NCBI RefSeq assembly: GCF_030577135.1 | Contig: NZ_JAUIRR010000003.1 | Span: 310,888-374,887 of the forward strand | Length of the DNA stretch: 64,000 nt | Source of the DNA: Sulfurimonas sp. hsl 1-7 | GTDB taxonomy: Bacteria > Campylobacterota > Campylobacteria > Campylobacterales > Sulfurimonadaceae | Reading direction: 5' to 3' | Shown: piece after piece, positions 1 through 64,000 of the stretch | How positions within the stretch are numbered: position 1 is the first letter of the stretch | Layout of the letters: each line of letters opens with the position of its first letter | Made by a program: the position numbers and the translations under genes | The notes under the pieces: model-generated | Told to the model about the DNA's origin: nothing | Seen by the model: the letters and a program-made list of their open reading frames with translations, nothing else | The model's database searches: none

Positions 1-965
1 CCTGAATATTTTAAGTAGATACTCGGGCTGTTTTGAGACTTTGTAGTTTGCAGATCACTCTCATACGTAATCAGCTGGTTTGTAAAAGGATAATAGACAT
101 ACGGATATGCCGGCATCTTTCTATTCTCTTCGTAGAACTTTACGATCGCAGAGATCTCGGCATCATCGCTGTAGTATGTATATGCCATATTCCACGAACC
201 CATTTTGTCGTTTTCGGTCGGATCAGAGCGGAAATCTCTGAGGTTAAAGACGTCCGTAATATTTTTTACCTCTAACGCACCCCAGAATCTGATATTCTTC
301 CCGAAAAAGAGTTGTGAATTTTCAAAATCATATGTACCGTACAACTCTTTTACACGGAGATAGCTTCTGTCGTTATGTGCAGCACTTGCTTTTAGATCAT
401 AATAATCTTGTTGTCCGCGCAGTTTCATAAACGCCTTGAAACTCTCTTTATTGTATGCCGCTTCAAGCTCTGCCGAAGCGGTATAGTTATTTGCATGTTT
501 CCCTGAAGGATGTGAGATGTATGTTTGCGCCGCTAAATTCACATGCCCCTGAAACGTCACGTCTTCTAAAAATGAACCTTCCTCGAGTTCTAGCAGCTCT
601 TGGTCTTCATCCTCTTTCGTAGCGTTTAGTTCTATCTCTGTTTCTTGCTTCTCTTCAACGACGGCTATAGATTTTTTCGGTGCAAAACGGTACTTGTAAG
701 TTGTTACGATCATAGATTGTTTGTACTTTTTTTGAAACGCTTTATGCTCTTTTTTCGCCTCTCCATACTTTTCAAAACAGCCACATCTCACCGCATTTAC
801 GTGAGAAAATTCAAACAGCTTACAAGTGTTAGGATATTTATCTGCTTCAAACTCATAAGAGTTTTCTTGCGGTATGTAACTCAGAAGCTGCACCGAATAA
901 CAGGTCTCTTTATCTTTTGCAACCAAGGCAGTGATGATCAATAAAAATAGAACTAAACTACGCAT
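1..965 (-). CDS. SPOR-like plus beta-barrel outer-membrane protein, partial
   Basis: An open frame starts at an ATG at 965 and runs off the left edge; about 321 codons are visible without a stop. A short signal peptide (MRSLVLFLLIITALVAKDK) is followed by a SPOR-like segment (YSVQLLS near residue 23, then a Cys-containing GCFEKYGEAKK stretch). A Glu-rich linker near residues 105-130 follows. The rest alternates charged and aromatic residues like an outer-membrane beta-barrel of the DUF1302/alginate-export type (RFWGALEVKNITDVFNLRDF near residue 235). The start lies 8 bp after the LolA-like gene, so the two are probably cotranscribed. LolA-like proteins of this kind often accompany MMPL/RND-type exporters, so an exporter may lie beyond the edge; that is inference. 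Confidence 0.75.
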   Translation of the reverse strand, partial: MRSLVLFLLIITALVAKDKETCYSVQLLSYIPQENSYEFEADKYPNTCKLFEFSHVNAVRCGCFEKYGEAKKEHKAFQKKYKQSMIVTTYKYRFAPKKSIAVVEEKQETEIELNATKEDEDQELLELEEGSFLEDVTFQGHVNLAAQTYISHPSGKHANNYTASAELEAAYNKESFKAFMKLRGQQDYYDLKASAAHNDRSYLRVKELYGTYDFENSQLFFGKNIRFWGALEVKNITDVFNLRDFRSDPTENDKMGSWNMAYTYYSDDAEISAIVKFYEENRKMPAYPYVYYPFTNQLITYESDLQTTKSQNSPSIYLKYS

Positions 966-973
966 CAAAACTC

Positions 974-1735
974 TTAAAGGCGGTTGTTCTTAAGAACGCG
1001 TTTATGAAAATCTTTGGGTTTAAGTCCTGTTTTTATCTTCTCATTTTTCCAAACTAACAGTGTCTTTTTATCGTTTTGGTGGTTGATCATAGTCATTTTG
1101 CCGACTCTCCACACACCCGATATCTTTTTATAGTTTTCAAAAAGTGCAGTTTTTAAAAGCTCATGCTTTCGATCGTAATAGTCAACTTTTTTGATAAGAA
1201 ACGTTTTTGGATCAACCCATGAGACCTGCTTTGTATAGCCTGAGTATTTACTTTTAGGTTTTCTCTGCACCTCATACATCTTTTTCCCATTAAGTGTAAC
1301 GAGCTTTGCGTCGCCTTTGAAGATAAACTTATCGATACTAAAAGAGCTTAAGTCCTCATAGGAAAATTCACTCCCCATAAATGAGCCCGATTTACTCTTG
1401 GATGCTATACGTTTCACACGTTTAAGGGCCGGGAGATAGAGCCATTGATCGTCATCTTTATTTACGTGTTCATAGTTTAAAAACTTTGTCCCTTTGACAT
1501 CGGCAGGTGAAAGGAAAGTCATTAAAGACTTGTCCCCTGAATCGTTTTCTAGTACAATCATCTTCATTTTTCGCTCACGCTTTTGAGCACTTGCATTGAT
1601 CAAAGTCATCGTCATTTCAGAAGATGAATCTTTAAATCCACTCATTGCAGCTTCACTCTTTTTTGCCACATCTAAGTTGCTTATTGCCCATAAATTGATC
1701 GACAACATACCTAAAACCATCAGTTTTTTCACCAT
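974..1735 (-). CDS. Outer-membrane lipoprotein-sorting family protein (LolA-like, COG2834)
   Basis: The protein has about 253 residues with an N-terminal signal peptide (VKKLMVLGMLSINLWA). The mature part has the COG2834 pattern: an antiparallel-sheet region with LMTFLSPADVKGTKFL near residue 90, a DDQWLYLPALKRVKRI segment, and the typical GSEFSYEDLSSF motif. Family members are periplasmic and LolA/LppX-like, with a half-barrel expected to bind lipid; they are often encoded beside RND/MMPL exporters. The ATG at 1735 is preferred because GGGGG lies 9 nt upstream; an in-frame ATG at 1744 would leave no spacing. The next gene starts 8 bp downstream, which suggests a shared transcript. The cargo is not evident. 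Confidence 0.85.
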   Translation of the reverse strand: MVKKLMVLGMLSINLWAISNLDVAKKSEAAMSGFKDSSSEMTMTLINASAQKRERKMKMIVLENDSGDKSLMTFLSPADVKGTKFLNYEHVNKDDDQWLYLPALKRVKRIASKSKSGSFMGSEFSYEDLSSFSIDKFIFKGDAKLVTLNGKKMYEVQRKPKSKYSGYTKQVSWVDPKTFLIKKVDYYDRKHELLKTALFENYKKISGVWRVGKMTMINHQNDKKTLLVWKNEKIKTGLKPKDFHKRVLKNNRL

Positions 1736-1863
1736 AAAAAACATCCCCCATTAAAAAGTGAGTCAATGGTATCATCATGAAAATTGGATGAAACTTAATT
1801 AGTGTCAAAAATTAGAAAAAATTATGATAACTTTGTGATATGTTTCTTTTTTGACATTATTTT

Positions 1864-1901
1864 TTCTTATAAGATAACCCTCAATAATGTTTCTTATAAG
1901 A
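1864..1901. promoter_or_regulatory. Pair of identical palindromic repeats (TTCTTATAAGA)
   Basis: The 11-mer TTCTTATAAGA occurs at 1864-1874 and again at 1891-1901. Each copy contains the perfect 10-bp palindrome TCTTATAAGA, and the copies are 27 bp apart. They lie between the divergent LolA-like and EAL genes. This looks like a two-site operator for a dimeric regulator, but no regulator can be named. Confidence 0.4.
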
Positions 1902-1925
1902 GTTCCTTGATAAAGATTTTATATT

Positions 1926-1992
1926 TGATAGTAATTATCATTATAATATATATTAAAGGTATAAATAGCTAGTATTTTGATATTTATTATCA
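1926..1992 (+). promoter_or_regulatory. Iron-type promoter with two Fur-box-like sites upstream of the EAL gene
   Basis: TGATAGTAATTATCA (1926-1940) and TGATATTTATTATCA (1978-1992) each differ by one base from the 7-1-7 Fur consensus TGATAAT-N-ATTATCA. A -10-like TATAAT lies at 1942-1947, so the first site covers the spacer region and the second lies in the leader. This is the arrangement expected of Fur repression. The match is read by eye. Confidence 0.65.
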
Positions 1993-2012
1993 AAACAGTA
2001 AGGAGTTTTTAT

Positions 2013-2735
2013 ATGAAACCAAACCTCACACTCCCTCTTTCTATCATCTTAAATGAAAGTTACGGAGCTTCTTATGAACCTATTATAGCTCTTGATACAA
2101 TGGAAGTTTACGGATATGAGGCATTAAGCCGTTTTCGCCACGAAAATAAAACGATACCGCCTGATCAATTCTTTAGTGCAATCCATGACGATGCGGAGAC
2201 CTTTTTCCATTTTGAATCGATCTTAAAACGGTTTCAACTCGATAACCGACCGCAAGGATACAGACTTTTTCTCAACCTTGATCCCCACGTAGTTTTAAAC
2301 AACGATCATGTAGAGTACTGGGTGCGCCTTTTTACTACACACGCAGATATAGAACTGGAGATCATTGAGAACTCTGATGATCATAACCTGCCTCTCATTG
2401 AGGAGTTTATGGGATGGATGGATCAGCACAATATCTCTTACGCTTACGATGACTTTTTAAAACCGGATACACTCTTTTTTACCTCGTTGTTTCACCGGGC
2501 AAAAACTATCAAGCTTGATCTTGACGTGATCCATAAGATCAAAAAAGATTATACCTACATAGATGTAGCAAAAGGGATTGTAAATTATGTAAGGAGTTCA
2601 AAACGTTTGAGCCTGCTTGAGGGGATAGAGACAATAGAGGATATTGAAATAGCCAAAGAGCTTGGAGTTGACCTGATTCAAGGGTACTATTTTCAAGATC
2701 AGTTTATCAAAAAATGGCATCAGGATATTAATTGA
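2013..2735 (+). CDS. Stand-alone EAL-domain protein (predicted c-di-GMP phosphodiesterase)
   Basis: The protein has 240 residues and is essentially one EAL domain with no membrane segment. The expected metal and substrate residues are visible: the EAL signature (residues 36-38), NLDP, EIIE, YDDF, IKLD, EGIE and QGYYF. It may therefore be active, hydrolysing c-di-GMP to pGpG in the cytoplasm. The ATG at 2013 is chosen because AAGGAG lies 7 nt upstream; an upstream in-frame start at 1977 would overlap the second Fur-like box. Fur-like sites flank the gene on both sides, so iron limitation probably induces it. The downstream Fur-like box overlaps its stop codon. Confidence 0.88.
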   Translation: MKPNLTLPLSIILNESYGASYEPIIALDTMEVYGYEALSRFRHENKTIPPDQFFSAIHDDAETFFHFESILKRFQLDNRPQGYRLFLNLDPHVVLNNDHVEYWVRLFTTHADIELEIIENSDDHNLPLIEEFMGWMDQHNISYAYDDFLKPDTLFFTSLFHRAKTIKLDLDVIHKIKKDYTYIDVAKGIVNYVRSSKRLSLLEGIETIEDIEIAKELGVDLIQGYYFQDQFIKKWHQDIN

Positions 2736-2793
2736 TAATGAATATCAATTCTATTTAAGCTTTCTTTCGTTACAATTTTGATATCAATTATCA
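2733..2793 (+). promoter_or_regulatory. Second Fur-type promoter, with boxes around a -10
   Basis: TGATAATGAATATCA (2733-2747, overlapping the EAL stop codon) differs by one base from the Fur 7-1-7 consensus. TGATATCAATTATCA (2779-2793) differs by two. A -10-like TACAAT lies between them at 2771-2776, which places the likely start of transcription inside the second box. The promoter faces the small-ORF and hairpin region that follows. Confidence 0.6.
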
Positions 2794-2806
2794 ATAAGGA
2801 AAGAAA

Positions 2807-2863
2807 ATGTTTGAAATAGAAAATAAAAAAAACATTGTAAAACTTAGTGGCAAACCTTGCTAA
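2807..2863 (+). CDS. 18-residue leader-like small ORF
   Basis: An ATG with a good ribosome-binding site (AAGGAAAG, about 6 nt upstream) opens an 18-codon frame, MFEIENKKNIVKLSGKPC, then TAA. It is the first ORF after the Fur-type promoter. It may be a genuine small protein, a leader peptide, or the surviving start of a broken gene; the opening resembles the first strand of STAS-type proteins. The sequence alone cannot decide. Confidence 0.35.
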   Translation: MFEIENKKNIVKLSGKPC

Positions 2864-2917
2864 ATAAAACTTTATTGTAACAACTTAAAAAAGGAGGTTA
2901 TATATATTAAAAAACTA

Positions 2918-3145
2918 ATGATAAATACAAGAGTGACATACATGAAGATTTTATGTCACGGCATCTATTTTTATGAAGGTTGTTTTGCTCAGAAACATCA
3001 AATAGATGCCAAATCAGTTATAAACGCGGCTATTTCTCCTAAAATACATAGTCAAAATTTAGTTAATAAAATTCAAAAAATTCAAGGCTATTTGCATACC
3101 TCTCATACAAGGTATGCAAATCTTTTCTCACTTTATCTATTGTAA
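2918..3145 (+). CDS. Doubtful small ORF in the structured iron-regulated interval
   Basis: A 75-codon frame with no recognised domain spans the inverted repeats and ends past the terminator hairpin, overlapping the 3' end of the facing Fur-like gene. A very strong Shine-Dalgarno (AAGGAGG, 2891-2897) lies too far from the ATG at 2918. An in-frame ATT at 2906 is correctly spaced, so either a rare AUU start or a decayed start codon is possible. It may equally be non-coding RNA or a gene remnant. Confidence 0.2.
   Translation: MINTRVTYMKILCHGIYFYEGCFAQKHQIDAKSVINAAISPKIHSQNLVNKIQKIQGYLHTSHTRYANLFSLYLL
2933..3010. repeat. Two consecutive perfect inverted repeats
   Basis: GTGACATA (2933-2940) pairs with TATGTCAC (2952-2959) across an 11-nt loop. 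GGCATCTATTT (2960-2970) then pairs perfectly with AAATAGATGCC (3000-3010). Its 29-nt loop contains a nested TGTTT/AAACA stem (2981-2985 with 2993-2997). The two stems abut, which suggests a folded RNA in the transcript from the Fur-type promoter. Confidence 0.55.
3091..3127. terminator. Bidirectional hairpin terminator
   Basis: TTTGCATACCT (3091-3101) and AGGTATGCAAA (3110-3120) form a perfect 11-bp stem with an 8-nt loop. On the plus strand it is followed by TCTTTTCTC. On the minus strand the T-rich sequence at 3070-3085 follows after a short gap. It separates the plus-strand transcript from the convergent iron operon. Confidence 0.7.
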
Positions 3146-3460
3146 CACCTCAACTTCATCACAATCTACATCTTTTTTCAGCAGATACCCTTTAGGTATT
3201 TTATTTACCGTAATAAGCAGATCAAGCTCTTCAAAAAACTTTATGTGTCTTGAAACTGTCGCATAACCTGCACCTACTCTCTCCTCTTTAAGTTTTTTAG
3301 AGATAAACTCTATACTTACCGGATAACTTTGCGCATGTAAAATTTTCAGTACACGCTCACGTTGATCGGAGTAGCGCAGTCTGTTTTTCTTGATATGATC
3401 ATAGATAGAAGTTCTAAATTTTGTTAAACTAGCTCGCCCTTTAGCACTGATATATAACAT
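3137..3460 (-). CDS. Truncated Fur-family regulator (DNA-binding domain only)
   Basis: The protein has 107 residues. RYSDQRERVLKIL (near residue 29) and GYATVSRHIKFFEELDLL (near residue 69) match the winged-helix domain of Fur/PerR proteins. The chain ends just after the wing (KGYLLKKDVDCDEVEVLQ). It lacks the His-rich and CxxC dimerisation and metal-binding domain that normally brings Fur to about 140-150 residues. It is the last gene of the Fur-boxed imelysin operon, 14 bp after the peroxidase gene, with AAGGAG upstream. A metal-independent or heterodimerising role is inference. Confidence 0.75.
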   Translation of the reverse strand: MLYISAKGRASLTKFRTSIYDHIKKNRLRYSDQRERVLKILHAQSYPVSIEFISKKLKEERVGAGYATVSRHIKFFEELDLLITVNKIPKGYLLKKDVDCDEVEVLQ

Positions 3461-3474
3461 CTATTTTTCTCCTT

Positions 3475-4713
3475 TTAAGGTGCCAACGGTTCTAAAAGAT
3501 GCTCGTAACGTTTATCTGTCAGAGTTCTTAAGAATGCTTCAAGAGCGCGTATCTTCTCATCACTTAACGCTTTTGTATCGCTCAGCTTTTCATGGTTGAT
3601 AGTTGCATTATGATCGTTTGCACCCCAAGCTTCAAGTGTCTCAGGATTTATCGGATGATCACCTCCTCCTGCCATATGATCGTAAAACTCGAGTACTGTC
3701 CTTAAGTTTTGAAATACTCCGTTACTCATATACGGTGCAGTGATTGCCACATTTCTAAGAGTCGGTACCTTTGTTTTTCCATAATGAGCAGGATCACTAA
3801 CAGTTCCTCCAAGTCCTAAAAATGTTGCATTTGCATCTTGAAGTCCTAACTCTGTACGTCTCTCCATCGCTGTAACATTTCTCGGCGTGCCTATGTTTTC
3901 AAACTCATAGTTGGTAAAAAGCTCATGCTTGGAAGCTTCGCTTTGAGAGTTCAGTGTATGGCATAGGGCACAGTTTGTATTGTTCTGCGAGAAGAAAAGG
4001 GAGTACCCGAGTATCTCGGCATCGCTCCAGCTATCAGCTTCGTAACACTCACTTGTAAGTCCACCGTTTTCCTTACACTCCAAAAAGCGATCGTACTTGG
4101 AATCAAATGGTGCAAACAGCTCCGTTTTTTCAAACTTTCCGATCGCCTCACGCATCGCCTCATAAGAGCTATTCACATCATCGAAAATATCTGCACCATA
4201 CAGTGTTTCAAACACCTCTATATATTGCGCGTTCTCCTTGATGCGATCGATTACTGCACTTTTATCGCTCATCATCATCTCCGCACTGTCAAGCGGTGGT
4301 CCTCCTGCTTGAACACTCAAAGTTGCCGCACGACCATCGTGAAACTGTCCCCCTATATATACACCGTTTTGCTCTGAAAACTCAGGAGAAAACTGTGCAT
4401 AGGCAGCTGTCGGGGCATTGCGTCCCCCAAGACTTAGCCCGTCATCACCTACAGAGAATGCTCCGTGGACAAAGATACTTTGATCAACACCATCCTCTGC
4501 ATAACGTGCATCTACAAATCCGTGCTCTGGATCGTGACACGTTGCACAAGATGTCCCGCGGTTTAATGAGAGGTTTTGATCGAAAAAGAGTTGCGCGCCC
4601 AACTCCTCTTTTGTGATGCTTTGCTGAGCGGGTGTCTGCTCACCGCCGCCACCGCCGCAACCGCTAAGTACAAACGTTGCCGCACTTAATAAAACTACAG
4701 AATACTTCATCAT
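3475..4713 (-). CDS. Di-heme cytochrome c peroxidase/MauG-family lipoprotein
   Basis: The protein has 412 residues with a lipoprotein signal peptide (lipobox LSGC, Cys19) followed by a Gly run. Two heme c motifs are present: CATCH (residues 56-60) and CALCH (near residue 250). The order and spacing are those of the bacterial di-heme peroxidase/MauG family. The protein is expected in the periplasm, membrane-anchored. Peroxide may be the substrate, but some family members oxidise proteins or metals. Being inside the imelysin operon suggests a redox role in iron handling. It starts 6 bp after the porin gene. Confidence 0.88.
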   Translation of the reverse strand: MMKYSVVLLSAATFVLSGCGGGGGEQTPAQQSITKEELGAQLFFDQNLSLNRGTSCATCHDPEHGFVDARYAEDGVDQSIFVHGAFSVGDDGLSLGGRNAPTAAYAQFSPEFSEQNGVYIGGQFHDGRAATLSVQAGGPPLDSAEMMMSDKSAVIDRIKENAQYIEVFETLYGADIFDDVNSSYEAMREAIGKFEKTELFAPFDSKYDRFLECKENGGLTSECYEADSWSDAEILGYSLFFSQNNTNCALCHTLNSQSEASKHELFTNYEFENIGTPRNVTAMERRTELGLQDANATFLGLGGTVSDPAHYGKTKVPTLRNVAITAPYMSNGVFQNLRTVLEFYDHMAGGGDHPINPETLEAWGANDHNATINHEKLSDTKALSDEKIRALEAFLRTLTDKRYEHLLEPLAP

Positions 4714-4719
4714 ATTTCC

Positions 4720-6045
4720 TTAGAAAATAAACCCTAAAGATAAAGCAAAAGAGTTTTCATCGGCAAGTTTTGCATCAGCTCCGTAGTCTCTCATCTTATA
4801 GTTTGATTTAATCACTACACGAGGATCCGGATAGTATGCGATTCCTCCAGTGTATTCGAAAAAGCGATTGTTATCCACATATTGTGTTTTTGAAGATGCA
4901 TCCATATCAAGACGCTCAATTTCACCTACAAGGTAAAACTCTCCAGGCAGTTTAAAAAGATTAAAGATGTCATACCCTAAAGTGATATACTGTCCATTTA
5001 CACGGTTTGAGATACCTGTATTTGGCAGTTGATCGTAATCTCCACCTAAAGCTCCGTAACTTGCAAGGGTCTGAATATCAAAACCGTTCTTTTTATAAGA
5101 GGCATGTATCTCAGCCATTGTGATTGTTACATCCGCATCACCTGTATGTCCTGTCGTAGTCCCAGGCTTACTCTCCTCTGCAATTCCAGAAGTTCCGTAA
5201 AGAAATGAACCTCCGATATTTACTCCGCTGCTATGATCATACGAAAGACGTGTTACAAATGAAAAATCATCCGTAAACTGGCGAGCTCCTAAGCGTCCCT
5301 GCTGTATAAAAGTACCTTCTGTAAAACTTCCTGCATCGGGAGATGTAACTACACCTGCGTAATATTCAAAATTGTCAATCGTACCGTGTGCAAGTACACC
5401 GTTTGTATGCCAAGTTGAAGGGATAATAAGTGTCTCAACTGCCGGACGATCCGCTGTTAGAAACGATGTCGGTTCGTGGTTCAGGTTTGTAAGCCCCATC
5501 GGTGTAAGTATATGCCCTACACGGATATTGAAACTCGGATCAAGTAAAAAATCTAAGTATGAGAACTCTACGATCGCATACTTGTAGTTTTTAGTATTGT
5601 CGCTTCTAGCCCCTCCGTCTTCAAATTCAATCTCCGTATTCATAATAATGTAGTCGTTAAATTTGTAACCGATGTAGGGTACAAAACGAACAATGTTAAA
5701 CTCCCCTTTATTACGGGTTTCGTTTGCAGTATCACTTGAATAGTTTTTAAAGTCGTTGTATTTCGTATATTTATACTCTCCATATCCCCCTATGCTCAAG
5801 CCGTCCTGTGAAAAATAAACTTTCGATGCAGCACCACCCATGGCACTAAAGCTTTCATACTCTTGCACATCTTTGTAGTTCAGTGCACTTAACTCATTCA
5901 ATATAGATTCATTTGTAGAACTCTGCTCACTTTTTATCTGCTTGATCTCTTTTTTTAATAACTCTAACTCTTTTGCTAACTCTTCGTTTGTAGCTCCATA
6001 TACCAAGGCGTTACATACACCTAAACTAAGCAATATTTTTTTCAT
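4720..6045 (-). CDS. Outer-membrane porin-like beta-barrel protein
   Basis: The protein has 441 residues: signal peptide, a short coiled coil (residues about 22-55, ELAKELELLKKEIKQIKSEQ), then a long region of alternating beta-strands ending in a terminal Phe (ALSLGFIF), as outer-membrane barrels do. The ATG at 6045 is chosen because GGAG lies 6 nt upstream; an in-frame ATG at 6057 lacks this. The start overlaps the end of the hydroxylase gene by 20 bp, which implies translational coupling. In this operon it may admit an iron ligand; the substrate is unknown. Confidence 0.82.
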   Translation of the reverse strand: MKKILLSLGVCNALVYGATNEELAKELELLKKEIKQIKSEQSSTNESILNELSALNYKDVQEYESFSAMGGAASKVYFSQDGLSIGGYGEYKYTKYNDFKNYSSDTANETRNKGEFNIVRFVPYIGYKFNDYIIMNTEIEFEDGGARSDNTKNYKYAIVEFSYLDFLLDPSFNIRVGHILTPMGLTNLNHEPTSFLTADRPAVETLIIPSTWHTNGVLAHGTIDNFEYYAGVVTSPDAGSFTEGTFIQQGRLGARQFTDDFSFVTRLSYDHSSGVNIGGSFLYGTSGIAEESKPGTTTGHTGDADVTITMAEIHASYKKNGFDIQTLASYGALGGDYDQLPNTGISNRVNGQYITLGYDIFNLFKLPGEFYLVGEIERLDMDASSKTQYVDNNRFFEYTGGIAYYPDPRVVIKSNYKMRDYGADAKLADENSFALSLGFIF

Positions 6046-6922
6046 ATTTTTCTCCATTTAAAATTGATACAAACGGCTCATATAAAACTTCTAAAACCGT
6101 TGTATGTTTCACATCTGCACCGAAAACCAGTTTCGATGTAGATTGTGTGACGTAATATGTTTTAAACATCTGATCCCAGATACTCAAAACACTCCCATAG
6201 TTTTTATTCATACTTTTTTTTGCATGATGCAGCTGGTGTAAAAAAGGAGAGATCACAACTCTCTCTAAAACTCCGTAACGAAGCGGAATGTGAGAGTGAC
6301 GCAAATTACTCCCGGCTATCCCGAAAATAAATGTGATCGCATTTACTCCTGCTATCTCCACTACGCCTATATTTGCACCGAAAAAGTAGATAAATATCCC
6401 CGTAACTGCCCCTACACCAAGAGCGTAACGGAGTCCAAAAAGGATATTTTCCACCGGATGGACACGGTAAAAAGTAAGCGGGTTTAACACTTCAGCCGAG
6501 TGATGCACCCTGTGAAACTTCCAAAGCAAAGGGGACTCATGCATAAAACGGTGAAGCCAGTAACGTGTAAAATCGTTTACAAGAAAAACACTCAGCGTAT
6601 ATCCGATCACTACCCAGAGTTTCTCAACACTGAAGCGGATATAACCAAACTGCTCCTGTAAAAGAAACACCGTCTGGAGTGAAATATCTTTTGAAGAGAG
6701 TATAAAAGGTAAAATCAACCCTATTTTTATTGCACTCACAACTACAAAATAACCGTAGTCAAGTTTTGCAGAATGATGCAGCAATACCCCTTTTGTAAAG
6801 TAGTTTTTTATCTCGGGATTAAAACGAGTATAAATAACTGCGATCAACAAAGCACTTAACAGATAAAGCCAATAGATTCTCTGTGAGGCAGAAAAAAAGT
6901 ACTCAACTCCAAGATACTCCAT
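6026..6922 (-). CDS. Fatty-acid hydroxylase/sterol desaturase superfamily protein
   Basis: The 298-residue membrane protein has several hydrophobic helices. It carries the superfamily's diiron histidine clusters: HRFMH (HX3H), HRVHH (HX2HH) and HQLHH (HX2HH). Such enzymes use a non-heme diiron centre and O2 to hydroxylate or desaturate lipid-like substrates at the cytoplasmic membrane. It lies 3 bp after the second imelysin gene and overlaps the porin gene. The substrate cannot be read from sequence; why it sits in an iron operon is unclear. Confidence 0.85.
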   Translation of the reverse strand: MEYLGVEYFFSASQRIYWLYLLSALLIAVIYTRFNPEIKNYFTKGVLLHHSAKLDYGYFVVVSAIKIGLILPFILSSKDISLQTVFLLQEQFGYIRFSVEKLWVVIGYTLSVFLVNDFTRYWLHRFMHESPLLWKFHRVHHSAEVLNPLTFYRVHPVENILFGLRYALGVGAVTGIFIYFFGANIGVVEIAGVNAITFIFGIAGSNLRHSHIPLRYGVLERVVISPFLHQLHHAKKSMNKNYGSVLSIWDQMFKTYYVTQSTSKLVFGADVKHTTVLEVLYEPFVSILNGEKYEKNIA

Positions 6923-6925
6923 CTT

Positions 6926-7999
6926 CTAATCACCGTCTGCTTCAATAATATCTTGTGTAAAATTGAATGCATTGATAAGTGCCGTATAGTTGTTTTGCAA
7001 TGCATTCAGATCAACATAAAGAGCATATATTTGCTCATCTGTCAAACTATTACTCAAAGATGTTTCTATATTTGCACATATAGTGCGGAGTTCTACAAGC
7101 TTACTCTCAATTGCCTCAATTTCACTCGTTGCACCCCCTATAATTGCAAGCTCTTTAAATCCCGATTCTAAAAGATTTTGATGTGCTGCTAAAATAGAGT
7201 CAATTGCCTCTAGAGAGTATCTGCTGTTATAGTACTCGAGCCTTGCTGCATCGGGGTCATCTTTATACTTTAGAGTAAAACCGGCACCCTCGCCCACACG
7301 CCACTCTTTTGTTTTGTATGCCGAATCTACAAGCTGATTAATAACTATGCTGATAGCGGTATCGCTATCTTCTAAAAATGCACTGTTTTGCTCATAAAAC
7401 TCATTGATAGTTTGCAGATTGTTTGCAATGTTTTGTGCCATGATGATAGCCGCTTGTGTGCGTCTTTCATCGAAACTTGCCAAGAGCGTAGTTTGTTCTT
7501 CATTAACGCCAAAAAGTATATACTCTAACGCAGTTATACTTCTATATGAGTTTTTCACAGCAAGTGCATCGGCAATAGGATCACTGCCTGATAAGATCAG
7601 ATCAAGTTCAGCCACAAGTTCACTGTTTGTTATAGAGTGAAAATACTCCAAATAACGGGGAGGGTCTTGCATAATGTTTTCATACTCATCCGCTACATAA
7701 AGTGCTTCAACTTTTTTATAACTACTTACAAGTTCAAGAAACTTCTCTTGGGAATTTTGCAAATCTGCTGCAGAGTTATTCACATCTTCAAGTAATACTG
7801 CAAGCTCTTGTGCTTGCGTATATGTCTGGTTTGCATCTTGTTGTAAAAGTGCATATATAGAACTCAGTGAGCTCTCTATATCCGAAGTGAACTCTCCGCT
7901 CTTTAGCCCGTTTTCACCATCATACCCATTATCGCCGTTACATCCGATGAAAAACAGCATCAATGTGAGTGCACTTATTATTTTCAATCGTAACTTCAT
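6926..7999 (-). CDS. Imelysin-like lipoprotein, second copy, GxHxxE altered
   Basis: The 357-residue lipoprotein (FFIGC lipobox, then an Asn/Asp/Gly-rich tether) has the all-helical imelysin/insulin-cleaving-peptidase fold signature. The usual GxHxxE motif reads ITALEYILFG, so the Glu is kept but the Gly and His are lost. Two such proteins flank a DUF1111 di-heme protein in this operon. Imelysin proteins (IrpA, ICMP) are periplasmic or outer-membrane proteins linked to iron uptake. Its ATG overlaps the last base of the DUF1111 stop codon. Confidence 0.82.
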   Translation of the reverse strand: MKLRLKIISALTLMLFFIGCNGDNGYDGENGLKSGEFTSDIESSLSSIYALLQQDANQTYTQAQELAVLLEDVNNSAADLQNSQEKFLELVSSYKKVEALYVADEYENIMQDPPRYLEYFHSITNSELVAELDLILSGSDPIADALAVKNSYRSITALEYILFGVNEEQTTLLASFDERRTQAAIIMAQNIANNLQTINEFYEQNSAFLEDSDTAISIVINQLVDSAYKTKEWRVGEGAGFTLKYKDDPDAARLEYYNSRYSLEAIDSILAAHQNLLESGFKELAIIGGATSEIEAIESKLVELRTICANIETSLSNSLTDEQIYALYVDLNALQNNYTALINAFNFTQDIIEADGD

Positions 8000-9357
8000 T
8001 ATATTCCTTTTAAAAACTCTAAAAGAGTCTCTCTTTGTTTTTTATCTAGCTGTCTAAAAGCCTCTTTCTGAGCCTGTGCCTCGCCTCCATGCCATAAAAT
8101 AGCCTCAGAGATACTTTTTGCACGTCCGTCGTGTAAAAGATTCAATTCACCTGAGACCTTTTCATATAAACCTATCCCCCAAAGCGGCGGTGTACGGAAC
8201 TCGTTTGCCTCGGCTTTAAAAATAGTGTGCCCGTCACCAAGTCTTTCACCCATATCATGGAGTAAAAAATCGCTGTAAGGGTAAATCTCAACCCCTTTTC
8301 GTGTCGTAAAACTATCTACATGACACTTCACACATCCAAGCTCATTAAAGAGCTGTTCTCCCTTCTCAAAACCGCCGGTTTTTCTCTGAGCGGGAATTTT
8401 AAGTGTTTTGAGATAGTAAGTGATCGCATCGAGCCTTTCCATCGGAAGGTCAAACCCTCCACGCCCTTTTGGAGCTTTTAAACACTCCTCTTGTTTATCC
8501 GTGCAGTTATCACTTGGATAGAGTGGGTTTGAGAGCCCCATATCGTTATGAGCTGCATTTGCACTCTGGTGTTTTACGGTAGCCGAGGCTGCTTTCCATG
8601 TAAAGCGTCCAAGTGCAGTTGTATTTGTCTCAGGGTTATATACCCAGTTAGCCTTGCCGGAGATCCCGTCTTTATCTTTATCATCAATATCTTCGTTTTT
8701 TAGGATCTCTTCGGCTGCAATATCTTCAATAGCACCGAGTCCAATAAGAGCAAGGGCAATATGCGGTGCAACATTGGCATCCTGCTGCATGGCACCGTAT
8801 TGCAAGTTTTTTAGCTCATAATGAGGCTCATGGAGTGTATAGGTCTCACCGTCTTTAAAGGCACCTTTTCTCTCTACATAAGAGAGTGCTGCACTTCCCT
8901 CATACTTTACATCACTCACCCCATTAAAACTGAGCTGTCCTCCATAAGTAGGTTCTGGGATAAAACCGTTTCTCAACATCAAGTCATTATTAAGCTTTTT
9001 TTCTGATGGAATCGAGAGACGCATCACTAACGATCTGTGAATATTTCCATCTTTATCAAGAGCTATCCCTGCACCGTTATGCGGATGGCAATGTATACAA
9101 GTGTTTGCAGAAAATAGAGGTCCTAAACCGTCACGAGCCGTAGTTGCCGAGGGTGCTTCCACCCACGGGATTTTAAAGAAACTTTTTCCAAGAATACGGT
9201 AATCCTCATCCTCACGGGAGAGTTTTACCGCTTGAGTAAAAACATGATTGCTTTTATCTTGTGTATAGATTGCAGTTGTATCTTTTGTTGTAGTATCGCT
9301 GCTACAAGCTGCAAATAAAAATCCAGTTAATATTAAGGTAGTTGTCACTCTCGGCAT
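7999..9357 (-). CDS. Di-heme DUF1111 (thiol oxidoreductase-like) lipoprotein
   Basis: The 452-residue lipoprotein (lipobox FAAC, Cys18) has two heme c motifs: CIHCH (87-91) and CVKCH (near residue 345). Between and around them are the DUF1111/COG3488 blocks DGLGPLFSANTC, GRFTWKAASATVKHQSA and a C-terminal LLHDGRAKSISEAILWHGGEA. The family is regularly found between imelysin genes and is proposed to do iron redox chemistry in the periplasm. It ends where the second imelysin begins and starts 12 bp after the first, so all three are surely cotranscribed. Confidence 0.9.
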   Translation of the reverse strand: MPRVTTTLILTGFLFAACSSDTTTKDTTAIYTQDKSNHVFTQAVKLSREDEDYRILGKSFFKIPWVEAPSATTARDGLGPLFSANTCIHCHPHNGAGIALDKDGNIHRSLVMRLSIPSEKKLNNDLMLRNGFIPEPTYGGQLSFNGVSDVKYEGSAALSYVERKGAFKDGETYTLHEPHYELKNLQYGAMQQDANVAPHIALALIGLGAIEDIAAEEILKNEDIDDKDKDGISGKANWVYNPETNTTALGRFTWKAASATVKHQSANAAHNDMGLSNPLYPSDNCTDKQEECLKAPKGRGGFDLPMERLDAITYYLKTLKIPAQRKTGGFEKGEQLFNELGCVKCHVDSFTTRKGVEIYPYSDFLLHDMGERLGDGHTIFKAEANEFRTPPLWGIGLYEKVSGELNLLHDGRAKSISEAILWHGGEAQAQKEAFRQLDKKQRETLLEFLKGI

Positions 9358-9369
9358 AACTATTATTCT

Positions 9370-10749
9370 TTACTTAGCTACGTCTGTTTCTTGGGAATCA
9401 GTTACGTCATCTTCACTAAGTGTGATTCCAAATGTAGCAGCAACATCTACCATCATGTCACCAAGATCACGCATATCATAGTGTGCATACTTCACATTTT
9501 GCTGGTTAACATTCCCATTTTTGATCTGATAATCAAAGTGGTAATCACTTTGTGCAACACTATCAATAGTTGCTACTCTTGTGTCTATGCTCGTAATCAA
9601 CTGATCAATAGTTGATTTGTCTGCGTCACTTAGTTTTGAATAGAAGCTTGTCCCTTTAGAACTCTCTTTATATACTCCTTTTAAAACATTTACAAAACCT
9701 TGATAGTTTGTTGCAATATCTCTGTGTGTATTATCTGAAAAACATGAGTGTTCATCCTCTTCACTTGGTGTATATACCGCTACTGCCATACGCTCATTTG
9801 CCAGTTCAGACTTTATAAATACACCCATCCCTGCAAAAATATCTCTAAGTGCATCATCAGCAGCTATATTTTTGGCTGTATCATCACCGGTTAACTCACC
9901 TAAAAGTGCCCCGCGGTAACATCCAACACCTGTTGTACAATTTGTCTCAGAGCTCACCCATGCTTGAAGAGTGTTGTTAAGATCCTCAACTAAAAGATCA
10001 GATGCCGCATCAAGATAATCTAAACGGCGCTCTGCATTTACAGCTGATGTAAAGTCAGTTAATGGACGTTCACCTGCTACTAATGCACCGTTTGTGACTG
10101 TGTCATTTACAAATGAGTCATAGTCTTGATCTTGTCCCCAAAGTAAAAACTCAATCGCATGGTATCCCGTTGCAACATTTGCATCCCCACCGTTTTCATT
10201 TAACGCAGCTAGTACCTCTTTTGTAATATTTGTTACATCAACAGAGCTTGCTTCACTTCCACTTGGTGTAAACACTCCTGCCGTATCTATAATATTTCCG
10301 CTTGTTATATTCCCTTCAGCATCAGTTGTATAATCGATCATATTCTCATCTAAAGGCCATGCATTCATCTGTCCTTCAGGTGCACCGTATAAACTTAATA
10401 CCCAACCGTCTTCTGCATCAACAGGACCGTTTGAGAGACGAAATATTTCTGTTGTTCCGTATGATTCACGAGCACTTAGCCATGCTTGTTTTGTGGCATT
10501 AAAATCAGCTTCTGATTTTGAAACTTTAAAATTATCGATCGCTGTTTGTAATGCGATCGCATCATTTAAAGCATCCGTATAGTTTGCAAGAGCAATATCT
10601 GCATATGTTGTAAGTACCTCTTTTTTCTCTACCGCACTGATAGCCGATGCAGATGTATCTGAAGTTGTAGAGCCTCCACCACCACATCCAACAAAAGATA
10701 AAGCACTAACAAGAGCTAAACTTCCTACAATTTTTTTCTCCAATTTCAT
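9370..10749 (-). CDS. Imelysin-family iron-regulated lipoprotein, first gene of the operon
   Basis: The 459-residue lipoprotein (lipobox FVGC followed by Gly and Ser/Thr) carries the canonical imelysin GxHxxE motif in TGYHAIEFLLWGQD (near residue 200). The C-terminal half has the second helical repeat with an acidic tail. Family members such as IrpA and ICMP are surface or periplasmic proteins needed for growth under iron limitation. The gene heads a seven-gene minus-strand operon and lies directly downstream of two Fur-like sites. Peptidase activity has been claimed for the family but cannot be judged here. Confidence 0.88.
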   Translation of the reverse strand: MKLEKKIVGSLALVSALSFVGCGGGGSTTSDTSASAISAVEKKEVLTTYADIALANYTDALNDAIALQTAIDNFKVSKSEADFNATKQAWLSARESYGTTEIFRLSNGPVDAEDGWVLSLYGAPEGQMNAWPLDENMIDYTTDAEGNITSGNIIDTAGVFTPSGSEASSVDVTNITKEVLAALNENGGDANVATGYHAIEFLLWGQDQDYDSFVNDTVTNGALVAGERPLTDFTSAVNAERRLDYLDAASDLLVEDLNNTLQAWVSSETNCTTGVGCYRGALLGELTGDDTAKNIAADDALRDIFAGMGVFIKSELANERMAVAVYTPSEEDEHSCFSDNTHRDIATNYQGFVNVLKGVYKESSKGTSFYSKLSDADKSTIDQLITSIDTRVATIDSVAQSDYHFDYQIKNGNVNQQNVKYAHYDMRDLGDMMVDVAATFGITLSEDDVTDSQETDVAK

Positions 10750-10765
10750 CTTATTTCCTTGATAT

Positions 10766-10832
10766 TGATATTGATTATCGAAATAGTACCAAAACTAAAC
10801 TTGCGCAATCTTTATATTGATAATCGTTATTA
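10766..10832 (-). promoter_or_regulatory. Fur-type promoter of the imelysin operon
   Basis: Two sites resemble the Fur 7-1-7 box with two mismatches each: TGATATTGATTATCG (10766-10780) and TGATAATCGTTATTA (10818-10832). A minus-strand -10-like TACTAT lies at 10783-10788, which would put the transcription start inside the first site. The layout mirrors the two Fur-type promoters around the EAL gene. Confidence 0.6.
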
Positions 10833-10966
10833 ATATAAAGTTAAGTATTGATGAAAAATTTTATATATGTTTGGATAAAAGAGTAAAGTTAACTTGATGA
10901 AAATGATTGTATTTGGATTATAATTAATGTAGAATTTTTAGATCTTGTTACTCTGACTATGCACTA

Positions 10967-11890
10967 TTATTGTTCAATGATCGTTGCATATTCTTCAAAG
11001 TTTTTACTTATGATGAGCTTTTTATCTGTTGTAATTAAGATATACCCTAAAGGTTTTTCATCTAAAAACTGTTTTGCAAGGGTATAAGGCATAACTGATA
11101 CTGCCGTTGCATAAGCATCAAGATCACTACTGCTAAGCTCAGAGATCAACGTAATAGAGGCAAAAGTTTTTTCACTTTGACGAAGATATGGACTTATTAG
11201 ATGGTTGTTTTTTTGTGAAGCAACATAGCGGCGATAGTTTCCACTTGTAGTAATCCCGCTAACAGATTTTTTGGTTTCTATATCAAAAAGTTTTCCTTCG
11301 CTAAAAGGATCCTGTACACCAACTTTACAAATCCCTATACAGCGAATATCTCCGCTTGCAGCCACTATCGCTTTTTTCACACCTTTTTTTATAAAAAACT
11401 CCGTTACTTTTTGAACACCGAACCCTTTTCCCATACCACCTAAATCGACCTTTATCCCTTTACTTATCTGTGCAGTTTCCTGATTATATTTTAAACCTGA
11501 AAATCCCACTTTTGCAGCTTGTAATAATAGAGGATGTGGGATAAACTCTTTGTTTTCCCCAAAGCGGTAAAGATCCTTTGTGATCGAACCTATAGTGATA
11601 TCAAAATAACCGTATGTTGTTTCATAGTAATCTTGTGAAAGCTTTAATGCCTCATAAGTTAAGGGGTGAATTTGTACAAAGTGCCAATAATTGAGTTTAT
11701 AGATGTCACCTTCAGCTTTATAAGAGGAGAGTGCATAATCAACTTCACGGATAATGGCAAAACCATCATCGATCAACTCTTGGTGATCATCTACAGTGAT
11801 ACTTACAAGTGTACCCATATGGACCTGCGTACGGGTTTGTGCAGATAAAGCGATACACAAGAGAAGAAAAATCAGACCAATTCGTTTCAA
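10967..11890 (-). CDS. apbE: FAD:protein FMN transferase (ApbE)
   Basis: The 307-residue protein has a signal peptide and the ApbE layout: MGTLVSITV near the N-terminus, VDLGGMGKGFGVQKV (residues about 150-165), AAS GDIRCIG, and the late SSSDLDAYATAVSVM segment with acidic metal ligands. ApbE proteins are periplasmic and attach FMN covalently to Thr of NqrB/NqrC/RnfG-like electron-transfer proteins. The gene follows the diguanylate cyclase gene by 2 bp, so the two share a transcript. The target protein is not in this window. Confidence 0.92.
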   Translation of the reverse strand: MKRIGLIFLLLCIALSAQTRTQVHMGTLVSITVDDHQELIDDGFAIIREVDYALSSYKAEGDIYKLNYWHFVQIHPLTYEALKLSQDYYETTYGYFDITIGSITKDLYRFGENKEFIPHPLLLQAAKVGFSGLKYNQETAQISKGIKVDLGGMGKGFGVQKVTEFFIKKGVKKAIVAASGDIRCIGICKVGVQDPFSEGKLFDIETKKSVSGITTSGNYRRYVASQKNNHLISPYLRQSEKTFASITLISELSSSDLDAYATAVSVMPYTLAKQFLDEKPLGYILITTDKKLIISKNFEEYATIIEQ

Positions 11891-11892
11891 TT

Positions 11893-12765
11893 TTAAAGTT
11901 TCACCACTTTATTGCGTGTCTCTTTTGCTTTATACAGAGCTTTATCAGCCCTTTTAAAACAACTTCTCTCTTTATCATCATCAGTGATCTCTGCAACCCC
12001 TAAACTGATGGTGATTTTCGGTAGATACGGATCTTCAAAGTTCTCAACAAGAAGGCGCAACTCTTCAGCTTTACGATATGCTGCATCGATATCTGCTTTT
12101 GGAAGAAGAATAATAAACTCCTCCCCACCCCATCTTGCAAATATATCACTGCTTCTAATATGTTTATTTATAAGCTTTGTAAATTCTATTAAGACTTTAT
12201 CGCCCATATCGTGGCCATATTTATCGTTAACCTGTTTAAAGTGATCAATATCCAGCATAATGAGAGAAAGCTTATCTCCGTTACGCTGCTTATCGCTGTA
12301 AGCCTGTGTAAGCATTGTATTAAATATCTGTCTATTATAGATATCTGTCAAGGGATCTTTATATGCAAGTTTTTCCAGAATCTTTCTTTCACTCTCGAGT
12401 GAAGTGATATCCGTAAAGATAACAACATACATTTTTTCATACTCTTCAAGTTTACCTACGGAAACCTCAAAAGCTTTTCCCTCCCCTTGACTGCTAACCA
12501 TAGATACTTTTACACCATTTTTTTTCTTGTAGATATAATCTACCCACAGTTCACCCTCTTTAAGATCTTTGAGTGAAAAAAAGTCCTCGTATTCTATAAA
12601 AAGATGGCAGACACATTTACAAAGTGTTTGAAGCTCCTCTAGCGATTCAAGCCCTAAAAACTCCAAAAAACTCTTGTTTGAAAGTAGAATTTTTTCACCG
12701 TTAGTAACTATTAGAGGATTTGGAATAATATCAATAGTGGTTAGAAAAGTAGAATTGTTTATCAT
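11893..12765 (-). CDS. PAS-GGDEF diguanylate cyclase
   Basis: The 290-residue protein has an N-terminal PAS-like sensor (residues about 8-125, IPNPLIVTNGEKILLSNKSF) and a C-terminal GGDEF domain (about 130-290). The active site reads GGEEF, preceded by the LTDIYNRQIF and DIDHFKQVND motifs, so c-di-GMP synthesis from GTP is expected. No RxxD inhibitory site is obvious. It has no membrane segments and is therefore cytoplasmic. It opposes the phosphodiesterase at 2013 functionally but is not under an obvious Fur site. Confidence 0.9.
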   Translation of the reverse strand: MINNSTFLTTIDIIPNPLIVTNGEKILLSNKSFLEFLGLESLEELQTLCKCVCHLFIEYEDFFSLKDLKEGELWVDYIYKKKNGVKVSMVSSQGEGKAFEVSVGKLEEYEKMYVVIFTDITSLESERKILEKLAYKDPLTDIYNRQIFNTMLTQAYSDKQRNGDKLSLIMLDIDHFKQVNDKYGHDMGDKVLIEFTKLINKHIRSSDIFARWGGEEFIILLPKADIDAAYRKAEELRLLVENFEDPYLPKITISLGVAEITDDDKERSCFKRADKALYKAKETRNKVVKL

Positions 12766-12899
12766 GATAATATTGTCGCATTATTTAACTTAAAATCTAT
12801 ATCTTATACTGTTCATCATTTTAAATAATTTCTTTACTTGTATGGGTATTGAATTATTGTTACGAGGATGAAAAATTTGAAACTAAAAAAAGAGAGAGG

Positions 12900-12933
12900 G
12901 AAAAAGTACTAAACCCGAAGAGTGGGTTTAGTA
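12900..12933 (-). terminator. Rho-independent terminator of rpmI-rplT
   Basis: TACTAAACCC (12907-12916) and GGGTTTAGTA (12924-12933) form a perfect 10-bp stem with a 7-nt loop. On the minus strand it is followed by CTTTTTCCC. It starts 6 bp after the rplT stop codon. Confidence 0.9.
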
Positions 12934-12938
12934 TTTGA

Positions 12939-13295
12939 TTATGCTAGTGCAGCTTTTGAAGCTTCTACTACTTTAGTGAAAGCAGCAGCATCATTCATAG
13001 CCATATCAGCAAGAATTTTACGGTCAAGCTCGATGCCAGATTTGTGTAGTCCGTTCATGAAAGTTGAGTAGTTCATACCGTTTAAACGACATGCAGCATT
13101 GATACGGATGATCCATAATTTACGGAATTCACGTTTCTTTTGCTTACGGTCACGGAACGCATACATCATTGAACGTTCTAATTGTTCCTTAGCTTTTCTA
13201 AAGTGTTTACGACGACCACTATAGAAACCTTTTGCTAATTTTAATATTTTTTTGTGTCTTCTTCTACGAACAACACCAGTTTTTACTCTTGGCAT
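12939..13295 (-). CDS. rplT: 50S ribosomal protein L20
   Basis: The 118-residue basic protein matches L20 throughout: [20 protein letters not shown] at the start, then [31 protein letters not shown] and a C-terminal [12 protein letters not shown]-like helix. L20 is essential for early 50S assembly and binds 23S rRNA. In several bacteria it represses its own operon by binding a leader RNA. Here it follows rpmI by 108 bp of structured spacer and ends at a strong terminator. Confidence 0.97.
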
Positions 13296-13344
13296 ATTAT
13301 TTCCTTATATTTCTTTACCCAGCTGCTTATGAACAGTCAAGGTG

Positions 13345-13380
13345 CCACTACTTTGGTGGACTTGCCCAACTCTGCGTTGG
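13345..13380 (-). promoter_or_regulatory. Two small hairpins in the rpmI-rplT spacer
   Basis: CCAC (13345-13348) pairs with GTGG (13356-13359), and CCAAC (13366-13370) pairs with GTTGG (13376-13380). Both lie in the 108-bp spacer between rpmI and rplT, which is unusually long and GC-richer than its surroundings. They may be an RNA element for L20 feedback or processing; no known family was recognised. Confidence 0.35.
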
Positions 13381-13403
13381 AGATATGTTAAATCAACTAA
13401 AAA

Positions 13404-13595
13404 TTAGTTAATCATAGCCTTAATGTTTTTTTCGTCAACTTTAGCAACTACTTTAGGAGTATTTTGCTCACGACGAGTTTGTGCATCTTGTTTTGTTAAG
13501 ATGTGGCTTCTAAACGCAGTACCACGTTTAACTGTACCATTTTTCTTAACTTTAAAGCGCTTAACAGCACCTTTTACCGATTTCATTTTTGGCAT
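13404..13595 (-). CDS. rpmI: 50S ribosomal protein L35
   Basis: The 63-residue basic protein has the L35 signature: [35 protein letters not shown] and a short C-terminal tail. It is a structural protein of the large subunit. AAGGAG lies upstream of the ATG at 13595. infC, which often precedes rpmI in other bacteria, is not here; a divergent small gene begins 84 bp upstream instead. Confidence 0.96.
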
Positions 13596-13679
13596 CGATG
13601 GCTCCTTTGTAAAATTTCCGCGATATTTCGGAACGCGAATTATACCAGATTTTTTCTAAATTTTTGTTATACTTTGTAT

Positions 13680-13907
13680 ATGAATTCAATTAACCATATA
13701 AAAAACGCGCTCAAAGAGCTCGATGAAGAAGTAGAGAAAATACTGCTGGATTGGGATATACCCCTTAATGAAAAAGACAATCTCATGCTGCCTATTTTAC
13801 AACAAAAAAAAGTTTTAACGCAGACATTGGAAGACTTGGAATATCTACGCGACAATCCGCCTACACCAAATCAACCGTGTGGAATTTCAAAATATAGAGA
13901 AGAGTAG
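13680..13907 (+). CDS. Small conserved-looking hypothetical protein
   Basis: The protein has 75 residues, no signal peptide, and a helical acidic N-terminal half (KNALKELDEEVEKILLDWDI). It ends in a Pro-rich tail with NQPCGISKYREE. The ATG at 13680 is preferred because the longer in-frame ORF from 13503 runs antisense through rpmI. It is divergent from rpmI and converges on the chemoreceptor gene 7 bp away. I do not recognise the family; coding potential looks real. Confidence 0.55.
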   Translation: MNSINHIKNALKELDEEVEKILLDWDIPLNEKDNLMLPILQQKKVLTQTLEDLEYLRDNPPTPNQPCGISKYREE

Positions 13908-13914
13908 TAATTAC

Positions 13915-15204
13915 CTACTCATATCTCTCATCAACCATCTTATCAAGTGAGTCAAATAGTTTATTACTTGCTTCTTCCATCTGAGCAAAGTTTTCTATCA
14001 CTTTATCTTTATTTTTCATCACTGAATGATTTTTTACATACTCGACATTTTTAAGAATATGCTTATGGATGCTAATATGCGGTTCTTCAAGTTTTGCATA
14101 TGAATTTGTATTTGAATAATCCTCTTTACCACGTCCATAGTACCACTTAGAGAAACTACAGCTATCATGCTTACTTTCAATAATATCATTCATTTTTTCA
14201 TTTATCACTGATGAATATGCGGCATTTTTATAGACTATATGATTGATCTTAATCGTTGTCACACGGTTGGAGCTTTTAATGAAAGCGGATATTTTTGCAT
14301 TGCTGTCAGCATTTTTATTTACATCTTCGATTGTCGTTTTAAGCTCTTGTATCCCCCCGTTTGATTCAACTGCAATACTCTCTATCTCTTTTGAGATCTC
14401 ATGAATTTCGTCTGCTTCTTGCTGCAGTGACTTTGTCGTAACAGAGATCTCTGAAGTTGCACGCTGTGTACGCTCTGCAAGTTTTCTTACCTCGTCGGCA
14501 ACTACCGCAAATCCACGTCCATGCTCACCTGCACGGGCAGCTTCGATTGCGGCGTTGAGTGCAAGCAAGTTTGTCTGGTCGGCAATATCTTTGATCAGGT
14601 CTAAAACGGAAGTGATATCATTTGTTTGCGTTGAAAGAGTTTCAATCGCTTCAGTACTGCTAATGATGAGATTTGTCAGATGTTCAATCTTCACACTCAG
14701 CTCATCAATTAACTTCAAACTCCCTTTGGCTTCATCAGCCATCACTTGAGAAGAATCTGAAACTTTTCGGATATTTTTCAAACTCGTATCCATGGCAACC
14801 TGAATCTTTTGCAAACTTTCCTGCATCCCGCCTCCAAGTTCACTAAAGCGGCTTCCAAGTTCCCCTTTTACCTTTGCATTGTGACCGAGGATTACCCCGT
14901 CAACCCCTTGAGCAACCAGATGAGCGTTTTGTTTGAAAGCACCTTTAAGACCGTGCGGATCTACATTTCGATGTTCTAAACCATCATTAGCAGCATCTAT
15001 CGAAGTCTTTGTCTCCCTCATAAATGCTTCTGTTTGATCAAGCATATTATTAATAGACCATGCAGCTTCTCCAAGAGGATCTGATTTGTCAATACCCGTT
15101 ATCCTACTGTCCAACCTACCGTTTGCCGCATCTTTAACGACACTGAGCAGTTTTTCAAATAGTTTTTTATCTACTTTGATAGTATTGTGATCTGAACCAA
15201 ACAT
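13915..15204 (-). CDS. Soluble methyl-accepting chemotaxis protein with CZB zinc-binding domain
   Basis: The 429-residue protein has no membrane segment. It begins with a HAMP-like region ([20 protein letters not shown]), followed by the signalling hairpin with the invariant [20 protein letters not shown] core (residues about 215-235). At the C-terminus is a chemoreceptor zinc-binding domain: an isolated His, then [14 protein letters not shown], then [10 protein letters not shown] supply the expected His/Cys/His ligands. The ATG overlaps the stop of the upstream PAS gene (TAATG). The pair resembles CetA/CetB or Aer split in two, so it may sense redox or energy state. Confidence 0.92.
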
Positions 15205-15722
15205 TAGAGACTCCCGTTTTGAATAGAATTAATAAACTCATCGTATGAAACACCGCGTTCATCTAAAAAATTTGTCAAGTAAGCAGATGAAGCTTCTATT
15301 CCGCCTCTTTGCTCCTCTTGCAAAAGAGTTTTGTAAAGCTCAATTACAATACCGAGGTTTTTCACATTCGGCTTTCTACGTACCGAGTAGTATCCGATAA
15401 TATTATTGTTTTCATCTACCGATGCAGTCACATTTGCATATACCCAGTAGTAGCTTCCATCGGCTGAAAGGTTTTTTACATATGCAAAAATCTCTTTTTT
15501 ATTCTGCACGCGTTCCCACAATAGCTTAAAGATTAAACGCGGCATATCGGGGTGTCTGATAATGTTATGGGGTTGTCCAAGCAGCTCGGCTTCACTAAGT
15601 TTTGACAACTGTAAAAATATCTCATTACAGTAGGTGATCTGTCCTTTTAGATCAGTTTTAGAGACAATAAAATCATCTTCGTCCATCACAAGTTCATGAT
15701 TTGTAGGAACTACATTTTTCAT
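15204..15722 (-). CDS. Aer/CetB-like PAS-domain sensor protein
   Basis: The 172-residue cytoplasmic protein is one PAS domain with Aer-type signatures: [20 protein letters not shown], then [31 protein letters not shown] and YYSVRRKPN. Aer-type PAS domains bind FAD and report redox state to a chemoreceptor. It is translationally coupled to the adjacent soluble receptor by a one-base overlap, so the two probably form a bipartite energy-taxis sensor like CetB with CetA in Campylobacter jejuni. Confidence 0.88.
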
Positions 15723-15940
15723 ACATTAAACCCTTATTTTCTCAAAGTTTATTCATTATATTGTAATGTTAGAAATAATAAGAGCATTTTCATAAAGATA
15801 ATGTTTTATTGTTTTAGATTGTTACTTTTGGTATAAGAAAAACAGATAGCACTATATGGTATTTCTAAAGCTGGATTTACTCTGTTTCAAGTTTTGTTGA
15901 TTTTATTACGTAGATTGTATTTTGGAAGTTTTTAATGAAG

Positions 15941-16047
15941 GTGCCCCTCCCCAGATCCCTGCGGCACATGAGAAAGCAAGGTGTGCTGCTGTGTTCCCAC
16001 CCTGACACATTATCTCGCAAACCCATTGCACAGGTCTAAAGAAGAGC
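15941..16047 (-). ncRNA. ffs: Signal recognition particle RNA (4.5S/small SRP RNA)
   Basis: On the minus strand the conserved SRP domain reads GTCAGG-GTG-GGAA-CAC-AGCAGC (16006 to 15985), with the GGAA tetraloop closed by GTG/CAC and the Ffh-binding asymmetric and symmetric loops around it. The arms continue to pair outward (AGACCTGTG with CGCAGGGATCT; 5' GCTCTTC with 3' GAGGGGC). A -10-like TATAAT sits at 16054-16059, just upstream of the inferred 5' end. The length of about 105 nt fits the small bacterial form. Exact ends are inferred from pairing. Confidence 0.9.
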
Positions 16048-16101
16048 GGTGGAATTATAACAAAAAAAGCTTAAACAAAAAAAATTTTTGTATAATAAAC
16101 T

Positions 16102-16629
16102 ATGATTTACATAGTAACAGCGCTTAAAAGTGAAGCTCAAGCTTTTGTCGATAAATACAAGCTCAAAAAAACAACACTCAAAAACTATACCCTCTTTTTT
16201 AACGAGCATATGAAAGTAGTTGTGAGTAATATTGGTGTCGAAAATGCCCGGTTTGCTACACAGACACTTATCAACTATTATGACATTACGGATGAAGATA
16301 TCTATATAAACATAGGTGTGTGCGGGGCAAGTAAAAAGCATTCCATAGGAAAACTGCTGAAAATCGGCACTATTATCCACCAAGAGCTCACCTACAGTTT
16401 TAATGAGGGCGTTACACTCACCTGTGTCGAGCAAGAGATACACGGAGGGGATTTTGAAGCGGTAGATATGGAGAGTTACGGTTTTTACGATGCCGTAGTT
16501 CACAATCCCGCGATTAAAAATTTTGCAATCTACAAAGTGGTAAGTGACCATTACGAACCCCACACACTTAATAAAGATATGGTAAAATCTTTACTCTTTA
16601 AACAACTAGATAATTTGGAGCTTTTTTGA
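16102..16629 (+). CDS. Nucleoside phosphorylase/nucleosidase superfamily protein (MTAN/MqnB-like)
   Basis: The 175-residue protein has the phosphorylase-superfamily layout: MIYIVTALKSEAQAF at the start, IGVCGAS in the middle, and EAVDMESYGFYDA matching the VDMEG substrate-binding block of MTAN. It is shorter than typical MTAN (about 230 residues). Relatives cleave the glycosidic bond of adenosine derivatives or futalosine. It starts the peptidoglycan-recycling operon and overlaps the next gene by 4 bp, so a sugar or nucleoside salvage role is possible. The substrate is unknown. Confidence 0.72.
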   Translation: MIYIVTALKSEAQAFVDKYKLKKTTLKNYTLFFNEHMKVVVSNIGVENARFATQTLINYYDITDEDIYINIGVCGASKKHSIGKLLKIGTIIHQELTYSFNEGVTLTCVEQEIHGGDFEAVDMESYGFYDAVVHNPAIKNFAIYKVVSDHYEPHTLNKDMVKSLLFKQLDNLELF

Positions 16630-18305
16630 AACTACTACTCACTTTTTTCCTCTTTTTCTTTTCATTAGATGCAGAGATTAACGATACACAATTAAAACAA
16701 CTTATTGCAAGGATGGTTATCGTCGGCTTTGAAGGGGACAGACTCGAGCAAAATGCCACAATTATTCAAGATCTAAAAAACTATCCGCTTGGCGGAGTCA
16801 TCCTTTTTGACAAGAACCTCAAAGAGCCAAGTAAAACAAAAAATATTATCGATCCAAAACAACTCCAAGAACTCACAAAAACACTCCAAGAAAATGCCAC
16901 TCAACCCCTTTTTATCTCCATAGATCAAGAGGGTGGAAAAGTTGCACGCCTAAAGCCTGAAGAGGGTTTTTACAAGGCACCCTCAGCGAAAGAGATTGCA
17001 ACGCTCTCTTTAGCCGAGAGCCGAATCTTTTATAAAAAACAAGCACAGATGCTGCAAGAAAACGGTCTTAACCTCAACTTTGCACCCGTAGTTGACCTTG
17101 CACTCAATCCTGAAAACAAAGTGATAGCAGGCTTAGAGCGCTCATATGGAAAAACTCCAAGAGATGTTGTAAGCTACGCTTCTATTATGATAGAGGAGCA
17201 AAACAGAGCTGGAGTGTTAAGCGTTTTAAAACATTTTCCTGGGCATGGTTCATCTTTAGGTGATTCCCATAAAGGGTTTGTTGACATCAGCGATACCTGG
17301 AGTGAGATTGAACTTGACCCCTATAAACAGCTCATCGATCAAAATAAAATTGATCTGATTATGACAGCTCACGTATTTAACAAACATCTCGATCCCAATT
17401 ACCCTGCAACACTTTCATACAATGTCAATACAAAACTTTTACGTGAACAACTCAGTTTTCGCGGTGTAATTGTAAGTGATGATCTGCAGATGAAAGCTAT
17501 CTCTGAGCACTACTCTTTAAAAGAGGCGCTAACACTTGCGATAAACTCGGGTGTCGATATGGTTCTCTTTGGAAACCAGTTAGGATCAAATACTCCTGAG
17601 GAGATAATTGAGACTATCTTTACAGAGGTAAAAGAGCAACATATCCCTCTTAAGCGTATTGTTGAAGCCAACAACAGAATCGAAGCACTCCATACAAAAC
17701 AAAAAATTGTGCAAAGACCCATAGTTTTTACATCCCACCGCATTGAGCTGACAAAACAGTATATTAAACAACACTACGATAAAGATGTAGAGAACATAAA
17801 AATAACTCCAAAGATGATAGTTCTGCACTGGACAGCCGTAATGAATCTTGAGGACTCCTATAAACGTCTTTACCCAGAAGAGTTACTCACGGATAGAAAA
17901 GATATTGCCAACGCTTCACTTTTAAATGTCTCGTCCCACTTTTTAATTGATCGAGACGGAACTATCTACCAACTTATGCCCGATGATTATATGGCAAGAC
18001 ACGTAATCGGTCTTAATTACACAACAATCGGGGTTGAAAATGTCGGCGGTGAAGCAAACAAAAAAGAGGACTTAACCCCTGCACAACTCCAGGCAAACAT
18101 TGAGCTGGTACGTTATCTTAAAACAAAATATCCGAGTATCAACTACCTTATCGGTCATCACGAATATAGAGAGTTTGAAGATACGCCCCTGTGGCTAGAG
18201 CGTGACAAAGGATACAGAACTAAAAAAGCAGATCCGGGCGATAAATTTATGAATGACGTGCGCTCAAACGTAACAGATTTAGGACTGAAAGAGCGTTATG
18301 AATAG
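16626..18305 (+). CDS. Exported NagZ (GH3)-AmpD (amidase_2) fusion enzyme
   Basis: The 559-residue protein has a signal peptide (MKLLLTFFLFFFSLDA) and two catalytic domains. Residues about 20-345 are GH3 beta-N-acetylglucosaminidase, with DQEGGKVARL, KHFPGHG (the NagZ catalytic loop) and GVIVSDDLQM. Residues about 375-535 are an amidase_2 domain with VLHWTA, SSHFLIDRDG, GHHEYREF and a DPG zinc-ligand motif. Together they would remove GlcNAc and the stem peptide from anhydro-muropeptides. NagZ and AmpD are usually separate cytoplasmic enzymes; the signal peptide places both activities in the periplasm. The following symporter gene overlaps by 8 bp. Confidence 0.92.
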   Translation: MKLLLTFFLFFFSLDAEINDTQLKQLIARMVIVGFEGDRLEQNATIIQDLKNYPLGGVILFDKNLKEPSKTKNIIDPKQLQELTKTLQENATQPLFISIDQEGGKVARLKPEEGFYKAPSAKEIATLSLAESRIFYKKQAQMLQENGLNLNFAPVVDLALNPENKVIAGLERSYGKTPRDVVSYASIMIEEQNRAGVLSVLKHFPGHGSSLGDSHKGFVDISDTWSEIELDPYKQLIDQNKIDLIMTAHVFNKHLDPNYPATLSYNVNTKLLREQLSFRGVIVSDDLQMKAISEHYSLKEALTLAINSGVDMVLFGNQLGSNTPEEIIETIFTEVKEQHIPLKRIVEANNRIEALHTKQKIVQRPIVFTSHRIELTKQYIKQHYDKDVENIKITPKMIVLHWTAVMNLEDSYKRLYPEELLTDRKDIANASLLNVSSHFLIDRDGTIYQLMPDDYMARHVIGLNYTTIGVENVGGEANKKEDLTPAQLQANIELVRYLKTKYPSINYLIGHHEYREFEDTPLWLERDKGYRTKKADPGDKFMNDVRSNVTDLGLKERYE

Positions 18306-19770
18306 TGCTTTTTCTTCACTTGACTGGGCTATATTTGCAACCTATCTTGTTATCTTGGCATTAAGTTCGTATTTCTTCTCAAAAGTAAAGATAACCTCAA
18401 CAAAAGAGTACTTCACCTCAGCCAATTCAATTCCGGCACTTGCTGCTGCAATCTCTATCGTCGCCACTACACAATCAGCCGCAACCTTTTTAGGTGTCCC
18501 CGAGTTTGCCTACAAACATAACTTTACCCTTATAGGGTTTTATATCTCCTCACTTTTGGCGGTGTTGTTTGTAGCGTATGTTTTTGTCCCGAAATTTTAT
18601 GCGATCAAGGCACTCACCGTTTATGAACTTTTGGAAAAACGCTACGGAGAGAACTCAAAACGACAAGCGGGAGTTATGTTTTTAGTCGGACGGGTACTCG
18701 CCAGCGGTGCACGCCTCTACATCGCCGCCCTTGCGGTAAGTATGATCCTCTTTTTGGATATCTCCTTTTTACATATGGTTTTTGCTATCTCGCTACTGCT
18801 TATTGGAGCACTTATCTACACCTATTTCGGCGGGGTAAAATCGGTCATCTACAGCGACATTATCCAGACTATTGTTTACGTTAGTGCCGGCGCTGTAGTT
18901 TTTTACTACCTCTACACCTCACTGCATGTCGAGAATATCTATGAAACGCTGAACTCTCTTGGCAAACTGCAACTCCTTGAGACCTCTATAGATGGGAAAT
19001 TTAGCATCTACGGTCTTCTTGGAGGATGGCTGCTTTTAAATATTGCAGCATTTGGACTTGATCAAGATATGAGTCAAAGGGTACTCTCGTGTAAAGACAC
19101 AAAAGAGGCACAGCGCTCACTCATACTCTCCATCCTTTTTACCATCCCAATCGTCCTTTTATTTTTGGGTATAGGTGCCCTTTTATATCTTCACTACCAA
19201 AACAATGAGATAGTGCAAAGTTTCGGCGATGAAAAGATCACAATCTTTATGTACTACATCTTAAATGAGATGCCCGAAGGTCTGCGAGGCTTTGTAACGG
19301 TTGGTGCAATTGCGGCTGCACTCTCATCGACAAACTCGGTTTTAGGGGCTATGAGTTCGGTGGCCATTGAAGATATATATAAACCCTACAAACTAAAAAA
19401 AGAGCCCTCTACAAATGAGAGACACTTTTTAAAAGCTTCAAGAACGGGAGTATTACTCTTTGCACTTGCACTCTTTTCAATGGCAGTTATCAGCTACTTT
19501 TGGCAGCGCTATCTCGAAGTTTCACTTATTGCTTTTGCATTAGGGGTAATGGCGTTTGCTTATACTGGACTTTTAGGGGTCTATTTTTCTGCTATATTTA
19601 CAAATAGGGGGAGTGCAAAGCTTGTCCCTTTTGCACTTTTTGGCGGTTTTTTAACGGTACTGCTTCTGCAAACTTCAGCGTTGGGGTTTTCCATAGGATA
19701 TGACTGGCAAATTGCAGCTGGAACACTTATCGCTTTTCTCATAATGATGACAGGAGCTGAAAATGGCTAA
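18298..19770 (+). CDS. Sodium:solute symporter (SSS family)
   Basis: The 490-residue protein has about 13 hydrophobic helices and SSS-family features: SANSIPALAAAISIVATTQSAATFLG near helix 2, FGGVKSVIYSDIIQ, and GLRGFVTVGAIAAALSSTNS. Such carriers bring sugars, amino acids or other solutes in with Na+. It overlaps the NagZ-AmpD gene upstream and anmK downstream by 8 bp each. I therefore infer that its substrate is 1,6-anhydro-MurNAc or a related sugar made in the periplasm, replacing the AmpG permease. That specificity is inference from context. Confidence 0.9.
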   Translation: MNSAFSSLDWAIFATYLVILALSSYFFSKVKITSTKEYFTSANSIPALAAAISIVATTQSAATFLGVPEFAYKHNFTLIGFYISSLLAVLFVAYVFVPKFYAIKALTVYELLEKRYGENSKRQAGVMFLVGRVLASGARLYIAALAVSMILFLDISFLHMVFAISLLLIGALIYTYFGGVKSVIYSDIIQTIVYVSAGAVVFYYLYTSLHVENIYETLNSLGKLQLLETSIDGKFSIYGLLGGWLLLNIAAFGLDQDMSQRVLSCKDTKEAQRSLILSILFTIPIVLLFLGIGALLYLHYQNNEIVQSFGDEKITIFMYYILNEMPEGLRGFVTVGAIAAALSSTNSVLGAMSSVAIEDIYKPYKLKKEPSTNERHFLKASRTGVLLFALALFSMAVISYFWQRYLEVSLIAFALGVMAFAYTGLLGVYFSAIFTNRGSAKLVPFALFGGFLTVLLLQTSALGFSIGYDWQIAAGTLIAFLIMMTGAENG

Positions 19771-20839
19771 ATATATAGGGGTAATGAGTGGTACAAGTCT
19801 GGATGGGATCGATATAGTACTGTGTGAAATTGATAATTCATGCTGTACACTGCTTCATGCAAATGAATACCCTTACCACAGTGCACTCAAACAAGAGGTA
19901 CTCCAAATGATAGAGGAGCACACTACACTCAAAAAGATTGGTGAACTCGATGTAAAACTGGGAGATATGTTTGCCTCAAATATCAATGCTTTCATCACGC
20001 AATACCAAATAGATACGAATGAGGTGACGGCGATTGGTCTACACGGACAAACGCTTTGGCATGAACCAAACTCTAAACACCCTTTTTCGATGCAATTAGG
20101 TTCTGCTAGCGTTGTAGCAGCCAAAACAAACATAGATGTCGTAAACGACTTCCGCTCAAAAGATGTTGCTAACGGTGGACAAGGTGCTCCGTTTGCTCCC
20201 GCTTTTCATCAATTTGTTTTTGACAGACTCTATAAAAATATAGCCGTTGTAAATATCGGAGGGATGGCAAACATCACCCTCTTAGGGGATCGTTATCTCG
20301 GCTGGGATTCAGGATGCGGCAATGTACTTCTTGATCACTGGATCTTCACAACTCAAGGGAAAAACTACGATCAAAACGGCTCTTTTGCAAAAAGCGGCAG
20401 TGTAAATGCAGAACTTTTAGCAAAGATGTTAAACGATCCCTATTTTGCAAAAAAAGCACCAAAAAGCACGGGCAGGGAATATTTCAACCCTACATGGCTA
20501 AAAAAACAACGACAAGATTTTCAAGAGCTCAGCGATGCCGATATCCAAGCTACTCTTACAGAACTCACCGCACAAACAATTGTACAAGATCTAAAAGATG
20601 TCGAAGAGATTATCATTTGCGGCGGTGGTGCAAAAAACAGCTACCTTTGCGAGCGCATTGCACAACTAAGCCGCATACCTGTTAAAACTACCAATGAATA
20701 TGGAATCGACAGTGATTTTTTAGAAGCGATGATTTTTGCCTGGCTCGCTTATAAGAGAATAAATAAAGAAACGGTACAATTAAAAGAGATAACAGGAGCG
20801 AAAAAAGACTCCATTTTAGGTGCTTTAACATGCAGATAG
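19763..20839 (+). CDS. anmK: Anhydro-N-acetylmuramic acid kinase
   Basis: The 358-residue protein matches AnmK: YIGVMSGTSLDGIDIVLCEI at the N-terminus, ALGLHGQTLWHEP-type motif near residue 95, DFRSKDVANGGQGAPFAPAFH (near residue 130), NIGGMANITLL, and GWDSGCGNVLLDHW. It phosphorylates and hydrolyses 1,6-anhydro-MurNAc to MurNAc-6-phosphate in the cytoplasm. It is coupled by overlaps to the symporter gene before it and the kinase gene after it. Confidence 0.95.
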   Translation: MAKYIGVMSGTSLDGIDIVLCEIDNSCCTLLHANEYPYHSALKQEVLQMIEEHTTLKKIGELDVKLGDMFASNINAFITQYQIDTNEVTAIGLHGQTLWHEPNSKHPFSMQLGSASVVAAKTNIDVVNDFRSKDVANGGQGAPFAPAFHQFVFDRLYKNIAVVNIGGMANITLLGDRYLGWDSGCGNVLLDHWIFTTQGKNYDQNGSFAKSGSVNAELLAKMLNDPYFAKKAPKSTGREYFNPTWLKKQRQDFQELSDADIQATLTELTAQTIVQDLKDVEEIIICGGGAKNSYLCERIAQLSRIPVKTTNEYGIDSDFLEAMIFAWLAYKRINKETVQLKEITGAKKDSILGALTCR

Positions 20840-21765
20840 AACAATTTTTACAAACTACTCCATATAAAGATTTTAAACTCGAAGTAGCCTCGGCTGATGC
20901 GAGTTTTCGAAGCTATTACCGTTTAAGTAAGGATGATGAGAGTTATATCTTGATGGATGCTTCGCTTGAGAAAGAATCGCTGCACCCTTTTTTACTGGTA
21001 ACGAAAAAACTTTCAGATGTAGATGTCAAAGCCCCGAAAATTTTTCACCAAAATTTGGAACATGGATACTTGGTACTTGAAGATTTTGGAGATACCAATC
21101 TTTTAGATCTTCTAAATGAAGAAAACTTTGAAACACTCTATAAAAAAGCACTCGATGAGATCATAAAGATGCAAAATGCAGATACTCAAAAGCTCCCACT
21201 TTACGATAAAGAGTTTTTACATTTTGAGATGGATCTGATGCAGGAGTGGTACTTAGAGAGAAAACTCGCCCTGACACTTACAGAAGTTGAAAAAAAGATG
21301 CTAAAACAAACCCTTGAGAGTATCTCTGAAGTGGTACTTTTACAACCGCAAAACTGTTTTGTACATCGTGACTTTCACTCACGTAACATAATGGTAAAAC
21401 CTGATGGTTCTCTTGGTATTATCGACTACCAAGACGGGATGAGCGGTGCTATCACTTACGATCTCGTTTCACTTTTAAAAGATTGCTATATCTCTTTTGA
21501 GCGTGGGAAGATTGAAGAGTTAGTACTCTATTTCCGCAATCGACTCGGGTTGGATATTGATGATGAAGTGTTTTTGAAATGGTTTGATTTTATGGGCTTG
21601 CAGCGCCATATCAAAGTGCTTGGAATATTTTCACGCCTACATCTTCGTGACAACAAAGACGGCTATTTAAAAGATATCCCGCTTACCCTCTCTTATGTGA
21701 TCGACACCGCTTCAAGATATGACGAGACCAAAGAGTTAGCTGCATTTTTAAAAGGTTTTGCGTGA
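20830..21765 (+). CDS. amgK: MurNAc/GlcNAc anomeric kinase (AmgK), APH-fold
   Basis: The 311-residue protein has the aminoglycoside-phosphotransferase fold: an N-terminal lobe with YLVLEDFGDTNLLDLL, the catalytic loop VHRDFHSRNIMV (near residue 180) and IIDYQDGMSGAITYDLVSLL as metal-binding Asp and following helix. That last block is typical of AmgK, which makes MurNAc-1-phosphate. Adjacent murU (4-bp overlap) supports this rather than another kinase of the fold. AmgK acts on free MurNAc, so a MurNAc-6-phosphatase is needed between AnmK and this step. Confidence 0.9.
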   Translation: MQIEQFLQTTPYKDFKLEVASADASFRSYYRLSKDDESYILMDASLEKESLHPFLLVTKKLSDVDVKAPKIFHQNLEHGYLVLEDFGDTNLLDLLNEENFETLYKKALDEIIKMQNADTQKLPLYDKEFLHFEMDLMQEWYLERKLALTLTEVEKKMLKQTLESISEVVLLQPQNCFVHRDFHSRNIMVKPDGSLGIIDYQDGMSGAITYDLVSLLKDCYISFERGKIEELVLYFRNRLGLDIDDEVFLKWFDFMGLQRHIKVLGIFSRLHLRDNKDGYLKDIPLTLSYVIDTASRYDETKELAAFLKGFA

Positions 21766-22430
21766 AAGCGATGATACTTGCAGCCGGACGCGGAGAAAGA
21801 ATGCGTCCACTCACAGATACTACTCCTAAACCCTTACTAAAAGTGGGGGACAAGGAACTCATTGTCTGGCATATAGAAAAGTTGGCAAAAAACGGTTTTA
21901 AAGAGATCGTGATCAATATCGCCCATCTCGGGCAGCAAATACCAGAAGCTTTAGGTAACGGAGAGCGTTGGGGAGTCAAACTCTACTACTCTGACGAGCA
22001 AACAAGCGGTGCACTTGAAACTGCAGGGGGGATCAAAAAAGCGCTCTCTTTTTTAGGAGATAAGCCTTTTTTGGTGGTAAACGGCGACGTGTTTTGCGAC
22101 TATGAGTTTGATCCTGCGTTTGCTCTGCAAGATAAACTTGCCCATCTTGTTTTAGTACCAAATCCACCGCACAATGAAAAAGGTGATTTTGGCTTAGAGA
22201 ACTCTTTAGTCTTAAACCACTCAAGTGAGTTGTGGACATTTTCAGGTATAGCTTACTATAATCCTGTGATATTTAATAACGTTAAACTAGAAAAATCACC
22301 ACTTGCACCGCTGCTGCGTCAACTTATAGACAAAGGTGAGGTAAGCGGAGAGGTTTTTGAGGGACTATTTAAAGATATCGGGACACCCCAAAGATTGAAA
22401 GAGATAAATGAAATACTTACTACTCCTTAG
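21762..22430 (+). CDS. murU: MurNAc-1-phosphate uridylyltransferase (MurU)
   Basis: The 222-residue nucleotidyltransferase has the G-G-type activation loop AMILAAGRGERMRPLTD and TPKPLLKVGDKEL, then VVNGDVFCDYEF as the metal-binding Asp and FEGLFKDIGTPQRLKEIN near the end, all as in MurU. It converts MurNAc-1-phosphate and UTP to UDP-MurNAc and so returns cell-wall sugar directly to murein precursors, bypassing MurA and MurB. It overlaps amgK by 4 bp and the transglycosylase gene by 23 bp. Confidence 0.92.
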   Translation: MKAMILAAGRGERMRPLTDTTPKPLLKVGDKELIVWHIEKLAKNGFKEIVINIAHLGQQIPEALGNGERWGVKLYYSDEQTSGALETAGGIKKALSFLGDKPFLVVNGDVFCDYEFDPAFALQDKLAHLVLVPNPPHNEKGDFGLENSLVLNHSSELWTFSGIAYYNPVIFNNVKLEKSPLAPLLRQLIDKGEVSGEVFEGLFKDIGTPQRLKEINEILTTP

Positions 22431-23391
22431 CATTTTTGCGACAACAACGCTTTTTGCAAAGCACTATACAAACTGTACGTTTCAAAACGAACACCATAGT
22501 GATATTTGTAAACAAGTTGTAAAACACGGGGTAAGTTACGACTATGCAAACAGATTTCTACTCTCCTACTTTAAAACACAAAAGTTTGATGAGATTAGCT
22601 GGAAATATCTCAAGCCAAAGTACATAAAGTACCATAAACAAAATGAGAAAAAAGCAAACAACGTCCTTATATCTTATGTTCCAAAAATGGTTGAAAATCT
22701 TAAAAAACATCAAGAAGCTTATCACTATGCAGAGGCAAAGTACGGGGTAAACAAAGAGATAATTGCCGCTATTTTACTCAAAGAGACAAAGCTGGGTAAA
22801 ATCCAACCCACTCACGATGCCTTCATTGTTTTTAATACCATAGTTACACGTCTGCCAAACCCAAAAACTCCCCGTGAAAAATGGCTGCTGAAAATGGGAA
22901 AAACAAATATGGCAAAGATTATAGAGTATTGCTATAAGGATGGCATACAACCTGAGAAGTGTAACCTGCCAAGCTCTTATGCAGGGGCTGTGGGAATCCC
23001 TCAGTTTATGCCAAACAGTTTTATCTATGCCCAGTCATATAAAAACGGTATCCCCGATCTAACGGATATGGATGATGCTATTGTTTCAGTTGCAAAATTT
23101 TTGCATAAAAAAGCGGGATTTGATACTCTTATCGACTGGAACAAGATGAAAGATGTTCCAACGATCGAGCAAGAGTGGTATCAGTATGAGTTTGATTATA
23201 AGAACACTTCGTTTGTATATGAGAAAAACACTAAAACAGGTGAACCTTACAAATGTTTTACGAAGAATAAACCGAAGCTTGAATACCTCAAAGGGTACAT
23301 GAAAAAAGTTATGCGCTATAACAACTCATCAAACTATGCAATCGGTGTGATCCGACTTGCACACGATGCGGCTCTACTTCTCAGAAAGTAA
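22408..23391 (+). CDS. MltB-type lytic murein transglycosylase
   Basis: The 327-residue protein has a signal peptide (MKYLLLLSIFATTTLFA). The lytic-transglycosylase domain (SLT_2/GH103) has the catalytic Glu in AAILLKETKLGK (near residue 130) and SYAGAVGIPQFMPNSF (near residue 195), which is diagnostic of MltB. It cleaves the glycan between MurNAc and GlcNAc and leaves 1,6-anhydro-MurNAc ends in the periplasm. Its product is exactly the substrate of the preceding genes, and the start lies inside murU. No lipobox is visible. Confidence 0.92.
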   Translation: MKYLLLLSIFATTTLFAKHYTNCTFQNEHHSDICKQVVKHGVSYDYANRFLLSYFKTQKFDEISWKYLKPKYIKYHKQNEKKANNVLISYVPKMVENLKKHQEAYHYAEAKYGVNKEIIAAILLKETKLGKIQPTHDAFIVFNTIVTRLPNPKTPREKWLLKMGKTNMAKIIEYCYKDGIQPEKCNLPSSYAGAVGIPQFMPNSFIYAQSYKNGIPDLTDMDDAIVSVAKFLHKKAGFDTLIDWNKMKDVPTIEQEWYQYEFDYKNTSFVYEKNTKTGEPYKCFTKNKPKLEYLKGYMKKVMRYNNSSNYAIGVIRLAHDAALLLRK

Positions 23392-23862
23392 AACGAGTTC
23401 TAAAGTACCGCTAATATAGTTTGCAAAGAATGTAAGTACTTCCAAATCGTTTTCATCAAAATCGAAACGACTTTTATTTAGCAGCTGCATGATTCCCATA
23501 ATCTCTCTTTTTGAATTAAAAATAGGGATAGTGATCATGTTTTTCGTAGTATAACCGCTCTTTTTATCGATATTCGGTAAAAATCTAGGGTCTTCATAAG
23601 GATTATTGACGAGTTGTGCCTCTTGCTGCGCATAAGTATCACCCACTATCCCCGAGGTTAAAGAGAGTACTATACGCCCGCCGATACCGTCACTGAGTTT
23701 TGTCCATAAAATATTTTCTTTTTCATCCACGATAAAGATAGAACAACGATCAGCATTTACTATCTCTTTTGCCTCTTTGGCGATAAGTTCTAAACTGTCA
23801 TCGATATTTTCTACTTTGACTAACTCTTTTCCAAACTCCGCTATTTCATTAAACTTATTCAT
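23374..23862 (-). CDS. GAF-domain protein, second of a tandem pair
   Basis: The 162-residue protein is a single GAF domain: ADRCSIFIVDEKENILWTKLSDG, then IVGDTYAQQEAQLVNNPYEDPRF and MITIPIFNSKREIMGIMQLLNK. It has no output domain. The ATG at 23862 is chosen because GAGGAA precedes it; upstream starts would overlap the neighbour more. It overlaps the first GAF gene by 8 bp and converges on the MltB gene, sharing 18 bp. GAF domains bind small ligands such as cyclic nucleotides or heme; the ligand is unknown. Confidence 0.82.
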   Translation of the reverse strand: MNKFNEIAEFGKELVKVENIDDSLELIAKEAKEIVNADRCSIFIVDEKENILWTKLSDGIGGRIVLSLTSGIVGDTYAQQEAQLVNNPYEDPRFLPNIDKKSGYTTKNMITIPIFNSKREIMGIMQLLNKSRFDFDENDLEVLTFFANYISGTLELVLLSEK

Positions 23863-24361
23863 CAACTTCCTCATCTTTGTATGTATTTAATAACTCGATA
23901 AAACCACTGACATAGTGTGCAAAAAAGATCATAAAACGAACATCCTCATTGTCAAAATCATCCGCTTTGTTTAACAGCTCCAAAACACCGATAATATCTC
24001 TTTGTGAGTTAAAAATGGGTGCTGTAACAATATTGTTTGTTTTATATCCTGTTTGTTCATCTATCTCTGTTAAAAATTCCGGATGAGCATAAGCATCGTT
24101 TGTAATGACAGGTTTTTTAACCTTGATCGTGTAGCCTACTATCCCTTTGTTTGAGGGGATAATGATTTTCTCGATTCCATCGGCAAGTGTTGTCCATAAC
24201 TCGTTTTTTGCGGCATTGTAGATAAAAATAGAGCATCTTTCAGCTCCTACTACCTCTTTTACATATTTTGCAATATGGGGAATCCCTTGCTCTAACGATT
24301 TTTTATCTAACAGCTCTTTTGCAAACTCAGCCAATTTTTGTGATCTATTTACATACTTCAT
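23855..24361 (-). CDS. GAF-domain protein, first of a tandem pair
   Basis: The 168-residue protein is one GAF domain, clearly a paralogue of its downstream neighbour: AERCSIFIYNAAKNELWTTLADG, IVGYTIKVKKPVITNDAYAHPEF and IVTAPIFNSQRDIIGVLELLNK. The two copies are translationally coupled, so they probably form a heteromer. No kinase, cyclase or phosphodiesterase domain is attached. The upstream 70 bp separate it from the divergent arsC-like gene and must hold both promoters. Confidence 0.82.
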   Translation of the reverse strand: MKYVNRSQKLAEFAKELLDKKSLEQGIPHIAKYVKEVVGAERCSIFIYNAAKNELWTTLADGIEKIIIPSNKGIVGYTIKVKKPVITNDAYAHPEFLTEIDEQTGYKTNNIVTAPIFNSQRDIIGVLELLNKADDFDNEDVRFMIFFAHYVSGFIELLNTYKDEEVDE

Positions 24362-24431
24362 CGCAAAAGCCTCTCTTTCTTTGTAATGGAAATATTATAG
24401 TGTAAAATTACAATAAAAAAAAGGAATAATT

Positions 24432-24782
24432 ATGGAAAAAATAACAATTTGGCACAACCCTCGATGCTCTAAGTCTCGTCAGGCACTTTCACTTGTAGAG
24501 GAAAACGGATGTGAAAAAGAGATTGTAAAATATTTAGAAGAGACACCGACAAAAGATGAGATCAAAAATGTACTCTCTATGCTTGGGGTCTCAGCAAGAG
24601 AGATGATGCGTACAAAAGAGGATATCTACAAAGAATTAGATCTAAAAAATGAAAATGATGAAGAGAAACTGATCGATGCCATGGTTGCAAATCCAAAGCT
24701 AATTGAGCGCCCGATTGTGATAAAAAATGGCAAAGCCGTAATCGCAAGACCGCCAGAAAAAGCACTTGAACTTCTTTCATAA
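24432..24782 (+). CDS. ArsC/Spx-family reductase (YfgD-like)
   Basis: The 116-residue protein has the ArsC thioredoxin-like fold: ITIWHNPRCSKSRQAL with one N-terminal Cys (residue 12), YLEETPTKDEIKNVL, and LIERPIVIKNGKAVIARPPE near the C-terminus. These are glutaredoxin-dependent arsenate reductase features. No arsB, acr3 or arsR is nearby, so a housekeeping YfgD-like role is equally likely. AAGGA precedes the ATG. Confidence 0.82.
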   Translation: MEKITIWHNPRCSKSRQALSLVEENGCEKEIVKYLEETPTKDEIKNVLSMLGVSAREMMRTKEDIYKELDLKNENDEEKLIDAMVANPKLIERPIVIKNGKAVIARPPEKALELLS

Positions 24783-24862
24783 TTCCGTTGTTTTGATTTA
24801 CCGATAATTATGCTACACTTTTCTAGAATTAAGTTTCTAACATTTATTTCTAGGAGAGTTGC

Positions 24863-25816
24863 ATGGATAAAATCTACAATTTAGCGATAGTGGGAGCGGG
24901 ACCTGCTGGGATCGCCACTGCCGTTGAAAGTTACCTACAAGGGGTTCGTGATATCGTTTTACTTGAGAAAGATATCAACCACAACTCTACCATTAGAAAA
25001 TACTACAAAGATAACAAACGTGTCGATGTTGAATGGAAAGGACAGAAAGTTGAACTTGACGGAAACATCTACTTTATCGACGGTACAAAAGAATCTACTT
25101 TAGACTTCTTTGATGAGATCCTAGATAACCATTCAGTTGAACTTCAAACTCAGGTAGAGGTACAGTCTATCAAAAAAGAGGATGAGTACTTTGAAGTGTT
25201 TATGGCCGGAAGCAGCATCAAAGCAAAGTATGTAGTAGTAACTATCGGGCGTATGGGAAAACCAAACAAGCCCTCTTACAAGATCCCTCCTAGTATTAGA
25301 AAAAAAGTCAACTATACGACAGACGAGTGTAGTGAAAATGAAAAGGTCTTAGTTGTCGGCGGTGGAGACAGTGCCGTTGAGTATGCAGTTGATCTAAGTG
25401 CTAAAAACGACGTTACGATCTGCTATAGACGTGAAACTTTCAGACGTGCGAACCCTACAAACCAAAGAGATATCTCAAATGCAATCATGCACAAAGAGGT
25501 AAATCCGCTTTTAGGCATTGACATTGACGGGCTTGAAGATGAGGACGGGAAAGTAAAAGTAATTTTCAATGATGATACAACAGAGGTATTTGACAGGGTG
25601 ATTTATGCTATCGGCGGCACGACACCGAGTGCATTTCTCTCTAGTTCAGGGATCAAAGAGGAAGATGGAAAGCCTGTCCACAACGATTACTACGAGACAA
25701 ATATAGAGGGTCTTTTTGTTGCGGGTGACATCACTCAAGAGAGCGGCGGAAGTATCGCTTTAGGGCTTAATCACGGCTATGCGATCGCTTGCCACATACA
25801 AAACAGAGAGTGCTAA
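24863..25816 (+). CDS. FAD-dependent NAD(P)H oxidoreductase (YpdA/TrxB-like fold)
   Basis: The 317-residue protein has an FAD-binding GAGPAGIATAVE (residues 11-22), an NAD(P)-binding GGGDSAVEYA (near residue 172) and a C-terminal GLFVAGDITQESGGSIALG motif. The CxxC of thioredoxin reductase is absent, which points to a YpdA-like or ferredoxin-NADP reductase-like enzyme. It has a good AGGAG upstream and overlaps nothing. The electron acceptor is unknown. Confidence 0.85.
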   Translation: MDKIYNLAIVGAGPAGIATAVESYLQGVRDIVLLEKDINHNSTIRKYYKDNKRVDVEWKGQKVELDGNIYFIDGTKESTLDFFDEILDNHSVELQTQVEVQSIKKEDEYFEVFMAGSSIKAKYVVVTIGRMGKPNKPSYKIPPSIRKKVNYTTDECSENEKVLVVGGGDSAVEYAVDLSAKNDVTICYRRETFRRANPTNQRDISNAIMHKEVNPLLGIDIDGLEDEDGKVKVIFNDDTTEVFDRVIYAIGGTTPSAFLSSSGIKEEDGKPVHNDYYETNIEGLFVAGDITQESGGSIALGLNHGYAIACHIQNREC

Positions 25817-25822
25817 GTATAG

Positions 25823-26266
25823 CTACTCCTCTACTGCTAACCTCTCTATACTCACTCCGTTATCTCTTATAAATTTAGAGATAACTTCTGAGTGCGTATG
25901 CTCATAAGGTTTTAAATAAACTATACGTTTTATTCCCGAAGCTATAAGGTTTTTACTACATTCGCTACACGGTTCAAGCGTTACATAGATAGTAGCACCC
26001 TCAATAGAGATCCCTTTTCGAGCTGCCCAGATGATTGCATTCATCTCAGCATGGATCTCGTAAGTTTTACTCCATTCATGATGATCGGAAGTATATTCAT
26101 TTTCCCAGTGTTCACAACAGTTGATATATCCGGCAGGTGTACCGTTATAACCCGTACTTAAAATCCTGCCGTCTTTTACAATCACTGCTCCTACCTGTTT
26201 TGAAACACACTTTGAAGCATTTGCTATCTCTACTGCAATATTTATAAAACTTTGATCGCTTATCAT
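25823..26266 (-). CDS. Deoxycytidylate (dCMP) deaminase family protein
   Basis: The 147-residue protein carries the cytidine-deaminase-like zinc site: HAEMNAI (near residue 77) and PCSECSKNL (near residue 103), with GAVIVKDGRILSTGYNGTPAGYINC before them. That layout is typical of dCMP deaminase/ComEB, which makes dUMP for thymidylate synthesis. The ATG overlaps the stop of the SurA-like gene (TAATG). It converges on the oxidoreductase gene 6 bp away. Confidence 0.9.
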   Translation of the reverse strand: MISDQSFINIAVEIANASKCVSKQVGAVIVKDGRILSTGYNGTPAGYINCCEHWENEYTSDHHEWSKTYEIHAEMNAIIWAARKGISIEGATIYVTLEPCSECSKNLIASGIKRIVYLKPYEHTHSEVISKFIRDNGVSIERLAVEE

Positions 26267-27102
26267 TACTCAGGCATCCTGATGATGTTAATATCTGCAT
26301 TGTCACGTAGTCTTGCGAAATAGTCGTTTAATACAACTTCCCTTTTATCTGCCATTATCGCATTAACGATCTGATTTTTTACACTATCGATTCCACTCTC
26401 TTTTGCAGATGCTACCGACTTGATATAAAAACTCATATAGCCCCCTTTACCGTTTGGAACAACAGGTGTAAAAGTGTGTAGAGGAGTTCTGCTTAAAAGC
26501 GAAGATAATTCAGGTGAGATTCTCTCAAACGGCAGCACTTGTTCGTTTGTTGCTATCTCAGGTGAGTAGAACATTGGGTTATCAACTTTTTCTTGTAATA
26601 ACTCTTTGCTTTTTGCATCATAGATCACAACCGTAAAAGATGCAGGATGGGAAAAACTCTCTTTATGCAGTTCATAATACTCTTTGATCTCTTCATCACT
26701 CGGTTCATCTATTGAAGCATAAGCAATAGCACTATAGAGTTTTTGCGATAAAAGTTTCTCTTTTACCTTCTCTTTTAGCTCAGTAGAGCTAAGCCCGTTA
26801 GACTCTCTTACAGCGTTATAAAAGTCGCTGATGCTCATGTTGTTTCTTGAAGCCATCTGCTTAATGTCATCATACACTTCTGAAGAGGATACTACGATTT
26901 TTCTCTCCTCGATTTCAGCTGCTTCAAGTTTTTGACGAATTAAAACATCCGTCGCTTTTTTTACATCAATATGAGAAGTTTGCATCTCTTTTTTAATATC
27001 TTCTAAAGTGATAGCCTCATTTTTCACAACTACTGCTACACCGTCATATACTTTCGCTTCTAAAAAACTTGTAAATAATAAAACAAATAATATTTTTCTC
27101 AT
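26266..27102 (-). CDS. SurA-like periplasmic chaperone/peptidyl-prolyl isomerase
   Basis: The 278-residue protein has a signal peptide (MRKILFVLLFTSFLEAK), a SurA_N helical domain (residues about 18-150, with VYDGVAVVVKNEAITLEDI) and a C-terminal parvulin-like part that is poorly conserved (LPFERISPELSSLL, then GYMSFYIKSV). SurA-type proteins escort outer-membrane proteins through the periplasm. Isomerase activity is uncertain given the degenerate domain. It is cotranscribed with the dCMP deaminase gene. Confidence 0.82.
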   Translation of the reverse strand: MRKILFVLLFTSFLEAKVYDGVAVVVKNEAITLEDIKKEMQTSHIDVKKATDVLIRQKLEAAEIEERKIVVSSSEVYDDIKQMASRNNMSISDFYNAVRESNGLSSTELKEKVKEKLLSQKLYSAIAYASIDEPSDEEIKEYYELHKESFSHPASFTVVIYDAKSKELLQEKVDNPMFYSPEIATNEQVLPFERISPELSSLLSRTPLHTFTPVVPNGKGGYMSFYIKSVASAKESGIDSVKNQIVNAIMADKREVVLNDYFARLRDNADINIIRMPE

Positions 27103-27196
27103 ACTTTTCCATATATTTAAAATTGAGAGTTATTTTACCCATTTTTAACCAACAATACCCTAAAATTCCACACTATTAAAATAAAAGGGTTTATAA

Positions 27197-28582
27197 ATGG
27201 TTGTTACTCGTTTTGCTCCAAGTCCTACTGGATACCTGCACATTGGCGGTCTGAGAACTGCACTATTTTCTTACTTATGGGCAAGAAAAAACGGTGGAAA
27301 ATTCGTTTTACGTATAGAAGATACAGATAAAGCTAGAAACTCTGAAGAGGCAACAGAAGCTATACTTAAAGCATTTAACTGGTTAGGGCTTGTTGCTGAC
27401 GGAGAAGTAACATACCAAAGTAAACGTGATGATATCTATGCAAAATATATCGAGCAGTTACTTGAAGAGGGAAAAGCCTACAAGTGTTATATGACAAAAG
27501 AGGAGCTTGAAGAGCTTCGTGAAACACAAATGGCAAACAAAGAGCGTGCGAAGTATGACGGTAGATATCGTGACTTTGAGGGGACTCCTCCAGAGGGTAT
27601 TGAACCTGTTATCCGTATTAAAGCACCTATAACTGGTGAGATCATAGTACGTGACGGTGTAAAAGGGGATATTACTTTTAAAGCGGAAGATATCTTAGAT
27701 GACTTTATTATCGCTAGATCTGATGGAAGCCCTACATATAACTTTGTTGTGGCTGTTGATGATGCTTTAATGGGGATCAATGAAGTTATCCGCGGAGATG
27801 ATCACCTCTCAAATACACCAAAGCAGATCGTAGTGTATGAAGCACTTGGATTTGATATTCCTAAGTTTTATCATGTACCTATGATCCACAATTCAGAGGG
27901 GAAAAAACTCTCTAAACGTGACGGTGCGACTGACGTTATGGCTTATAAAGAGATGGGATACACTCCCCAAGCACTGCTAAACTTTTTAGTACGTCTTGGA
28001 TGGAGTCACGGTGATCAGGAGATCTTCTCAATGGAAGAGATGATGGAGCTTTTTGATCCAAAAGATATCAATAAATCAGCTTCTATTTACAATACTGAAA
28101 AACTTGACTGGCTAAACTCACACTACATTAAAAATACACCAAATGACACTCTTGTAGAGCTGTTACACGACTATGAGCTTGTACTTACATCTCACGATAA
28201 AAAAGAGATCTTACTCGATGCACTTAAAGAGCGTGCAAAAACGATTAAAGAACTAAGTGATCTGTGTAAAGAGATTATTACAACTCCTACAAGCTATGAT
28301 GAAAAAGCGATGAAAAAAGCGGTAAAAGCAGATACGGCTGATATTGTTGCAAACTTCAAAGCTAAACTTGAAGCAGCTGAGGGGATCCACATGCCGACAG
28401 AGTATCATCACCTCATCGAAGCGATAGTAAATGAGATGGAGATCGGTTTTGGTAAAATCGGACAACCGTTACGTATAGCTATGCTTGGTAAAATGGGCGG
28501 ACCAGGTCTTGATGTGATTATGTCAGTGATTGGGAAAGAGGAAAGTTTAAAAAGAATCGAGAGCTTTTTAGGCTCTCTTTAA
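27197..28582 (+). CDS. gltX: Glutamyl-tRNA synthetase
   Basis: The 461-residue class I synthetase has FAPSPTGYLHIGGLRTALF (HIGH motif, near residue 9) and KKLSKRDGA (KMSKS motif, near residue 237). It charges tRNA-Glu. Campylobacterota commonly carry two GluRS paralogues, one of which may act on tRNA-Gln for amidation; which one this is cannot be decided here. A perfect-stem terminator begins at the base after its stop codon. Confidence 0.95.
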   Translation: MVVTRFAPSPTGYLHIGGLRTALFSYLWARKNGGKFVLRIEDTDKARNSEEATEAILKAFNWLGLVADGEVTYQSKRDDIYAKYIEQLLEEGKAYKCYMTKEELEELRETQMANKERAKYDGRYRDFEGTPPEGIEPVIRIKAPITGEIIVRDGVKGDITFKAEDILDDFIIARSDGSPTYNFVVAVDDALMGINEVIRGDDHLSNTPKQIVVYEALGFDIPKFYHVPMIHNSEGKKLSKRDGATDVMAYKEMGYTPQALLNFLVRLGWSHGDQEIFSMEEMMELFDPKDINKSASIYNTEKLDWLNSHYIKNTPNDTLVELLHDYELVLTSHDKKEILLDALKERAKTIKELSDLCKEIITTPTSYDEKAMKKAVKADTADIVANFKAKLEAAEGIHMPTEYHHLIEAIVNEMEIGFGKIGQPLRIAMLGKMGGPGLDVIMSVIGKEESLKRIESFLGSL

Positions 28583-28613
28583 AAGATAAGAGAAAACTCT
28601 CTTATCTTCTATT
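28583..28613. terminator. Bidirectional terminator between gltX and the Flp pilin gene
   Basis: AAGATAAGAG (28583-28592) and CTCTTATCTT (28599-28608) form a perfect 10-bp stem with a 6-nt loop. CTATTTT follows on the plus strand. On the minus strand the gltX coding end follows, with TTTAAA. It separates two convergent genes. Confidence 0.8.
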
Positions 28614-28796
28614 TTAAGGATTATTTAATGAATTTTGCACTGATGTATTAGCATCTTTAACCATATCATCTTTCATATCAGTTAATGCAGTATTTAATCC
28701 AGCTACTAAACCAACACCTACAATTACTAATAGTAATGCAACTAAAACTCCACTCATCCCTTTTTGAGACTTTAAACGCTTGAATACTTTTTTCAA
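28614..28796 (-). CDS. flp: Flp-type major pilin candidate (TTG start)
   Basis: The 60-residue protein has a basic leader ending in SQKG, a cleavage-like G/M junction, and one long hydrophobic helix (SGVLVALLLVIVGVGLVAGL). A hydrophilic tail with no Cys completes it. That is the shape of Flp pilins, but the usual Glu5-Tyr6 after the cleavage site is absent. The start codon is TTG with AAGGAA upstream. It lies just downstream of the rest of the Tad cluster but 106 bp away from the secretin gene, with its own promoter region. Confidence 0.8.
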   Translation of the reverse strand: MKKVFKRLKSQKGMSGVLVALLLVIVGVGLVAGLNTALTDMKDDMVKDANTSVQNSLNNP

Positions 28797-28810
28797 ACCC
28801 GTTCCTTTTT

Positions 28811-28852
28811 TTGTGATTATATTATGATAATATTGTGATTATTCTATCACAA
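28811..28852 (-). promoter_or_regulatory. TGTGAT direct repeats and palindrome upstream of the pilin gene
   Basis: On the plus strand TGTGAT (28812), TATGAT (28823) and TGTGAT (28834) recur at an exact 11-bp period. The last copy also forms a perfect inverted repeat, TTGTGAT-N6-ATCACAA (28833-28852). A minus-strand TATAAT lies at 28816-28821. A similar pair is upstream of tadV. Either an OmpR-type regulator or a CRP/FNR-type dimer could bind. Confidence 0.4.
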
Positions 28853-28902
28853 AAAATTATAATACGCAAATAGAATTTACTTAGCTTAATTATTATATTT
28901 TA

Positions 28903-30597
28903 TTATAATTTATTCGTATATTTTTTTGAAATCCATAAAGGTTGTTCAAGTTTTTGGCACTCATTAAAACAGTCATTGTCAATTTTAAGCCACTCTACTT
29001 CATCAACCGTTTTAACTTCACTACTTTGAAACTTATGCCCTGATTTCCATACCGTTACCATCTTTGATGCCTCTAAAGAGGGTTCACCTCTCACATAGAT
29101 ACTTTCAATATTTACTTCATACAAAGATAGATTCTCTTGTGAGCTTTCTTTTGGCTCAACAACCTCAATAATATCCTCTTGCATTGGCTCATCTTCTACA
29201 ATAACAGGTTCCTCTTCTATCGGCTCTTGCTGCGTTTGAACTGTAGCTATTATCTCAGGTTCATGATTTTCTATAATCACTAACGGTTCTTTTTTCTTGA
29301 CAGGAGTGGCATTCATATCTAAAAGTGTATCGTGAAGTTTCAACCCATCATTTGTAAAGTCTCTGTAATATCGTCTGTCATCTATCTCTTCATTTGCATC
29401 AACTATCTCCGGAACTAAAAAGAAAAGCAAATCATTCCCTTTTGTACCTTTAACCGTATGTGTAAAAAAGTCTCCGATTAAAGGGATATCACCGAGTAAT
29501 GGTATCTTCTCCTCTTGATCAGTATCTTCACTATGTAAACGTCCACCGAGGGCGATAACCTGACCCGATCTAACTACTACATTTGTTTTGATGGTTTTAC
29601 TGACAAAAGAGGGGACAGATATGCCTGCTCCAAGCTGAACATTATGGTCACTATTTGTATCAAAGGCACTGTCTTCAATATTAACATCTATATACATGAA
29701 GTTCTCTTTTTCCATAAACTTTGTTGTCAGTGTCAATGTTAAACCATACTCTTTTTCTGAAACTTGAATAGTTGGAGCATTTCCTGCATTTTGTGTCATA
29801 CCCGTTGGAATATATACCTCTCCACCTACACGAAATGAAGCATTTTGTTCCTCTGTAGTGATAAGAACCGTATCATCTAAGATTTTTCCTACACCTTTTT
29901 TTTCCAAGAAATTAAGAGTCCCTGTTACCGACTTTCCTGTAGATAAAAGAGGGCCTCCTACTTCATCTAAAAGCCAACCGCTAAATGTCGCACCGTTAGC
30001 AGCTAGTGGATTTACAGCAACATTCGTATGCCCACTTGCAAATCCAAGTCCAGTTACTCCGCCGAGGTCTAGTGCCTTTTGATTATTGATCTCCACAAGA
30101 TATAGCTTTGTTCTGATCATTTTATTTACTTTTTGTGTTTGTGTCAGGTCCATTGTTGTATTGAGATCCACACCTGCATTTTCAAGAAGTTTATATACTC
30201 TATTCTTATTATGGGGATCGCTAAATGTTCCTGTAATAACAGTAGAGCCGTCACCTACTTTATTTAACTGTAAACTCGGCTCTACAAAATTGATCATCTT
30301 TTGAATATAACCTAAATTTTTATTCACATATACGTGATAATTTTGCATACTGCCGTCTCTGTAAACTAACAATATAGATGTTGTTCCAGTTTTTTTACCG
30401 AATATTTTTAAATATTTATTTGTATCACCTGTTCCTTTAAGTAATGATACGTTGATCATATCTCTATTGCCCACAACAACTTTTTTAATACTCTTTTGAA
30501 GTGGGACAATATTGTACTCGTTATCAAATACTACAAGGTCATCTCCACTTAAATGTACTGTTAGTAAGAAAAATAGTAGCGTAATTATTTTTGTCAT
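28903..30597 (-). CDS. cpaC: Tad pilus secretin (CpaC/RcpA)
   Basis: The 564-residue protein has a signal peptide, an N-terminal pilus-assembly domain (VVVGNRDMINVSLLKG), a BON-like region (INFVEPSLQLNKVGDGSTVITG) and the secretin core (VRSGQVIALGGRL and KIPLLGDIPLIGDFF). The C-terminal 130 residues are an acidic Glu/Pro-rich linker and an SH3-like domain (YVRGEPSLEASKMVTVWKSG). It would form the outer-membrane channel of the Tad pilus. The extra SH3-like tail is not typical of CpaC. The gene lies 9 bp after the TadE-like gene. Confidence 0.92.
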   Translation of the reverse strand: MTKIITLLFFLLTVHLSGDDLVVFDNEYNIVPLQKSIKKVVVGNRDMINVSLLKGTGDTNKYLKIFGKKTGTTSILLVYRDGSMQNYHVYVNKNLGYIQKMINFVEPSLQLNKVGDGSTVITGTFSDPHNKNRVYKLLENAGVDLNTTMDLTQTQKVNKMIRTKLYLVEINNQKALDLGGVTGLGFASGHTNVAVNPLAANGATFSGWLLDEVGGPLLSTGKSVTGTLNFLEKKGVGKILDDTVLITTEEQNASFRVGGEVYIPTGMTQNAGNAPTIQVSEKEYGLTLTLTTKFMEKENFMYIDVNIEDSAFDTNSDHNVQLGAGISVPSFVSKTIKTNVVVRSGQVIALGGRLHSEDTDQEEKIPLLGDIPLIGDFFTHTVKGTKGNDLLFFLVPEIVDANEEIDDRRYYRDFTNDGLKLHDTLLDMNATPVKKKEPLVIIENHEPEIIATVQTQQEPIEEEPVIVEDEPMQEDIIEVVEPKESSQENLSLYEVNIESIYVRGEPSLEASKMVTVWKSGHKFQSSEVKTVDEVEWLKIDNDCFNECQKLEQPLWISKKYTNKL

Positions 30598-30606
30598 TCT
30601 TTCCCC

Positions 30607-31053
30607 TTATTGACATGTCACAACGACAGATAGATTTTGATCTTTATATGAATAAACATTCATCCGTGTTGATATAGTTTGATTTTTAAAATATGTTCCG
30701 TTATAGTCATATTGTGCTATAACTGCTATTTCACCAGAACGTGCTGCATCTTCGATACTGGTAAACTCTGCACCTGTTTGGTTTGGACAGAGCTGAGAAA
30801 CTCTGTCAAGATAGTTTTGATAATCGACGGCATTACCACCGGAACCATTTGAAAAATCGCGTAAATCGTCACGTGTCATAGCAAATTCCGTAGTTAAATT
30901 TGCAACTAGTTTTAATTTCTGGTCTGCTTGCATCACAGCCCAATAATCAAATAAAATAGTGAATATAAAAGCCAGTGTAGGAAAAACAACAAGCAAAGTA
31001 GCCATAATCTGTGCGAAGCCCATACCGTTTCTAAATGATTTTCTATTGCTCAT
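30607..31053 (-). CDS. TadE-like minor pilin/pseudopilin
   Basis: The 148-residue protein has a basic N-terminus with RNGMGFAQIMATLLVVFPTL, so a TadE-type prepilin leader and a transmembrane helix. A soluble domain with two Cys residues (SQLCPNQ and VVTCQ at the end) follows. It lies between cpaB and the secretin gene and overlaps cpaB by 11 bp. TadE proteins are processed by the TadV peptidase and act as minor pilins. The call rests on position and N-terminal shape. Confidence 0.7.
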   Translation of the reverse strand: MSNRKSFRNGMGFAQIMATLLVVFPTLAFIFTILFDYWAVMQADQKLKLVANLTTEFAMTRDDLRDFSNGSGGNAVDYQNYLDRVSQLCPNQTGAEFTSIEDAARSGEIAVIAQYDYNGTYFKNQTISTRMNVYSYKDQNLSVVVTCQ

Positions 31054-31939
31054 AGGAGATACTTACCTCTTGTGTACGCTTTACAGCTTTATGTGCTTTA
31101 TACTGTACTTTTGCAACATAATCTGCCAACATCTTCTCTTTTTGTTTTAAAGTCTCTGCTGTTTGCTCTTTTGCGCATTTAACCATCCAGAGATGCCCGC
31201 TATTATTTTTGTTATATACTCTATTTTGATTAAGTGCAAGCGTTTCATAATAGAGATTTAAAAAGTTTTTAATCTTCTTTGGATCTACTTCTAAAACAAT
31301 ACCGTTTGCAACAACAGCTTTTCCTTCAATAGAAGAGATGATATATCCTTTAGCACGCTGCATATTATTTGCAAAAGATTTGATTTTTACGCCTAAAGCG
31401 ATATAGTTTGCACTAAAACCAACCTCTCTTCCACTTTTATTACTTTTTACCGATACGATGTCTATAGTATCTCCTGCTAGAAGCGATGTATCGATGTTAT
31501 GAAATACAGATAAAGGTAAAACGATCGTATCTGCATCTTTTAGCTCCGGTGTAATTTCTGCTGCTTTAAAAGTGTTATTCTCTACAACTTTTACAACTTT
31601 TTGTTCCTCTTTTGGTTGTGCCAAAGAGATTTTTTCTTTTCTTAAAGGCTCATTTGCGAAAATATCTACACGTGCATATCTGCCGATTATCTCACTTGCA
31701 GTGAGTGGCGTTGCTCCAAGGTACTCTTTTGGAAGCGTTCCTTTTTTGATCGAATGTGCATCTATGAGTTCCCCTCTTTTAATATCTTTTGCACTTAGAA
31801 ACACCTCAACCATCTGTACCCTATTTGCTTGTTTTTCCAAGTCACCCTGCTTTGAGTACAGCAACAAAGCAAGTGATGTCGTAAAAAGTACTAAACCAAT
31901 TAAGATCAGCACTACCATTCTCATCTGTTTATTTTTCAT
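31043..31939 (-). CDS. cpaB: Tad pilus assembly protein CpaB/RcpC (SAF domain)
   Basis: The 298-residue protein has an N-terminal membrane anchor (MRMVVLILIGLVLFTTSLALLL), then the SAF domain (VFLSAKDIKRGELIDAHSIK, residues about 47-110) and the RcpC/CpaB domain (DTIVLPLSVFHNIDTSLLAGDTIDIVSV). CpaB is a periplasmic pilus factor, thought to interact with the secretin and the peptidoglycan. It lies 13 bp after tadC. Confidence 0.9.
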   Translation of the reverse strand: MKNKQMRMVVLILIGLVLFTTSLALLLYSKQGDLEKQANRVQMVEVFLSAKDIKRGELIDAHSIKKGTLPKEYLGATPLTASEIIGRYARVDIFANEPLRKEKISLAQPKEEQKVVKVVENNTFKAAEITPELKDADTIVLPLSVFHNIDTSLLAGDTIDIVSVKSNKSGREVGFSANYIALGVKIKSFANNMQRAKGYIISSIEGKAVVANGIVLEVDPKKIKNFLNLYYETLALNQNRVYNKNNSGHLWMVKCAKEQTAETLKQKEKMLADYVAKVQYKAHKAVKRTQEVSISYEQ

Positions 31940-31952
31940 ATTTCCCCTTTTA

Positions 31953-32792
31953 TTAAAATCCCGGCATTAAAGCTTTGGCTGCCATCGGAAAAGCAACCAT
32001 GGCAATCACCGCAGGTAGGATAAATATAAACATTACAAAAGTTATATTTATATTCATCGTAGCTGCCTTTTTCTCAATACCTAACATCTCTTCTTGTTTA
32101 ATCTCAATAGCCTGATTTTCAAAAATAGTTTTTACACCTATCCCCGTCTCTTCCGAAAGCCTCATAAAACCTGCTATTGCTGCAATTGCTTCAGAACCTG
32201 TTCTTGTAGCAAGATTGTTACAGGCAACTTCATTGCCGTAAGTGATAAACTCATACTTAAAGATCTTCGACTCTTCTATAAGATCTTTTCCCAATACATC
32301 TTTTGCGTCATTTGTCACCTTGTCTATGGCATTGTTAAGTCCGCCGCCGCCCTCTAAAATAATAATCAGAAGGTCAATAAACACCGCCAAATCTTTTTCT
32401 ATTCTTTTTATTCTCGCCTTACTCTGCTCGTCAAGATATAAAAACGGAGCAACGGTCATGATCCCTATACCGATAATTACAAATAAAATATTAAATATTT
32501 GACTCAGATGAAGTATAAAAACCAAAGAGATGATCGAAGCACCTGCCAATAATGATGCAAGGATGATCTCATTAAATTGTTTTTGTGTTAAACCTGCACG
32601 CTTGAGTTTGAGTTTAAACTCCTCTATCTTTTTATGTTCAGATTTTTGTATAAGGGAAATACCGTCATCAAAATTAAAAATATAATGAATCAGTTTATGA
32701 TGTTTATATTTTATAAATAGCAGCCAAAAAATTCCGAAACTTATTGTCACAAAAGATAAAAAAAGTAATACCCAGCCAAATGTCGCTATCAT
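31953..32792 (-). CDS. tadC: Tad inner-membrane platform protein TadC
   Basis: The 279-residue protein has four hydrophobic segments around a GspF-like cytoplasmic domain. FIDLLIIILEGGGGLNNAIDKV and ETGIGVKTIFENQAIEIKQEE are characteristic of TadC. Together with TadB it forms the assembly platform that the TadA ATPase turns. It overlaps tadB by 4 bp. Confidence 0.9.
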   Translation of the reverse strand: MIATFGWVLLFLSFVTISFGIFWLLFIKYKHHKLIHYIFNFDDGISLIQKSEHKKIEEFKLKLKRAGLTQKQFNEIILASLLAGASIISLVFILHLSQIFNILFVIIGIGIMTVAPFLYLDEQSKARIKRIEKDLAVFIDLLIIILEGGGGLNNAIDKVTNDAKDVLGKDLIEESKIFKYEFITYGNEVACNNLATRTGSEAIAAIAGFMRLSEETGIGVKTIFENQAIEIKQEEMLGIEKKAATMNINITFVMFIFILPAVIAMVAFPMAAKALMPGF

Positions 32793-33739
32793 TTATCTAC
32801 CTTTGTAATGAGTTTATTTACAAGCATTCCTAAAAAGATCCACAACATAATCCCTAAAAGCTCAAATCTTCCATACTCCGATTCCATGAAATATTTGTGA
32901 ATTTTTCCATCAAAGTTTCCGTTTAACATAAAGTATAAAAGGATCGCGATACCGACAACTACATACGATCCGAAACTCCCTTCCCTTGTTAAAACATCTA
33001 CTTTATCCTGCATCTTTTTTCTATAACTTATCGTTTGTTCAACTTTTGCCAAAGTGTTTGAAAACTGCCCGCCGCTTTCGCGACCGATTTTAATGGCAAG
33101 TGCAAAGATACGCAGCTCTTTTGAATCAATATACTTATACATATTTTCAAATGCCTGCATCTCCCCTACCGTGTTTTTTTCTTTGAAAAAATCTCTAAAT
33201 ACCTCTTTTAAAAGTTTTGAACTAGAGACTGTTATAGATTTTGATAGTGCTTGTTCAAACCCTATCCCGTTTTTCATCATCTTTACAAGAACGGATATAG
33301 CAATTGCAAGTGAGCGGTTAAACTCTTTACGTCTTAATGTAATTAACATCTTTATAAACATATATGCCAACAATAAACCAAACGGTGTACCGATTATAAA
33401 TCCTGACCAATGTTTTAAAAAAAGTGAAAATCCAAGGCCGATCAAAAAAACGAACATAACAATCAATGCAAAAAACAAAAATATGTGAATTTTAATCCCA
33501 GCATGGAGTAAAACAGCTTGTGTTCTGGCTATAAAAGACTGCTTATCAGCCTTTTCCTGTATTTTTTGCAATAAGTTTTCAATCTCACTCTCTTTTGCAA
33601 AAACTATGTTTTTTACATGTTTAAGATGGATTGCTCTTTCATATTGTGAATAAACAATATACAGTACCATCGTAGCACTGACACTCATGATAAGAAGATA
33701 TACTATTTCTAAACTACTCATCACTGTAAGTTTGGCCAT
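32789..33739 (-). CDS. tadB: Tad inner-membrane platform protein TadB
   Basis: The 316-residue protein has N-terminal and C-terminal transmembrane pairs and a GspF-type domain (VKMMKNGIGFEQALSKSITV, then IGRESGGQFSNTLAKVEQTI). It pairs with TadC, the next gene. It overlaps the end of tadA by 19 bp and tadC by 4 bp, so translation of the three is coupled. Confidence 0.9.
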   Translation of the reverse strand: MAKLTVMSSLEIVYLLIMSVSATMVLYIVYSQYERAIHLKHVKNIVFAKESEIENLLQKIQEKADKQSFIARTQAVLLHAGIKIHIFLFFALIVMFVFLIGLGFSLFLKHWSGFIIGTPFGLLLAYMFIKMLITLRRKEFNRSLAIAISVLVKMMKNGIGFEQALSKSITVSSSKLLKEVFRDFFKEKNTVGEMQAFENMYKYIDSKELRIFALAIKIGRESGGQFSNTLAKVEQTISYRKKMQDKVDVLTREGSFGSYVVVGIAILLYFMLNGNFDGKIHKYFMESEYGRFELLGIMLWIFLGMLVNKLITKVDK

Positions 33740-35289
33740 CTTTCTAAAATATTTTTACCGCTACCGAGTGATGCTTGTAGAATTTCAGACATATAGTTAC
33801 TTTTCCATCCGCACATTCTGCTTGGATGAAAATCTTTCAGCTCTTTAATGATCATCTCTTTTGTTACAACAAAATCATTGTCAAAGATACGGTTTTCAAG
33901 TACTACTCCATGTTGCAGCATCTTGTTTACAGCTCTTGTTGAAGCAGAAACGACTTTAAAATTTCCCGAAGAATCCATCGGATTGTCGTTATTAAGCACG
34001 CGTGAAAATTCAAATACATCAAGCATTGACACAACACCGTTATCTTCAACCCTTTTTTCAGGTTCAGAAATTTTTACTATTCGTCTTCTTCCGTCGGGAA
34101 AACGAACAATCTGTACAATCAGATCAACTGCTGAGATGATTTGTGAGCGCACAAAGTTCATGTTTGCCGTAGGGCGTGCTTCAAGAAACATATTTTCTAT
34201 TCTTACAATTGCTTCTTTCGTATCATCTGCATGGATCGTAGTCATTGAACCCGGATGTCCCGTATTCATTGCATTAAGCATGGTCACAATCTCCGGACCG
34301 CGACACTCCCCAACAACTATCCTTCTTGGACTTGAACGAAGTGCTGTACGTAAAAGTGTCTCTATTGTAACAGCACCGGCACCCTCTTCATTTTCAGGAC
34401 GCGCTTCAAATGATCTAATCGCATGACAAGGCATCTGCGGTTTCATCTCTTTCGTATCTTCAATAGTTAAAAGCTGATCTTTCTCATCAATAAAACGGGT
34501 AATCGCATTTAAAAAAGTAGTCTTTCCGCTCGATGTACCTCCGGAAACGACAATATTTAGTTTCCCCTTGATCGCTTTGATCAAAAAATATGCCATTTTA
34601 AGATCAATCATATTCGTATCGATTAGACTTTCAAATAAAAGAGGTATCTCACGGAACTTTCTTACCGTCACATATGAACCTGGTTTACCGTCTTTATCAA
34701 GGTTTGCGGCAATTGGAGGGATCTGAATCTCTATACGTGAACCGTCATTGAGTTTTGCCGAAGCAATTGGAGAAGATTCATCAACTTTTCTGTTTGATTC
34801 ATTCAACATTCTTGAGATAATTTTTCTCAAATCCTCTTCACTTCTAAAACGAAACGGTGTTGTAAGCGTTTGTCCTTCATAGATCACATCGATATAATCT
34901 TTTGTATTTACGATGATATCATTTAAGCCGCTTCCTGCAAGACGTATAATTGTTGTTAGCGGTCCGTAATATAAAAGATTATCGATCAAAAAGTCGGCAA
35001 TCTCACTTTTAAGCGCTGTTTTTGGAATATTAAAATCACTAATATGCTTGAGAACCACCTCGCGCACCATCTTTTCAGTCAATTCAGCCTGAATATTTAA
35101 CTTATCTATAAACTTGTCATATATTTGACATGCCAGTTCATAATAGTTTTCATCTCTATATAAAAGGGGGAAACAAAAAGTTGTACAATTCACATCATCA
35201 CTTGCAACTGTTTCAACACTGTTTTTTGTTGATTCCACTTCACTCTCTAAAGTATTGGCAAACCCTTTAATTTTCTCCTTTAAAGCCAC
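33721..35289 (-). CDS. tadA: Tad pilus assembly/retraction ATPase TadA (CpaF)
   Basis: The 522-residue secretion ATPase has a Walker A box GGTSSGKTTF (near residue 250), an Asp box (LLTIEDTKEMKP), a Walker B-like RRIVVGECRGPE and a His box (GHPGSMTTIHAD). These are the VirB11/CpaF subgroup marks. A hexamer powers Tad pilus extension and retraction at the inner membrane. It overlaps tadZ by 10 bp and tadB by 19 bp. Confidence 0.95.
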   Translation of the reverse strand: MALKEKIKGFANTLESEVESTKNSVETVASDDVNCTTFCFPLLYRDENYYELACQIYDKFIDKLNIQAELTEKMVREVVLKHISDFNIPKTALKSEIADFLIDNLLYYGPLTTIIRLAGSGLNDIIVNTKDYIDVIYEGQTLTTPFRFRSEEDLRKIISRMLNESNRKVDESSPIASAKLNDGSRIEIQIPPIAANLDKDGKPGSYVTVRKFREIPLLFESLIDTNMIDLKMAYFLIKAIKGKLNIVVSGGTSSGKTTFLNAITRFIDEKDQLLTIEDTKEMKPQMPCHAIRSFEARPENEEGAGAVTIETLLRTALRSSPRRIVVGECRGPEIVTMLNAMNTGHPGSMTTIHADDTKEAIVRIENMFLEARPTANMNFVRSQIISAVDLIVQIVRFPDGRRRIVKISEPEKRVEDNGVVSMLDVFEFSRVLNNDNPMDSSGNFKVVSASTRAVNKMLQHGVVLENRIFDNDFVVTKEMIIKELKDFHPSRMCGWKSNYMSEILQASLGSGKNILERWPNLQ

Positions 35290-36473
35290 TTTTTAACCTT
35301 TGCAAAAAATGACGTATTACATAACTGTTCACGTGTTATGGCATTTTCATCCACAATAAAAAACTTTTTGATCATTTCTCGCAATCCATCCATAAAAGGA
35401 GCATCAGGATACAATTCACATACAAGTTTTGCTTCATTCCAACACTCTCGTAAATGCAATGCATCGTTTGGAAGAGAATGATCGATTTCAAAGTTGTGTT
35501 TTAAACCTTTTGAGAGGATCTTCTTTGCTTCCTCATGTGTTACACTTCCATAGGCATCAGCACGATTAGCGATAATGTGGGTTTTGTTATACCAACCACT
35601 CTTATCGATAATATCTATATAGGTTTTTAAAATTGACATTGAAGGGATATTGAACTCTGTAACTACAAAAATATCGTCAGCCATCTCCTGAATATCAACT
35701 TCTAAATCTTTATCTTTAAATGTACCGATATCTATAAGTATAAAATCAAAACGCTCTTTAATTTTCATGATAAAATTTAAGAAAACCTGTATATTCTCTG
35801 CTCTTGAGAACTCCTCTTTATCGGTATGTTTTTGGATCCCCGGAACAAAAAAAAGATTATTGCTCAACTTTATTAGACCGTTATGAAAGAGTTCATCGAG
35901 TTCTAAACTTTGCACACCTGCAATATCTACAATTGTTTTGGTTGGTTGAATCACGTCAAAAAAGAGGTTTGAAACCGCTTTTGTATCGGTAAAATCTAAG
36001 AAAAGCACATTTTTCTGTGGATACTCATCTGCTATAGTTTTTGCAAGGTTCATAGTGATTGTAGTTGTCCCTACACCACCGTTAATCCCCGTAAATACTG
36101 AAACATTACTGTTCCCTTTTCTCTGCTTTATAATGTTTTGAGAGTTCGTAATATAACTAATGAGTTCATCCGTATCTATTTTTTCATAGTTCAAATAAAC
36201 ATCAACACCCAATTTCCCGGCTAAAAGTGAAAAAGCAACATCATCTTTTCCCATAAGAATAATATAAATGTTGTTTGAAAAGCTGATCTGCTCAAGTGCT
36301 TCTATCTCTTCTAAAGTATCTACTTTATATAAAAGCACAAGATCACGGTTTTTATTTGCAGCATAGTAGCTGATAAACTCTTTGATGTTTAAAAAGTTTT
36401 CTATATCCGTAAACTCGTCATAAAGGTCAAATCTATTCTCTTCATAATTTTGTGAAACATATGCTATAACCAT
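35280..36473 (-). CDS. tadZ: Pilus-localising ATPase TadZ/CpaE (MinD/ParA family)
   Basis: The 397-residue protein has an N-terminal receiver-like domain without phosphorylation signatures and a C-terminal ParA/MinD ATPase domain, with a deviant Walker A GINGGVGTTTITMNLA (residues about 128-143) and FDFILIDIGTFKD as Walker B. TadZ and CpaE place the Tad machine at the pole. It overlaps tadA by 10 bp. Confidence 0.9.
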   Translation of the reverse strand: MVIAYVSQNYEENRFDLYDEFTDIENFLNIKEFISYYAANKNRDLVLLYKVDTLEEIEALEQISFSNNIYIILMGKDDVAFSLLAGKLGVDVYLNYEKIDTDELISYITNSQNIIKQRKGNSNVSVFTGINGGVGTTTITMNLAKTIADEYPQKNVLFLDFTDTKAVSNLFFDVIQPTKTIVDIAGVQSLELDELFHNGLIKLSNNLFFVPGIQKHTDKEEFSRAENIQVFLNFIMKIKERFDFILIDIGTFKDKDLEVDIQEMADDIFVVTEFNIPSMSILKTYIDIIDKSGWYNKTHIIANRADAYGSVTHEEAKKILSKGLKHNFEIDHSLPNDALHLRECWNEAKLVCELYPDAPFMDGLREMIKKFFIVDENAITREQLCNTSFFAKVKKWL

Positions 36474-36475
36474 TA

Positions 36476-38200
36476 TTAGTTGCCTCTTTGAATATTCATT
36501 AATTTATAGGTTGATGTTGTACCTGCTGCTTCGGGTTCAAAACCGTTTTGAATCTCTTTAAGATGTAAGATCAAGCCTTTATGCACTTTACTTTGAAATT
36601 CATCAACCTTCCAATTCTCTGCATTGATAACGGCATCAAGTTGCTCATCATACGTTACTCCCCCCTCTGTTGTACCAAGGGTAGGAATCATAAATGAAAA
36701 CATATCAAAAAGCCATGATGTTGATGTTTCATTTTTATTTCTCATACACCAATCCAGCCAATCTTCGTTTGATACGTTTGCCGTACCTGTTGTTTTAGTA
36801 ACGCCCCATGTAGTTTTCGTTGTTGTTGTAATATTCAATTCTGAATAGTCTGTATAAGAGGTACCGAGATCAAATTCGGTATTTGTATATATATTTTTAT
36901 AATATGTATTTTTGTTATACATAGGTGGAAATGGCCATATCAATTTTTTCACCGTACAAGCTTCCACTTCTGTACCATATACACTCTCAAGACCAAGCAG
37001 TGTAAAATATTTAAAATCAGTTACTGTGCTGCCGTCAGTTTCTAAGAAAGTAAGTGCCATAGGATTTGTAAAGTTAAAATCCAACATCACAACCTGTGTA
37101 AGTTCTTTTGCAGTTGAACCGAAGAAAAACTTCATCATCGAATCAAACATAAAACTCATAGGCTTAAACATCTCAGTTAAAAAGCTTGTACCGGTATTTG
37201 GATCAAGTTTTTCTGTAATATAGTTAACTCCGTCTAATTTTCCTGCCAATGTTAAAAGAGTAGACTCTGTGTCTTCTGCAACTATTGCCGGTACTATTTT
37301 CAAATCCGGTGCATTTGTAATAAAAGGGATGAAACTTGAAAGACCAAAGAAACTCACCCCTTTACAAGTAGAACTTCCAGAAGTGAATGTAAAAAAGAAA
37401 ACGTTACACGTCTCCTCTTGAGCAGAATCCTCTTGAATAGTATAATCCACCAAAGAGACTCTTTTCGTATTATCTGACGTATTTACCTCATTTGTATAAA
37501 TTGTACTGTTTTTTGGAATGAAATAATCTTTCTGTAAACCAAAAGTAATATTGGCTATATATCTATTTCTAATTTCAGGAGAATCGATTAAACTTAAACT
37601 CTCTGCTGTCAAAGAGGCAAAAAAATTCACAAACATCTTAGTCATAAAACCAAAAAAAGTCTTTGGTTTTTCAGAAAGATGGTCATTAGCTACCGTTTCC
37701 TGATAATACATACCATCTCTATAAACATCTATCGGATAAAAGGCATCATCTGCCGTTGTATTGTACTCTTTTGCCGAATTAAAAGGGATTCTGTATTCAC
37801 CTGTAGGTAAATCATTACCGTTAGCATCTTTTTGCAAATCTAAATTATCAAGTGTGTTTTGGTTCAACAAAAATGGTTTCTGTCCTGAACATCCAGCCGT
37901 ATCTAAAGCACCATCTTTACAAGCAAAAGAACTTTCTACATTAATTTGAACAGTTCCCGATGTTGAAATAAGCTCAAAGTTTTCCTGTGCTGTCCCTGAA
38001 CCGTTTAGTGAAAATTTTTTCCAATAATTATCTACTTTGAAATTAGTTGTCTCTATTGTGACATCTCTTTCATAAACATTATTTCCGTACTGATCCTGTC
38101 CTAAATTTCTTTCTTCTCCAAAAGTAACATTTGTATCTGTTTCTACCGCTAAAAGTGTTACACCTATTAACAATAGTGACCCTACTATTTTACTTAACAT
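36476..38200 (-). CDS. Large secreted protein of the Tad cluster, unknown family
   Basis: The 574-residue protein has a signal peptide (MLSKIVGSLLLIGVTLLA) and a long Asn/Thr/Asp-rich, strand-rich exported part. Cys-containing segments occur near residues 84-94 (ACKDGALDTAGC), around ETCN...SSTCK, and at DWCMRN. Short aromatic-rich helices (FFGFMTKMFVNFF, SFMFDSMMKFFF) interrupt it. I recognise no domain. It sits between the 97-residue membrane protein and tadZ, 2 bp from the latter, so it belongs to the pilus operon. An adhesin, minor pilin or periplasmic assembly factor (TadG- or RcpB-position analogue) is possible. Confidence 0.75.
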   Translation of the reverse strand: MLSKIVGSLLLIGVTLLAVETDTNVTFGEERNLGQDQYGNNVYERDVTIETTNFKVDNYWKKFSLNGSGTAQENFELISTSGTVQINVESSFACKDGALDTAGCSGQKPFLLNQNTLDNLDLQKDANGNDLPTGEYRIPFNSAKEYNTTADDAFYPIDVYRDGMYYQETVANDHLSEKPKTFFGFMTKMFVNFFASLTAESLSLIDSPEIRNRYIANITFGLQKDYFIPKNSTIYTNEVNTSDNTKRVSLVDYTIQEDSAQEETCNVFFFTFTSGSSTCKGVSFFGLSSFIPFITNAPDLKIVPAIVAEDTESTLLTLAGKLDGVNYITEKLDPNTGTSFLTEMFKPMSFMFDSMMKFFFGSTAKELTQVVMLDFNFTNPMALTFLETDGSTVTDFKYFTLLGLESVYGTEVEACTVKKLIWPFPPMYNKNTYYKNIYTNTEFDLGTSYTDYSELNITTTTKTTWGVTKTTGTANVSNEDWLDWCMRNKNETSTSWLFDMFSFMIPTLGTTEGGVTYDEQLDAVINAENWKVDEFQSKVHKGLILHLKEIQNGFEPEAAGTTSTYKLMNIQRGN

Positions 38201-38206
38201 TAAATC

Positions 38207-38500
38207 TCACCCTCCCCCGTTTTCTATCTTGTTCTTAACCATGATATACTCTACATAAGCATCTACGTTTTGATTCACCTGTGCTTCTGAAAGAGTTGCA
38301 TTTTGCTCTTTTGCTTCAGCTTCTATTTTGTAGCGGTACTTCACCGAAGATATCAGTAACTTCTCTTGTACTTTTTGTAACTTACTTACATTGTTTATGG
38401 TATGTAAGTTGTCATCCGATCCGCCTATAATCATGATGAACCAAAACAGTGTCATTATGGCAATTAACAATGGTACTAAAGCAGCCGAAGCTTTTCTCAT
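38207..38500 (-). CDS. Small membrane protein of the Tad cluster
   Basis: The 97-residue protein has one N-terminal membrane helix (LVPLLIAIMTLFWFIMIIGG) and a helical, charged soluble part (KLQKVQEKLLISSVKYRYK, then a Glu-rich C-terminus). The ATG at 38500 overlaps the tadV stop as ATGA, which marks it as the true start; a longer in-frame ORF from 38656 is a shadow of tadV. It could be a pseudopilin or a TadF/TadG analogue. No family was recognised. Confidence 0.65.
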   Translation of the reverse strand: MRKASAALVPLLIAIMTLFWFIMIIGGSDDNLHTINNVSKLQKVQEKLLISSVKYRYKIEAEAKEQNATLSEAQVNQNVDAYVEYIMVKNKIENGGG

Positions 38501-38895
38501 ATTTTCCCTAACATATAAGCCCCTAATGCCGCTAACGTCATAGCAGGTGCGAAGGCAAACGATTTTCTCTGCAGTAAGGCTAAAATCATCAGATGTATCA
38601 CTCCTGAGAGTGCTATAAAAACACCTACTTGTTCCAAACCTAAAAAAAGTGCACAAAAGGCACCATACCTTATATCTCCACCACCAAAAACCATACCAAA
38701 AAGTATAGGTATTATAAAGATAAAAACTACTAAACCTACGGCTATAAAATCCGTCATTACCAGTGTTTCATTACTCCACTTTAATAAACCCATAAATAAT
38801 ATCGCAGGAATAATGATCTTGTCTGGTATCAATCTTTTTTTATAATCAATATAGGAGACTACACTTGCAATAACTATAAAAAAACTTAATAGCAA
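38497..38895 (-). CDS. tadV: Tad prepilin peptidase TadV/CpaA
   Basis: The 132-residue membrane protein has the two catalytic aspartates of type IV prepilin peptidases: SYIDYKKRLIPDKI near residue 17 and GGGDIRYGAF (GxGD motif) near residue 74. It lacks the N-methylase domain, as in the TadV/CpaA subgroup. It processes Flp pilin and pseudopilins. The start is a TTG at 38895 with GGAG a few bases before it. It is the first gene of the Tad operon. Confidence 0.88.
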   Translation of the reverse strand: MLLSFFIVIASVVSYIDYKKRLIPDKIIIPAILFMGLLKWSNETLVMTDFIAVGLVVFIFIIPILFGMVFGGGDIRYGAFCALFLGLEQVGVFIALSGVIHLMILALLQRKSFAFAPAMTLAALGAYMLGKI

Positions 38896-38929
38896 GAGGC
38901 TCCGATTTAAATTATGTTTTATAATATTT

Positions 38930-38946
38930 TGTGATATAAATGTGAT
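38930..38946 (-). promoter_or_regulatory. TGTGAT direct repeat upstream of tadV
   Basis: TGTGAT occurs at 38930-38935 and 38941-38946, an 11-bp period and in the same orientation relative to its gene as the repeats upstream of flp. A minus-strand TATTAT/TATAAA -10-like sequence follows near 38919-38926. The 211-bp gap between tadV and the copper lipoprotein gene is otherwise AT-rich and featureless. Confidence 0.35.
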
Positions 38947-39106
38947 TATAGGAGAGAGAAGCTTAACGCTAATTGAAATCTACTTAAATAAGGTATTATT
39001 ATGTAAATTTTCATATTCTTTAACAGAAGCACTGTTTTATGAATTAAAAAAAATTATAATAACTATTAAATGTATTAGTTATAAAAAATAAAGTTTACTT
39101 ATAATG

Positions 39107-39394
39107 TTATTTTGTAAGTTTACCCGTTTCAGGTGAGCGGATACAATCATAAACAGCTTTCGTAGTTTTTGCCTTGAGCACACACTCTCTTCGTGTATCG
39201 TCCTCACGCATCTGACTAATTATATTTTTTTTCTTCTTAGCCAGGACACCGCTGCCGTCAACAAGGTTTGCACCGCATTTTCCTACACCGCATTTCATAG
39301 CGGCAGGGGCTGTTTTTTTTGTCTCCTTCTGTTCGTTACATCCAGCCAGAATCAAGCCTAAAACAAGAAGGAAAAAAATATTTTTAATCATCAT
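39107..39394 (-). CDS. Small lipoprotein with KCGxGKCG motif at the end of the copper operon
   Basis: The 95-residue protein has a lipoprotein signal peptide (lipobox LAGC). The mature part begins with MKCGVGKCGANL, followed by a Lys-rich stretch and a C-terminal helix with two further Cys (RRECVL and YDCIR). The same MKCG-x-GKCG element ends the GKCG peptide at 47633. GKCG repeats mark HvfA-type copper-binding peptide precursors. It directly follows the HMA protein gene. A Cu(I)-binding role at the membrane is inference. Confidence 0.7.
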   Translation of the reverse strand: MMIKNIFFLLVLGLILAGCNEQKETKKTAPAAMKCGVGKCGANLVDGSGVLAKKKKNIISQMREDDTRRECVLKAKTTKAVYDCIRSPETGKLTK

Positions 39395-39682
39395 CTACTC
39401 TTTTGCCAATTCAAACTTACCGATAGCGCAAGAGACGAAACTTTTCGCTTTTGCGGCATTGGTATCTAAAAAATCAAGTTTCTCGTCACTCATAGGGTAT
39501 CCGAGTTTCTTTAACTCTCTGCGTAACATTTCGATCTCCTCTTCTACTATTTTTAAAGTGATCTCACGAGGCATAACATCCAAATTGACTTCGATTTCAC
39601 CGAACTGCTCTTTGAGCTTTGTTGTCAAGGTATTAGCACACCCTGTACACTTTACATTTTGTACCTGAAATGTTTGTATCAT
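39395..39682 (-). CDS. HMA-domain heavy-metal-binding protein (CopZ-like)
   Basis: The 95-residue protein has an N-terminal HMA fold with the KCTGCANTL metal site (residues about 10-18) and LKKLGYP toward its end. A C-terminal extension carries one more Cys (FVSCAIGKFEL). Such proteins chaperone Cu(I) or a similar metal in the cytoplasm. The ATG at 39682 overlaps the RND stop as ATGA; a longer start at 39697 is less likely. It may hand metal to, or sense for, the CusABC pump. Confidence 0.85.
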   Translation of the reverse strand: MIQTFQVQNVKCTGCANTLTTKLKEQFGEIEVNLDVMPREITLKIVEEEIEMLRRELKKLGYPMSDEKLDFLDTNAAKAKSFVSCAIGKFELAKE

Positions 39683-42600
39683 CGTTTCATCTCCCATTTT
39701 GCATAAATCTCATAAAGTATCGGTATTATAACAAGACTCAGTATAGCCGAACTTACAATTCCTCCCAGCATTGGAGCTGCAATGCGCTGCATCACCTCAC
39801 TCCCTATGCCGTTTGTATACATGATCGGTGCAAGCCCCGCAAGTATGGAGAAAGTTGTCATCAATTTTGGACGCACACGCTGTACAGCCCCTTCATAGAT
39901 GGCAGCTCGTATATCTTTGGCTCCGCTTACCGCCTCTTGCAAATAAACAATCATCACTATAGCTGTCTCTGCAGCCACTCCAAGCAGTGCTAAAAATCCG
40001 ACAATCACAGCTATACTCATAGAAAAATCAAGCATATAGATATAAAGAAGTCCCCCTAAAAGTGCAAACGGCAAACTAAAAAAGACTATCAGTGTCGGGA
40101 TAATTTTTCTAAGTGCTAGATAGATAAGTACCATTATCACTAAAAGTACAAGAGGAATGATCCATATAATCTTCTCCATTGCACGATCGAGATACTGCGA
40201 CTGTCCCGCAAACTCTATGTAGTAACCATCTTCAAGTTTTACACTCTCAAGCATCTTTTTCGCACCTGAGACATACTCTTTTACACTCACACCCTCTTGA
40301 GGTGTGATATAGATAAAGGTAACCGGTTTTGCAAGTTCGCTTTTAATCACCGACTGATTTTCTTTATAATAAACATCTGCCAAAGAGCCAAGCGGTACAA
40401 ACCCGAGTTTTGTTTTGATCTGGATATTTTTTACAGATGCCAGAGTATCGCGGTCCCTGTCCTCAAGACGCAGTGCGATCGGGTAACGCTCCAACCCTTT
40501 ATAAAGCATCGAGAGTTTAAGCCCCCCGACACCAAAAGAGATATACTGTAACACTTGTGCTTTTGTAAGCCCATATCGCTGCAGCTTATCTTCATTAAGA
40601 TCGACATAAAGATAGTACCCCGTACCTGCCTGATCCGCAAGGACTGAAAGTGTTTTGTCATAAGTTCTCAGTTTCTCTTCAATCTCTTTAGCATACTTTT
40701 GCAACCCTTTTGCATCTTTTCCGTAGAGTTTAATCCCGATAGGCGTGCGTATACCGCTAAGGAGCATATCTATACGACCCCGAATAGGATAGGTCCATGA
40801 ATTTGTCAGTCCAGGGATATCAAGAGCACGTTCCATATCCTCTTTAAGTGACTCATAGGTCACACCCTCTCTCCACTGTGATTTCGGTTTAAAAGTAATA
40901 ATGCTCTCAACCATCCCAAGCGGTGCCGGATCGGTAGCACTGTTTGCCCTCCCCCCTTTTCCAAAAACATGCTCAACCTCGGGAAAACTTTTGATGATCG
41001 CATCGGTTTTTTGTGTCAGTGCTTTTGACTGATCGATGCTGATTCCGTAAGGGGTAACCGGCATGTACATAAAGGTCTGTTCATTTAACATCGGCATAAA
41101 TTCCCACTTCAAAGCATTATAAAGGGGATAAATAGAACCCAGAGAGACAAGCAAAAACAGAATCAAAATATATCTCAGCTTGAGTGCATATGTGAGTATC
41201 GGATGGTAGATCACAATAAAAAAACGATTAATCGGATTACGAGTTTCATCCATAATTTTTCCTTTTACAAAAAGGAGAATAAGTACAGGTACCAGTGTGA
41301 TACTCAGCATAGCTCCGGCACTCATCGCAAAGGTTTTTGTAAAAGCTAAAGGGGTAAAAAGCAGCCCTTCCTGATTTGAAAGTGCAAAAATAGGTAAAAA
41401 AGAAACCACGATCAGTGTAAGTGCGAAAAAGATTGGACGACCTACTCTTTGTGAGGATTGTAAAACAATCTCAAAACGCTCTTTATAATCAGGTTCTCTG
41501 GAATGCTGTACATAAAATTTATTAAGCATTTTGTGGGCATTTTCGATCATTACAATCGAGGCATCTACCATCGCTCCTATGGCGATGGCAATCCCGCCCA
41601 AACTCATGATGTTTGAACCGACTCCAAAAAACTTCATAAGTAAAAAAGTAACTCCGACAGTCAAAGGGACTATAAAAAGAACTATCAAGGCTGATCGAAA
41701 ATGAAGGAGAAAAAGACCAATTACAACGATTACGATAATGCTCTCTTCAATCAGCGTATCTTTTAAAGTGCCCAAAGCCCCGTCTATCAGCTCGGAGCGG
41801 TCATACACGGTAGTTACATCAACCCCATCTATTTTAAGCTCTTTCATCTTTACCTTGATATTTTGCAGTACTTTGTAAACATCTTCACCGTAACGGACAA
41901 GCACGATACCACCGACCACTTCCCCTTGACCATCAAGATCAGCCATACCGCGACGAGCTGCAGGTACAAGACGTACATCTGCAATATCACCGAGTGTAAG
42001 AGGGACTCCATCTTTCAGCGCTACCGTAAGCTTTTTGATATCATCTAAGTTTTTAAGGTACCCTTTTGCCTGCACCATCCATTCGTAACCGTTTTTAATG
42101 ACAATCCGTCCGCCCGTGTCGTTATTATTTTTTTGCAACACCTGTGCAATCTCATTGATACTCAAGTTATACTTTACGAGTGTATCGTTTGTAACACTCA
42201 CCTCATAAGTTGGAACAAAACCCCCTATTGAAGCAACTTCGCTGACTCCATCAACACCCATCAAGGCGTATTTATAGTAATAATCCTGCAAAGTGCGAAG
42301 TTCACTCAAGTTTTTCGTTTTTGAACTCAATGCATACTCATACACCCAGCCGACACCGCTTGCATCGGGTCCGAGTGTCACACTCATATTTTTTGGAAGT
42401 TTTGATTGCACTGTGGCTAACTGCTCAAGTACCCGGCTTCTCGCCCAGTAAAGATCGGTATCTTCTTTAAATATGATATAGATCAAAGCATTTTCATAAG
42501 TGGAATACCCGCGTACCGTCTCTATATTTGCGATTGAAAGAAATTCTGAGACCAGCGGATAAGTACCTTGCTCCTCTATGGTTTGGGGAGACTGACCATT

Positions 42601-42762
42601 ATATTTTACCTGTACGATTACCTGTGGCGGGGAAAGATCAGGCAGAGCGTCTAACGGGGTATTACGCATACTCCAAATACTGCCTATGACTAAAAAAAGT
42701 GTCGCAAACAAGATGAGAAACTTGTTTTTAATACTAAAGTCTATAATCTTTTCTATCATCAT
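39679..42762 (-). CDS. cusA: Heavy-metal efflux RND pump, CusA/CzcA family
   Basis: The 1027-residue RND transporter has 12 predicted membrane helices. NTPLDALPDLSPPQVIVQV at the N-terminus, DLYWARSRVLEQL and GPDASGVGWVYEYAL match CusA closely, and the helix-4 region carries the proton-relay acidic residues (VDASIVMIENA). This subgroup exports Cu(I)/Ag(I) across both membranes with CusB and CusC. The three genes are in the order cusC-cusB-cusA with gaps or overlaps of under 10 bp. Confidence 0.92.
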   Translation of the reverse strand: MMIEKIIDFSIKNKFLILFATLFLVIGSIWSMRNTPLDALPDLSPPQVIVQVKYNGQSPQTIEEQGTYPLVSEFLSIANIETVRGYSTYENALIYIIFKEDTDLYWARSRVLEQLATVQSKLPKNMSVTLGPDASGVGWVYEYALSSKTKNLSELRTLQDYYYKYALMGVDGVSEVASIGGFVPTYEVSVTNDTLVKYNLSINEIAQVLQKNNNDTGGRIVIKNGYEWMVQAKGYLKNLDDIKKLTVALKDGVPLTLGDIADVRLVPAARRGMADLDGQGEVVGGIVLVRYGEDVYKVLQNIKVKMKELKIDGVDVTTVYDRSELIDGALGTLKDTLIEESIIVIVVIGLFLLHFRSALIVLFIVPLTVGVTFLLMKFFGVGSNIMSLGGIAIAIGAMVDASIVMIENAHKMLNKFYVQHSREPDYKERFEIVLQSSQRVGRPIFFALTLIVVSFLPIFALSNQEGLLFTPLAFTKTFAMSAGAMLSITLVPVLILLFVKGKIMDETRNPINRFFIVIYHPILTYALKLRYILILFLLVSLGSIYPLYNALKWEFMPMLNEQTFMYMPVTPYGISIDQSKALTQKTDAIIKSFPEVEHVFGKGGRANSATDPAPLGMVESIITFKPKSQWREGVTYESLKEDMERALDIPGLTNSWTYPIRGRIDMLLSGIRTPIGIKLYGKDAKGLQKYAKEIEEKLRTYDKTLSVLADQAGTGYYLYVDLNEDKLQRYGLTKAQVLQYISFGVGGLKLSMLYKGLERYPIALRLEDRDRDTLASVKNIQIKTKLGFVPLGSLADVYYKENQSVIKSELAKPVTFIYITPQEGVSVKEYVSGAKKMLESVKLEDGYYIEFAGQSQYLDRAMEKIIWIIPLVLLVIMVLIYLALRKIIPTLIVFFSLPFALLGGLLYIYMLDFSMSIAVIVGFLALLGVAAETAIVMIVYLQEAVSGAKDIRAAIYEGAVQRVRPKLMTTFSILAGLAPIMYTNGIGSEVMQRIAAPMLGGIVSSAILSLVIIPILYEIYAKWEMKR

Positions 42763-42770
42763 AAATCCCT

Positions 42771-43763
42771 TTAGTACAGATTGTTAATCTGCGTATCGCT
42801 GTCGATCATAAACAGAGCATTATTGACAACCTCATCCCCAACATCCAAACCATCTACAACTCTGTAACGATCATGATTAAGCGCTTTTACCTTGATCTCT
42901 TTTGGCTCATACTCCCCCTCAAACTCCGTCACTAAAAAACTGTAAAACTTGCCGTTTTTTCGGATAACTGCCGTTTTCGGTAAAGTTAGATACTCCTCTT
43001 TTTTACTCTCACCTACAACATTTACGTATGCACCTACCGCAAGTGTATCAGCTCTGTTTTTTAGAGATAAACGAAGCGTATATGCAGCTTTTTTCGGATC
43101 GAGTTTCGGATACAAAAGGCTTTTTTTCGCTTGAAACTTCATCCCGCTGTTTGGGTCGACAACCCTAAAATTCTCGATACTTTTAAGCGTTTGGATATCT
43201 TTATCAAACAGTTTTGCCTCAACCCATACATCATCCAAGTCAACTATTTTATATAGCATCTTTTTGGGATGAAATGCTCCCCCTAAAAAGATGTTTTTTC
43301 CAAAGACATAACCGCTCTTTGGTGCATAGATCGTAGTATAGGGCTCCACTTTTTTACCCTTGATAACAGCAGTGATCTCCTTCTCGCTTACACCAAGCAG
43401 AGAGAGTTTTTTTCTCGCACTCTCTACCATCCCCTTAGCTGCGCTTTTTTTCGCGTAATAGTATGAGTTAAGATAATCCTCTTTTGCTTTATATACTTCT
43501 GGCGAATACACAGTAGCCAGAGGCTCCCCTTTTTTAACCTTCGTGTAAAGGGTATCGACAAAGAGCTTCTCAACATAACCACCAAAACGCGGAGTTACTT
43601 CATAAATATTTTTCTCATCTACCTGAACATAACCGTAGACTTTGAGTGTATGACTTGCAAACTCTTTTTTCACACCCACTTTTTGCACCGAAAAAAGTTG
43701 TTTTACAGTCGGTTCTGCACTTACGCTTATAACCATTACTAAAAAGAAGACTAATATTTTCAT
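42771..43763 (-). CDS. cusB: Efflux periplasmic adaptor, CusB-like
   Basis: The 330-residue protein has a signal peptide (FFLVMVISVSA) and the membrane-fusion-protein layout: a barrel-sandwich segment (YVQVDEKNIYEVTPRFGGYV, residues about 45-64), a helical hairpin with YSPEVYKAKEDYL, the returning half (IYAPKSGYVFGKNIF) and a beta-barrel/membrane-proximal domain. It links the RND pump to the outer-membrane channel. No N-terminal Met-rich copper motif is seen. It overlaps cusC by 4 bp. Confidence 0.88.
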   Translation of the reverse strand: MKILVFFLVMVISVSAEPTVKQLFSVQKVGVKKEFASHTLKVYGYVQVDEKNIYEVTPRFGGYVEKLFVDTLYTKVKKGEPLATVYSPEVYKAKEDYLNSYYYAKKSAAKGMVESARKKLSLLGVSEKEITAVIKGKKVEPYTTIYAPKSGYVFGKNIFLGGAFHPKKMLYKIVDLDDVWVEAKLFDKDIQTLKSIENFRVVDPNSGMKFQAKKSLLYPKLDPKKAAYTLRLSLKNRADTLAVGAYVNVVGESKKEEYLTLPKTAVIRKNGKFYSFLVTEFEGEYEPKEIKVKALNHDRYRVVDGLDVGDEVVNNALFMIDSDTQINNLY

Positions 43764-44941
43764 CGTTTCATACCTGCCAATGCCGAAATTTTTGCTTTTG
43801 CTTTATAGTAATCACCGATTGCGGCAATACTTTTTTTCTCTAAAGAGAGCTTCGTAAAAAGCACGTCTATATATTTGAACAGATCCCCGCCCACTCTTAC
43901 TGAAGCGTTTGAAAGGTCAAACATATGCTCCACTTTCGGCAAAGCGTCCTCTTGAACAATATGATAGATCTCCCGTGCCGAATCCATCTGTGCAATATAG
44001 CTTTGCAACTCCTGATCTATCAAATACTGTGTATCTGTTTGTGCATTTTTTTGAGCAAGCAGATGTGCTCTTTGCTCTTGCACTTTTAGATCTTCACTGC
44101 CGTAGATCGGAAGACTCAGCCCCACACCGAAATTAAAAAAGTCATCAAAATTATCTCTATGGGAATATCCTACAACAAGAGTCAGATCGGGGTAATTTGT
44201 CAAATCAACCATCTTGAGTGCGGCATTTTGTTTAGAGAGTTTTTTCTCTTCAACCAAAAGTTTCGGATTGTTTCGCAGTTGCGCTTTGAGCTTTGATATA
44301 TCTGATTTATCCCCCATTTTTAAGGAGAGTTCTAAGTTTGTCACATCGCTTGCACACAGATAAGAGAGGTGTGCGTAAGCAACTTTGAGCTGCGCTTTGA
44401 GTTTGCTCTGGATAATTTTCAGATCACTGAGTGAGAGTTCCGCTTTCATAAGCCCCATGTGTTCTGCACTTGAGATAGAAGCATACGATTCGTATAGGGA
44501 TATATTTTGTTGTGTCAAAGCGATATACTCTGCATTGAGTGCATAAAGGGCTTCAAGTTCCCAGATCGCATACGCTTCAATTTTTAGTTTTTTTATCAGC
44601 TCTACACGGGCAAAGTTGAGTTGTTCTTCAAGAACTGAACCCTCTGCCTTGAGCACTCCCTCTTTTGCATCGCGTTTCCCGTAAAAAGGGATCTTTTGTT
44701 GCAAGGTGAGAATAGTCTGATGCATCTTTTCATTTGTGTCTAAACTATTTGTGCTCAGCAGCAGTTTTGGATTCTCAACATGATCGCTTTGCTCTACGGC
44801 ATAACTATTTGCCTGAATTTTTGTCGCTAACATCTCTAAAGAGGGGTTGTTTCTCAGTGCCGTATCGATCAACTGTTCAAGCGTTTCTCCATATGTTACA
44901 GCCGAAAAACAAAAAAGTAAAATTACAATATATCTCATCAT
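43760..44941 (-). CDS. cusC: Outer-membrane efflux channel, CusC/TolC family
   Basis: The 393-residue protein has a signal peptide and the TolC-family duplicated alpha-barrel: LEQLIDTALRNNPSLEMLATKIQ near the N-terminus and NNPKLLVEEKKLSKQNAALK in the second repeat, with beta-strand segments such as LTLVVGYSHR and FGVGLSLPIYG. It is the outer-membrane exit of the CusABC pump. It is the first gene of its operon, and the direct-repeat operator and promoter lie in the 67 bp before it. Confidence 0.88.
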   Translation of the reverse strand: MMRYIVILLFCFSAVTYGETLEQLIDTALRNNPSLEMLATKIQANSYAVEQSDHVENPKLLLSTNSLDTNEKMHQTILTLQQKIPFYGKRDAKEGVLKAEGSVLEEQLNFARVELIKKLKIEAYAIWELEALYALNAEYIALTQQNISLYESYASISSAEHMGLMKAELSLSDLKIIQSKLKAQLKVAYAHLSYLCASDVTNLELSLKMGDKSDISKLKAQLRNNPKLLVEEKKLSKQNAALKMVDLTNYPDLTLVVGYSHRDNFDDFFNFGVGLSLPIYGSEDLKVQEQRAHLLAQKNAQTDTQYLIDQELQSYIAQMDSAREIYHIVQEDALPKVEHMFDLSNASVRVGGDLFKYIDVLFTKLSLEKKSIAAIGDYYKAKAKISALAGMKR

Positions 44942-44988
44942 CGTTCTATCTTTTTTATAGATTTTTATGATTTAAGTATATAAAAAGA

Positions 44989-45006
44989 GTGTGTAAAGTT
45001 TGTGTA
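44989..45006 (-). promoter_or_regulatory. TACACA direct-repeat operator of the cusCBA operon
   Basis: On the minus strand the sequence reads TACACAAACTTTACACAC (45006 to 44989), i.e. TACACA twice with an 11-bp period. A -10-like TATACT follows 9 nt later. The same motif heads the GKCG operon. The period of one helical turn is typical of OmpR/CusR-type response-regulator sites. It lies 2 bp from the GMC stop codon. Confidence 0.6.
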
Positions 45007-45008
45007 CC

Positions 45009-46658
45009 TTAGCTCAATACCTCTTTAATCTTCTCCGCCACACGAAAAGAGTTTGCATAAATGGTCCATGTATAAGGTACGCTTCCCCCTGTCGGCATAA
45101 AACTCGCATCGCTTACATAAAGATTTTCGAGTTCATGGGCCTTACAGTTGCGATCAAGAACCGAGGTGTTCGGATCGTCTCCAAATCTGCATCCTCCGGC
45201 AACTAAGTTAGGCGGCGGAGCACTTGAGATGTTATACTCTATCTCAACGGCGCCCATCTTTTCTAAAACCTTTAGGGCTTTTTTTGCCAAAAACTCACCC
45301 ACTTCTATATCCTGTTTATGTCCATAAAGATTGATAACACCTACGGGCATACCGTATTTATCTTTCTCCTCTTTATCGACATCTACAAAACATCTGTCGG
45401 TAGGCAACCAGTCGTTAAAAACTTCAAATGTCAAAACACGGGAGGTTGTGAGTCTTTTATGGATCTTCTCCATCAAAGCCTCGCCCCACATTAAATTCCC
45501 CTTTTCGTCATACACTTCTTGATTGACACGGGATATGATATTTTGATGTTCAAATAAAAAGTCGATCGTCCCCCCTTTATACAACTTTTCACCCTCTTTA
45601 TACTCATACCAGTCTTGCAAACTTCTGTTAAAAAAGACTCCAACTTCCATCAACTCTTGTTGCTGTTTTTTTGAGAGCTTTTCAAAAATAAAGCGTCCAC
45701 TCCCCATCCCGCCGGCAGAGAAGATAAGATTTTTTCCAACTTGGTTATTGTTATTGGCCAAACCGTGTGGAAAGTACTTATCTTTTGAGTTGAGTAGCAG
45801 TCTTGATGTTTCAATCGCTTGAGCTGCCAATACAAAGATCTTCGCATTTACCACATGGGGAATGTTGTGTTTTGTTTTATAGTACGCTTTATTTACCCGT
45901 TTCCCGTCACTCTTTAAGCGGTATACAAAAGCATCTGTAACTATCTTTGCATCACATTTCTGCAGCAGTGCAGCCCTTGCACTCCCCTTTGCTCCGCTGG
46001 CACACCCGTAACTTCCGCAAAAATTTGAGTAGTAACAGCTGTTGCGCTCTAAGGAATCTTGAGAAAGGATAGCGCGAGGTGTCGGTATAGAGGTATAACC
46101 TAAAGCATCACACGCACGATCAAACCATTTTACGGCACCGTTTGTTTTCAGTTCTGGAAATGGAAACTGCGGAGTTGTTCGCTGCTCTTGAAACTTATGT
46201 GTAACTACTCTACCGCTCACCCCTATAACTTTTTCCACTTTGTCATAATAGGGCTCCAAATCATCATACGAAATGGGCCAATCGACAACGTTTGCACCTT
46301 CAATAGCACCGTAAGTTGAGAGCAGTTTAAAATCTTGTGGTTTGAGTCTGTGAAAATAACCGCTCATTAAGTTTGAAGAGCCTCCAACCAAAGAGCCGTT
46401 CCAAAAATTCCAATTATATTCAGCCCCGTCATAGCGGTTATACTGCCCATCTTTATATTCATTAATGATATGTTTTTGTTCATTCAGCGGCGGTGTAAAC
46501 ATCCCCCGTCTCGATACGGCTAACTCATCTTTATTGAAATCTTTTTCACTGTAGTACTCACCCTTTTCAAGGACAATAACTTTATACCCTGCACGTGAGA
46601 GTTCATACGCGATCGGAGCACCACCGGCTCCGCTTCCAATTATACAAATATCATACAT
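45009..46658 (-). CDS. GMC-family flavoprotein with apparent loss of catalytic His/Asn
   Basis: The 549-residue protein has an N-terminal FAD-binding GSGAGGAPIAYELSRAG, the GMC NGSLVGGSSNLMSG block (near residue 85) and a GMC C-terminal domain (DDPNTSVLD and NLYVSDASFMPTGG). The usual catalytic His in HxxGTxRMG reads LVAGGCRFG, and the Asn in NPxxT reads VPYTWT, so both appear substituted. It has no signal peptide. The partner subunit before it carries a Tat signal, so export by hitch-hiking is possible. The start at 46658 overlaps the partner's stop by one base. Confidence 0.85.
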   Translation of the reverse strand: MYDICIIGSGAGGAPIAYELSRAGYKVIVLEKGEYYSEKDFNKDELAVSRRGMFTPPLNEQKHIINEYKDGQYNRYDGAEYNWNFWNGSLVGGSSNLMSGYFHRLKPQDFKLLSTYGAIEGANVVDWPISYDDLEPYYDKVEKVIGVSGRVVTHKFQEQRTTPQFPFPELKTNGAVKWFDRACDALGYTSIPTPRAILSQDSLERNSCYYSNFCGSYGCASGAKGSARAALLQKCDAKIVTDAFVYRLKSDGKRVNKAYYKTKHNIPHVVNAKIFVLAAQAIETSRLLLNSKDKYFPHGLANNNNQVGKNLIFSAGGMGSGRFIFEKLSKKQQQELMEVGVFFNRSLQDWYEYKEGEKLYKGGTIDFLFEHQNIISRVNQEVYDEKGNLMWGEALMEKIHKRLTTSRVLTFEVFNDWLPTDRCFVDVDKEEKDKYGMPVGVINLYGHKQDIEVGEFLAKKALKVLEKMGAVEIEYNISSAPPPNLVAGGCRFGDDPNTSVLDRNCKAHELENLYVSDASFMPTGGSVPYTWTIYANSFRVAEKIKEVLS

Positions 46659-47146
46659 CAGATATACACCTTTTTTGGACGGGGGATGCCACCTTGAAAC
46701 TCCAACCATTTCCAACCGGCTTGTTTATTATTTCCGCCGTAGATCGGATCACCTAACATCGCTTCAAAGGTGTAATTCATAATATCATACAGAAAACTTT
46801 CACCCCACGAAGTTTTTGCAATGCTCTGCAGTAAAGATTCACGTTGATATTTTGCAAGTTTTACATACTCTTTGTGATAAGACTTGATCGATTCTTCATT
46901 CAACCATTTCACACCGTTTTTTAAAAACTCTTTATCGCTTTTTGTGATTCTTTTATGCTTGAAGACAATATGCATATATGAGATCACATGAATCTCTAAC
47001 TCTTCAGCCTGTGGTACAAGATCGTTTTGGAGTACTTTAATCGTTGCATAGGGTGTAGTGACACCAAAAAGAGTACATCCGTTAAACAAAAAAACCGAAG
47101 AGCTTAAAAAGCCGTATTGTAAAAACTTTCTTCTTGAGTTATTCAT
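46658..47146 (-). CDS. Gluconate 2-dehydrogenase subunit 3-like Tat lipoprotein
   Basis: The 162-residue protein begins NNSRRKFLQYGF, a twin-arginine motif, followed by a hydrophobic stretch and a lipobox-like FNGC. The rest fits the gluconate_2-dh3 family (PF13618): EAMLGDPIYGGNNKQAGWKWLEF is its hallmark. In known systems this small subunit accompanies a GMC flavoprotein and helps export it. The usual third subunit, a cytochrome c, is absent here. It starts 21 bp after the DoxX gene. Confidence 0.85.
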   Translation of the reverse strand: MNNSRRKFLQYGFLSSSVFLFNGCTLFGVTTPYATIKVLQNDLVPQAEELEIHVISYMHIVFKHKRITKSDKEFLKNGVKWLNEESIKSYHKEYVKLAKYQRESLLQSIAKTSWGESFLYDIMNYTFEAMLGDPIYGGNNKQAGWKWLEFQGGIPRPKKVYI

Positions 47147-47167
47147 ACTAAATATTATATACCATGT

Positions 47168-47608
47168 TTAGTTTTTATCTCCAAATATAACTCTGTCTAA
47201 GGAAAATTTTCCCGCTCCATGAGATAAAAAGATAAACAAAAACAACATATAATAAAGAGGAATTTCAAAACCGTTATCTCCTGCACTAAAACCGTGGGGC
47301 AGATGCACTGTAACAATTGCCACGATCATAACTACAATAAGCGGTATCGAAATAGCTCTTGTAAAGAGTCCCAATGTTAATAAGATAACCCCTGTTATCT
47401 CAGTAGTTGCAGCCATATAAGCATTTAGTGTGGGCATTGGGATCCCAATAGTCCCAAACCACTCAGCAACGGCAGAGATATCACTCCATTTCATCATAGC
47501 CGGTTCATAAAAACCGTATGCAAGTATCAACCTTGCAAACAATAACGCCAGAGACTTGAGATGTTCAGCAAGTCTCGAAAATTCAAGATATAGATCTTTA
47601 ATAAGCAT
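47168..47608 (-). CDS. DoxX-family membrane protein (HvfD/BufD-like)
   Basis: The 146-residue protein has four predicted membrane helices and DoxX-family marks: LLFARLILAYGFYEPAMMKW, a central EITGVILLTLGLFTR and a C-terminal SHGAGKFSLDRVI. DoxX proteins of this type are regular neighbours of HvfA/bufferin precursor peptides. It lies 24 bp downstream of the GKCG peptide gene. A redox or membrane-partner role in peptide maturation or copper handling is inferred from that association. Confidence 0.85.
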   Translation of the reverse strand: MLIKDLYLEFSRLAEHLKSLALLFARLILAYGFYEPAMMKWSDISAVAEWFGTIGIPMPTLNAYMAATTEITGVILLTLGLFTRAISIPLIVVMIVAIVTVHLPHGFSAGDNGFEIPLYYMLFLFIFLSHGAGKFSLDRVIFGDKN

Positions 47609-47632
47609 AACCTACTCCTTAGAGTGCAGATG

Positions 47633-47950
47633 TTACGATCCACATTTTCCTGCACCGCATTTCATATATTTTTTAGGCTCTTTTTTCTTCGCACCGCATT
47701 TGCCGTCACGCTTCATCTCTCTGTTGTCCATCATACCGCGGTCATCATCGTACATCATCCCTTTGCCATTACCGCATTTTCCATCACGCTTCATCTCTCT
47801 TTTCTCCATCATGCGGCGATCATCATTGTCCATCATATTGTTGCCATTACCACATTTTCCCATGCCATTTTCCGCACTTAATGTAGTAGCACCAAACGCT
47901 ACAAATAACATTGCCGAAGCGATTAAACTCATCAATCCTAATCTTTTCAT
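47633..47950 (-). CDS. GKCG-repeat, Met-rich secreted peptide (HvfA-like copper-binding candidate)
   Basis: The 105-residue protein has a signal peptide (cleavage near TLSA/EN). Its mature part is low-complexity. All five Cys lie in KCG motifs: GMGKCG, two RDGKCG that each end a 26-residue repeat, and the terminal MKCGAGKCGS. Each 26-residue repeat is rich in Met (MM pairs), Asp and Arg/Lys. The EGKCG-like motif is the hallmark of HvfA-type peptides, whose Cys are modified by DUF692 (MNIO) enzymes to bind copper. No DUF692 or DUF2063 gene is adjacent, so modification, if any, would be in trans. A shared operator links it to the Cus pump. Confidence 0.78.
   Translation of the reverse strand: MKRLGLMSLIASAMLFVAFGATTLSAENGMGKCGNGNNMMDNDDRRMMEKREMKRDGKCGNGKGMMYDDDRGMMDNREMKRDGKCGAKKKEPKKYMKCGAGKCGS
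47694..47849 (-). repeat. Two 78-bp tandem repeats within the GKCG gene
   Basis: CACGCTTCATCTCTCT occurs at 47707-47722 and 47785-47800, a period of 78 bp or 26 codons. Each unit encodes a block ending in MKRDGKCG. The copies differ at several third positions and a few residues, so the duplication is not recent. Boundaries of the units are approximate. Confidence 0.8.
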
Positions 47951-47993
47951 TTTTTATCCTTTTGTATTAAGTTAAAAACATTGTATAATTTTT

Positions 47994-48011
47994 GTGTGTA
48001 GGATTTGTGTA
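47994..48011 (-). promoter_or_regulatory. TACACA direct-repeat operator of the GKCG operon
   Basis: On the minus strand the sequence reads TACACAAATCCTACACAC (48011 to 47994), with TACACA repeated at an 11-bp period. It matches the site before cusC at 15 of 18 positions. A -10-like TATACA follows 6 nt later. A common regulator for the two operons is the simplest explanation. Confidence 0.6.
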
Positions 48012-48031
48012 TATTACAAAAAAGGTTTGAT

Positions 48032-48583
48032 GTGTATAAAAAAGTATTACTTTTACATGGATGGGGCGGAAGTGACTTTCCCCACTGGCAAAGCTGGTTG
48101 GCAGGTGAAATAGCAAAAGAGTACGGATGTGTAAACTTTTTAAAATTCAGCGATTTCGATGCACCTAAACTTGAAAAATGGAAAACAGAAGCACTTCAAG
48201 CTATAAAAGAGTTCAAGCCTGATATTGTCATATGTCACTCTTTAGCAAATACTCTATGGTTTCATTTATGTAATCAAGGTCTTAGCTCTGAGATAAAACA
48301 TCTCTACCTCGTTGCACCTCCAAGCCTAAACTGTGAAATTCAAGAGCTTCAAGAATTTTTTCCCGTGAGTGTTCCAAGCAAACTTTATGCAGAAGATACA
48401 ACACTCATCTATTCTACAAATGATCCCTATATGAAAACCGAAGAAGCGGAAACATTACAAAAAGAACTGAATGTAAAAACCATAGTACTTCCAAATGCAG
48501 GGCACATTAATACAAATAGTAATTTTGGGAAATGGGAATGGATTTTAGAAGACATTCAAGAAAAAATCAAAGAAGCTTTATAG
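48032..48583 (+). CDS. RBBP9/YdeN-type serine hydrolase
   Basis: The 183-residue alpha/beta hydrolase begins YKKVLLLHGWGGSDFPHWQSW, with the nucleophile elbow in VICHSLAN (Ser near residue 68), an Asp in STNDPYM and the catalytic His in NAGHINTNS near the C-terminus, so the triad is intact. The GTG at 48032 is preferred over a TTG at 48005 because AAGG sits 6 nt before it. RBBP9/YdeN enzymes have no firmly known bacterial substrate. It is divergent from the GKCG gene. Confidence 0.85.
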   Translation: MYKKVLLLHGWGGSDFPHWQSWLAGEIAKEYGCVNFLKFSDFDAPKLEKWKTEALQAIKEFKPDIVICHSLANTLWFHLCNQGLSSEIKHLYLVAPPSLNCEIQELQEFFPVSVPSKLYAEDTTLIYSTNDPYMKTEEAETLQKELNVKTIVLPNAGHINTNSNFGKWEWILEDIQEKIKEAL

Positions 48584-48663
48584 TACCTTTCACTATCACT
48601 ATTCAATAAGATTTAATACTATTAATGTAAAATCTCACATCTAAAAATAAAAGGGAATTATTA

Positions 48664-50307
48664 ATGTTTTCACTAAGCCTGAGTAAACAGATAAGTTTAG
48701 GTTTCACATTGATCTTAGCCGCTATGATTATAATGGGGACCGTTGCCATCAATAATATGGCAAATGCCACTTCTAATTCAAAAGTTCTGAATGATGCCTA
48801 TATTCAAGAGGTAGCACTAGCAAGTGCACTAGAAAGAGATTTTGCAAAAGCAAGAATCAGTATGATTAAGTTAGGATCGGGAGATCTTGCAAGTAAAGCA
48901 CAATTCGACAGAAGTTTTGAAACTATTTTTAAAGAGTTAGAAGCTTTAAAAGCTCATGCTTTGCAATACCCTCGTTTAAAAGCTCTTAAAAAAGAACTGC
49001 CGGATGTTGAGGCGAAACTTGCTGCTTATCAACAAGTAAGTGATGGACTTGAAAAGCTATATAAACAAAATGAAAATAGCGAACTAGAGATCGATAAAAA
49101 TGCAGAGATCACAACTCTTAATAAAAAAGCGACTAAGTATGCTCTAGCTGCATTAGATTCTGTTGAAAAAGTGAATAAAGCAGGATTAGCGGGGACACAA
49201 AAGCTATCTGAATCATCAATAGCAGCACTGGAGAATTCATCTACATTAATGAGTACTATACTGATTATTTCTATTCTTGTCAGTATAGCTATCGCTTATT
49301 TTATCATTATGGTTGGACTAAAAAAACCATTAGAAAAGTTTAAATCAGCGATGCTGCAAATTGCACAAGATCACGATCTTACTCTTAAAGTAGATACCAA
49401 CGCTCCTCAAGAGATCAATGAGATTGCTACAGGGTTCAATATGTTTACAACAGAGCTTCATGCACTTATAGATAATACTAAACGCTCTTCAAATGAAAAC
49501 GCTTCGATCGCTCATGAGCTTTCAACAACTGCACTGGGTGTAGGGAACAATGTTGAAAAATCTGTAACGGTTACACAAGAGGCAAACGATACAGCTGAAA
49601 AAATCCGTGATGAGATTCAACTATCTATCTCTGATGCAGTTGAAAGTAAAAAAGAGATAATCCGTGCAAACGAGAACTTAACATCAGCAAGTAAAGATGT
49701 GAGATCTATGAATGCAAAAGTGCAGCAAACTGCACAAACAGAGATAGAACTCTCAGATAGAATGAACACGCTCTCAAGCGATGCGAATCAAGTAAAATCT
49801 GTACTTGAAGTAATTAGTGATATCGCTGATCAAACAAACCTACTTGCCCTTAATGCTGCCATTGAAGCGGCTCGTGCAGGGGAACATGGACGTGGTTTTG
49901 CAGTAGTTGCCGATGAAGTTAGACAACTTGCAGAGCGTACACAAAAATCACTGGTAGAGATCAACGCTACTATAAATGTTATTGTACAGTCTATTATCGA
50001 TGCAAGCACACAAATGAGTGAGAACTCTCAAGAGATTCAGGCTTTAGCAATTGCAGCATCTGAAGTTGAAGATAAAATCAATGAAAGTGTTGAGATTGTA
50101 CAGCTTGCAGTTCAAGCAACAGATTCTACAGTATCTGATTTTGAAGCAACAGGGAAAAGTGTAGAAGCAATCGCTTCTAAAGTATCTTCTATTAATGAGA
50201 TCTCAAGTACCAATGCAAGAAATGTTGAAGAGATTGCAGCAGCTGCTGAACATCTTAATTCAATGACAGAAGAGTTAAATAGTAAACTTGAAGTCTTTAG
50301 AACATAA
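48664..50307 (+). CDS. Methyl-accepting chemotaxis protein
   Basis: The 547-residue chemoreceptor has an N-terminal membrane helix ([20 protein letters not shown]), a helical periplasmic domain, a second helix ([19 protein letters not shown]) and a HAMP/signalling region with the invariant [20 protein letters not shown] core (near residue 405). The ligand-binding part resembles a four-helix-bundle sensor; its ligand is unknown. The CheB gene starts 20 bp before this gene ends, so receptor and adaptation enzymes are coupled. Confidence 0.93.
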
Positions 50308-50869
50308 TAAAATTGTGCTCATAGGTGCCTCTACAGGGGGACCGGCACATATAGAAAAAATCTTATCCTCTTTAGAGGAGCCATTACCCTTTAGTATTGT
50401 TATCGCACAACATATGGGTGAAGAGTTCCTTCCAAGTTTTGTCAAACGACTTTCACTCAAAACAAATCATAAGATTATGCTCTGTGAAGATGGACAAACA
50501 TTTATGCAGGGATGTATATATGTTGCTACAAACAACTCAAGTATATCGAGTGATATAGATGGGTTAAAAGTTCGGGTAAAGCACTCTGAGAAAGCACACT
50601 TTAACCCTGAGATCAATCACCTTTTTAATTCGGTAAACACACTCACATCAACACATAAGATTCTTGCAATTTTACTTACAGGTATCGGAGATGACGGGGT
50701 AGAAGGTTGCAAACTCCTTTCAGAACATGGGGCTAAATGTATAGCCGAAAGTGAAAAAACAGCTATAGTATATGGTATGCCTGCTCGGGCTAAAGAGTCT
50801 GTTGCGAACATAGAAGTATTGGATCTTGATAAAATTATTGAAGCGATACAAATTTTCGGAGAAAGATAA
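50288..50869 (+). CDS. cheB: Chemotaxis methylesterase CheB, catalytic domain only
   Basis: The 193-residue protein is a CheB methylesterase domain. [15 protein letters not shown] contains the catalytic Ser, [11 protein letters not shown] the His-containing loop, and [16 protein letters not shown] the Asp loop. It lacks the N-terminal receiver, as is usual in Campylobacterota, so phosphorylation by CheA cannot control it. The start is a TTG at 50288 inside the MCP gene; no strong ribosome-binding site is seen. It would remove methyl groups from chemoreceptor Glu residues. Confidence 0.9.
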
Positions 50870-51648
50870 TGTTTAAATGGTTATTTCCTAAAAAAATACA
50901 AACGCAAACACCTTTATATGAAGAACGTCAAGAAGATTTTTCTGATGTCACAATCGTAGCCGAATATTTTAAAGACCTAACGGGTGTCACCTTTGATAAA
51001 CAGATCTCCATTCTTAACTCTAAAGCAAAAAGTTTTTGTCAAAACAATAATATATATTCCTACAGAGAGTTATTAGAGAAAATCTCAAACGATGCAGATC
51101 TTAAACAGGATCTCATCAACAGACTCACTACAAATGAAACATTTTTTTACAGAGAGTTTAACCAGATAGCTGAACTCGTTTCGCTTGTAAAACAAGAGAA
51201 TCATCCCGTTAGAATATTGTGTGCACCTTGTGCTACCGGGGAGGAGAGTTATTCAATTGCCATCGCACTCTTAGAAGCGGGTATAGCAAGCAATAGATTC
51301 AAGATTATAGGGATAGATATCAATTCAGAGGCAATTACAAAAGCAAAAGAGGCAAACTACAGAGAACGTAATGTAAGAAACCTCTCCGATGAACTGCAAC
51401 AACGTTACTTTATACAAGAAGGGGAGATATTTCATCTCAAAAGCGATATCAAACAACTTGTTGAGTTTCATATTTTTAATATTTTTGAAGAGAGATTTAA
51501 AAGTTTAGAAAAATTTGATTATATTTTTTCACGAAATATGCTGATCTACTTTGATGCACCCACAAAACAAAAAGCTGTTGAAGTGCTTGAGTCGATGCAA
51601 AAAGATCAAACTAAAAAGATCTTCTTCGGACATGCCGATCTTTTTTAA
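50869..51648 (+). CDS. cheR: Chemotaxis methyltransferase CheR
   Basis: The 259-residue protein has the N-terminal CheR helical domain (LINRLTTNETFFYREFNQ, near residue 85) and the SAM-binding domain (CAPCATGEESYSIAIALLE, near residue 120, and FDYIFSRNMLIYF near residue 221). It transfers methyl groups from SAM to receptor Glu residues. It overlaps cheB by one base (TAATG). Confidence 0.93.
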   Translation: MFKWLFPKKIQTQTPLYEERQEDFSDVTIVAEYFKDLTGVTFDKQISILNSKAKSFCQNNNIYSYRELLEKISNDADLKQDLINRLTTNETFFYREFNQIAELVSLVKQENHPVRILCAPCATGEESYSIAIALLEAGIASNRFKIIGIDINSEAITKAKEANYRERNVRNLSDELQQRYFIQEGEIFHLKSDIKQLVEFHIFNIFEERFKSLEKFDYIFSRNMLIYFDAPTKQKAVEVLESMQKDQTKKIFFGHADLF

Positions 51649-51658
51649 CAGTTAATCT

Positions 51659-51868
51659 TTATGCGTAAACATCCAACTTTCCACTTACAGTCGGTGTAAC
51701 CTCTTTTGTTTGAGTAGCCTTGAACGCTTGTGCCTTATTCGCTGTTTCATTCGTAGAGTTTAAAAGTTGTGTGTTTCCCTGTGATGAGTCTTTTGTTGAG
51801 GGATCAACTCTACCGAACTGTACAGGACTAGAATAAGGGGATTGAAAAAGATACTGTGTTACTTTCAT
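51659..51868 (-). CDS. Small hypothetical protein
   Basis: The 69-residue protein has a strong ribosome-binding site (AAGGAGG, spacing 5-7) and a low-complexity Ser/Thr/Asn/Gln-rich middle. Its C-terminus is KLDVYA. No signal peptide or domain is visible. I do not recognise it, but the ribosome-binding site and length support a real gene. It converges on cheR. Confidence 0.55.
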   Translation of the reverse strand: MKVTQYLFQSPYSSPVQFGRVDPSTKDSSQGNTQLLNSTNETANKAQAFKATQTKEVTPTVSGKLDVYA

Positions 51869-51941
51869 AACATCCTCCTTAATAGTTTCTATTTCTACTA
51901 TTATAGCACTATTAAAAATCTTTTTTCAAGTTCACCGATAA

Positions 51942-53312
51942 TTACTCAAGTATCCAAACCGAGAATTTTTTTGCCTTAATCTTATTATTGTTTAGTTTTT
52001 TGTGTGCTTTATCTATCAAATGGGTTTCAATTGCTACATACGCTTGTCTGTCATATATCTCTATCTTACCGATAGAACTTCCTTCAAGAGATTTATCAGC
52101 AGTTAAAGCACCTAAAATGTCGCCTGCACGAAGTTTGTCTTTCTTTCCACCCTCGATCACAAGTGTTTTATACTTGGCATGCATAGTAAAACTCTCATCG
52201 CTTTGAAAATCGCTATCTTCTAAGAGTTTATCTGAATCTTCATCAAAAAGTTCTGCACTCTCATTGTACAAACTTACCGCCAGTCCTTTCATCCCTGCTC
52301 TTGCCGTTCGCCCTATTCTGTGTGTGTAAACCTCTTTTGTATGTGCCATATCATAGTTTATAACCATAGCAAGCTCTTTAATATCAAGCCCTCTTGAAGC
52401 AACATCTGTAGCGATAAGTATACGACACGAGTGATTTGTAAACTGTACAAGAGTATCTATCCTGTCATATTGTTCGAGGTCACCGTGTAACGAAAGTGCA
52501 TCTATATGATGGTCTTGTAAAAACTCTGCCAATTCATCTGATTCTTTTTTAGTATTTACAAACACTATCGCATTATTTGGTTTATAGTGTGCTAACACTT
52601 TTAAAAGTGTATTTTGTTTGTTAGCTGTTTGTACGAAAACCTCTTCAATCTCGTTTTTCACTTCTTGTTCTTCGGTTGTAATGCACAAAGGATCTTGCTG
52701 ATACTTTTTACTGATCTCTAAAACCTCATCATCATATGTTGCGGAGAAAAGGAGTGTTTGTACCTTTGAGGGGATATATGAAACTACTCCGTCGATCTCT
52801 TCAATAAACCCCATATCAAGCATTCGATCTGCTTCATCTAACACAAAACTGTTTACTTCATCAAGAGATAAACTCCCTTTGTTTAGATGTTTTAACACTC
52901 TCCCGGGAGTTCCTACGACAATGTGTGCATGATGTGCTAAACTGCCTAGTTGTTTTCCAAAAGATTCACCGCCGATAAGCGTTAAAATCTTAATGTTATG
53001 TTGAAACTTTGCAAGATTTCTCAACTCTTTTGCAACTTGCTGTGCAAGCTCTCTTGTAGGACAAAGTATTAAAGACTGGACACGAAACCGTTTCACATCA
53101 ATATGTGATAAGACCCCTATTCCAAAAGCGGCTGTTTTACCGCTTCCTGTCTTAGCTTTTGCCAGTACGTCTTGTTTTTCCAATATAGGAGTTAAACTTT
53201 GTTCTTGGATCGGAGTCATATACTCATAACCAAGTTTTTCTAAGTTTTCCACCATCTCTTTTGGTAAATTTACAGATGAAAACTTCTCTCTATTTTGCAA
53301 GTTTTTTCTCAA
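51942..53312 (-). CDS. DEAD-box ATP-dependent RNA helicase DbpA-like
   Basis: The 456-residue protein has the DEAD-box motifs in order: Q motif region (YEYMTPIQEQSL), AKTGSGKTAAFG (motif I), PTRELAQQ, VLDEADRMLDMGF (DEAD), LLFSATYD (SAT), VFVNTKKESDE, ATDVASRGLDI and HRIGRTARAG. A C-terminal DbpA-type RNA-binding domain (LRAGDILGALTADKSL, residues about 378-456) targets 23S rRNA in E. coli DbpA. It overlaps the EAL/HDOD gene by 23 bp or fewer. Confidence 0.9.
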   Translation of the reverse strand: MRKNLQNREKFSSVNLPKEMVENLEKLGYEYMTPIQEQSLTPILEKQDVLAKAKTGSGKTAAFGIGVLSHIDVKRFRVQSLILCPTRELAQQVAKELRNLAKFQHNIKILTLIGGESFGKQLGSLAHHAHIVVGTPGRVLKHLNKGSLSLDEVNSFVLDEADRMLDMGFIEEIDGVVSYIPSKVQTLLFSATYDDEVLEISKKYQQDPLCITTEEQEVKNEIEEVFVQTANKQNTLLKVLAHYKPNNAIVFVNTKKESDELAEFLQDHHIDALSLHGDLEQYDRIDTLVQFTNHSCRILIATDVASRGLDIKELAMVINYDMAHTKEVYTHRIGRTARAGMKGLAVSLYNESAELFDEDSDKLLEDSDFQSDESFTMHAKYKTLVIEGGKKDKLRAGDILGALTADKSLEGSSIGKIEIYDRQAYVAIETHLIDKAHKKLNNNKIKAKKFSVWILE

Positions 53313-54522
53313 TTTCTATACACTCTGCAAGCGCTTTTTTTATGCTTTGCGGGTCTAAATGATATTTTGTTTCAAAAATGATAATTCCTTCTACATTAAA
53401 TGCTTCAACATCTTTTACCAGTTGAAAAATGTCACCTAAAAGGCCTTTGCCTTCTAAAATTGCATCTCTTACCTCTTGAGAAATATGTAAACTTTTCAAC
53501 AACTCTTCCAAGTCCCCTCCAAGTACTACATTGAGTAAAGATAATACACCTACGAAATATGCTTCTCCAAGCATATTAGAGCCACTCTCCGGTTTTATGA
53601 TTTTTAACACCTTTTCCATCATTATGGCTCTTGTTTGAATCATCTCCATTAAAGGGGAGTGCTCATTTTTATTTGATACCGATTTTGAGTAGATCATAAG
53701 CATCAGCCATTGTGCCAGTTTTACACGTCCCAAGAGAGTAATAACATGGTGAATACTCGATATCGGTTTCATAAAAAAGAATGCACCTGAATTTATAAAC
53801 TGCAATAACTGTAAAGATATCTCAGGGTTCTTTTCAAACTCGTTTGTCAGTTCATCAATATTTGTCTCTTGCATCAATAGGTTATAAAGATGTAAAACAT
53901 TAGCACGCGATGCTTCAAACTTTTCATTTTCAAGTATTTTCGGTTTTGCGAAAAAATACCCCTGAAAATAATCACATCCAACTTTTTTCGCTAATTCAAA
54001 CTTCTCTTGAGTATCGATTTTTGCACCGATAATTTCAACATTTGATCTTTTTAGATGCTCGATCATAGACTCGGCATCTTTATCTAACTCTTGTGAAAAA
54101 TCGAGTTTAAAGTAGGAGATACAATGGTGTACTACATTATATTTTTCTAATGTATGAATATTTAAAACAGTATCGGAAACACCAAGCACATAACCTTTAT
54201 GGTGCAGCTGCTCCATCCTTTCAATAATTCTCTCATCCATCTCAATATCATCAAATAAAGAGAAAATGAAAAACTCATTCGGGATTGTAAAGATAAGGTC
54301 GCTTAACAAAAACTTTTCATCTATCTTGATAAAAGCCCGTTTCCCTTTTAAAATCTCTTTTGCCCCAAAACGGTTTAAGATACTGCTAATGACGGCAGAA
54401 CTGGCATATCTGTCATCCGTCACTCCACTTCTTTTTTTTGAGTCTCTGTACAACACCTCATATGCAAATAAAGATGCATCTTCTCTTAAAATTACTTGTC
54501 TCGCCAAATATACATGTTCCAT
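53290..54522 (-). CDS. EAL-like/HDOD signalling protein (YuxH family)
   Basis: The protein has about 410 residues. The N-terminal EAL-like half (about 1-200) is degenerate: EVLYRDS replaces the EAL signature and few metal ligands remain, though FQGYFFAKP is kept. The C-terminal half is an HDOD domain (about 205-390, ISLQLLQFINSGAFFF and LLGRVKLAQWLML). Such proteins are signal-binding or scaffold proteins, probably not active phosphodiesterases. ATG at 54522 is chosen over 54534 because of ribosome-binding-site spacing. It overlaps the dbpA gene. Confidence 0.85.
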   Translation of the reverse strand: MEHVYLARQVILREDASLFAYEVLYRDSKKRSGVTDDRYASSAVISSILNRFGAKEILKGKRAFIKIDEKFLLSDLIFTIPNEFFIFSLFDDIEMDERIIERMEQLHHKGYVLGVSDTVLNIHTLEKYNVVHHCISYFKLDFSQELDKDAESMIEHLKRSNVEIIGAKIDTQEKFELAKKVGCDYFQGYFFAKPKILENEKFEASRANVLHLYNLLMQETNIDELTNEFEKNPEISLQLLQFINSGAFFFMKPISSIHHVITLLGRVKLAQWLMLMIYSKSVSNKNEHSPLMEMIQTRAIMMEKVLKIIKPESGSNMLGEAYFVGVLSLLNVVLGGDLEELLKSLHISQEVRDAILEGKGLLGDIFQLVKDVEAFNVEGIIIFETKYHLDPQSIKKALAECIEIEKKLAK

Positions 54523-54620
54523 AATTTTATTCATCCTTACTCTTCGTAATACAAGTATAGCACAAATACCTTTTTATATTTTTTTAGTTCTGCTAAAATG
54601 GCTCTTAGAGGACCAAAAAA

Positions 54621-55274
54621 ATGCATATACTTGTAATGGAAGACGACCCTGTTTTAGGAGATATCCTGGTTGATTATCTAAGTGAACTCTACACTGTAGA
54701 TCATGCCTATCATTCAGATGAAGTATATGCACTGCTTGATAAAAACAGTTACGATTTATTTATCTTTGATATTAATGTCGTAGGGAAAAACGGTCTTAGA
54801 CTGTTACAAGAGTTACGGGAGTTTAGTTATACAACACCCACCATTTTCATCACGGCATATAAAGATACAAAACACCTTACACAAGCGTTTGAAGCGGGTG
54901 CACACGACTATATAAAAAAACCGTTTGAACTTGACGAACTCCAAGCAAGAATTTTAAATTTAAAGCGAATTTTCAATCTCGATCAACAAACTTCCATACA
55001 ACTCTCTTCAGACCTTGTTTTTAATCCTAAAACAAAAACGATCGATAAAGAGAATCAAACTATATCTTTAGGACAAAAAAATACATTAATTCTTGAGTAT
55101 TTTTTAAAAAACAAAGCACGTATAATTTCAAATGACGAGTTGATGCAAAATGTTTGGGATTATGACTCCCTGCCGAGTGAAGCGACCCTGCGATCACATA
55201 TACGAGATATTAGAAATATTATTGGGAAAGAGAAAATAAAAACTATCCGTTCAGAAGGGTATATATATGAATAA
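54621..55274 (+). CDS. OmpR-family response regulator
   Basis: The 217-residue protein has a receiver domain (LVMEDDPVLGD, phospho-acceptor Asp in LFIFDINVVGKNGL near residue 51, ITAYKD, and YIKKPFELDEL) and an OmpR/PhoB winged-helix domain (residues about 125-217, RSHIRDIRNIIGKEKIKTIR). It is translationally coupled to the following histidine kinase gene (8-bp overlap). The target genes are not known. It is a candidate to bind the 11-bp-period direct repeats elsewhere in the window, but nothing here proves it. Confidence 0.92.
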   Translation: MHILVMEDDPVLGDILVDYLSELYTVDHAYHSDEVYALLDKNSYDLFIFDINVVGKNGLRLLQELREFSYTTPTIFITAYKDTKHLTQAFEAGAHDYIKKPFELDELQARILNLKRIFNLDQQTSIQLSSDLVFNPKTKTIDKENQTISLGQKNTLILEYFLKNKARIISNDELMQNVWDYDSLPSEATLRSHIRDIRNIIGKEKIKTIRSEGYIYE

Positions 55275-56403
55275 AATTACAAAAAAATCGTTTTATTCCT
55301 TTCTTGCACTCTATCTTATAAGCTCTTTTATCTTTTTATCGCTCACTGCATACTGGTTCTATACATCTCAAGTAGCTATGGAGAAAAGTACTAACTTTTA
55401 TAAAATGAACCATATAGCAGATGTTGTCAGTTCAGAGATTATTCACGCTGCAATGAATAATACAAAGTTTGAGTTAAAACCTTTTGACAAAACGGCAGTC
55501 GCTTTGCTCAATAAAGATGAACTACTCATTGACGGCGTCCTTGTACAAAAGGTTGATTTTTCTAAAGATTTTTACATGAATGACATGATCTTTACACTGG
55601 TCTCAAAAAGGTCAGGGGGACATCTAGGTATAGAGTACATTATTGTCCAAAGTGATGAGTATTTTAAAAATATTACTAAAATCAAAAATAAAATTGCTTA
55701 TGCAGTTGTAATTACCGCTATCTTAATTATTATGATTGCAGTGTTTCTCTCCTACATCTTTTTAAAACCTATCAAAGATAAAATGCAAGAGATAGAGGAG
55801 TTTGTAAAAGATACGACACATGAGCTAAATACTCCGATTACAGCACTTATGATGTCACTCTCACGACTCAAACAAAAACAAAGTTATGATGAAAAAATTC
55901 TAAATAACCTCTCTATAAGTACCAAACAACTTCATGATATCTATGCAACCCTTTCCTATGTTAGCTTCGATACAAAAGAGTCTGATGAAACACTTAACTT
56001 TTCTACGATTGTTCAAGAACAGATTGAATATGTAAAAGAACTCAGTAAAAAAAAGCATCTTACAATTACAACAAACCTCCAGCCAACCATCATTACAATA
56101 GCTCCAACCAAAGCAAAAATGCTTATTAGCAACTTGCTTGGAAATGCTATCAAATATTCACATCAAAACGGAACTATAGCAATTACTACGACTCCTGAGT
56201 ATATGAGTATCGAAGATAACGGGATCGGTATTGAGAAAGAGAAATTAAAAACTATTTTTACAAGATATGTACGAGCTTCATCTTATGGTGGAGGGTTTGG
56301 GATAGGGCTCAGTATTGTTAAACAGATTGCACAAGAGTATAATTATAAAATAGAAATAGATTCAAAAGTTGAAGTTGGGACAAAAATAACTATCTATTTT
56401 TAA
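55267..56403 (+). CDS. Membrane sensor histidine kinase
   Basis: The 378-residue kinase has two membrane helices (SFLALYLISSFIFLSLTAYW and AYAVVITAILIIMIAVFLSY) around a short periplasmic domain. The H box THELNTPITALMMSL contains the phospho-acceptor His (near residue 185), and N, G1 and G2 boxes (LLGNAIKYS, IEDNGIGIEKEK, GGGFGIGLSIVKQI) follow. No HAMP domain is evident. It is the partner of the preceding regulator; the signal is unknown. Confidence 0.92.
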   Translation: MNKITKKSFYSFLALYLISSFIFLSLTAYWFYTSQVAMEKSTNFYKMNHIADVVSSEIIHAAMNNTKFELKPFDKTAVALLNKDELLIDGVLVQKVDFSKDFYMNDMIFTLVSKRSGGHLGIEYIIVQSDEYFKNITKIKNKIAYAVVITAILIIMIAVFLSYIFLKPIKDKMQEIEEFVKDTTHELNTPITALMMSLSRLKQKQSYDEKILNNLSISTKQLHDIYATLSYVSFDTKESDETLNFSTIVQEQIEYVKELSKKKHLTITTNLQPTIITIAPTKAKMLISNLLGNAIKYSHQNGTIAITTTPEYMSIEDNGIGIEKEKLKTIFTRYVRASSYGGGFGIGLSIVKQIAQEYNYKIEIDSKVEVGTKITIYF

Positions 56404-57271
56404 TACCGTATATCTCTGCTCTTTGTAATACCAGCTCAGAATAGCTAAGCATTGTATGTTTTTCTGCCATTTTTCCGTTTTGATTAAAGACTACTTGCGT
56501 ACTCTCTTGCATCGCTTTAGCCTCTTTATATTCAGATTCACTTACTTTATAGAGTTCATTTACAACTGCTATTTGGTTAGGGTGAATAATAGTTTTAGAG
56601 AAAAGCCCCTCTTTGAGATCACGTAAAACATCTCTTTTAAAACCCTCTTCATCTTTAAAACAAGGATAGACTCCACCGCTGATCGCAAAACCTTCACTTT
56701 TAAAAATAGAGAGAAAATTTCCAAGCACGACATTCGTTACACTAAAATCAAATATAGACTCATCACATCCTCTTCTCATCGTAAGTTGTCGCAACATATC
56801 TTCAAGACCGAACCGTACTAACAGGATCTTCTGTTTGTTTGTTAGCAACATCTTTTTCAAACGCTGTAATTTTTCAACATCAAACAGCTCTTTACCCTCT
56901 ATACTAGGCATTATGTAAAAGTTTGTACCCTCTAGCACTTCTAAATATTCCTGTGCATTTGTTAGTGAAAACTTCGGCAATATAAAACCATCTACAGTCT
57001 CAATATTTGACATTTTTAAAAGCTCTTTTAGATGCATTTGGTCTTTAGGACGAAGAAAAAGATAGGGGGATTTTTTTTGATGTTTTTCTAGTAAACTCTC
57101 AACTGTTTTATAAGCACTCTGCAATTTTGTTTGCTCAAGTCCGTCTTCAAAATCAATAACCAATGACTTTAATTCAGGATATTTATTATTTAGAATTTCA
57201 TTGAGGTTTTTGTGTGAAGCGGGGATAAACAGCGTCCCACCAAGTTTAAGATAGTTGATTGTTTGATTCAT
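56390..57271 (-). CDS. CitE/HpcH-type aldolase-lyase
   Basis: The 293-residue protein has the HpcH/HpaI TIM-barrel features of citrate lyase beta subunit-like enzymes: LFIPASHKNLNEIL, SLVIDFEDGLE (metal-binding Asp/Glu), ARPKDQ-like FLRPKD, ILPKFSLTNAQEYLEVL and a C-terminal KTIIHPNQIAVVNELY motif. Relatives cleave acyl-CoA thioesters such as malyl- or citramalyl-CoA. No citD or citF is nearby. No ribosome-binding site is visible; a terminator hairpin abuts the start codon. It converges on the kinase gene. Confidence 0.82.
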   Translation of the reverse strand: MNQTINYLKLGGTLFIPASHKNLNEILNNKYPELKSLVIDFEDGLEQTKLQSAYKTVESLLEKHQKKSPYLFLRPKDQMHLKELLKMSNIETVDGFILPKFSLTNAQEYLEVLEGTNFYIMPSIEGKELFDVEKLQRLKKMLLTNKQKILLVRFGLEDMLRQLTMRRGCDESIFDFSVTNVVLGNFLSIFKSEGFAISGGVYPCFKDEEGFKRDVLRDLKEGLFSKTIIHPNQIAVVNELYKVSESEYKEAKAMQESTQVVFNQNGKMAEKHTMLSYSELVLQRAEIYGIKNR

Positions 57272-57314
57272 AAAAACATTTTACTATGACACTAAAAAAG
57301 TGTCAAGTAAAATG
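57271..57314 (-). terminator. Rho-independent terminator after nifU
   Basis: CATTTTACT (57277-57285) pairs with AGTAAAATG (57306-57314), and TGACACT (57287-57293) with AGTGTCA (57299-57305). This gives a 16-bp stem with one bulged base at 57286 and a 5-nt loop. On the minus strand TTTTTA follows directly. The CitE-like start codon begins within 6 nt of the stem. Confidence 0.8.
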
Positions 57315-57326
57315 GTATAAGTGAAA

Positions 57327-58307
57327 TTAGATAGGTAATACGCGGATTTTATCTGAAAGTTTCTCTTTAAGAGTACTCTCGATCGCGTATAGTGTACCAG
57401 TAGCACTTGAAGCACAACCGCTACATGCACCAAGGTAACGGATATAGATATCGATATACGGATCAGCTTTTTTGATATCGATAATCTCCATATCTCCACC
57501 GTCCATAATTAGGAATTGACGAACATTCTCATCGATGATAGCATCAACAGCTTTGATCTGTTGTACTAATGTCATCTCTTCAAATTTAGCGCCGCCCATA
57601 GCTTGAGCATCAGCAGCAGCTTTCATTTTTTCCTCATCCATCTCTTTACGAGTATCTGCTAAGATATCTACTAGGTAGTAATCCATAGCTTCGTGTCCAC
57701 CAGGTTTAATACAAGATTTACAGAATCCACCCGCTTTTGTATAGTCAGTAATCTCTTCAACAGATTTAAGGTCGTTTAACTTGATAACCTCTTTAAGAGT
57801 ATTTAGAGATACACGTGCACATTCACAAACGATAATTTCCTCTTCAAAGCTCTCTGCATCAACACCAAGATAAAGTCCTGCAGCTTTTTTGATAACATCG
57901 TAAGCCATAACAGAACAGTGCATCTTTTGCGGTGGAACTGCCGGAGTTTCCGGATCGTCACGAAGAGCCATCTCAACATCGATATTTGTAATTTTTACAG
58001 CTTCTTGTACAGTTTTACCGATACAAAGCTCAGTCATTACATCAGATGAAGCGATCGCAGTACCACATCCAAACGATTTAAATTTTGAATCTACAATTTT
58101 ATCTGTAGCAGGATCAATTTCCCAGTACAGGCGAACTGCGTCACCACAAGATTCCGCACCAAAGTCAGCAACAATTAACTTGTTCCCGCGTGACTCTGCA
58201 TCTGCTTCAAAGATCTCCCCTTGGTGTTGAGGATTGTTCATTAATGTCGTTACTTTATTTGAATACGCGTCCCAAAGAGACTCGCCTAACATATCAGCCT
58301 TAGCCAT
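57327..58307 (-). CDS. nifU: NifU-type Fe-S cluster scaffold protein
   Basis: The 326-residue protein has the full three-part NifU layout: an IscU-like N-terminal domain (ESCGDAVRLYW, SFGCGTAIASSDVM and KMHCSVMA, residues about 50-140), a central BFD-like [2Fe-2S] domain (VCECARVSLNTL and GGFCKSCIKPGG) and a C-terminal NFU domain (YLGACSGCASS, near residue 292). It assembles Fe-S clusters on receipt of sulfur from NifS. In Campylobacterota NifU/NifS is the housekeeping Fe-S system, so it is not evidence of nitrogen fixation. It lies 32 bp after nifS. Confidence 0.95.
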   Translation of the reverse strand: MAKADMLGESLWDAYSNKVTTLMNNPQHQGEIFEADAESRGNKLIVADFGAESCGDAVRLYWEIDPATDKIVDSKFKSFGCGTAIASSDVMTELCIGKTVQEAVKITNIDVEMALRDDPETPAVPPQKMHCSVMAYDVIKKAAGLYLGVDAESFEEEIIVCECARVSLNTLKEVIKLNDLKSVEEITDYTKAGGFCKSCIKPGGHEAMDYYLVDILADTRKEMDEEKMKAAADAQAMGGAKFEEMTLVQQIKAVDAIIDENVRQFLIMDGGDMEIIDIKKADPYIDIYIRYLGACSGCASSATGTLYAIESTLKEKLSDKIRVLPI

Positions 58308-58339
58308 AATTTTCTCCTATTATTTATATCTTATATTTT

Positions 58340-59560
<1,221 letters not shown>

Positions 59561-59575
59561 TTACCTCTTAATATT

Positions 59576-59616
59576 AAGAATGATTTTCATTCTTTTTAAA
59601 TAAGACAATTTTTGTC
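59576..59616 (-). promoter_or_regulatory. Operator-like palindromes upstream of nifS
   Basis: AAGAATGATTTTCATTCTT (59576-59594) is a perfect inverted repeat with 8-bp arms and a TTT spacer; the core resembles a Fur box. GACAATTTTTGTC (59604-59616) is a second perfect inverted repeat, also with a TTT spacer. Both lie just upstream of nifS and could bind Fur or an Fe-S-sensing regulator. Confidence 0.55.
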
Positions 59617-59718
59617 CTCTTTTAGTGTTGACATCATAATAGCTTTATGGTTATGAATAGCTTAAGGAAAACTTACACCCGATTTGACTTAAGAATTAAA
59701 ACAGCATATAATTGCGCT

Positions 59719-60225
59719 ATGTGTAATTTTAATAACCTCAATGACGATACAAAAATAGTGGTCAGCATCTTTATGAAGAAAGCTGCCGAGAATGTTGGGG
59801 GTATAAACTACTTACTCTCTTTAATAGAAGCAATAAGAAATAAAGCGCTGCCACTTAGCAGTACAAAAATGCAAATCGCTTCAAATAACTCTCTAATTAA
59901 ATGGAATAAAGTGATCTTTAAAGACAAGCTTGATCTGCTTGATCAGATCTTGGTTTTACATAGAGAATCACAAAACAGAGAATTCAACCTTTTAGATGAA
60001 CCAAGTCAAAAGAAGAAAAAAAAGATTATAAACCTTATTAAAACGCTCAAACCGATTGAGTTTGTTGCCACACCTCAAAATCCAAAAGACGGTGGCGGCT
60101 TTAGTTTCGGTGTTTTTGATACGATAGACTTTGACAATAACCTTGTAAAATTCAATCCTATCTTTTTAGCAATCTTTTTTTGTTCAACGGAGTTTACTAA
60201 AAAAGCTATTAAATATGAAAGCTAA
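59719..60225 (+). CDS. Hypothetical protein, no domain recognised
   Basis: The 168-residue protein has no signal peptide and a helical, Lys-rich body (residues about 70-115). Its C-terminal half holds an ordered-looking FVATPQNPKDGGGFSFGVFD segment and a Phe-rich FNPIFLAIFFCSTEF stretch. The ATG at 59719 is preferred over an in-frame start at 59647 that lies in the nifS promoter region. It is divergent from nifS and ends 65 bp before leuC. I do not recognise the family. Confidence 0.6.
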   Translation: MCNFNNLNDDTKIVVSIFMKKAAENVGGINYLLSLIEAIRNKALPLSSTKMQIASNNSLIKWNKVIFKDKLDLLDQILVLHRESQNREFNLLDEPSQKKKKKIINLIKTLKPIEFVATPQNPKDGGGFSFGVFDTIDFDNNLVKFNPIFLAIFFCSTEFTKKAIKYES

Positions 60226-60290
60226 ATCATCTGTGTTTAAACCTCTTATGTTATAATCGCGAAATTATTTAACTTTTTAAGAGGTTTAAC

Positions 60291-61553
60291 ATGGGACAAA
60301 CCATAACTGAAAAAATATTTTCTGAACATGTCGGTAAAGAGGTGTATGCGGGTGAAATCGTTCGTTCACCAATCGATATGGTTATCGGAAATGACATCAC
60401 TACACCTATCTCTATCAAAGCATTTGAAGAGAGCGGTGCACAAAAACTAGCTAATCCTGATGGATTTTCGATCGTTCTTGATCACTTCATCCCTGCAAAA
60501 GATATCGCTTCTGCAAACCAAGCAAGAATATCTAGAGATTTCGCTAAAAAACATCAACTTAAAAACTTTTTTGATGAAAAAGATATGGGAATCGAGCATG
60601 CACTTTTACCTGAAAAAGGTCTTGTAGTTCCCGGTGATGTAATTATCGGAGCTGATTCTCACACTTGTACACACGGTGCTCTTGGCGCATTTTCAACTGG
60701 TATGGGTTCAACTGACTTGGCATTTGCTATGATTACCGGCGGTAACTGGTTCAAAGTTCCTGAAACTATCAAAGTAAACCTAACAGGTAAACCTGGACAA
60801 TATACTACGGGAAAAGACATCATCCTAGAGATCATCAGAATGATAGGTGTTGACGGTGCTTTATATAAAACTTTAGAATTCACTGGTTCAACTATCCCTT
60901 ACTTAACTATGGATGACAGATTCTCTATGTGTAACATGGCTATCGAAGCTGGAGCTAAAAGCGGTATTGTTGCATATGATGAGATCACGGCAGAGTTTTT
61001 AGCAGATAAAGATTTAGCTCGCGAGCCAAAAATCCATCAAAGTGATGCAGACGCAACATATTGTATGGAACTAAACATCGAAGTAGATAAACTTGATCCT
61101 GTTATCGCTTACCCATTCCTACCGTCAAACGGTCATAGTGTAGTTCAAGCAGTAGCTGACAAAATCAAAGTTGATCAAGCATTCATCGGTTCATGTACAA
61201 ACGGTCGTTTAGCTGACTTAAAAGTTGCAGCTGAGATCTTAGAAGGTAAAAGAGTACACGAAGATGTAAGACTAATTGTTACTCCAGGTACACAACAAAT
61301 TTTAAGAGAAGCGACAAAACTTGGATATATTGATATAATTGTAGATGCAGGCGGTGTTGTAAGTAATCCAACTTGTGGTGCATGTCTTGGTGGCTACATG
61401 GGTATCCTAGGAGACGGTGAAGTTGCAATCTCTACAACAAATAGAAACTTCGTTGGGCGTATGGGCTCTAGAAGTTCAAAAGTATATTTAGCAAACTCTG
61501 CAGTAGCAGCAGCTTCTGCGATCACAGGATATATTACAGATCCAAGAGGCTAA
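60291..61553 (+). CDS. leuC: 3-isopropylmalate dehydratase large subunit (LeuC)
   Basis: The 420-residue protein has aconitase-family Fe-S ligands in VIIGADSHTCTHGALGAF (near residue 125), IGSCTNGRLADLKVA (near residue 302) and SNPTCGACLGGYMG (near residue 360). It is the shorter leuC/hacA type. With the LeuD small subunit, which is not in this window, it converts 2-isopropylmalate to 3-isopropylmalate in leucine synthesis. Its proximity to nifS/nifU may be coincidental. AAGAGG precedes the ATG. Confidence 0.92.
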   Translation: MGQTITEKIFSEHVGKEVYAGEIVRSPIDMVIGNDITTPISIKAFEESGAQKLANPDGFSIVLDHFIPAKDIASANQARISRDFAKKHQLKNFFDEKDMGIEHALLPEKGLVVPGDVIIGADSHTCTHGALGAFSTGMGSTDLAFAMITGGNWFKVPETIKVNLTGKPGQYTTGKDIILEIIRMIGVDGALYKTLEFTGSTIPYLTMDDRFSMCNMAIEAGAKSGIVAYDEITAEFLADKDLAREPKIHQSDADATYCMELNIEVDKLDPVIAYPFLPSNGHSVVQAVADKIKVDQAFIGSCTNGRLADLKVAAEILEGKRVHEDVRLIVTPGTQQILREATKLGYIDIIVDAGGVVSNPTCGACLGGYMGILGDGEVAISTTNRNFVGRMGSRSSKVYLANSAVAAASAITGYITDPRG

Positions 61554-61609
61554 TCTCACTTTTTGCTCATCAGTTTGTGCTAGACTTACTAAAACAGAAG
61601 GAGAAGTAA

Positions 61610-62734
61610 ATGAAAAGAATACTATTACTTTCGGCATTAGTTTCTAGCGTATTGCTAGCAGGGCAAAAACAGTATGAGATTTCACCTATGATAGGTTACG
61701 ATCTAACAGAGGGGAATATCGACATTAAAAACGACGGGCATTTTTTAGGTGGGGTAGAGGTACAATTTAACTCTACCGATTCTAAAATTTCTCCCGAGTT
61801 TTCTATCCTTTATTCACCAAAAGCAAAATATGAAGCCGGTGGTGATTCTTCTATCACTCGCGGTGCATTTAACGGTGTTTATACCTTTGATACAACAAAC
61901 AATTTTGTACCCTTTGCAAAAGCCGGTATCGGTATTGAAAATGTAGGTAATGAAACCGAAGCAAATCAAGATGGATTTTTCTTGGATGCAGGTGTAGGTA
62001 CAAAATACTTCTTTACAGAAGATATAGCACTCAAAGCAGAAGCTATTTATCTAGCAAAATATGCAAACCAAAATGCAGGTCATTTCGATAGTAATCTAAT
62101 CGCGATGGTCGGTTTAACATTTGCATTTGGTGATTCAACTCAGCCGCAACCAAAAGAGGAACCAAAACAAGAAGTCATAAAAGAGGAACCAGTTGTTGTT
62201 GCTCAACCGATTGATGGTGATGATGACAACGACGGTGTTCTCAACTCTAAAGATCAGTGTCCAAACACTAAAGCCGGTCTTGAGGTTGATGAAAAAGGGT
62301 GTGAATTAGATAGTGATAAAGATGGTGTTTTAAACTCTCTCGATATTTGTCCAAATACACCAATAGGTGCTAATGTAAATAGTGACGGCTGTCCTCAAGA
62401 GGTAACACTACAGATCAACTTTCAAACAAACTCTTCTGACATAACAAGTGCTTCAACAACCTATGTCGATAAATTCGCTGAATTCTTAAAAACATACTCT
62501 AACTACAGTGCGAAAATTGTAGGTTATACAGATAGTAAGGGTTCTGCTGCATATAACAAAAAACTCTCGCAAAAAAGAGCCGATTCAGTTGTGAACGCAT
62601 TAAAAGAGAGAGGTGTAGATCCGAAGCAACTTAGTTCAGATGGTATGGGTGAAGAAAATCCTGTTGCAGACAACTCTACAAAAGAGGGTCGTGCTAAAAA
62701 CAGAAGAATTGAAGCAGAGCTTACAAAACACTAA
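61610..62734 (+). CDS. OmpA-family outer-membrane protein with TSP3 repeats
   Basis: The 374-residue protein has a signal peptide ([17 protein letters not shown]), an eight-stranded-type N-terminal barrel (residues about 20-180), a Pro/Glu linker and two calcium-binding thrombospondin type 3 repeats ([15 protein letters not shown] and [15 protein letters not shown]). A C-terminal OmpA domain (about 262-374) has [20 protein letters not shown], the peptidoglycan-binding motif. It would tie the outer membrane to the cell wall. AGGAG precedes the start. Confidence 0.92.
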
Positions 62735-63318
62735 TGATACAGATTCCTTGTATTATCTTTGCGGGTGGTAAAAGTTCTCGAATGGGAGAAGACAAAGCGC
62801 TTCTTCCATTTGGCTCCGCAGCTACCCTAACACAATATCAATACACTAGACTCCTAAAAATTTTTCAAAATGTTTACATCTCAACAAAAACAAAAGAAAA
62901 GTTTGAGTTTGATGCAAATTTTATAGAAGATCAACATCAAGAACTCTTCGCACCCACTACCGGTTTTATATCAAGCTTTTCTATATTGGATAGTGACCGT
63001 TTTTTTGCAATCAGCGTTGACACCCCTTTTATAGATGAAATAATAATTCAAACTCTCTTTGAACATGATCAAGATACAAACGATGCGACGATTGCTACGT
63101 TAGAGGGCAAGATGCAACCACTTTGTGGAATTTATCATCGTTCACTACTCAACGCTTTTAAAGAGATGGAACAAAACAACATCCACAAACTCGGATATCT
63201 ACTCAAAAACTCAAATACACAACTTGTCCACTTTAATGATGAAAACAAATTTTTAAATCTTAACAATAAAGAGGAATATAAAAAAGGTTTGGAAATTATT
63301 AACACCTCTTTGATATAA
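62734..63318 (+). CDS. mobA: Molybdenum cofactor guanylyltransferase MobA
   Basis: The 194-residue protein has the N-terminal MobA loop [21 protein letters not shown] and [14 protein letters not shown] (metal-binding Asp). It adds GMP to molybdopterin to make the bis-MGD form used by DMSO-reductase-type enzymes. It overlaps the OmpA gene stop by one base (TAATG) and precedes moaC by 26 bp. Confidence 0.92.
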
Positions 63319-63344
63319 TAGTGAAAAAAGTAAAGAACTAAAAT

Positions 63345-63815
63345 ATGAACTTAACACATTTAGATGAAAACCAAAGACCGAAAATGGTCGATGTTAGTGA
63401 CAAAGATGAAACAACACGAGTAGCTGTTGCAAGCGGTATAATAGAGATGAGTCAAGATGCATACGATGCTATTGTAAATGAGACAACAAAAAAAGGTCCA
63501 GTACTTCAGACTGCTGTAATAGCTTCAATTATGGGAGTAAAGAAAACAAGTGATCTTATCCCAATGTGTCATCCGCTAAATCTAAGCGGTATCAATTGTG
63601 ATGTAGAAGAGTTACCGGAGCTTCCTGGATTTAAACTTACGGTAACTGCAAAACTCAAAGGACAAACCGGTGTTGAGATGGAAGCCTTGACAGGGACATC
63701 TATTGGACTTTTAACAATCTACGATATGGTAAAAGCGATCGATAAAGGGATGATCATCCGTAACGTACAACTTGAAGCAAAATCAGGAGGAAAAAGTGGA
63801 GACTTTAAACGATAG
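63345..63815 (+). CDS. moaC: Cyclic pyranopterin monophosphate synthase MoaC
   Basis: The 156-residue protein matches Moa[36 protein letters not shown] (near residue 70) and [20 protein letters not shown] with the catalytic Lys of the VKAIDKGM segment. It closes the pyranopterin ring in molybdenum cofactor synthesis. It overlaps the next gene by 19 bp. Confidence 0.95.
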
Positions 63816-64000
63816 ACTAAAAGGTGAAAAGCTAGAGCTTACATACCCTTGCTCTTGGTGTTATAAAGTGATAGCAACTGAAAAAGCTGCACTTGAACAA
63901 GCAATAAGGGATGTACTTGATGAGAGGGAACATAAACTGACTCATTCAAACAACTCAAAAACCGGAAAATATGTGAGTATGAATCTTGATTTGTTAGTAC
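63797..64000 (+). CDS. DUF493/YbeD-like protein, partial
   Basis: A GTG at 63797 with AGGAGG 6 nt before it opens a frame that runs off the right edge with 68 codons visible. [20 protein letters not shown] and [15 protein letters not shown] match the YbeD/HP0495-type DUF493 ferredoxin-like fold. The family's function is not established. It overlaps the end of moaC. Confidence 0.8.

Follow-up and report, generated by a model that had tools for sequence, protein, structure and literature searches.

The nine-gene locus of Sulfurimonas sp. hsl 1-7

The window is the whole 64-kb stretch of Sulfurimonas sp. hsl 1-7 DNA that was analysed. Nine genes on its minus strand run in the order claimed by the first-pass annotation, as borne out by their coordinates and by family assignment with Pfam and NCBIfam:

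47633..47950, minus strand: GKCG precursor peptide, 105 aa, with five KCG motifs and, by eye, a Sec-type N-terminus (NCBIfam NF050137, 24.7 bits, cut-off 19.5)
47168..47608, minus strand: HvfX/DoxX membrane protein, 146 aa (NCBIfam NF050144, 125.8 bits, cut-off 80; Pfam DoxX, 69 bits)
46658..47146, minus strand: S3, gluconate 2-dehydrogenase subunit 3 family, 162 aa (Pfam PF13618, 51.8 bits, cut-off 23.4)
45009..46658, minus strand: non-canonical GMC flavoprotein, 549 aa (Pfam GMC_oxred_C, 68.2 bits, and GMC_oxred_N, 45.6 bits; alignments)
43760..44941, minus strand: TolC/CusC-like outer membrane channel, 393 aa (Pfam OEP, 82.9 bits)
42771..43763, minus strand: CusB/CzcB-like adaptor, 330 aa (Pfam HlyD_D23, 173.6 bits)
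39679..42762, minus strand: CusA-type RND pump, 1027 aa (TIGR00914, 998.3 bits, cut-off 701.45)
39395..39697, minus strand: HMA-domain protein, 100 aa, with a CTGC motif (Pfam HMA, 25.3 bits, cut-off 24.8)
39107..39394, minus strand: lipoprotein-like peptide, 95 aa, with MKCGVGKCG

The GKCG precursor was found to lie below the threshold of the HvfA equivalog NF050188 (20.8 bits vs. a cut-off of 95), and the lipoprotein-like peptide gave no match above cut-off in Pfam or NCBIfam. KCG lipoproteins of a similar kind adjoin HMA/CusA in loci L197, L200, L203, L206, and L207. These two peptides are the only ORFs of at least 45 aa in the window with at least two KC[GSA] motifs, and a length of at least 40 aa revealed none in the remaining 53 kb. 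Chance is thus rejected as an explanation of the two KCG-rich ORFs, since the rest of the window holds nothing comparable. The N-terminus of S3, read by eye, is Tat-type (SRRKFL) and lipoprotein-like, while the GMC most likely starts at the ATG at 46658 (549 aa) and not at the upstream TTG of the ORF list. Compared with solved structures, the RND pump scored 940 bits with CusA and 455 bits with ZneA. The adaptor reached 105.6 bits with the CusB model and 106.2 bits with the CzcB model, each under its own cut-off.

At the peptide end, HvfX follows the precursor after 24 nt and S3 follows HvfX after 21 nt; S3 overlaps the GMC gene by 1 nt, and 67 nt separate the latter from TolC. At the efflux end, TolC overlaps CusB by 4 nt, CusB lies 8 nt from CusA, CusA overlaps the HMA gene by 19 nt, and 0 nt lie between the HMA gene and that of the lipoprotein. 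The coding span (39107-47950) is preceded by a leader (47951-48011) that is in part common to a divergent plus-strand gene starting at 48005. Predicted promoters and terminators amounted to 23 and 8 sites, with 24.3 and 6.1 expected, and none of the predicted promoter-like sites falls within 47951-48004.

The GMC flavoprotein, S3 and HvfX

The best folds for the GMC were those of FDH and GDH (Foldseek E about 1e-39 to 1e-37), obtained with a model of poor quality in the cysteine loop and at residues 522-528. L485 and P528 stand where the catalytic His and the second Asn are expected (H1147 and N1190 in the reference FDH), and it is because of these replacements that the GMC is not considered ordinary. 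According to the alignment, the catalytic residues are replaced in 131 of the 139 GMCs. The three cysteines at the cluster positions (C208, C214, and C219 in the window GMC) are kept in 138 of 139, and 124 columns are invariant among 26 diverse members. In the GMC tree the 131 His-less sequences grouped together, set apart by a long branch (0.86). Since the node support in the printed tree is 0.152 after re-rooting, the distinctness of this group rests on the alignment. At the level of sequence, the GMC is a distinct subfamily, in which the FDH/GDH-type fold and the cluster cysteines have been kept and the catalytic His and Asn have not. By motif it is the NLxAGGCRFG subfamily, and the survey of relatives covered the best 80 of 495. 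A public record labels the subfamily just "GMC family oxidoreductase."

Concerning the partner proteins, a strict twin-arginine motif was present in 129 of 140 S3 proteins, and a sequence search of S3 against solved structures returned no matches at E up to 1. The structure model of HvfX had a mean pLDDT of 84.9; its fold search gave no match at E ≤0.001, the best being NACHO/TMEM35A (E 0.5).

Distribution of GMC/S3 and MNIO in Campylobacterales

MNIO is an iron enzyme with O2-dependent chemistry and the usual modifier of GKCG-type peptides. The claimed absence of MNIO and DUF2063 was found to extend to the whole genome (99.99% complete), where PF05114 and PF09836 had no matches; as a control, the two profiles matched 2/14 and 1/14 control genomes, respectively. 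Among 298 Campylobacterales genomes surveyed, 47 carry a GKCG precursor. GMC/S3 only was present in 27 of these, MNIO only in 12, both in 4, and neither in 4. The last four genomes are 57-84% complete; at a completeness of 85% or more, each of the 37 precursor genomes carries MNIO or GMC/S3, as against 54 of the 251 precursor-free genomes with one or the other. The first-pass annotation had placed the GMC/S3 pair in the position of MNIO and DUF2063, and this was seen across many genera, the pair being largely complementary to MNIO. When genomes were labelled by the GMC model or S3, four carried both types (p 4e-5, a value that ignores kinship); the narrower label (S3 by Pfam alone) gave two (p 1e-6, likewise ignoring kinship), and the weaker figure is preferred. 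HvfX was found at 78 places, of which 24 are near S3, 13 near MNIO, none near both, and 41 near neither. One contig (L201) holds the GMC and MNIO types together.

A KCG peptide lies within 5 kb in 69/121 distinct non-canonical GMC-S3 loci vs. 0/5 gluconate-type loci; it is not within that distance in the other 52/121. Neither S3 nor MNIO occurs within 6 kb of 25/57 precursor genes. Restriction of the arrangement to one genome would have spoken against the original proposal, and this is not the case. Many genera have it, in either orientation, and it also occurs on a plasmid, pSulSP, where KCG peptide, S3, and GMC are present and MNIO is absent. The pSulSP module adjoins redox repair genes, namely MsrP and a ferric-reductase-like gene. 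The proposed tie to CusABC holds in this genome, where the two parts are joined, but it is a minority feature overall. Cus genes are near only 15/121 distinct GMC-S3 loci, and efflux is therefore placed outside the core module.

Comparison of GMC- and MNIO-type loci revealed similar precursors and a similar HvfX in both, and several loci also have related regulators in common. GMC locus L127 and MNIO locus L144, from the same genus, have an HvfX-regulator-kinase block in common, as L126 and L140 do an upstream block, and the genomic site matched in 2/4 locus comparisons. In other genera, an in-place swap was rejected for L112 (GMC) vs. L273 (MNIO), where the only genes in common were that of HvfX and a pair of weak paralogues (27 and 38% identity), and for L274 vs. 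L275, with nothing in common at the cut-off. Of four GMC-side regulators, one (L175) was unrelated to those of the MNIO side. When the two-component proteins were scanned as possible copper sensors, the only matches were below cut-off, to a wide range of regulators and kinases that included those for heavy metals.

Possible roles and relation to known systems

Judging from gene content and alignments, the recurring module is a GKCG precursor with HvfX and GMC/S3, the pair standing in for MNIO plus DUF2063. A flavoenzyme pair beside cysteine-rich copper-type peptides points to an undescribed route for making or using a putative copper-binding peptide. It is highly probable that GMC/S3 functionally replaces MNIO/DUF2063 in the GKCG system. 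The fuller reading takes the locus as a form of the HvfA/oxazolin (Buf_EGKCG) copper-peptide system that does without MNIO, is coupled to an operon for Cus-type efflux, and works by the mechanism proposed here; it is in our opinion evenly balanced. In this mechanism, the GKCG peptide would be exported via Sec or as a lipoprotein, and S3 would take the folded GMC across through Tat. The periplasmic GMC would then draw electrons from the GKCG cysteines and, by way of its Fe-S cluster, feed them into the respiratory chain, perhaps via HvfX. The product would be an oxidised copper-binding peptide, formed with no need for O2, which would buffer periplasmic copper and, in this genome, pass it to CusCBA.

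The step in which the GMC oxidises peptide cysteines is tentative, and our judgment leans slightly against it. In its favor, the GMC oxidase HMFO is reported to oxidise primary thiols (PMC7414962); however, this reaction uses the His that is missing in the GMC of the locus. More doubtful is the proposal that GMC/S3 may represent a new class of enzyme for peptide modification: a flavin/Fe-S dehydrogenase that would act in the periplasm, independently of O2, and oxidise the cysteines of exported GKCG peptides, either to thiooxazole-like groups or to other thio groups. If true, the pair would parallel the chemistry of MNIO and enable anaerobic and microaerobic Campylobacterota to make a copper-binding RiPP.

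Alternatively, the GKCG peptides may be unmodified metallothionein-like buffers, and GMC/S3 a periplasmic redox partner (acting on thiol, disulfide, or copper redox state) with no role in maturation. The lack of the His and Asn with which GMC enzymes act on alcohols, the many precursors that appear lipoprotein-like or Sec-exported by eye, and the redox repair genes beside the pSulSP module are consistent with this. However, GMC/S3 occurs in the absence of the maturation enzyme MNIO and seldom alongside it, and precursors and HvfX are similar in both locus types; we consider such a role rather unlikely. Another possibility is that GMC/S3 is an ordinary dehydrogenase of sugars or acids in the periplasm, located beside the peptide by accident. 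The families would be the same (PF13618 and GMC), the closest relatives with a solved structure are dehydrogenases of glucose and fructose, and Cj0414/Cj0415 of C. jejuni is such an enzyme, a gluconate dehydrogenase (PMC4178425). Yet the five gluconate-type loci retain the His and Asn that are missing from the KCG-linked subfamily, and for this reason an ordinary gluconate dehydrogenase was rejected as the main reading. The link is also repeated across genera, orientations, and a plasmid, and accidental proximity is improbable. Marginally less probable still is that the peptides of MNIO-free genomes are unexpressed or non-functional leftovers, given that every sufficiently complete precursor genome carries MNIO or GMC/S3, and that the module recurs intact and plasmid-carried, with a GMC conserved among diverse members.

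The probable replacement of MNIO by GMC/S3 bears on how such genomes are viewed. In the literature surveyed, MNIO enzymes are the sole route described for GKCG copper peptides, and precursors in MNIO-less genomes are explained as peptides needing no modification or dead, as presumed for Buf_EGKCG (PMC12452194). The MNIO-free precursor genomes appear here as a patterned group, nearly always with one flavoenzyme subfamily that has a rebuilt active site, and the fate of GKCG peptides at low O2 thus becomes a testable question. A hypothesis is also supplied for a GMC subfamily that otherwise bears only a generic annotation. Should the GMC modify the peptide, metal-binding RiPPs of this kind would have two unrelated chemistries behind them.

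Regarding known systems, the locus resembles HvfA-HvfB-HvfC-HvfX oxazolin/Buf_EGKCG in its GKCG-repeat precursor with a signal sequence and its HvfX-family protein, and several GMC loci have related two-component regulators. In the HvfA/oxazolin system cysteines are converted to copper-binding 5-thiooxazoles. The locus differs in having neither MNIO (HvfB) nor DUF2063 (HvfC), and carries instead a Tat-borne S3 and a non-canonical GMC. With the FAD GDH of B. cepacia and the FDH of G. japonicus it has in common the fold, a PF13618-kind small subunit, which is the partner of GDH, and three aligned cluster cysteines, which in GDH bind a 3Fe-4S cluster. Unlike these enzymes, it has Leu and Pro in place of FDH His1147 and Asn1190, and family assignment gave no cytochrome c among the nine genes of the operon. 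The same pairing of S3 and GMC genes is seen in the Cj0414/Cj0415-type gluconate dehydrogenase of Campylobacter, likewise in Campylobacterales. The five gluconate-type loci, which we infer to be of this type, retain His and Asn and have neither a KCG peptide nor HvfX nearby, unlike the KCG-linked subfamily. Finally, compared with CusCBA, the pump is CusA by score and has Met at the three aligned positions of the CusA Met triad. The adaptor scores about equally as CusB and CzcB, and genes for the HMA protein and for the KCG lipoprotein lie downstream of CusA.

Genes of the candidate operon

Gene calls and family scans of the window bore out the first-pass annotation, which had described nine minus-strand genes between 39107 and 48011 in the order listed here.

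Genes of the nine-gene run, in order
KCG peptide, minus strand: GKCG-repeat precursor of 105 aa with five KCG motifs, passes the NCBIfam KCGExKCG model
HvfX, minus strand: DoxX-family membrane protein, 125.8 bits (cut-off 80)
S3, minus strand: Tat-type protein, Gluconate_2-dh3 (PF13618) in the family scan
GMC, minus strand: flavoprotein; ATG 46658, the likeliest start, shares one base with the S3 stop
TolC protein, minus strand: OEP/TolC in the family scan
Adaptor, minus strand: CusB-like in the family scan
CusA, minus strand: TIGR00914, 998 bits
HMA protein, minus strand: family scan
Second KCG peptide, minus strand: lipoprotein-like, carries MKCGVGKCG

By their coordinates, intergenic gaps do not exceed 67 nt and several genes overlap, and the nine genes therefore likely form a single operon. 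MNIO (PF05114, HvfB type) and DUF2063 (PF09836, HvfC type) had been claimed to be missing, and indeed neither was found in a search of the whole genome, which is 99.99% complete. Genes for an AAA_31 ATPase and a type IV leader peptidase flank the operon on the minus strand (35280-38895) and, by eye, suggest pilus assembly; the plus strand encodes a chemoreceptor, CheB and CheR (48664-51648).

Distribution of GMC/S3 and MNIO in Campylobacterales

A survey for the peptide with GMC/S3 in the absence of MNIO, as proposed in the annotation, was performed on 298 genomes of the order, drawn from a larger group, and the combination was found to recur. A precursor scored over cut-off in 47 genomes, of which 27 carry GMC/S3 only, 12 MNIO only, four both and four neither. 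The latter four are 57, 65, 79 and 84% complete, and in one of them (G196) KCG peptides adjoin a partial S3 that lies on the edge of its contig (L103); all 37 precursor genomes of at least 85% completeness carry MNIO or GMC/S3. At the genus level (24 genera with a precursor), eight present MNIO only, seven GMC/S3 only, three both in one genome and two each type in separate genomes, the remaining four involving a genome with neither. Genera g9, g25, g57 and g65 contain both types in different genomes. HvfX over cut-off is present in 63 of the 298 genomes (40 with GMC/S3 only, 14 with MNIO only, three with both, six with neither), MNIO in 27, Gluconate_2-dh3 in 67 (gluconate type in five of these) and GMC in 70, the last at E 1e-100 or better with a model made from 26 relatives. 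With kinship ignored, Fisher's test of GMC/S3 versus MNIO gave p = 4e-5 over the precursor genomes and p = 5e-7 over the HvfX genomes. Across all 298 genomes both types occur in four versus 6.7 expected, an overlap whose small size is not striking alone.

At the locus level, S3 lies within 6 kb of 24 of the 78 HvfX places over cut-off and MNIO of 13, with both near none and neither near 41, several of which are close to contig ends and others without a visible KCG peptide beside HvfX. For the 57 precursor genes the respective counts are 16, 16, none and 25, so that some precursors would need an enzyme in trans. Within 5 kb of 121 distinct non-canonical GMC-S3 loci (GMCs with identical ends dropped), a KCG peptide was found in 69, HvfX in 49, CusA or CusB in 15 and MNIO in one; a KCG peptide occurs in 60 of the 99 loci whose sequence beyond S3 extends for 3 kb or more, a count that misses very short precursors such as a 29-aa ORF in L157. 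Neither KCG peptide nor HvfX was found near the five gluconate-type loci. The single locus seen with both enzyme types, L201 on a Sulfurimonas MAG contig, holds a Pfam-confirmed MNIO, a KCG peptide and GMC/S3 inside ~6 kb. Orientation varies, S3-GMC being co-directional with the peptide, as in the window, or divergent from it. A wider scan of one genome per species (84,980 species, overlapping the order sample) yielded 557 pattern stretches, 495 of which encode relatives. The best 80 of these 495 include S3 in 79, KCG peptide in 43, HvfX in 29, CusA or CusB in 12 and MNIO in one (L201); their record titles name Sulfurimonas, Sulfuricurvum, Helicobacteraceae, Campylobacterales and similar, a few only "bacterium", and the nearest named relatives of the window GMC among them are Sulfurimonas, which makes an origin of the window in this genus probable.

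Some further features of these loci were recorded. An HvfX fragment of 47-48 aa between KCG peptide and S3 (L175:6896-7039) is possibly the remnant of a lost HvfX gene. A Glu_synthase (glutamate-synthase) family protein of ~580 aa (e.g., L147:6034-7803; cluster c5, 20 members) is often encoded after HvfX, whether the locus is of the GMC type, the MNIO type or neither, and is absent from the window operon. The gene at L155:6393-6836, which fuses a KCGAGKCG segment to a YtkA-like domain, has as neighbors GMC/S3, a two-component system and genes for a P-type ATPase and a cation efflux protein.

Sites common to GMC and MNIO loci

In genus g25, the GMC locus L127 and the MNIO locus L144 have in common the succession HvfX, response regulator and kinase (60, 61, and 46% identity, respectively). 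Upstream of HvfX, L144 carries KCG, MNIO and a gene of cluster c8, identified as DUF2063 in the member scanned (L140), and L127 carries KCG, with S3-GMC divergent. L126 (GMC) and L140 (MNIO), from different families of the order, have a common upstream block of amidohydrolase, ExbB and ExbD (42-77% identity) and HvfX at 66%. Two further comparisons of GMC and MNIO loci revealed no common site. Plasmid pSulSP (L269) of Sulfurospirillum sp. 'SP' encodes a peptide of 73 aa in which KCG occurs three times, together with S3 and GMC; a two-component system, MsrP and a ferric-reductase-like gene are also present, all amid transposase genes, and a search of the plasmid for MNIO found none. Oxidored_molybd and ferric-reductase genes have been reported in a few MNIO-type Buf_EGKCG clusters (PMC12452194). 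The regulator next to the module on the plasmid shares 59-62% identity with the MNIO-side regulators of L143, L145 and L146 and 43% with that of L144. Regulators beside GMC loci L155 and L185 share 44-48% with MNIO-side ones, and that of L175 is unrelated (29-33%; unrelated control 27-33%).

The GMC enzyme and its putative role

The closest solved relatives of GMC are FAD glucose dehydrogenase (GDH) and fructose dehydrogenase (FDH), and its predicted model matches both, with low confidence in the cysteine loop and residues 522-528. In alignments with FDH mutant chains, L485 of the window GMC falls opposite the alanine of H1147A and N484 opposite the Asn just before it; P528 falls opposite the alanine of N1190A. 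The catalytic His position is Leu in 130 of 139 GMCs and Ile in one; the other eight, namely five gluconate-type proteins and three plasmid proteins chosen as outgroup, all have His in the same stretch. An alignment of 26 diverse members has 124 invariant columns, three cysteines aligned with GDH cysteines are present in 138 of the 139, and 129 of 140 S3 proteins (duplicates and gluconate-type proteins included) carry a strict twin-arginine motif. Since catalytic positions are replaced and the rest is strongly conserved, the subfamily is best regarded as a maintained protein with a predicted rebuilt active site.

In the known system, HvfB (MNIO) and HvfC turn HvfA cysteines to 5-thiooxazoles through a four-electron oxidation using O2, favoring the precursor still bearing its signal peptide (PMC13419390). 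The GMC oxidase HMFO is reported to act on primary thiols with His as base (PMC7414962). We propose that GMC/S3 oxidizes the exported KCG peptide in the periplasm, and that the electrons would exit via the GMC Fe-S cluster. In our opinion a base is perhaps unnecessary for a thiolate; the lost His could equally signal loss of HMFO-like thiol chemistry, and the peptide may stay unmodified, GMC/S3 only managing its redox state.

Copper is the probable target of the system, because of the CusA type, the Cus genes near 15 of 121 GMC-S3 loci, the known GKCG systems and L155, where GMC/S3 adjoins a P-type ATPase that contains YHS and heavy-metal-binding domains. The main text of PMC12452194 contains neither "GMC" nor "gluconate", and a literature search covering titles, abstract openings and few subscription papers found no description of the association between KCG peptide and GMC/S3. 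Judged from sequence, we believe that the window encodes a real, recurrent variant of the known copper-peptide system; in contrast to HvfA/HvfB/HvfC, this variant is MNIO-free and carries a flavoenzyme with a predicted altered active site.
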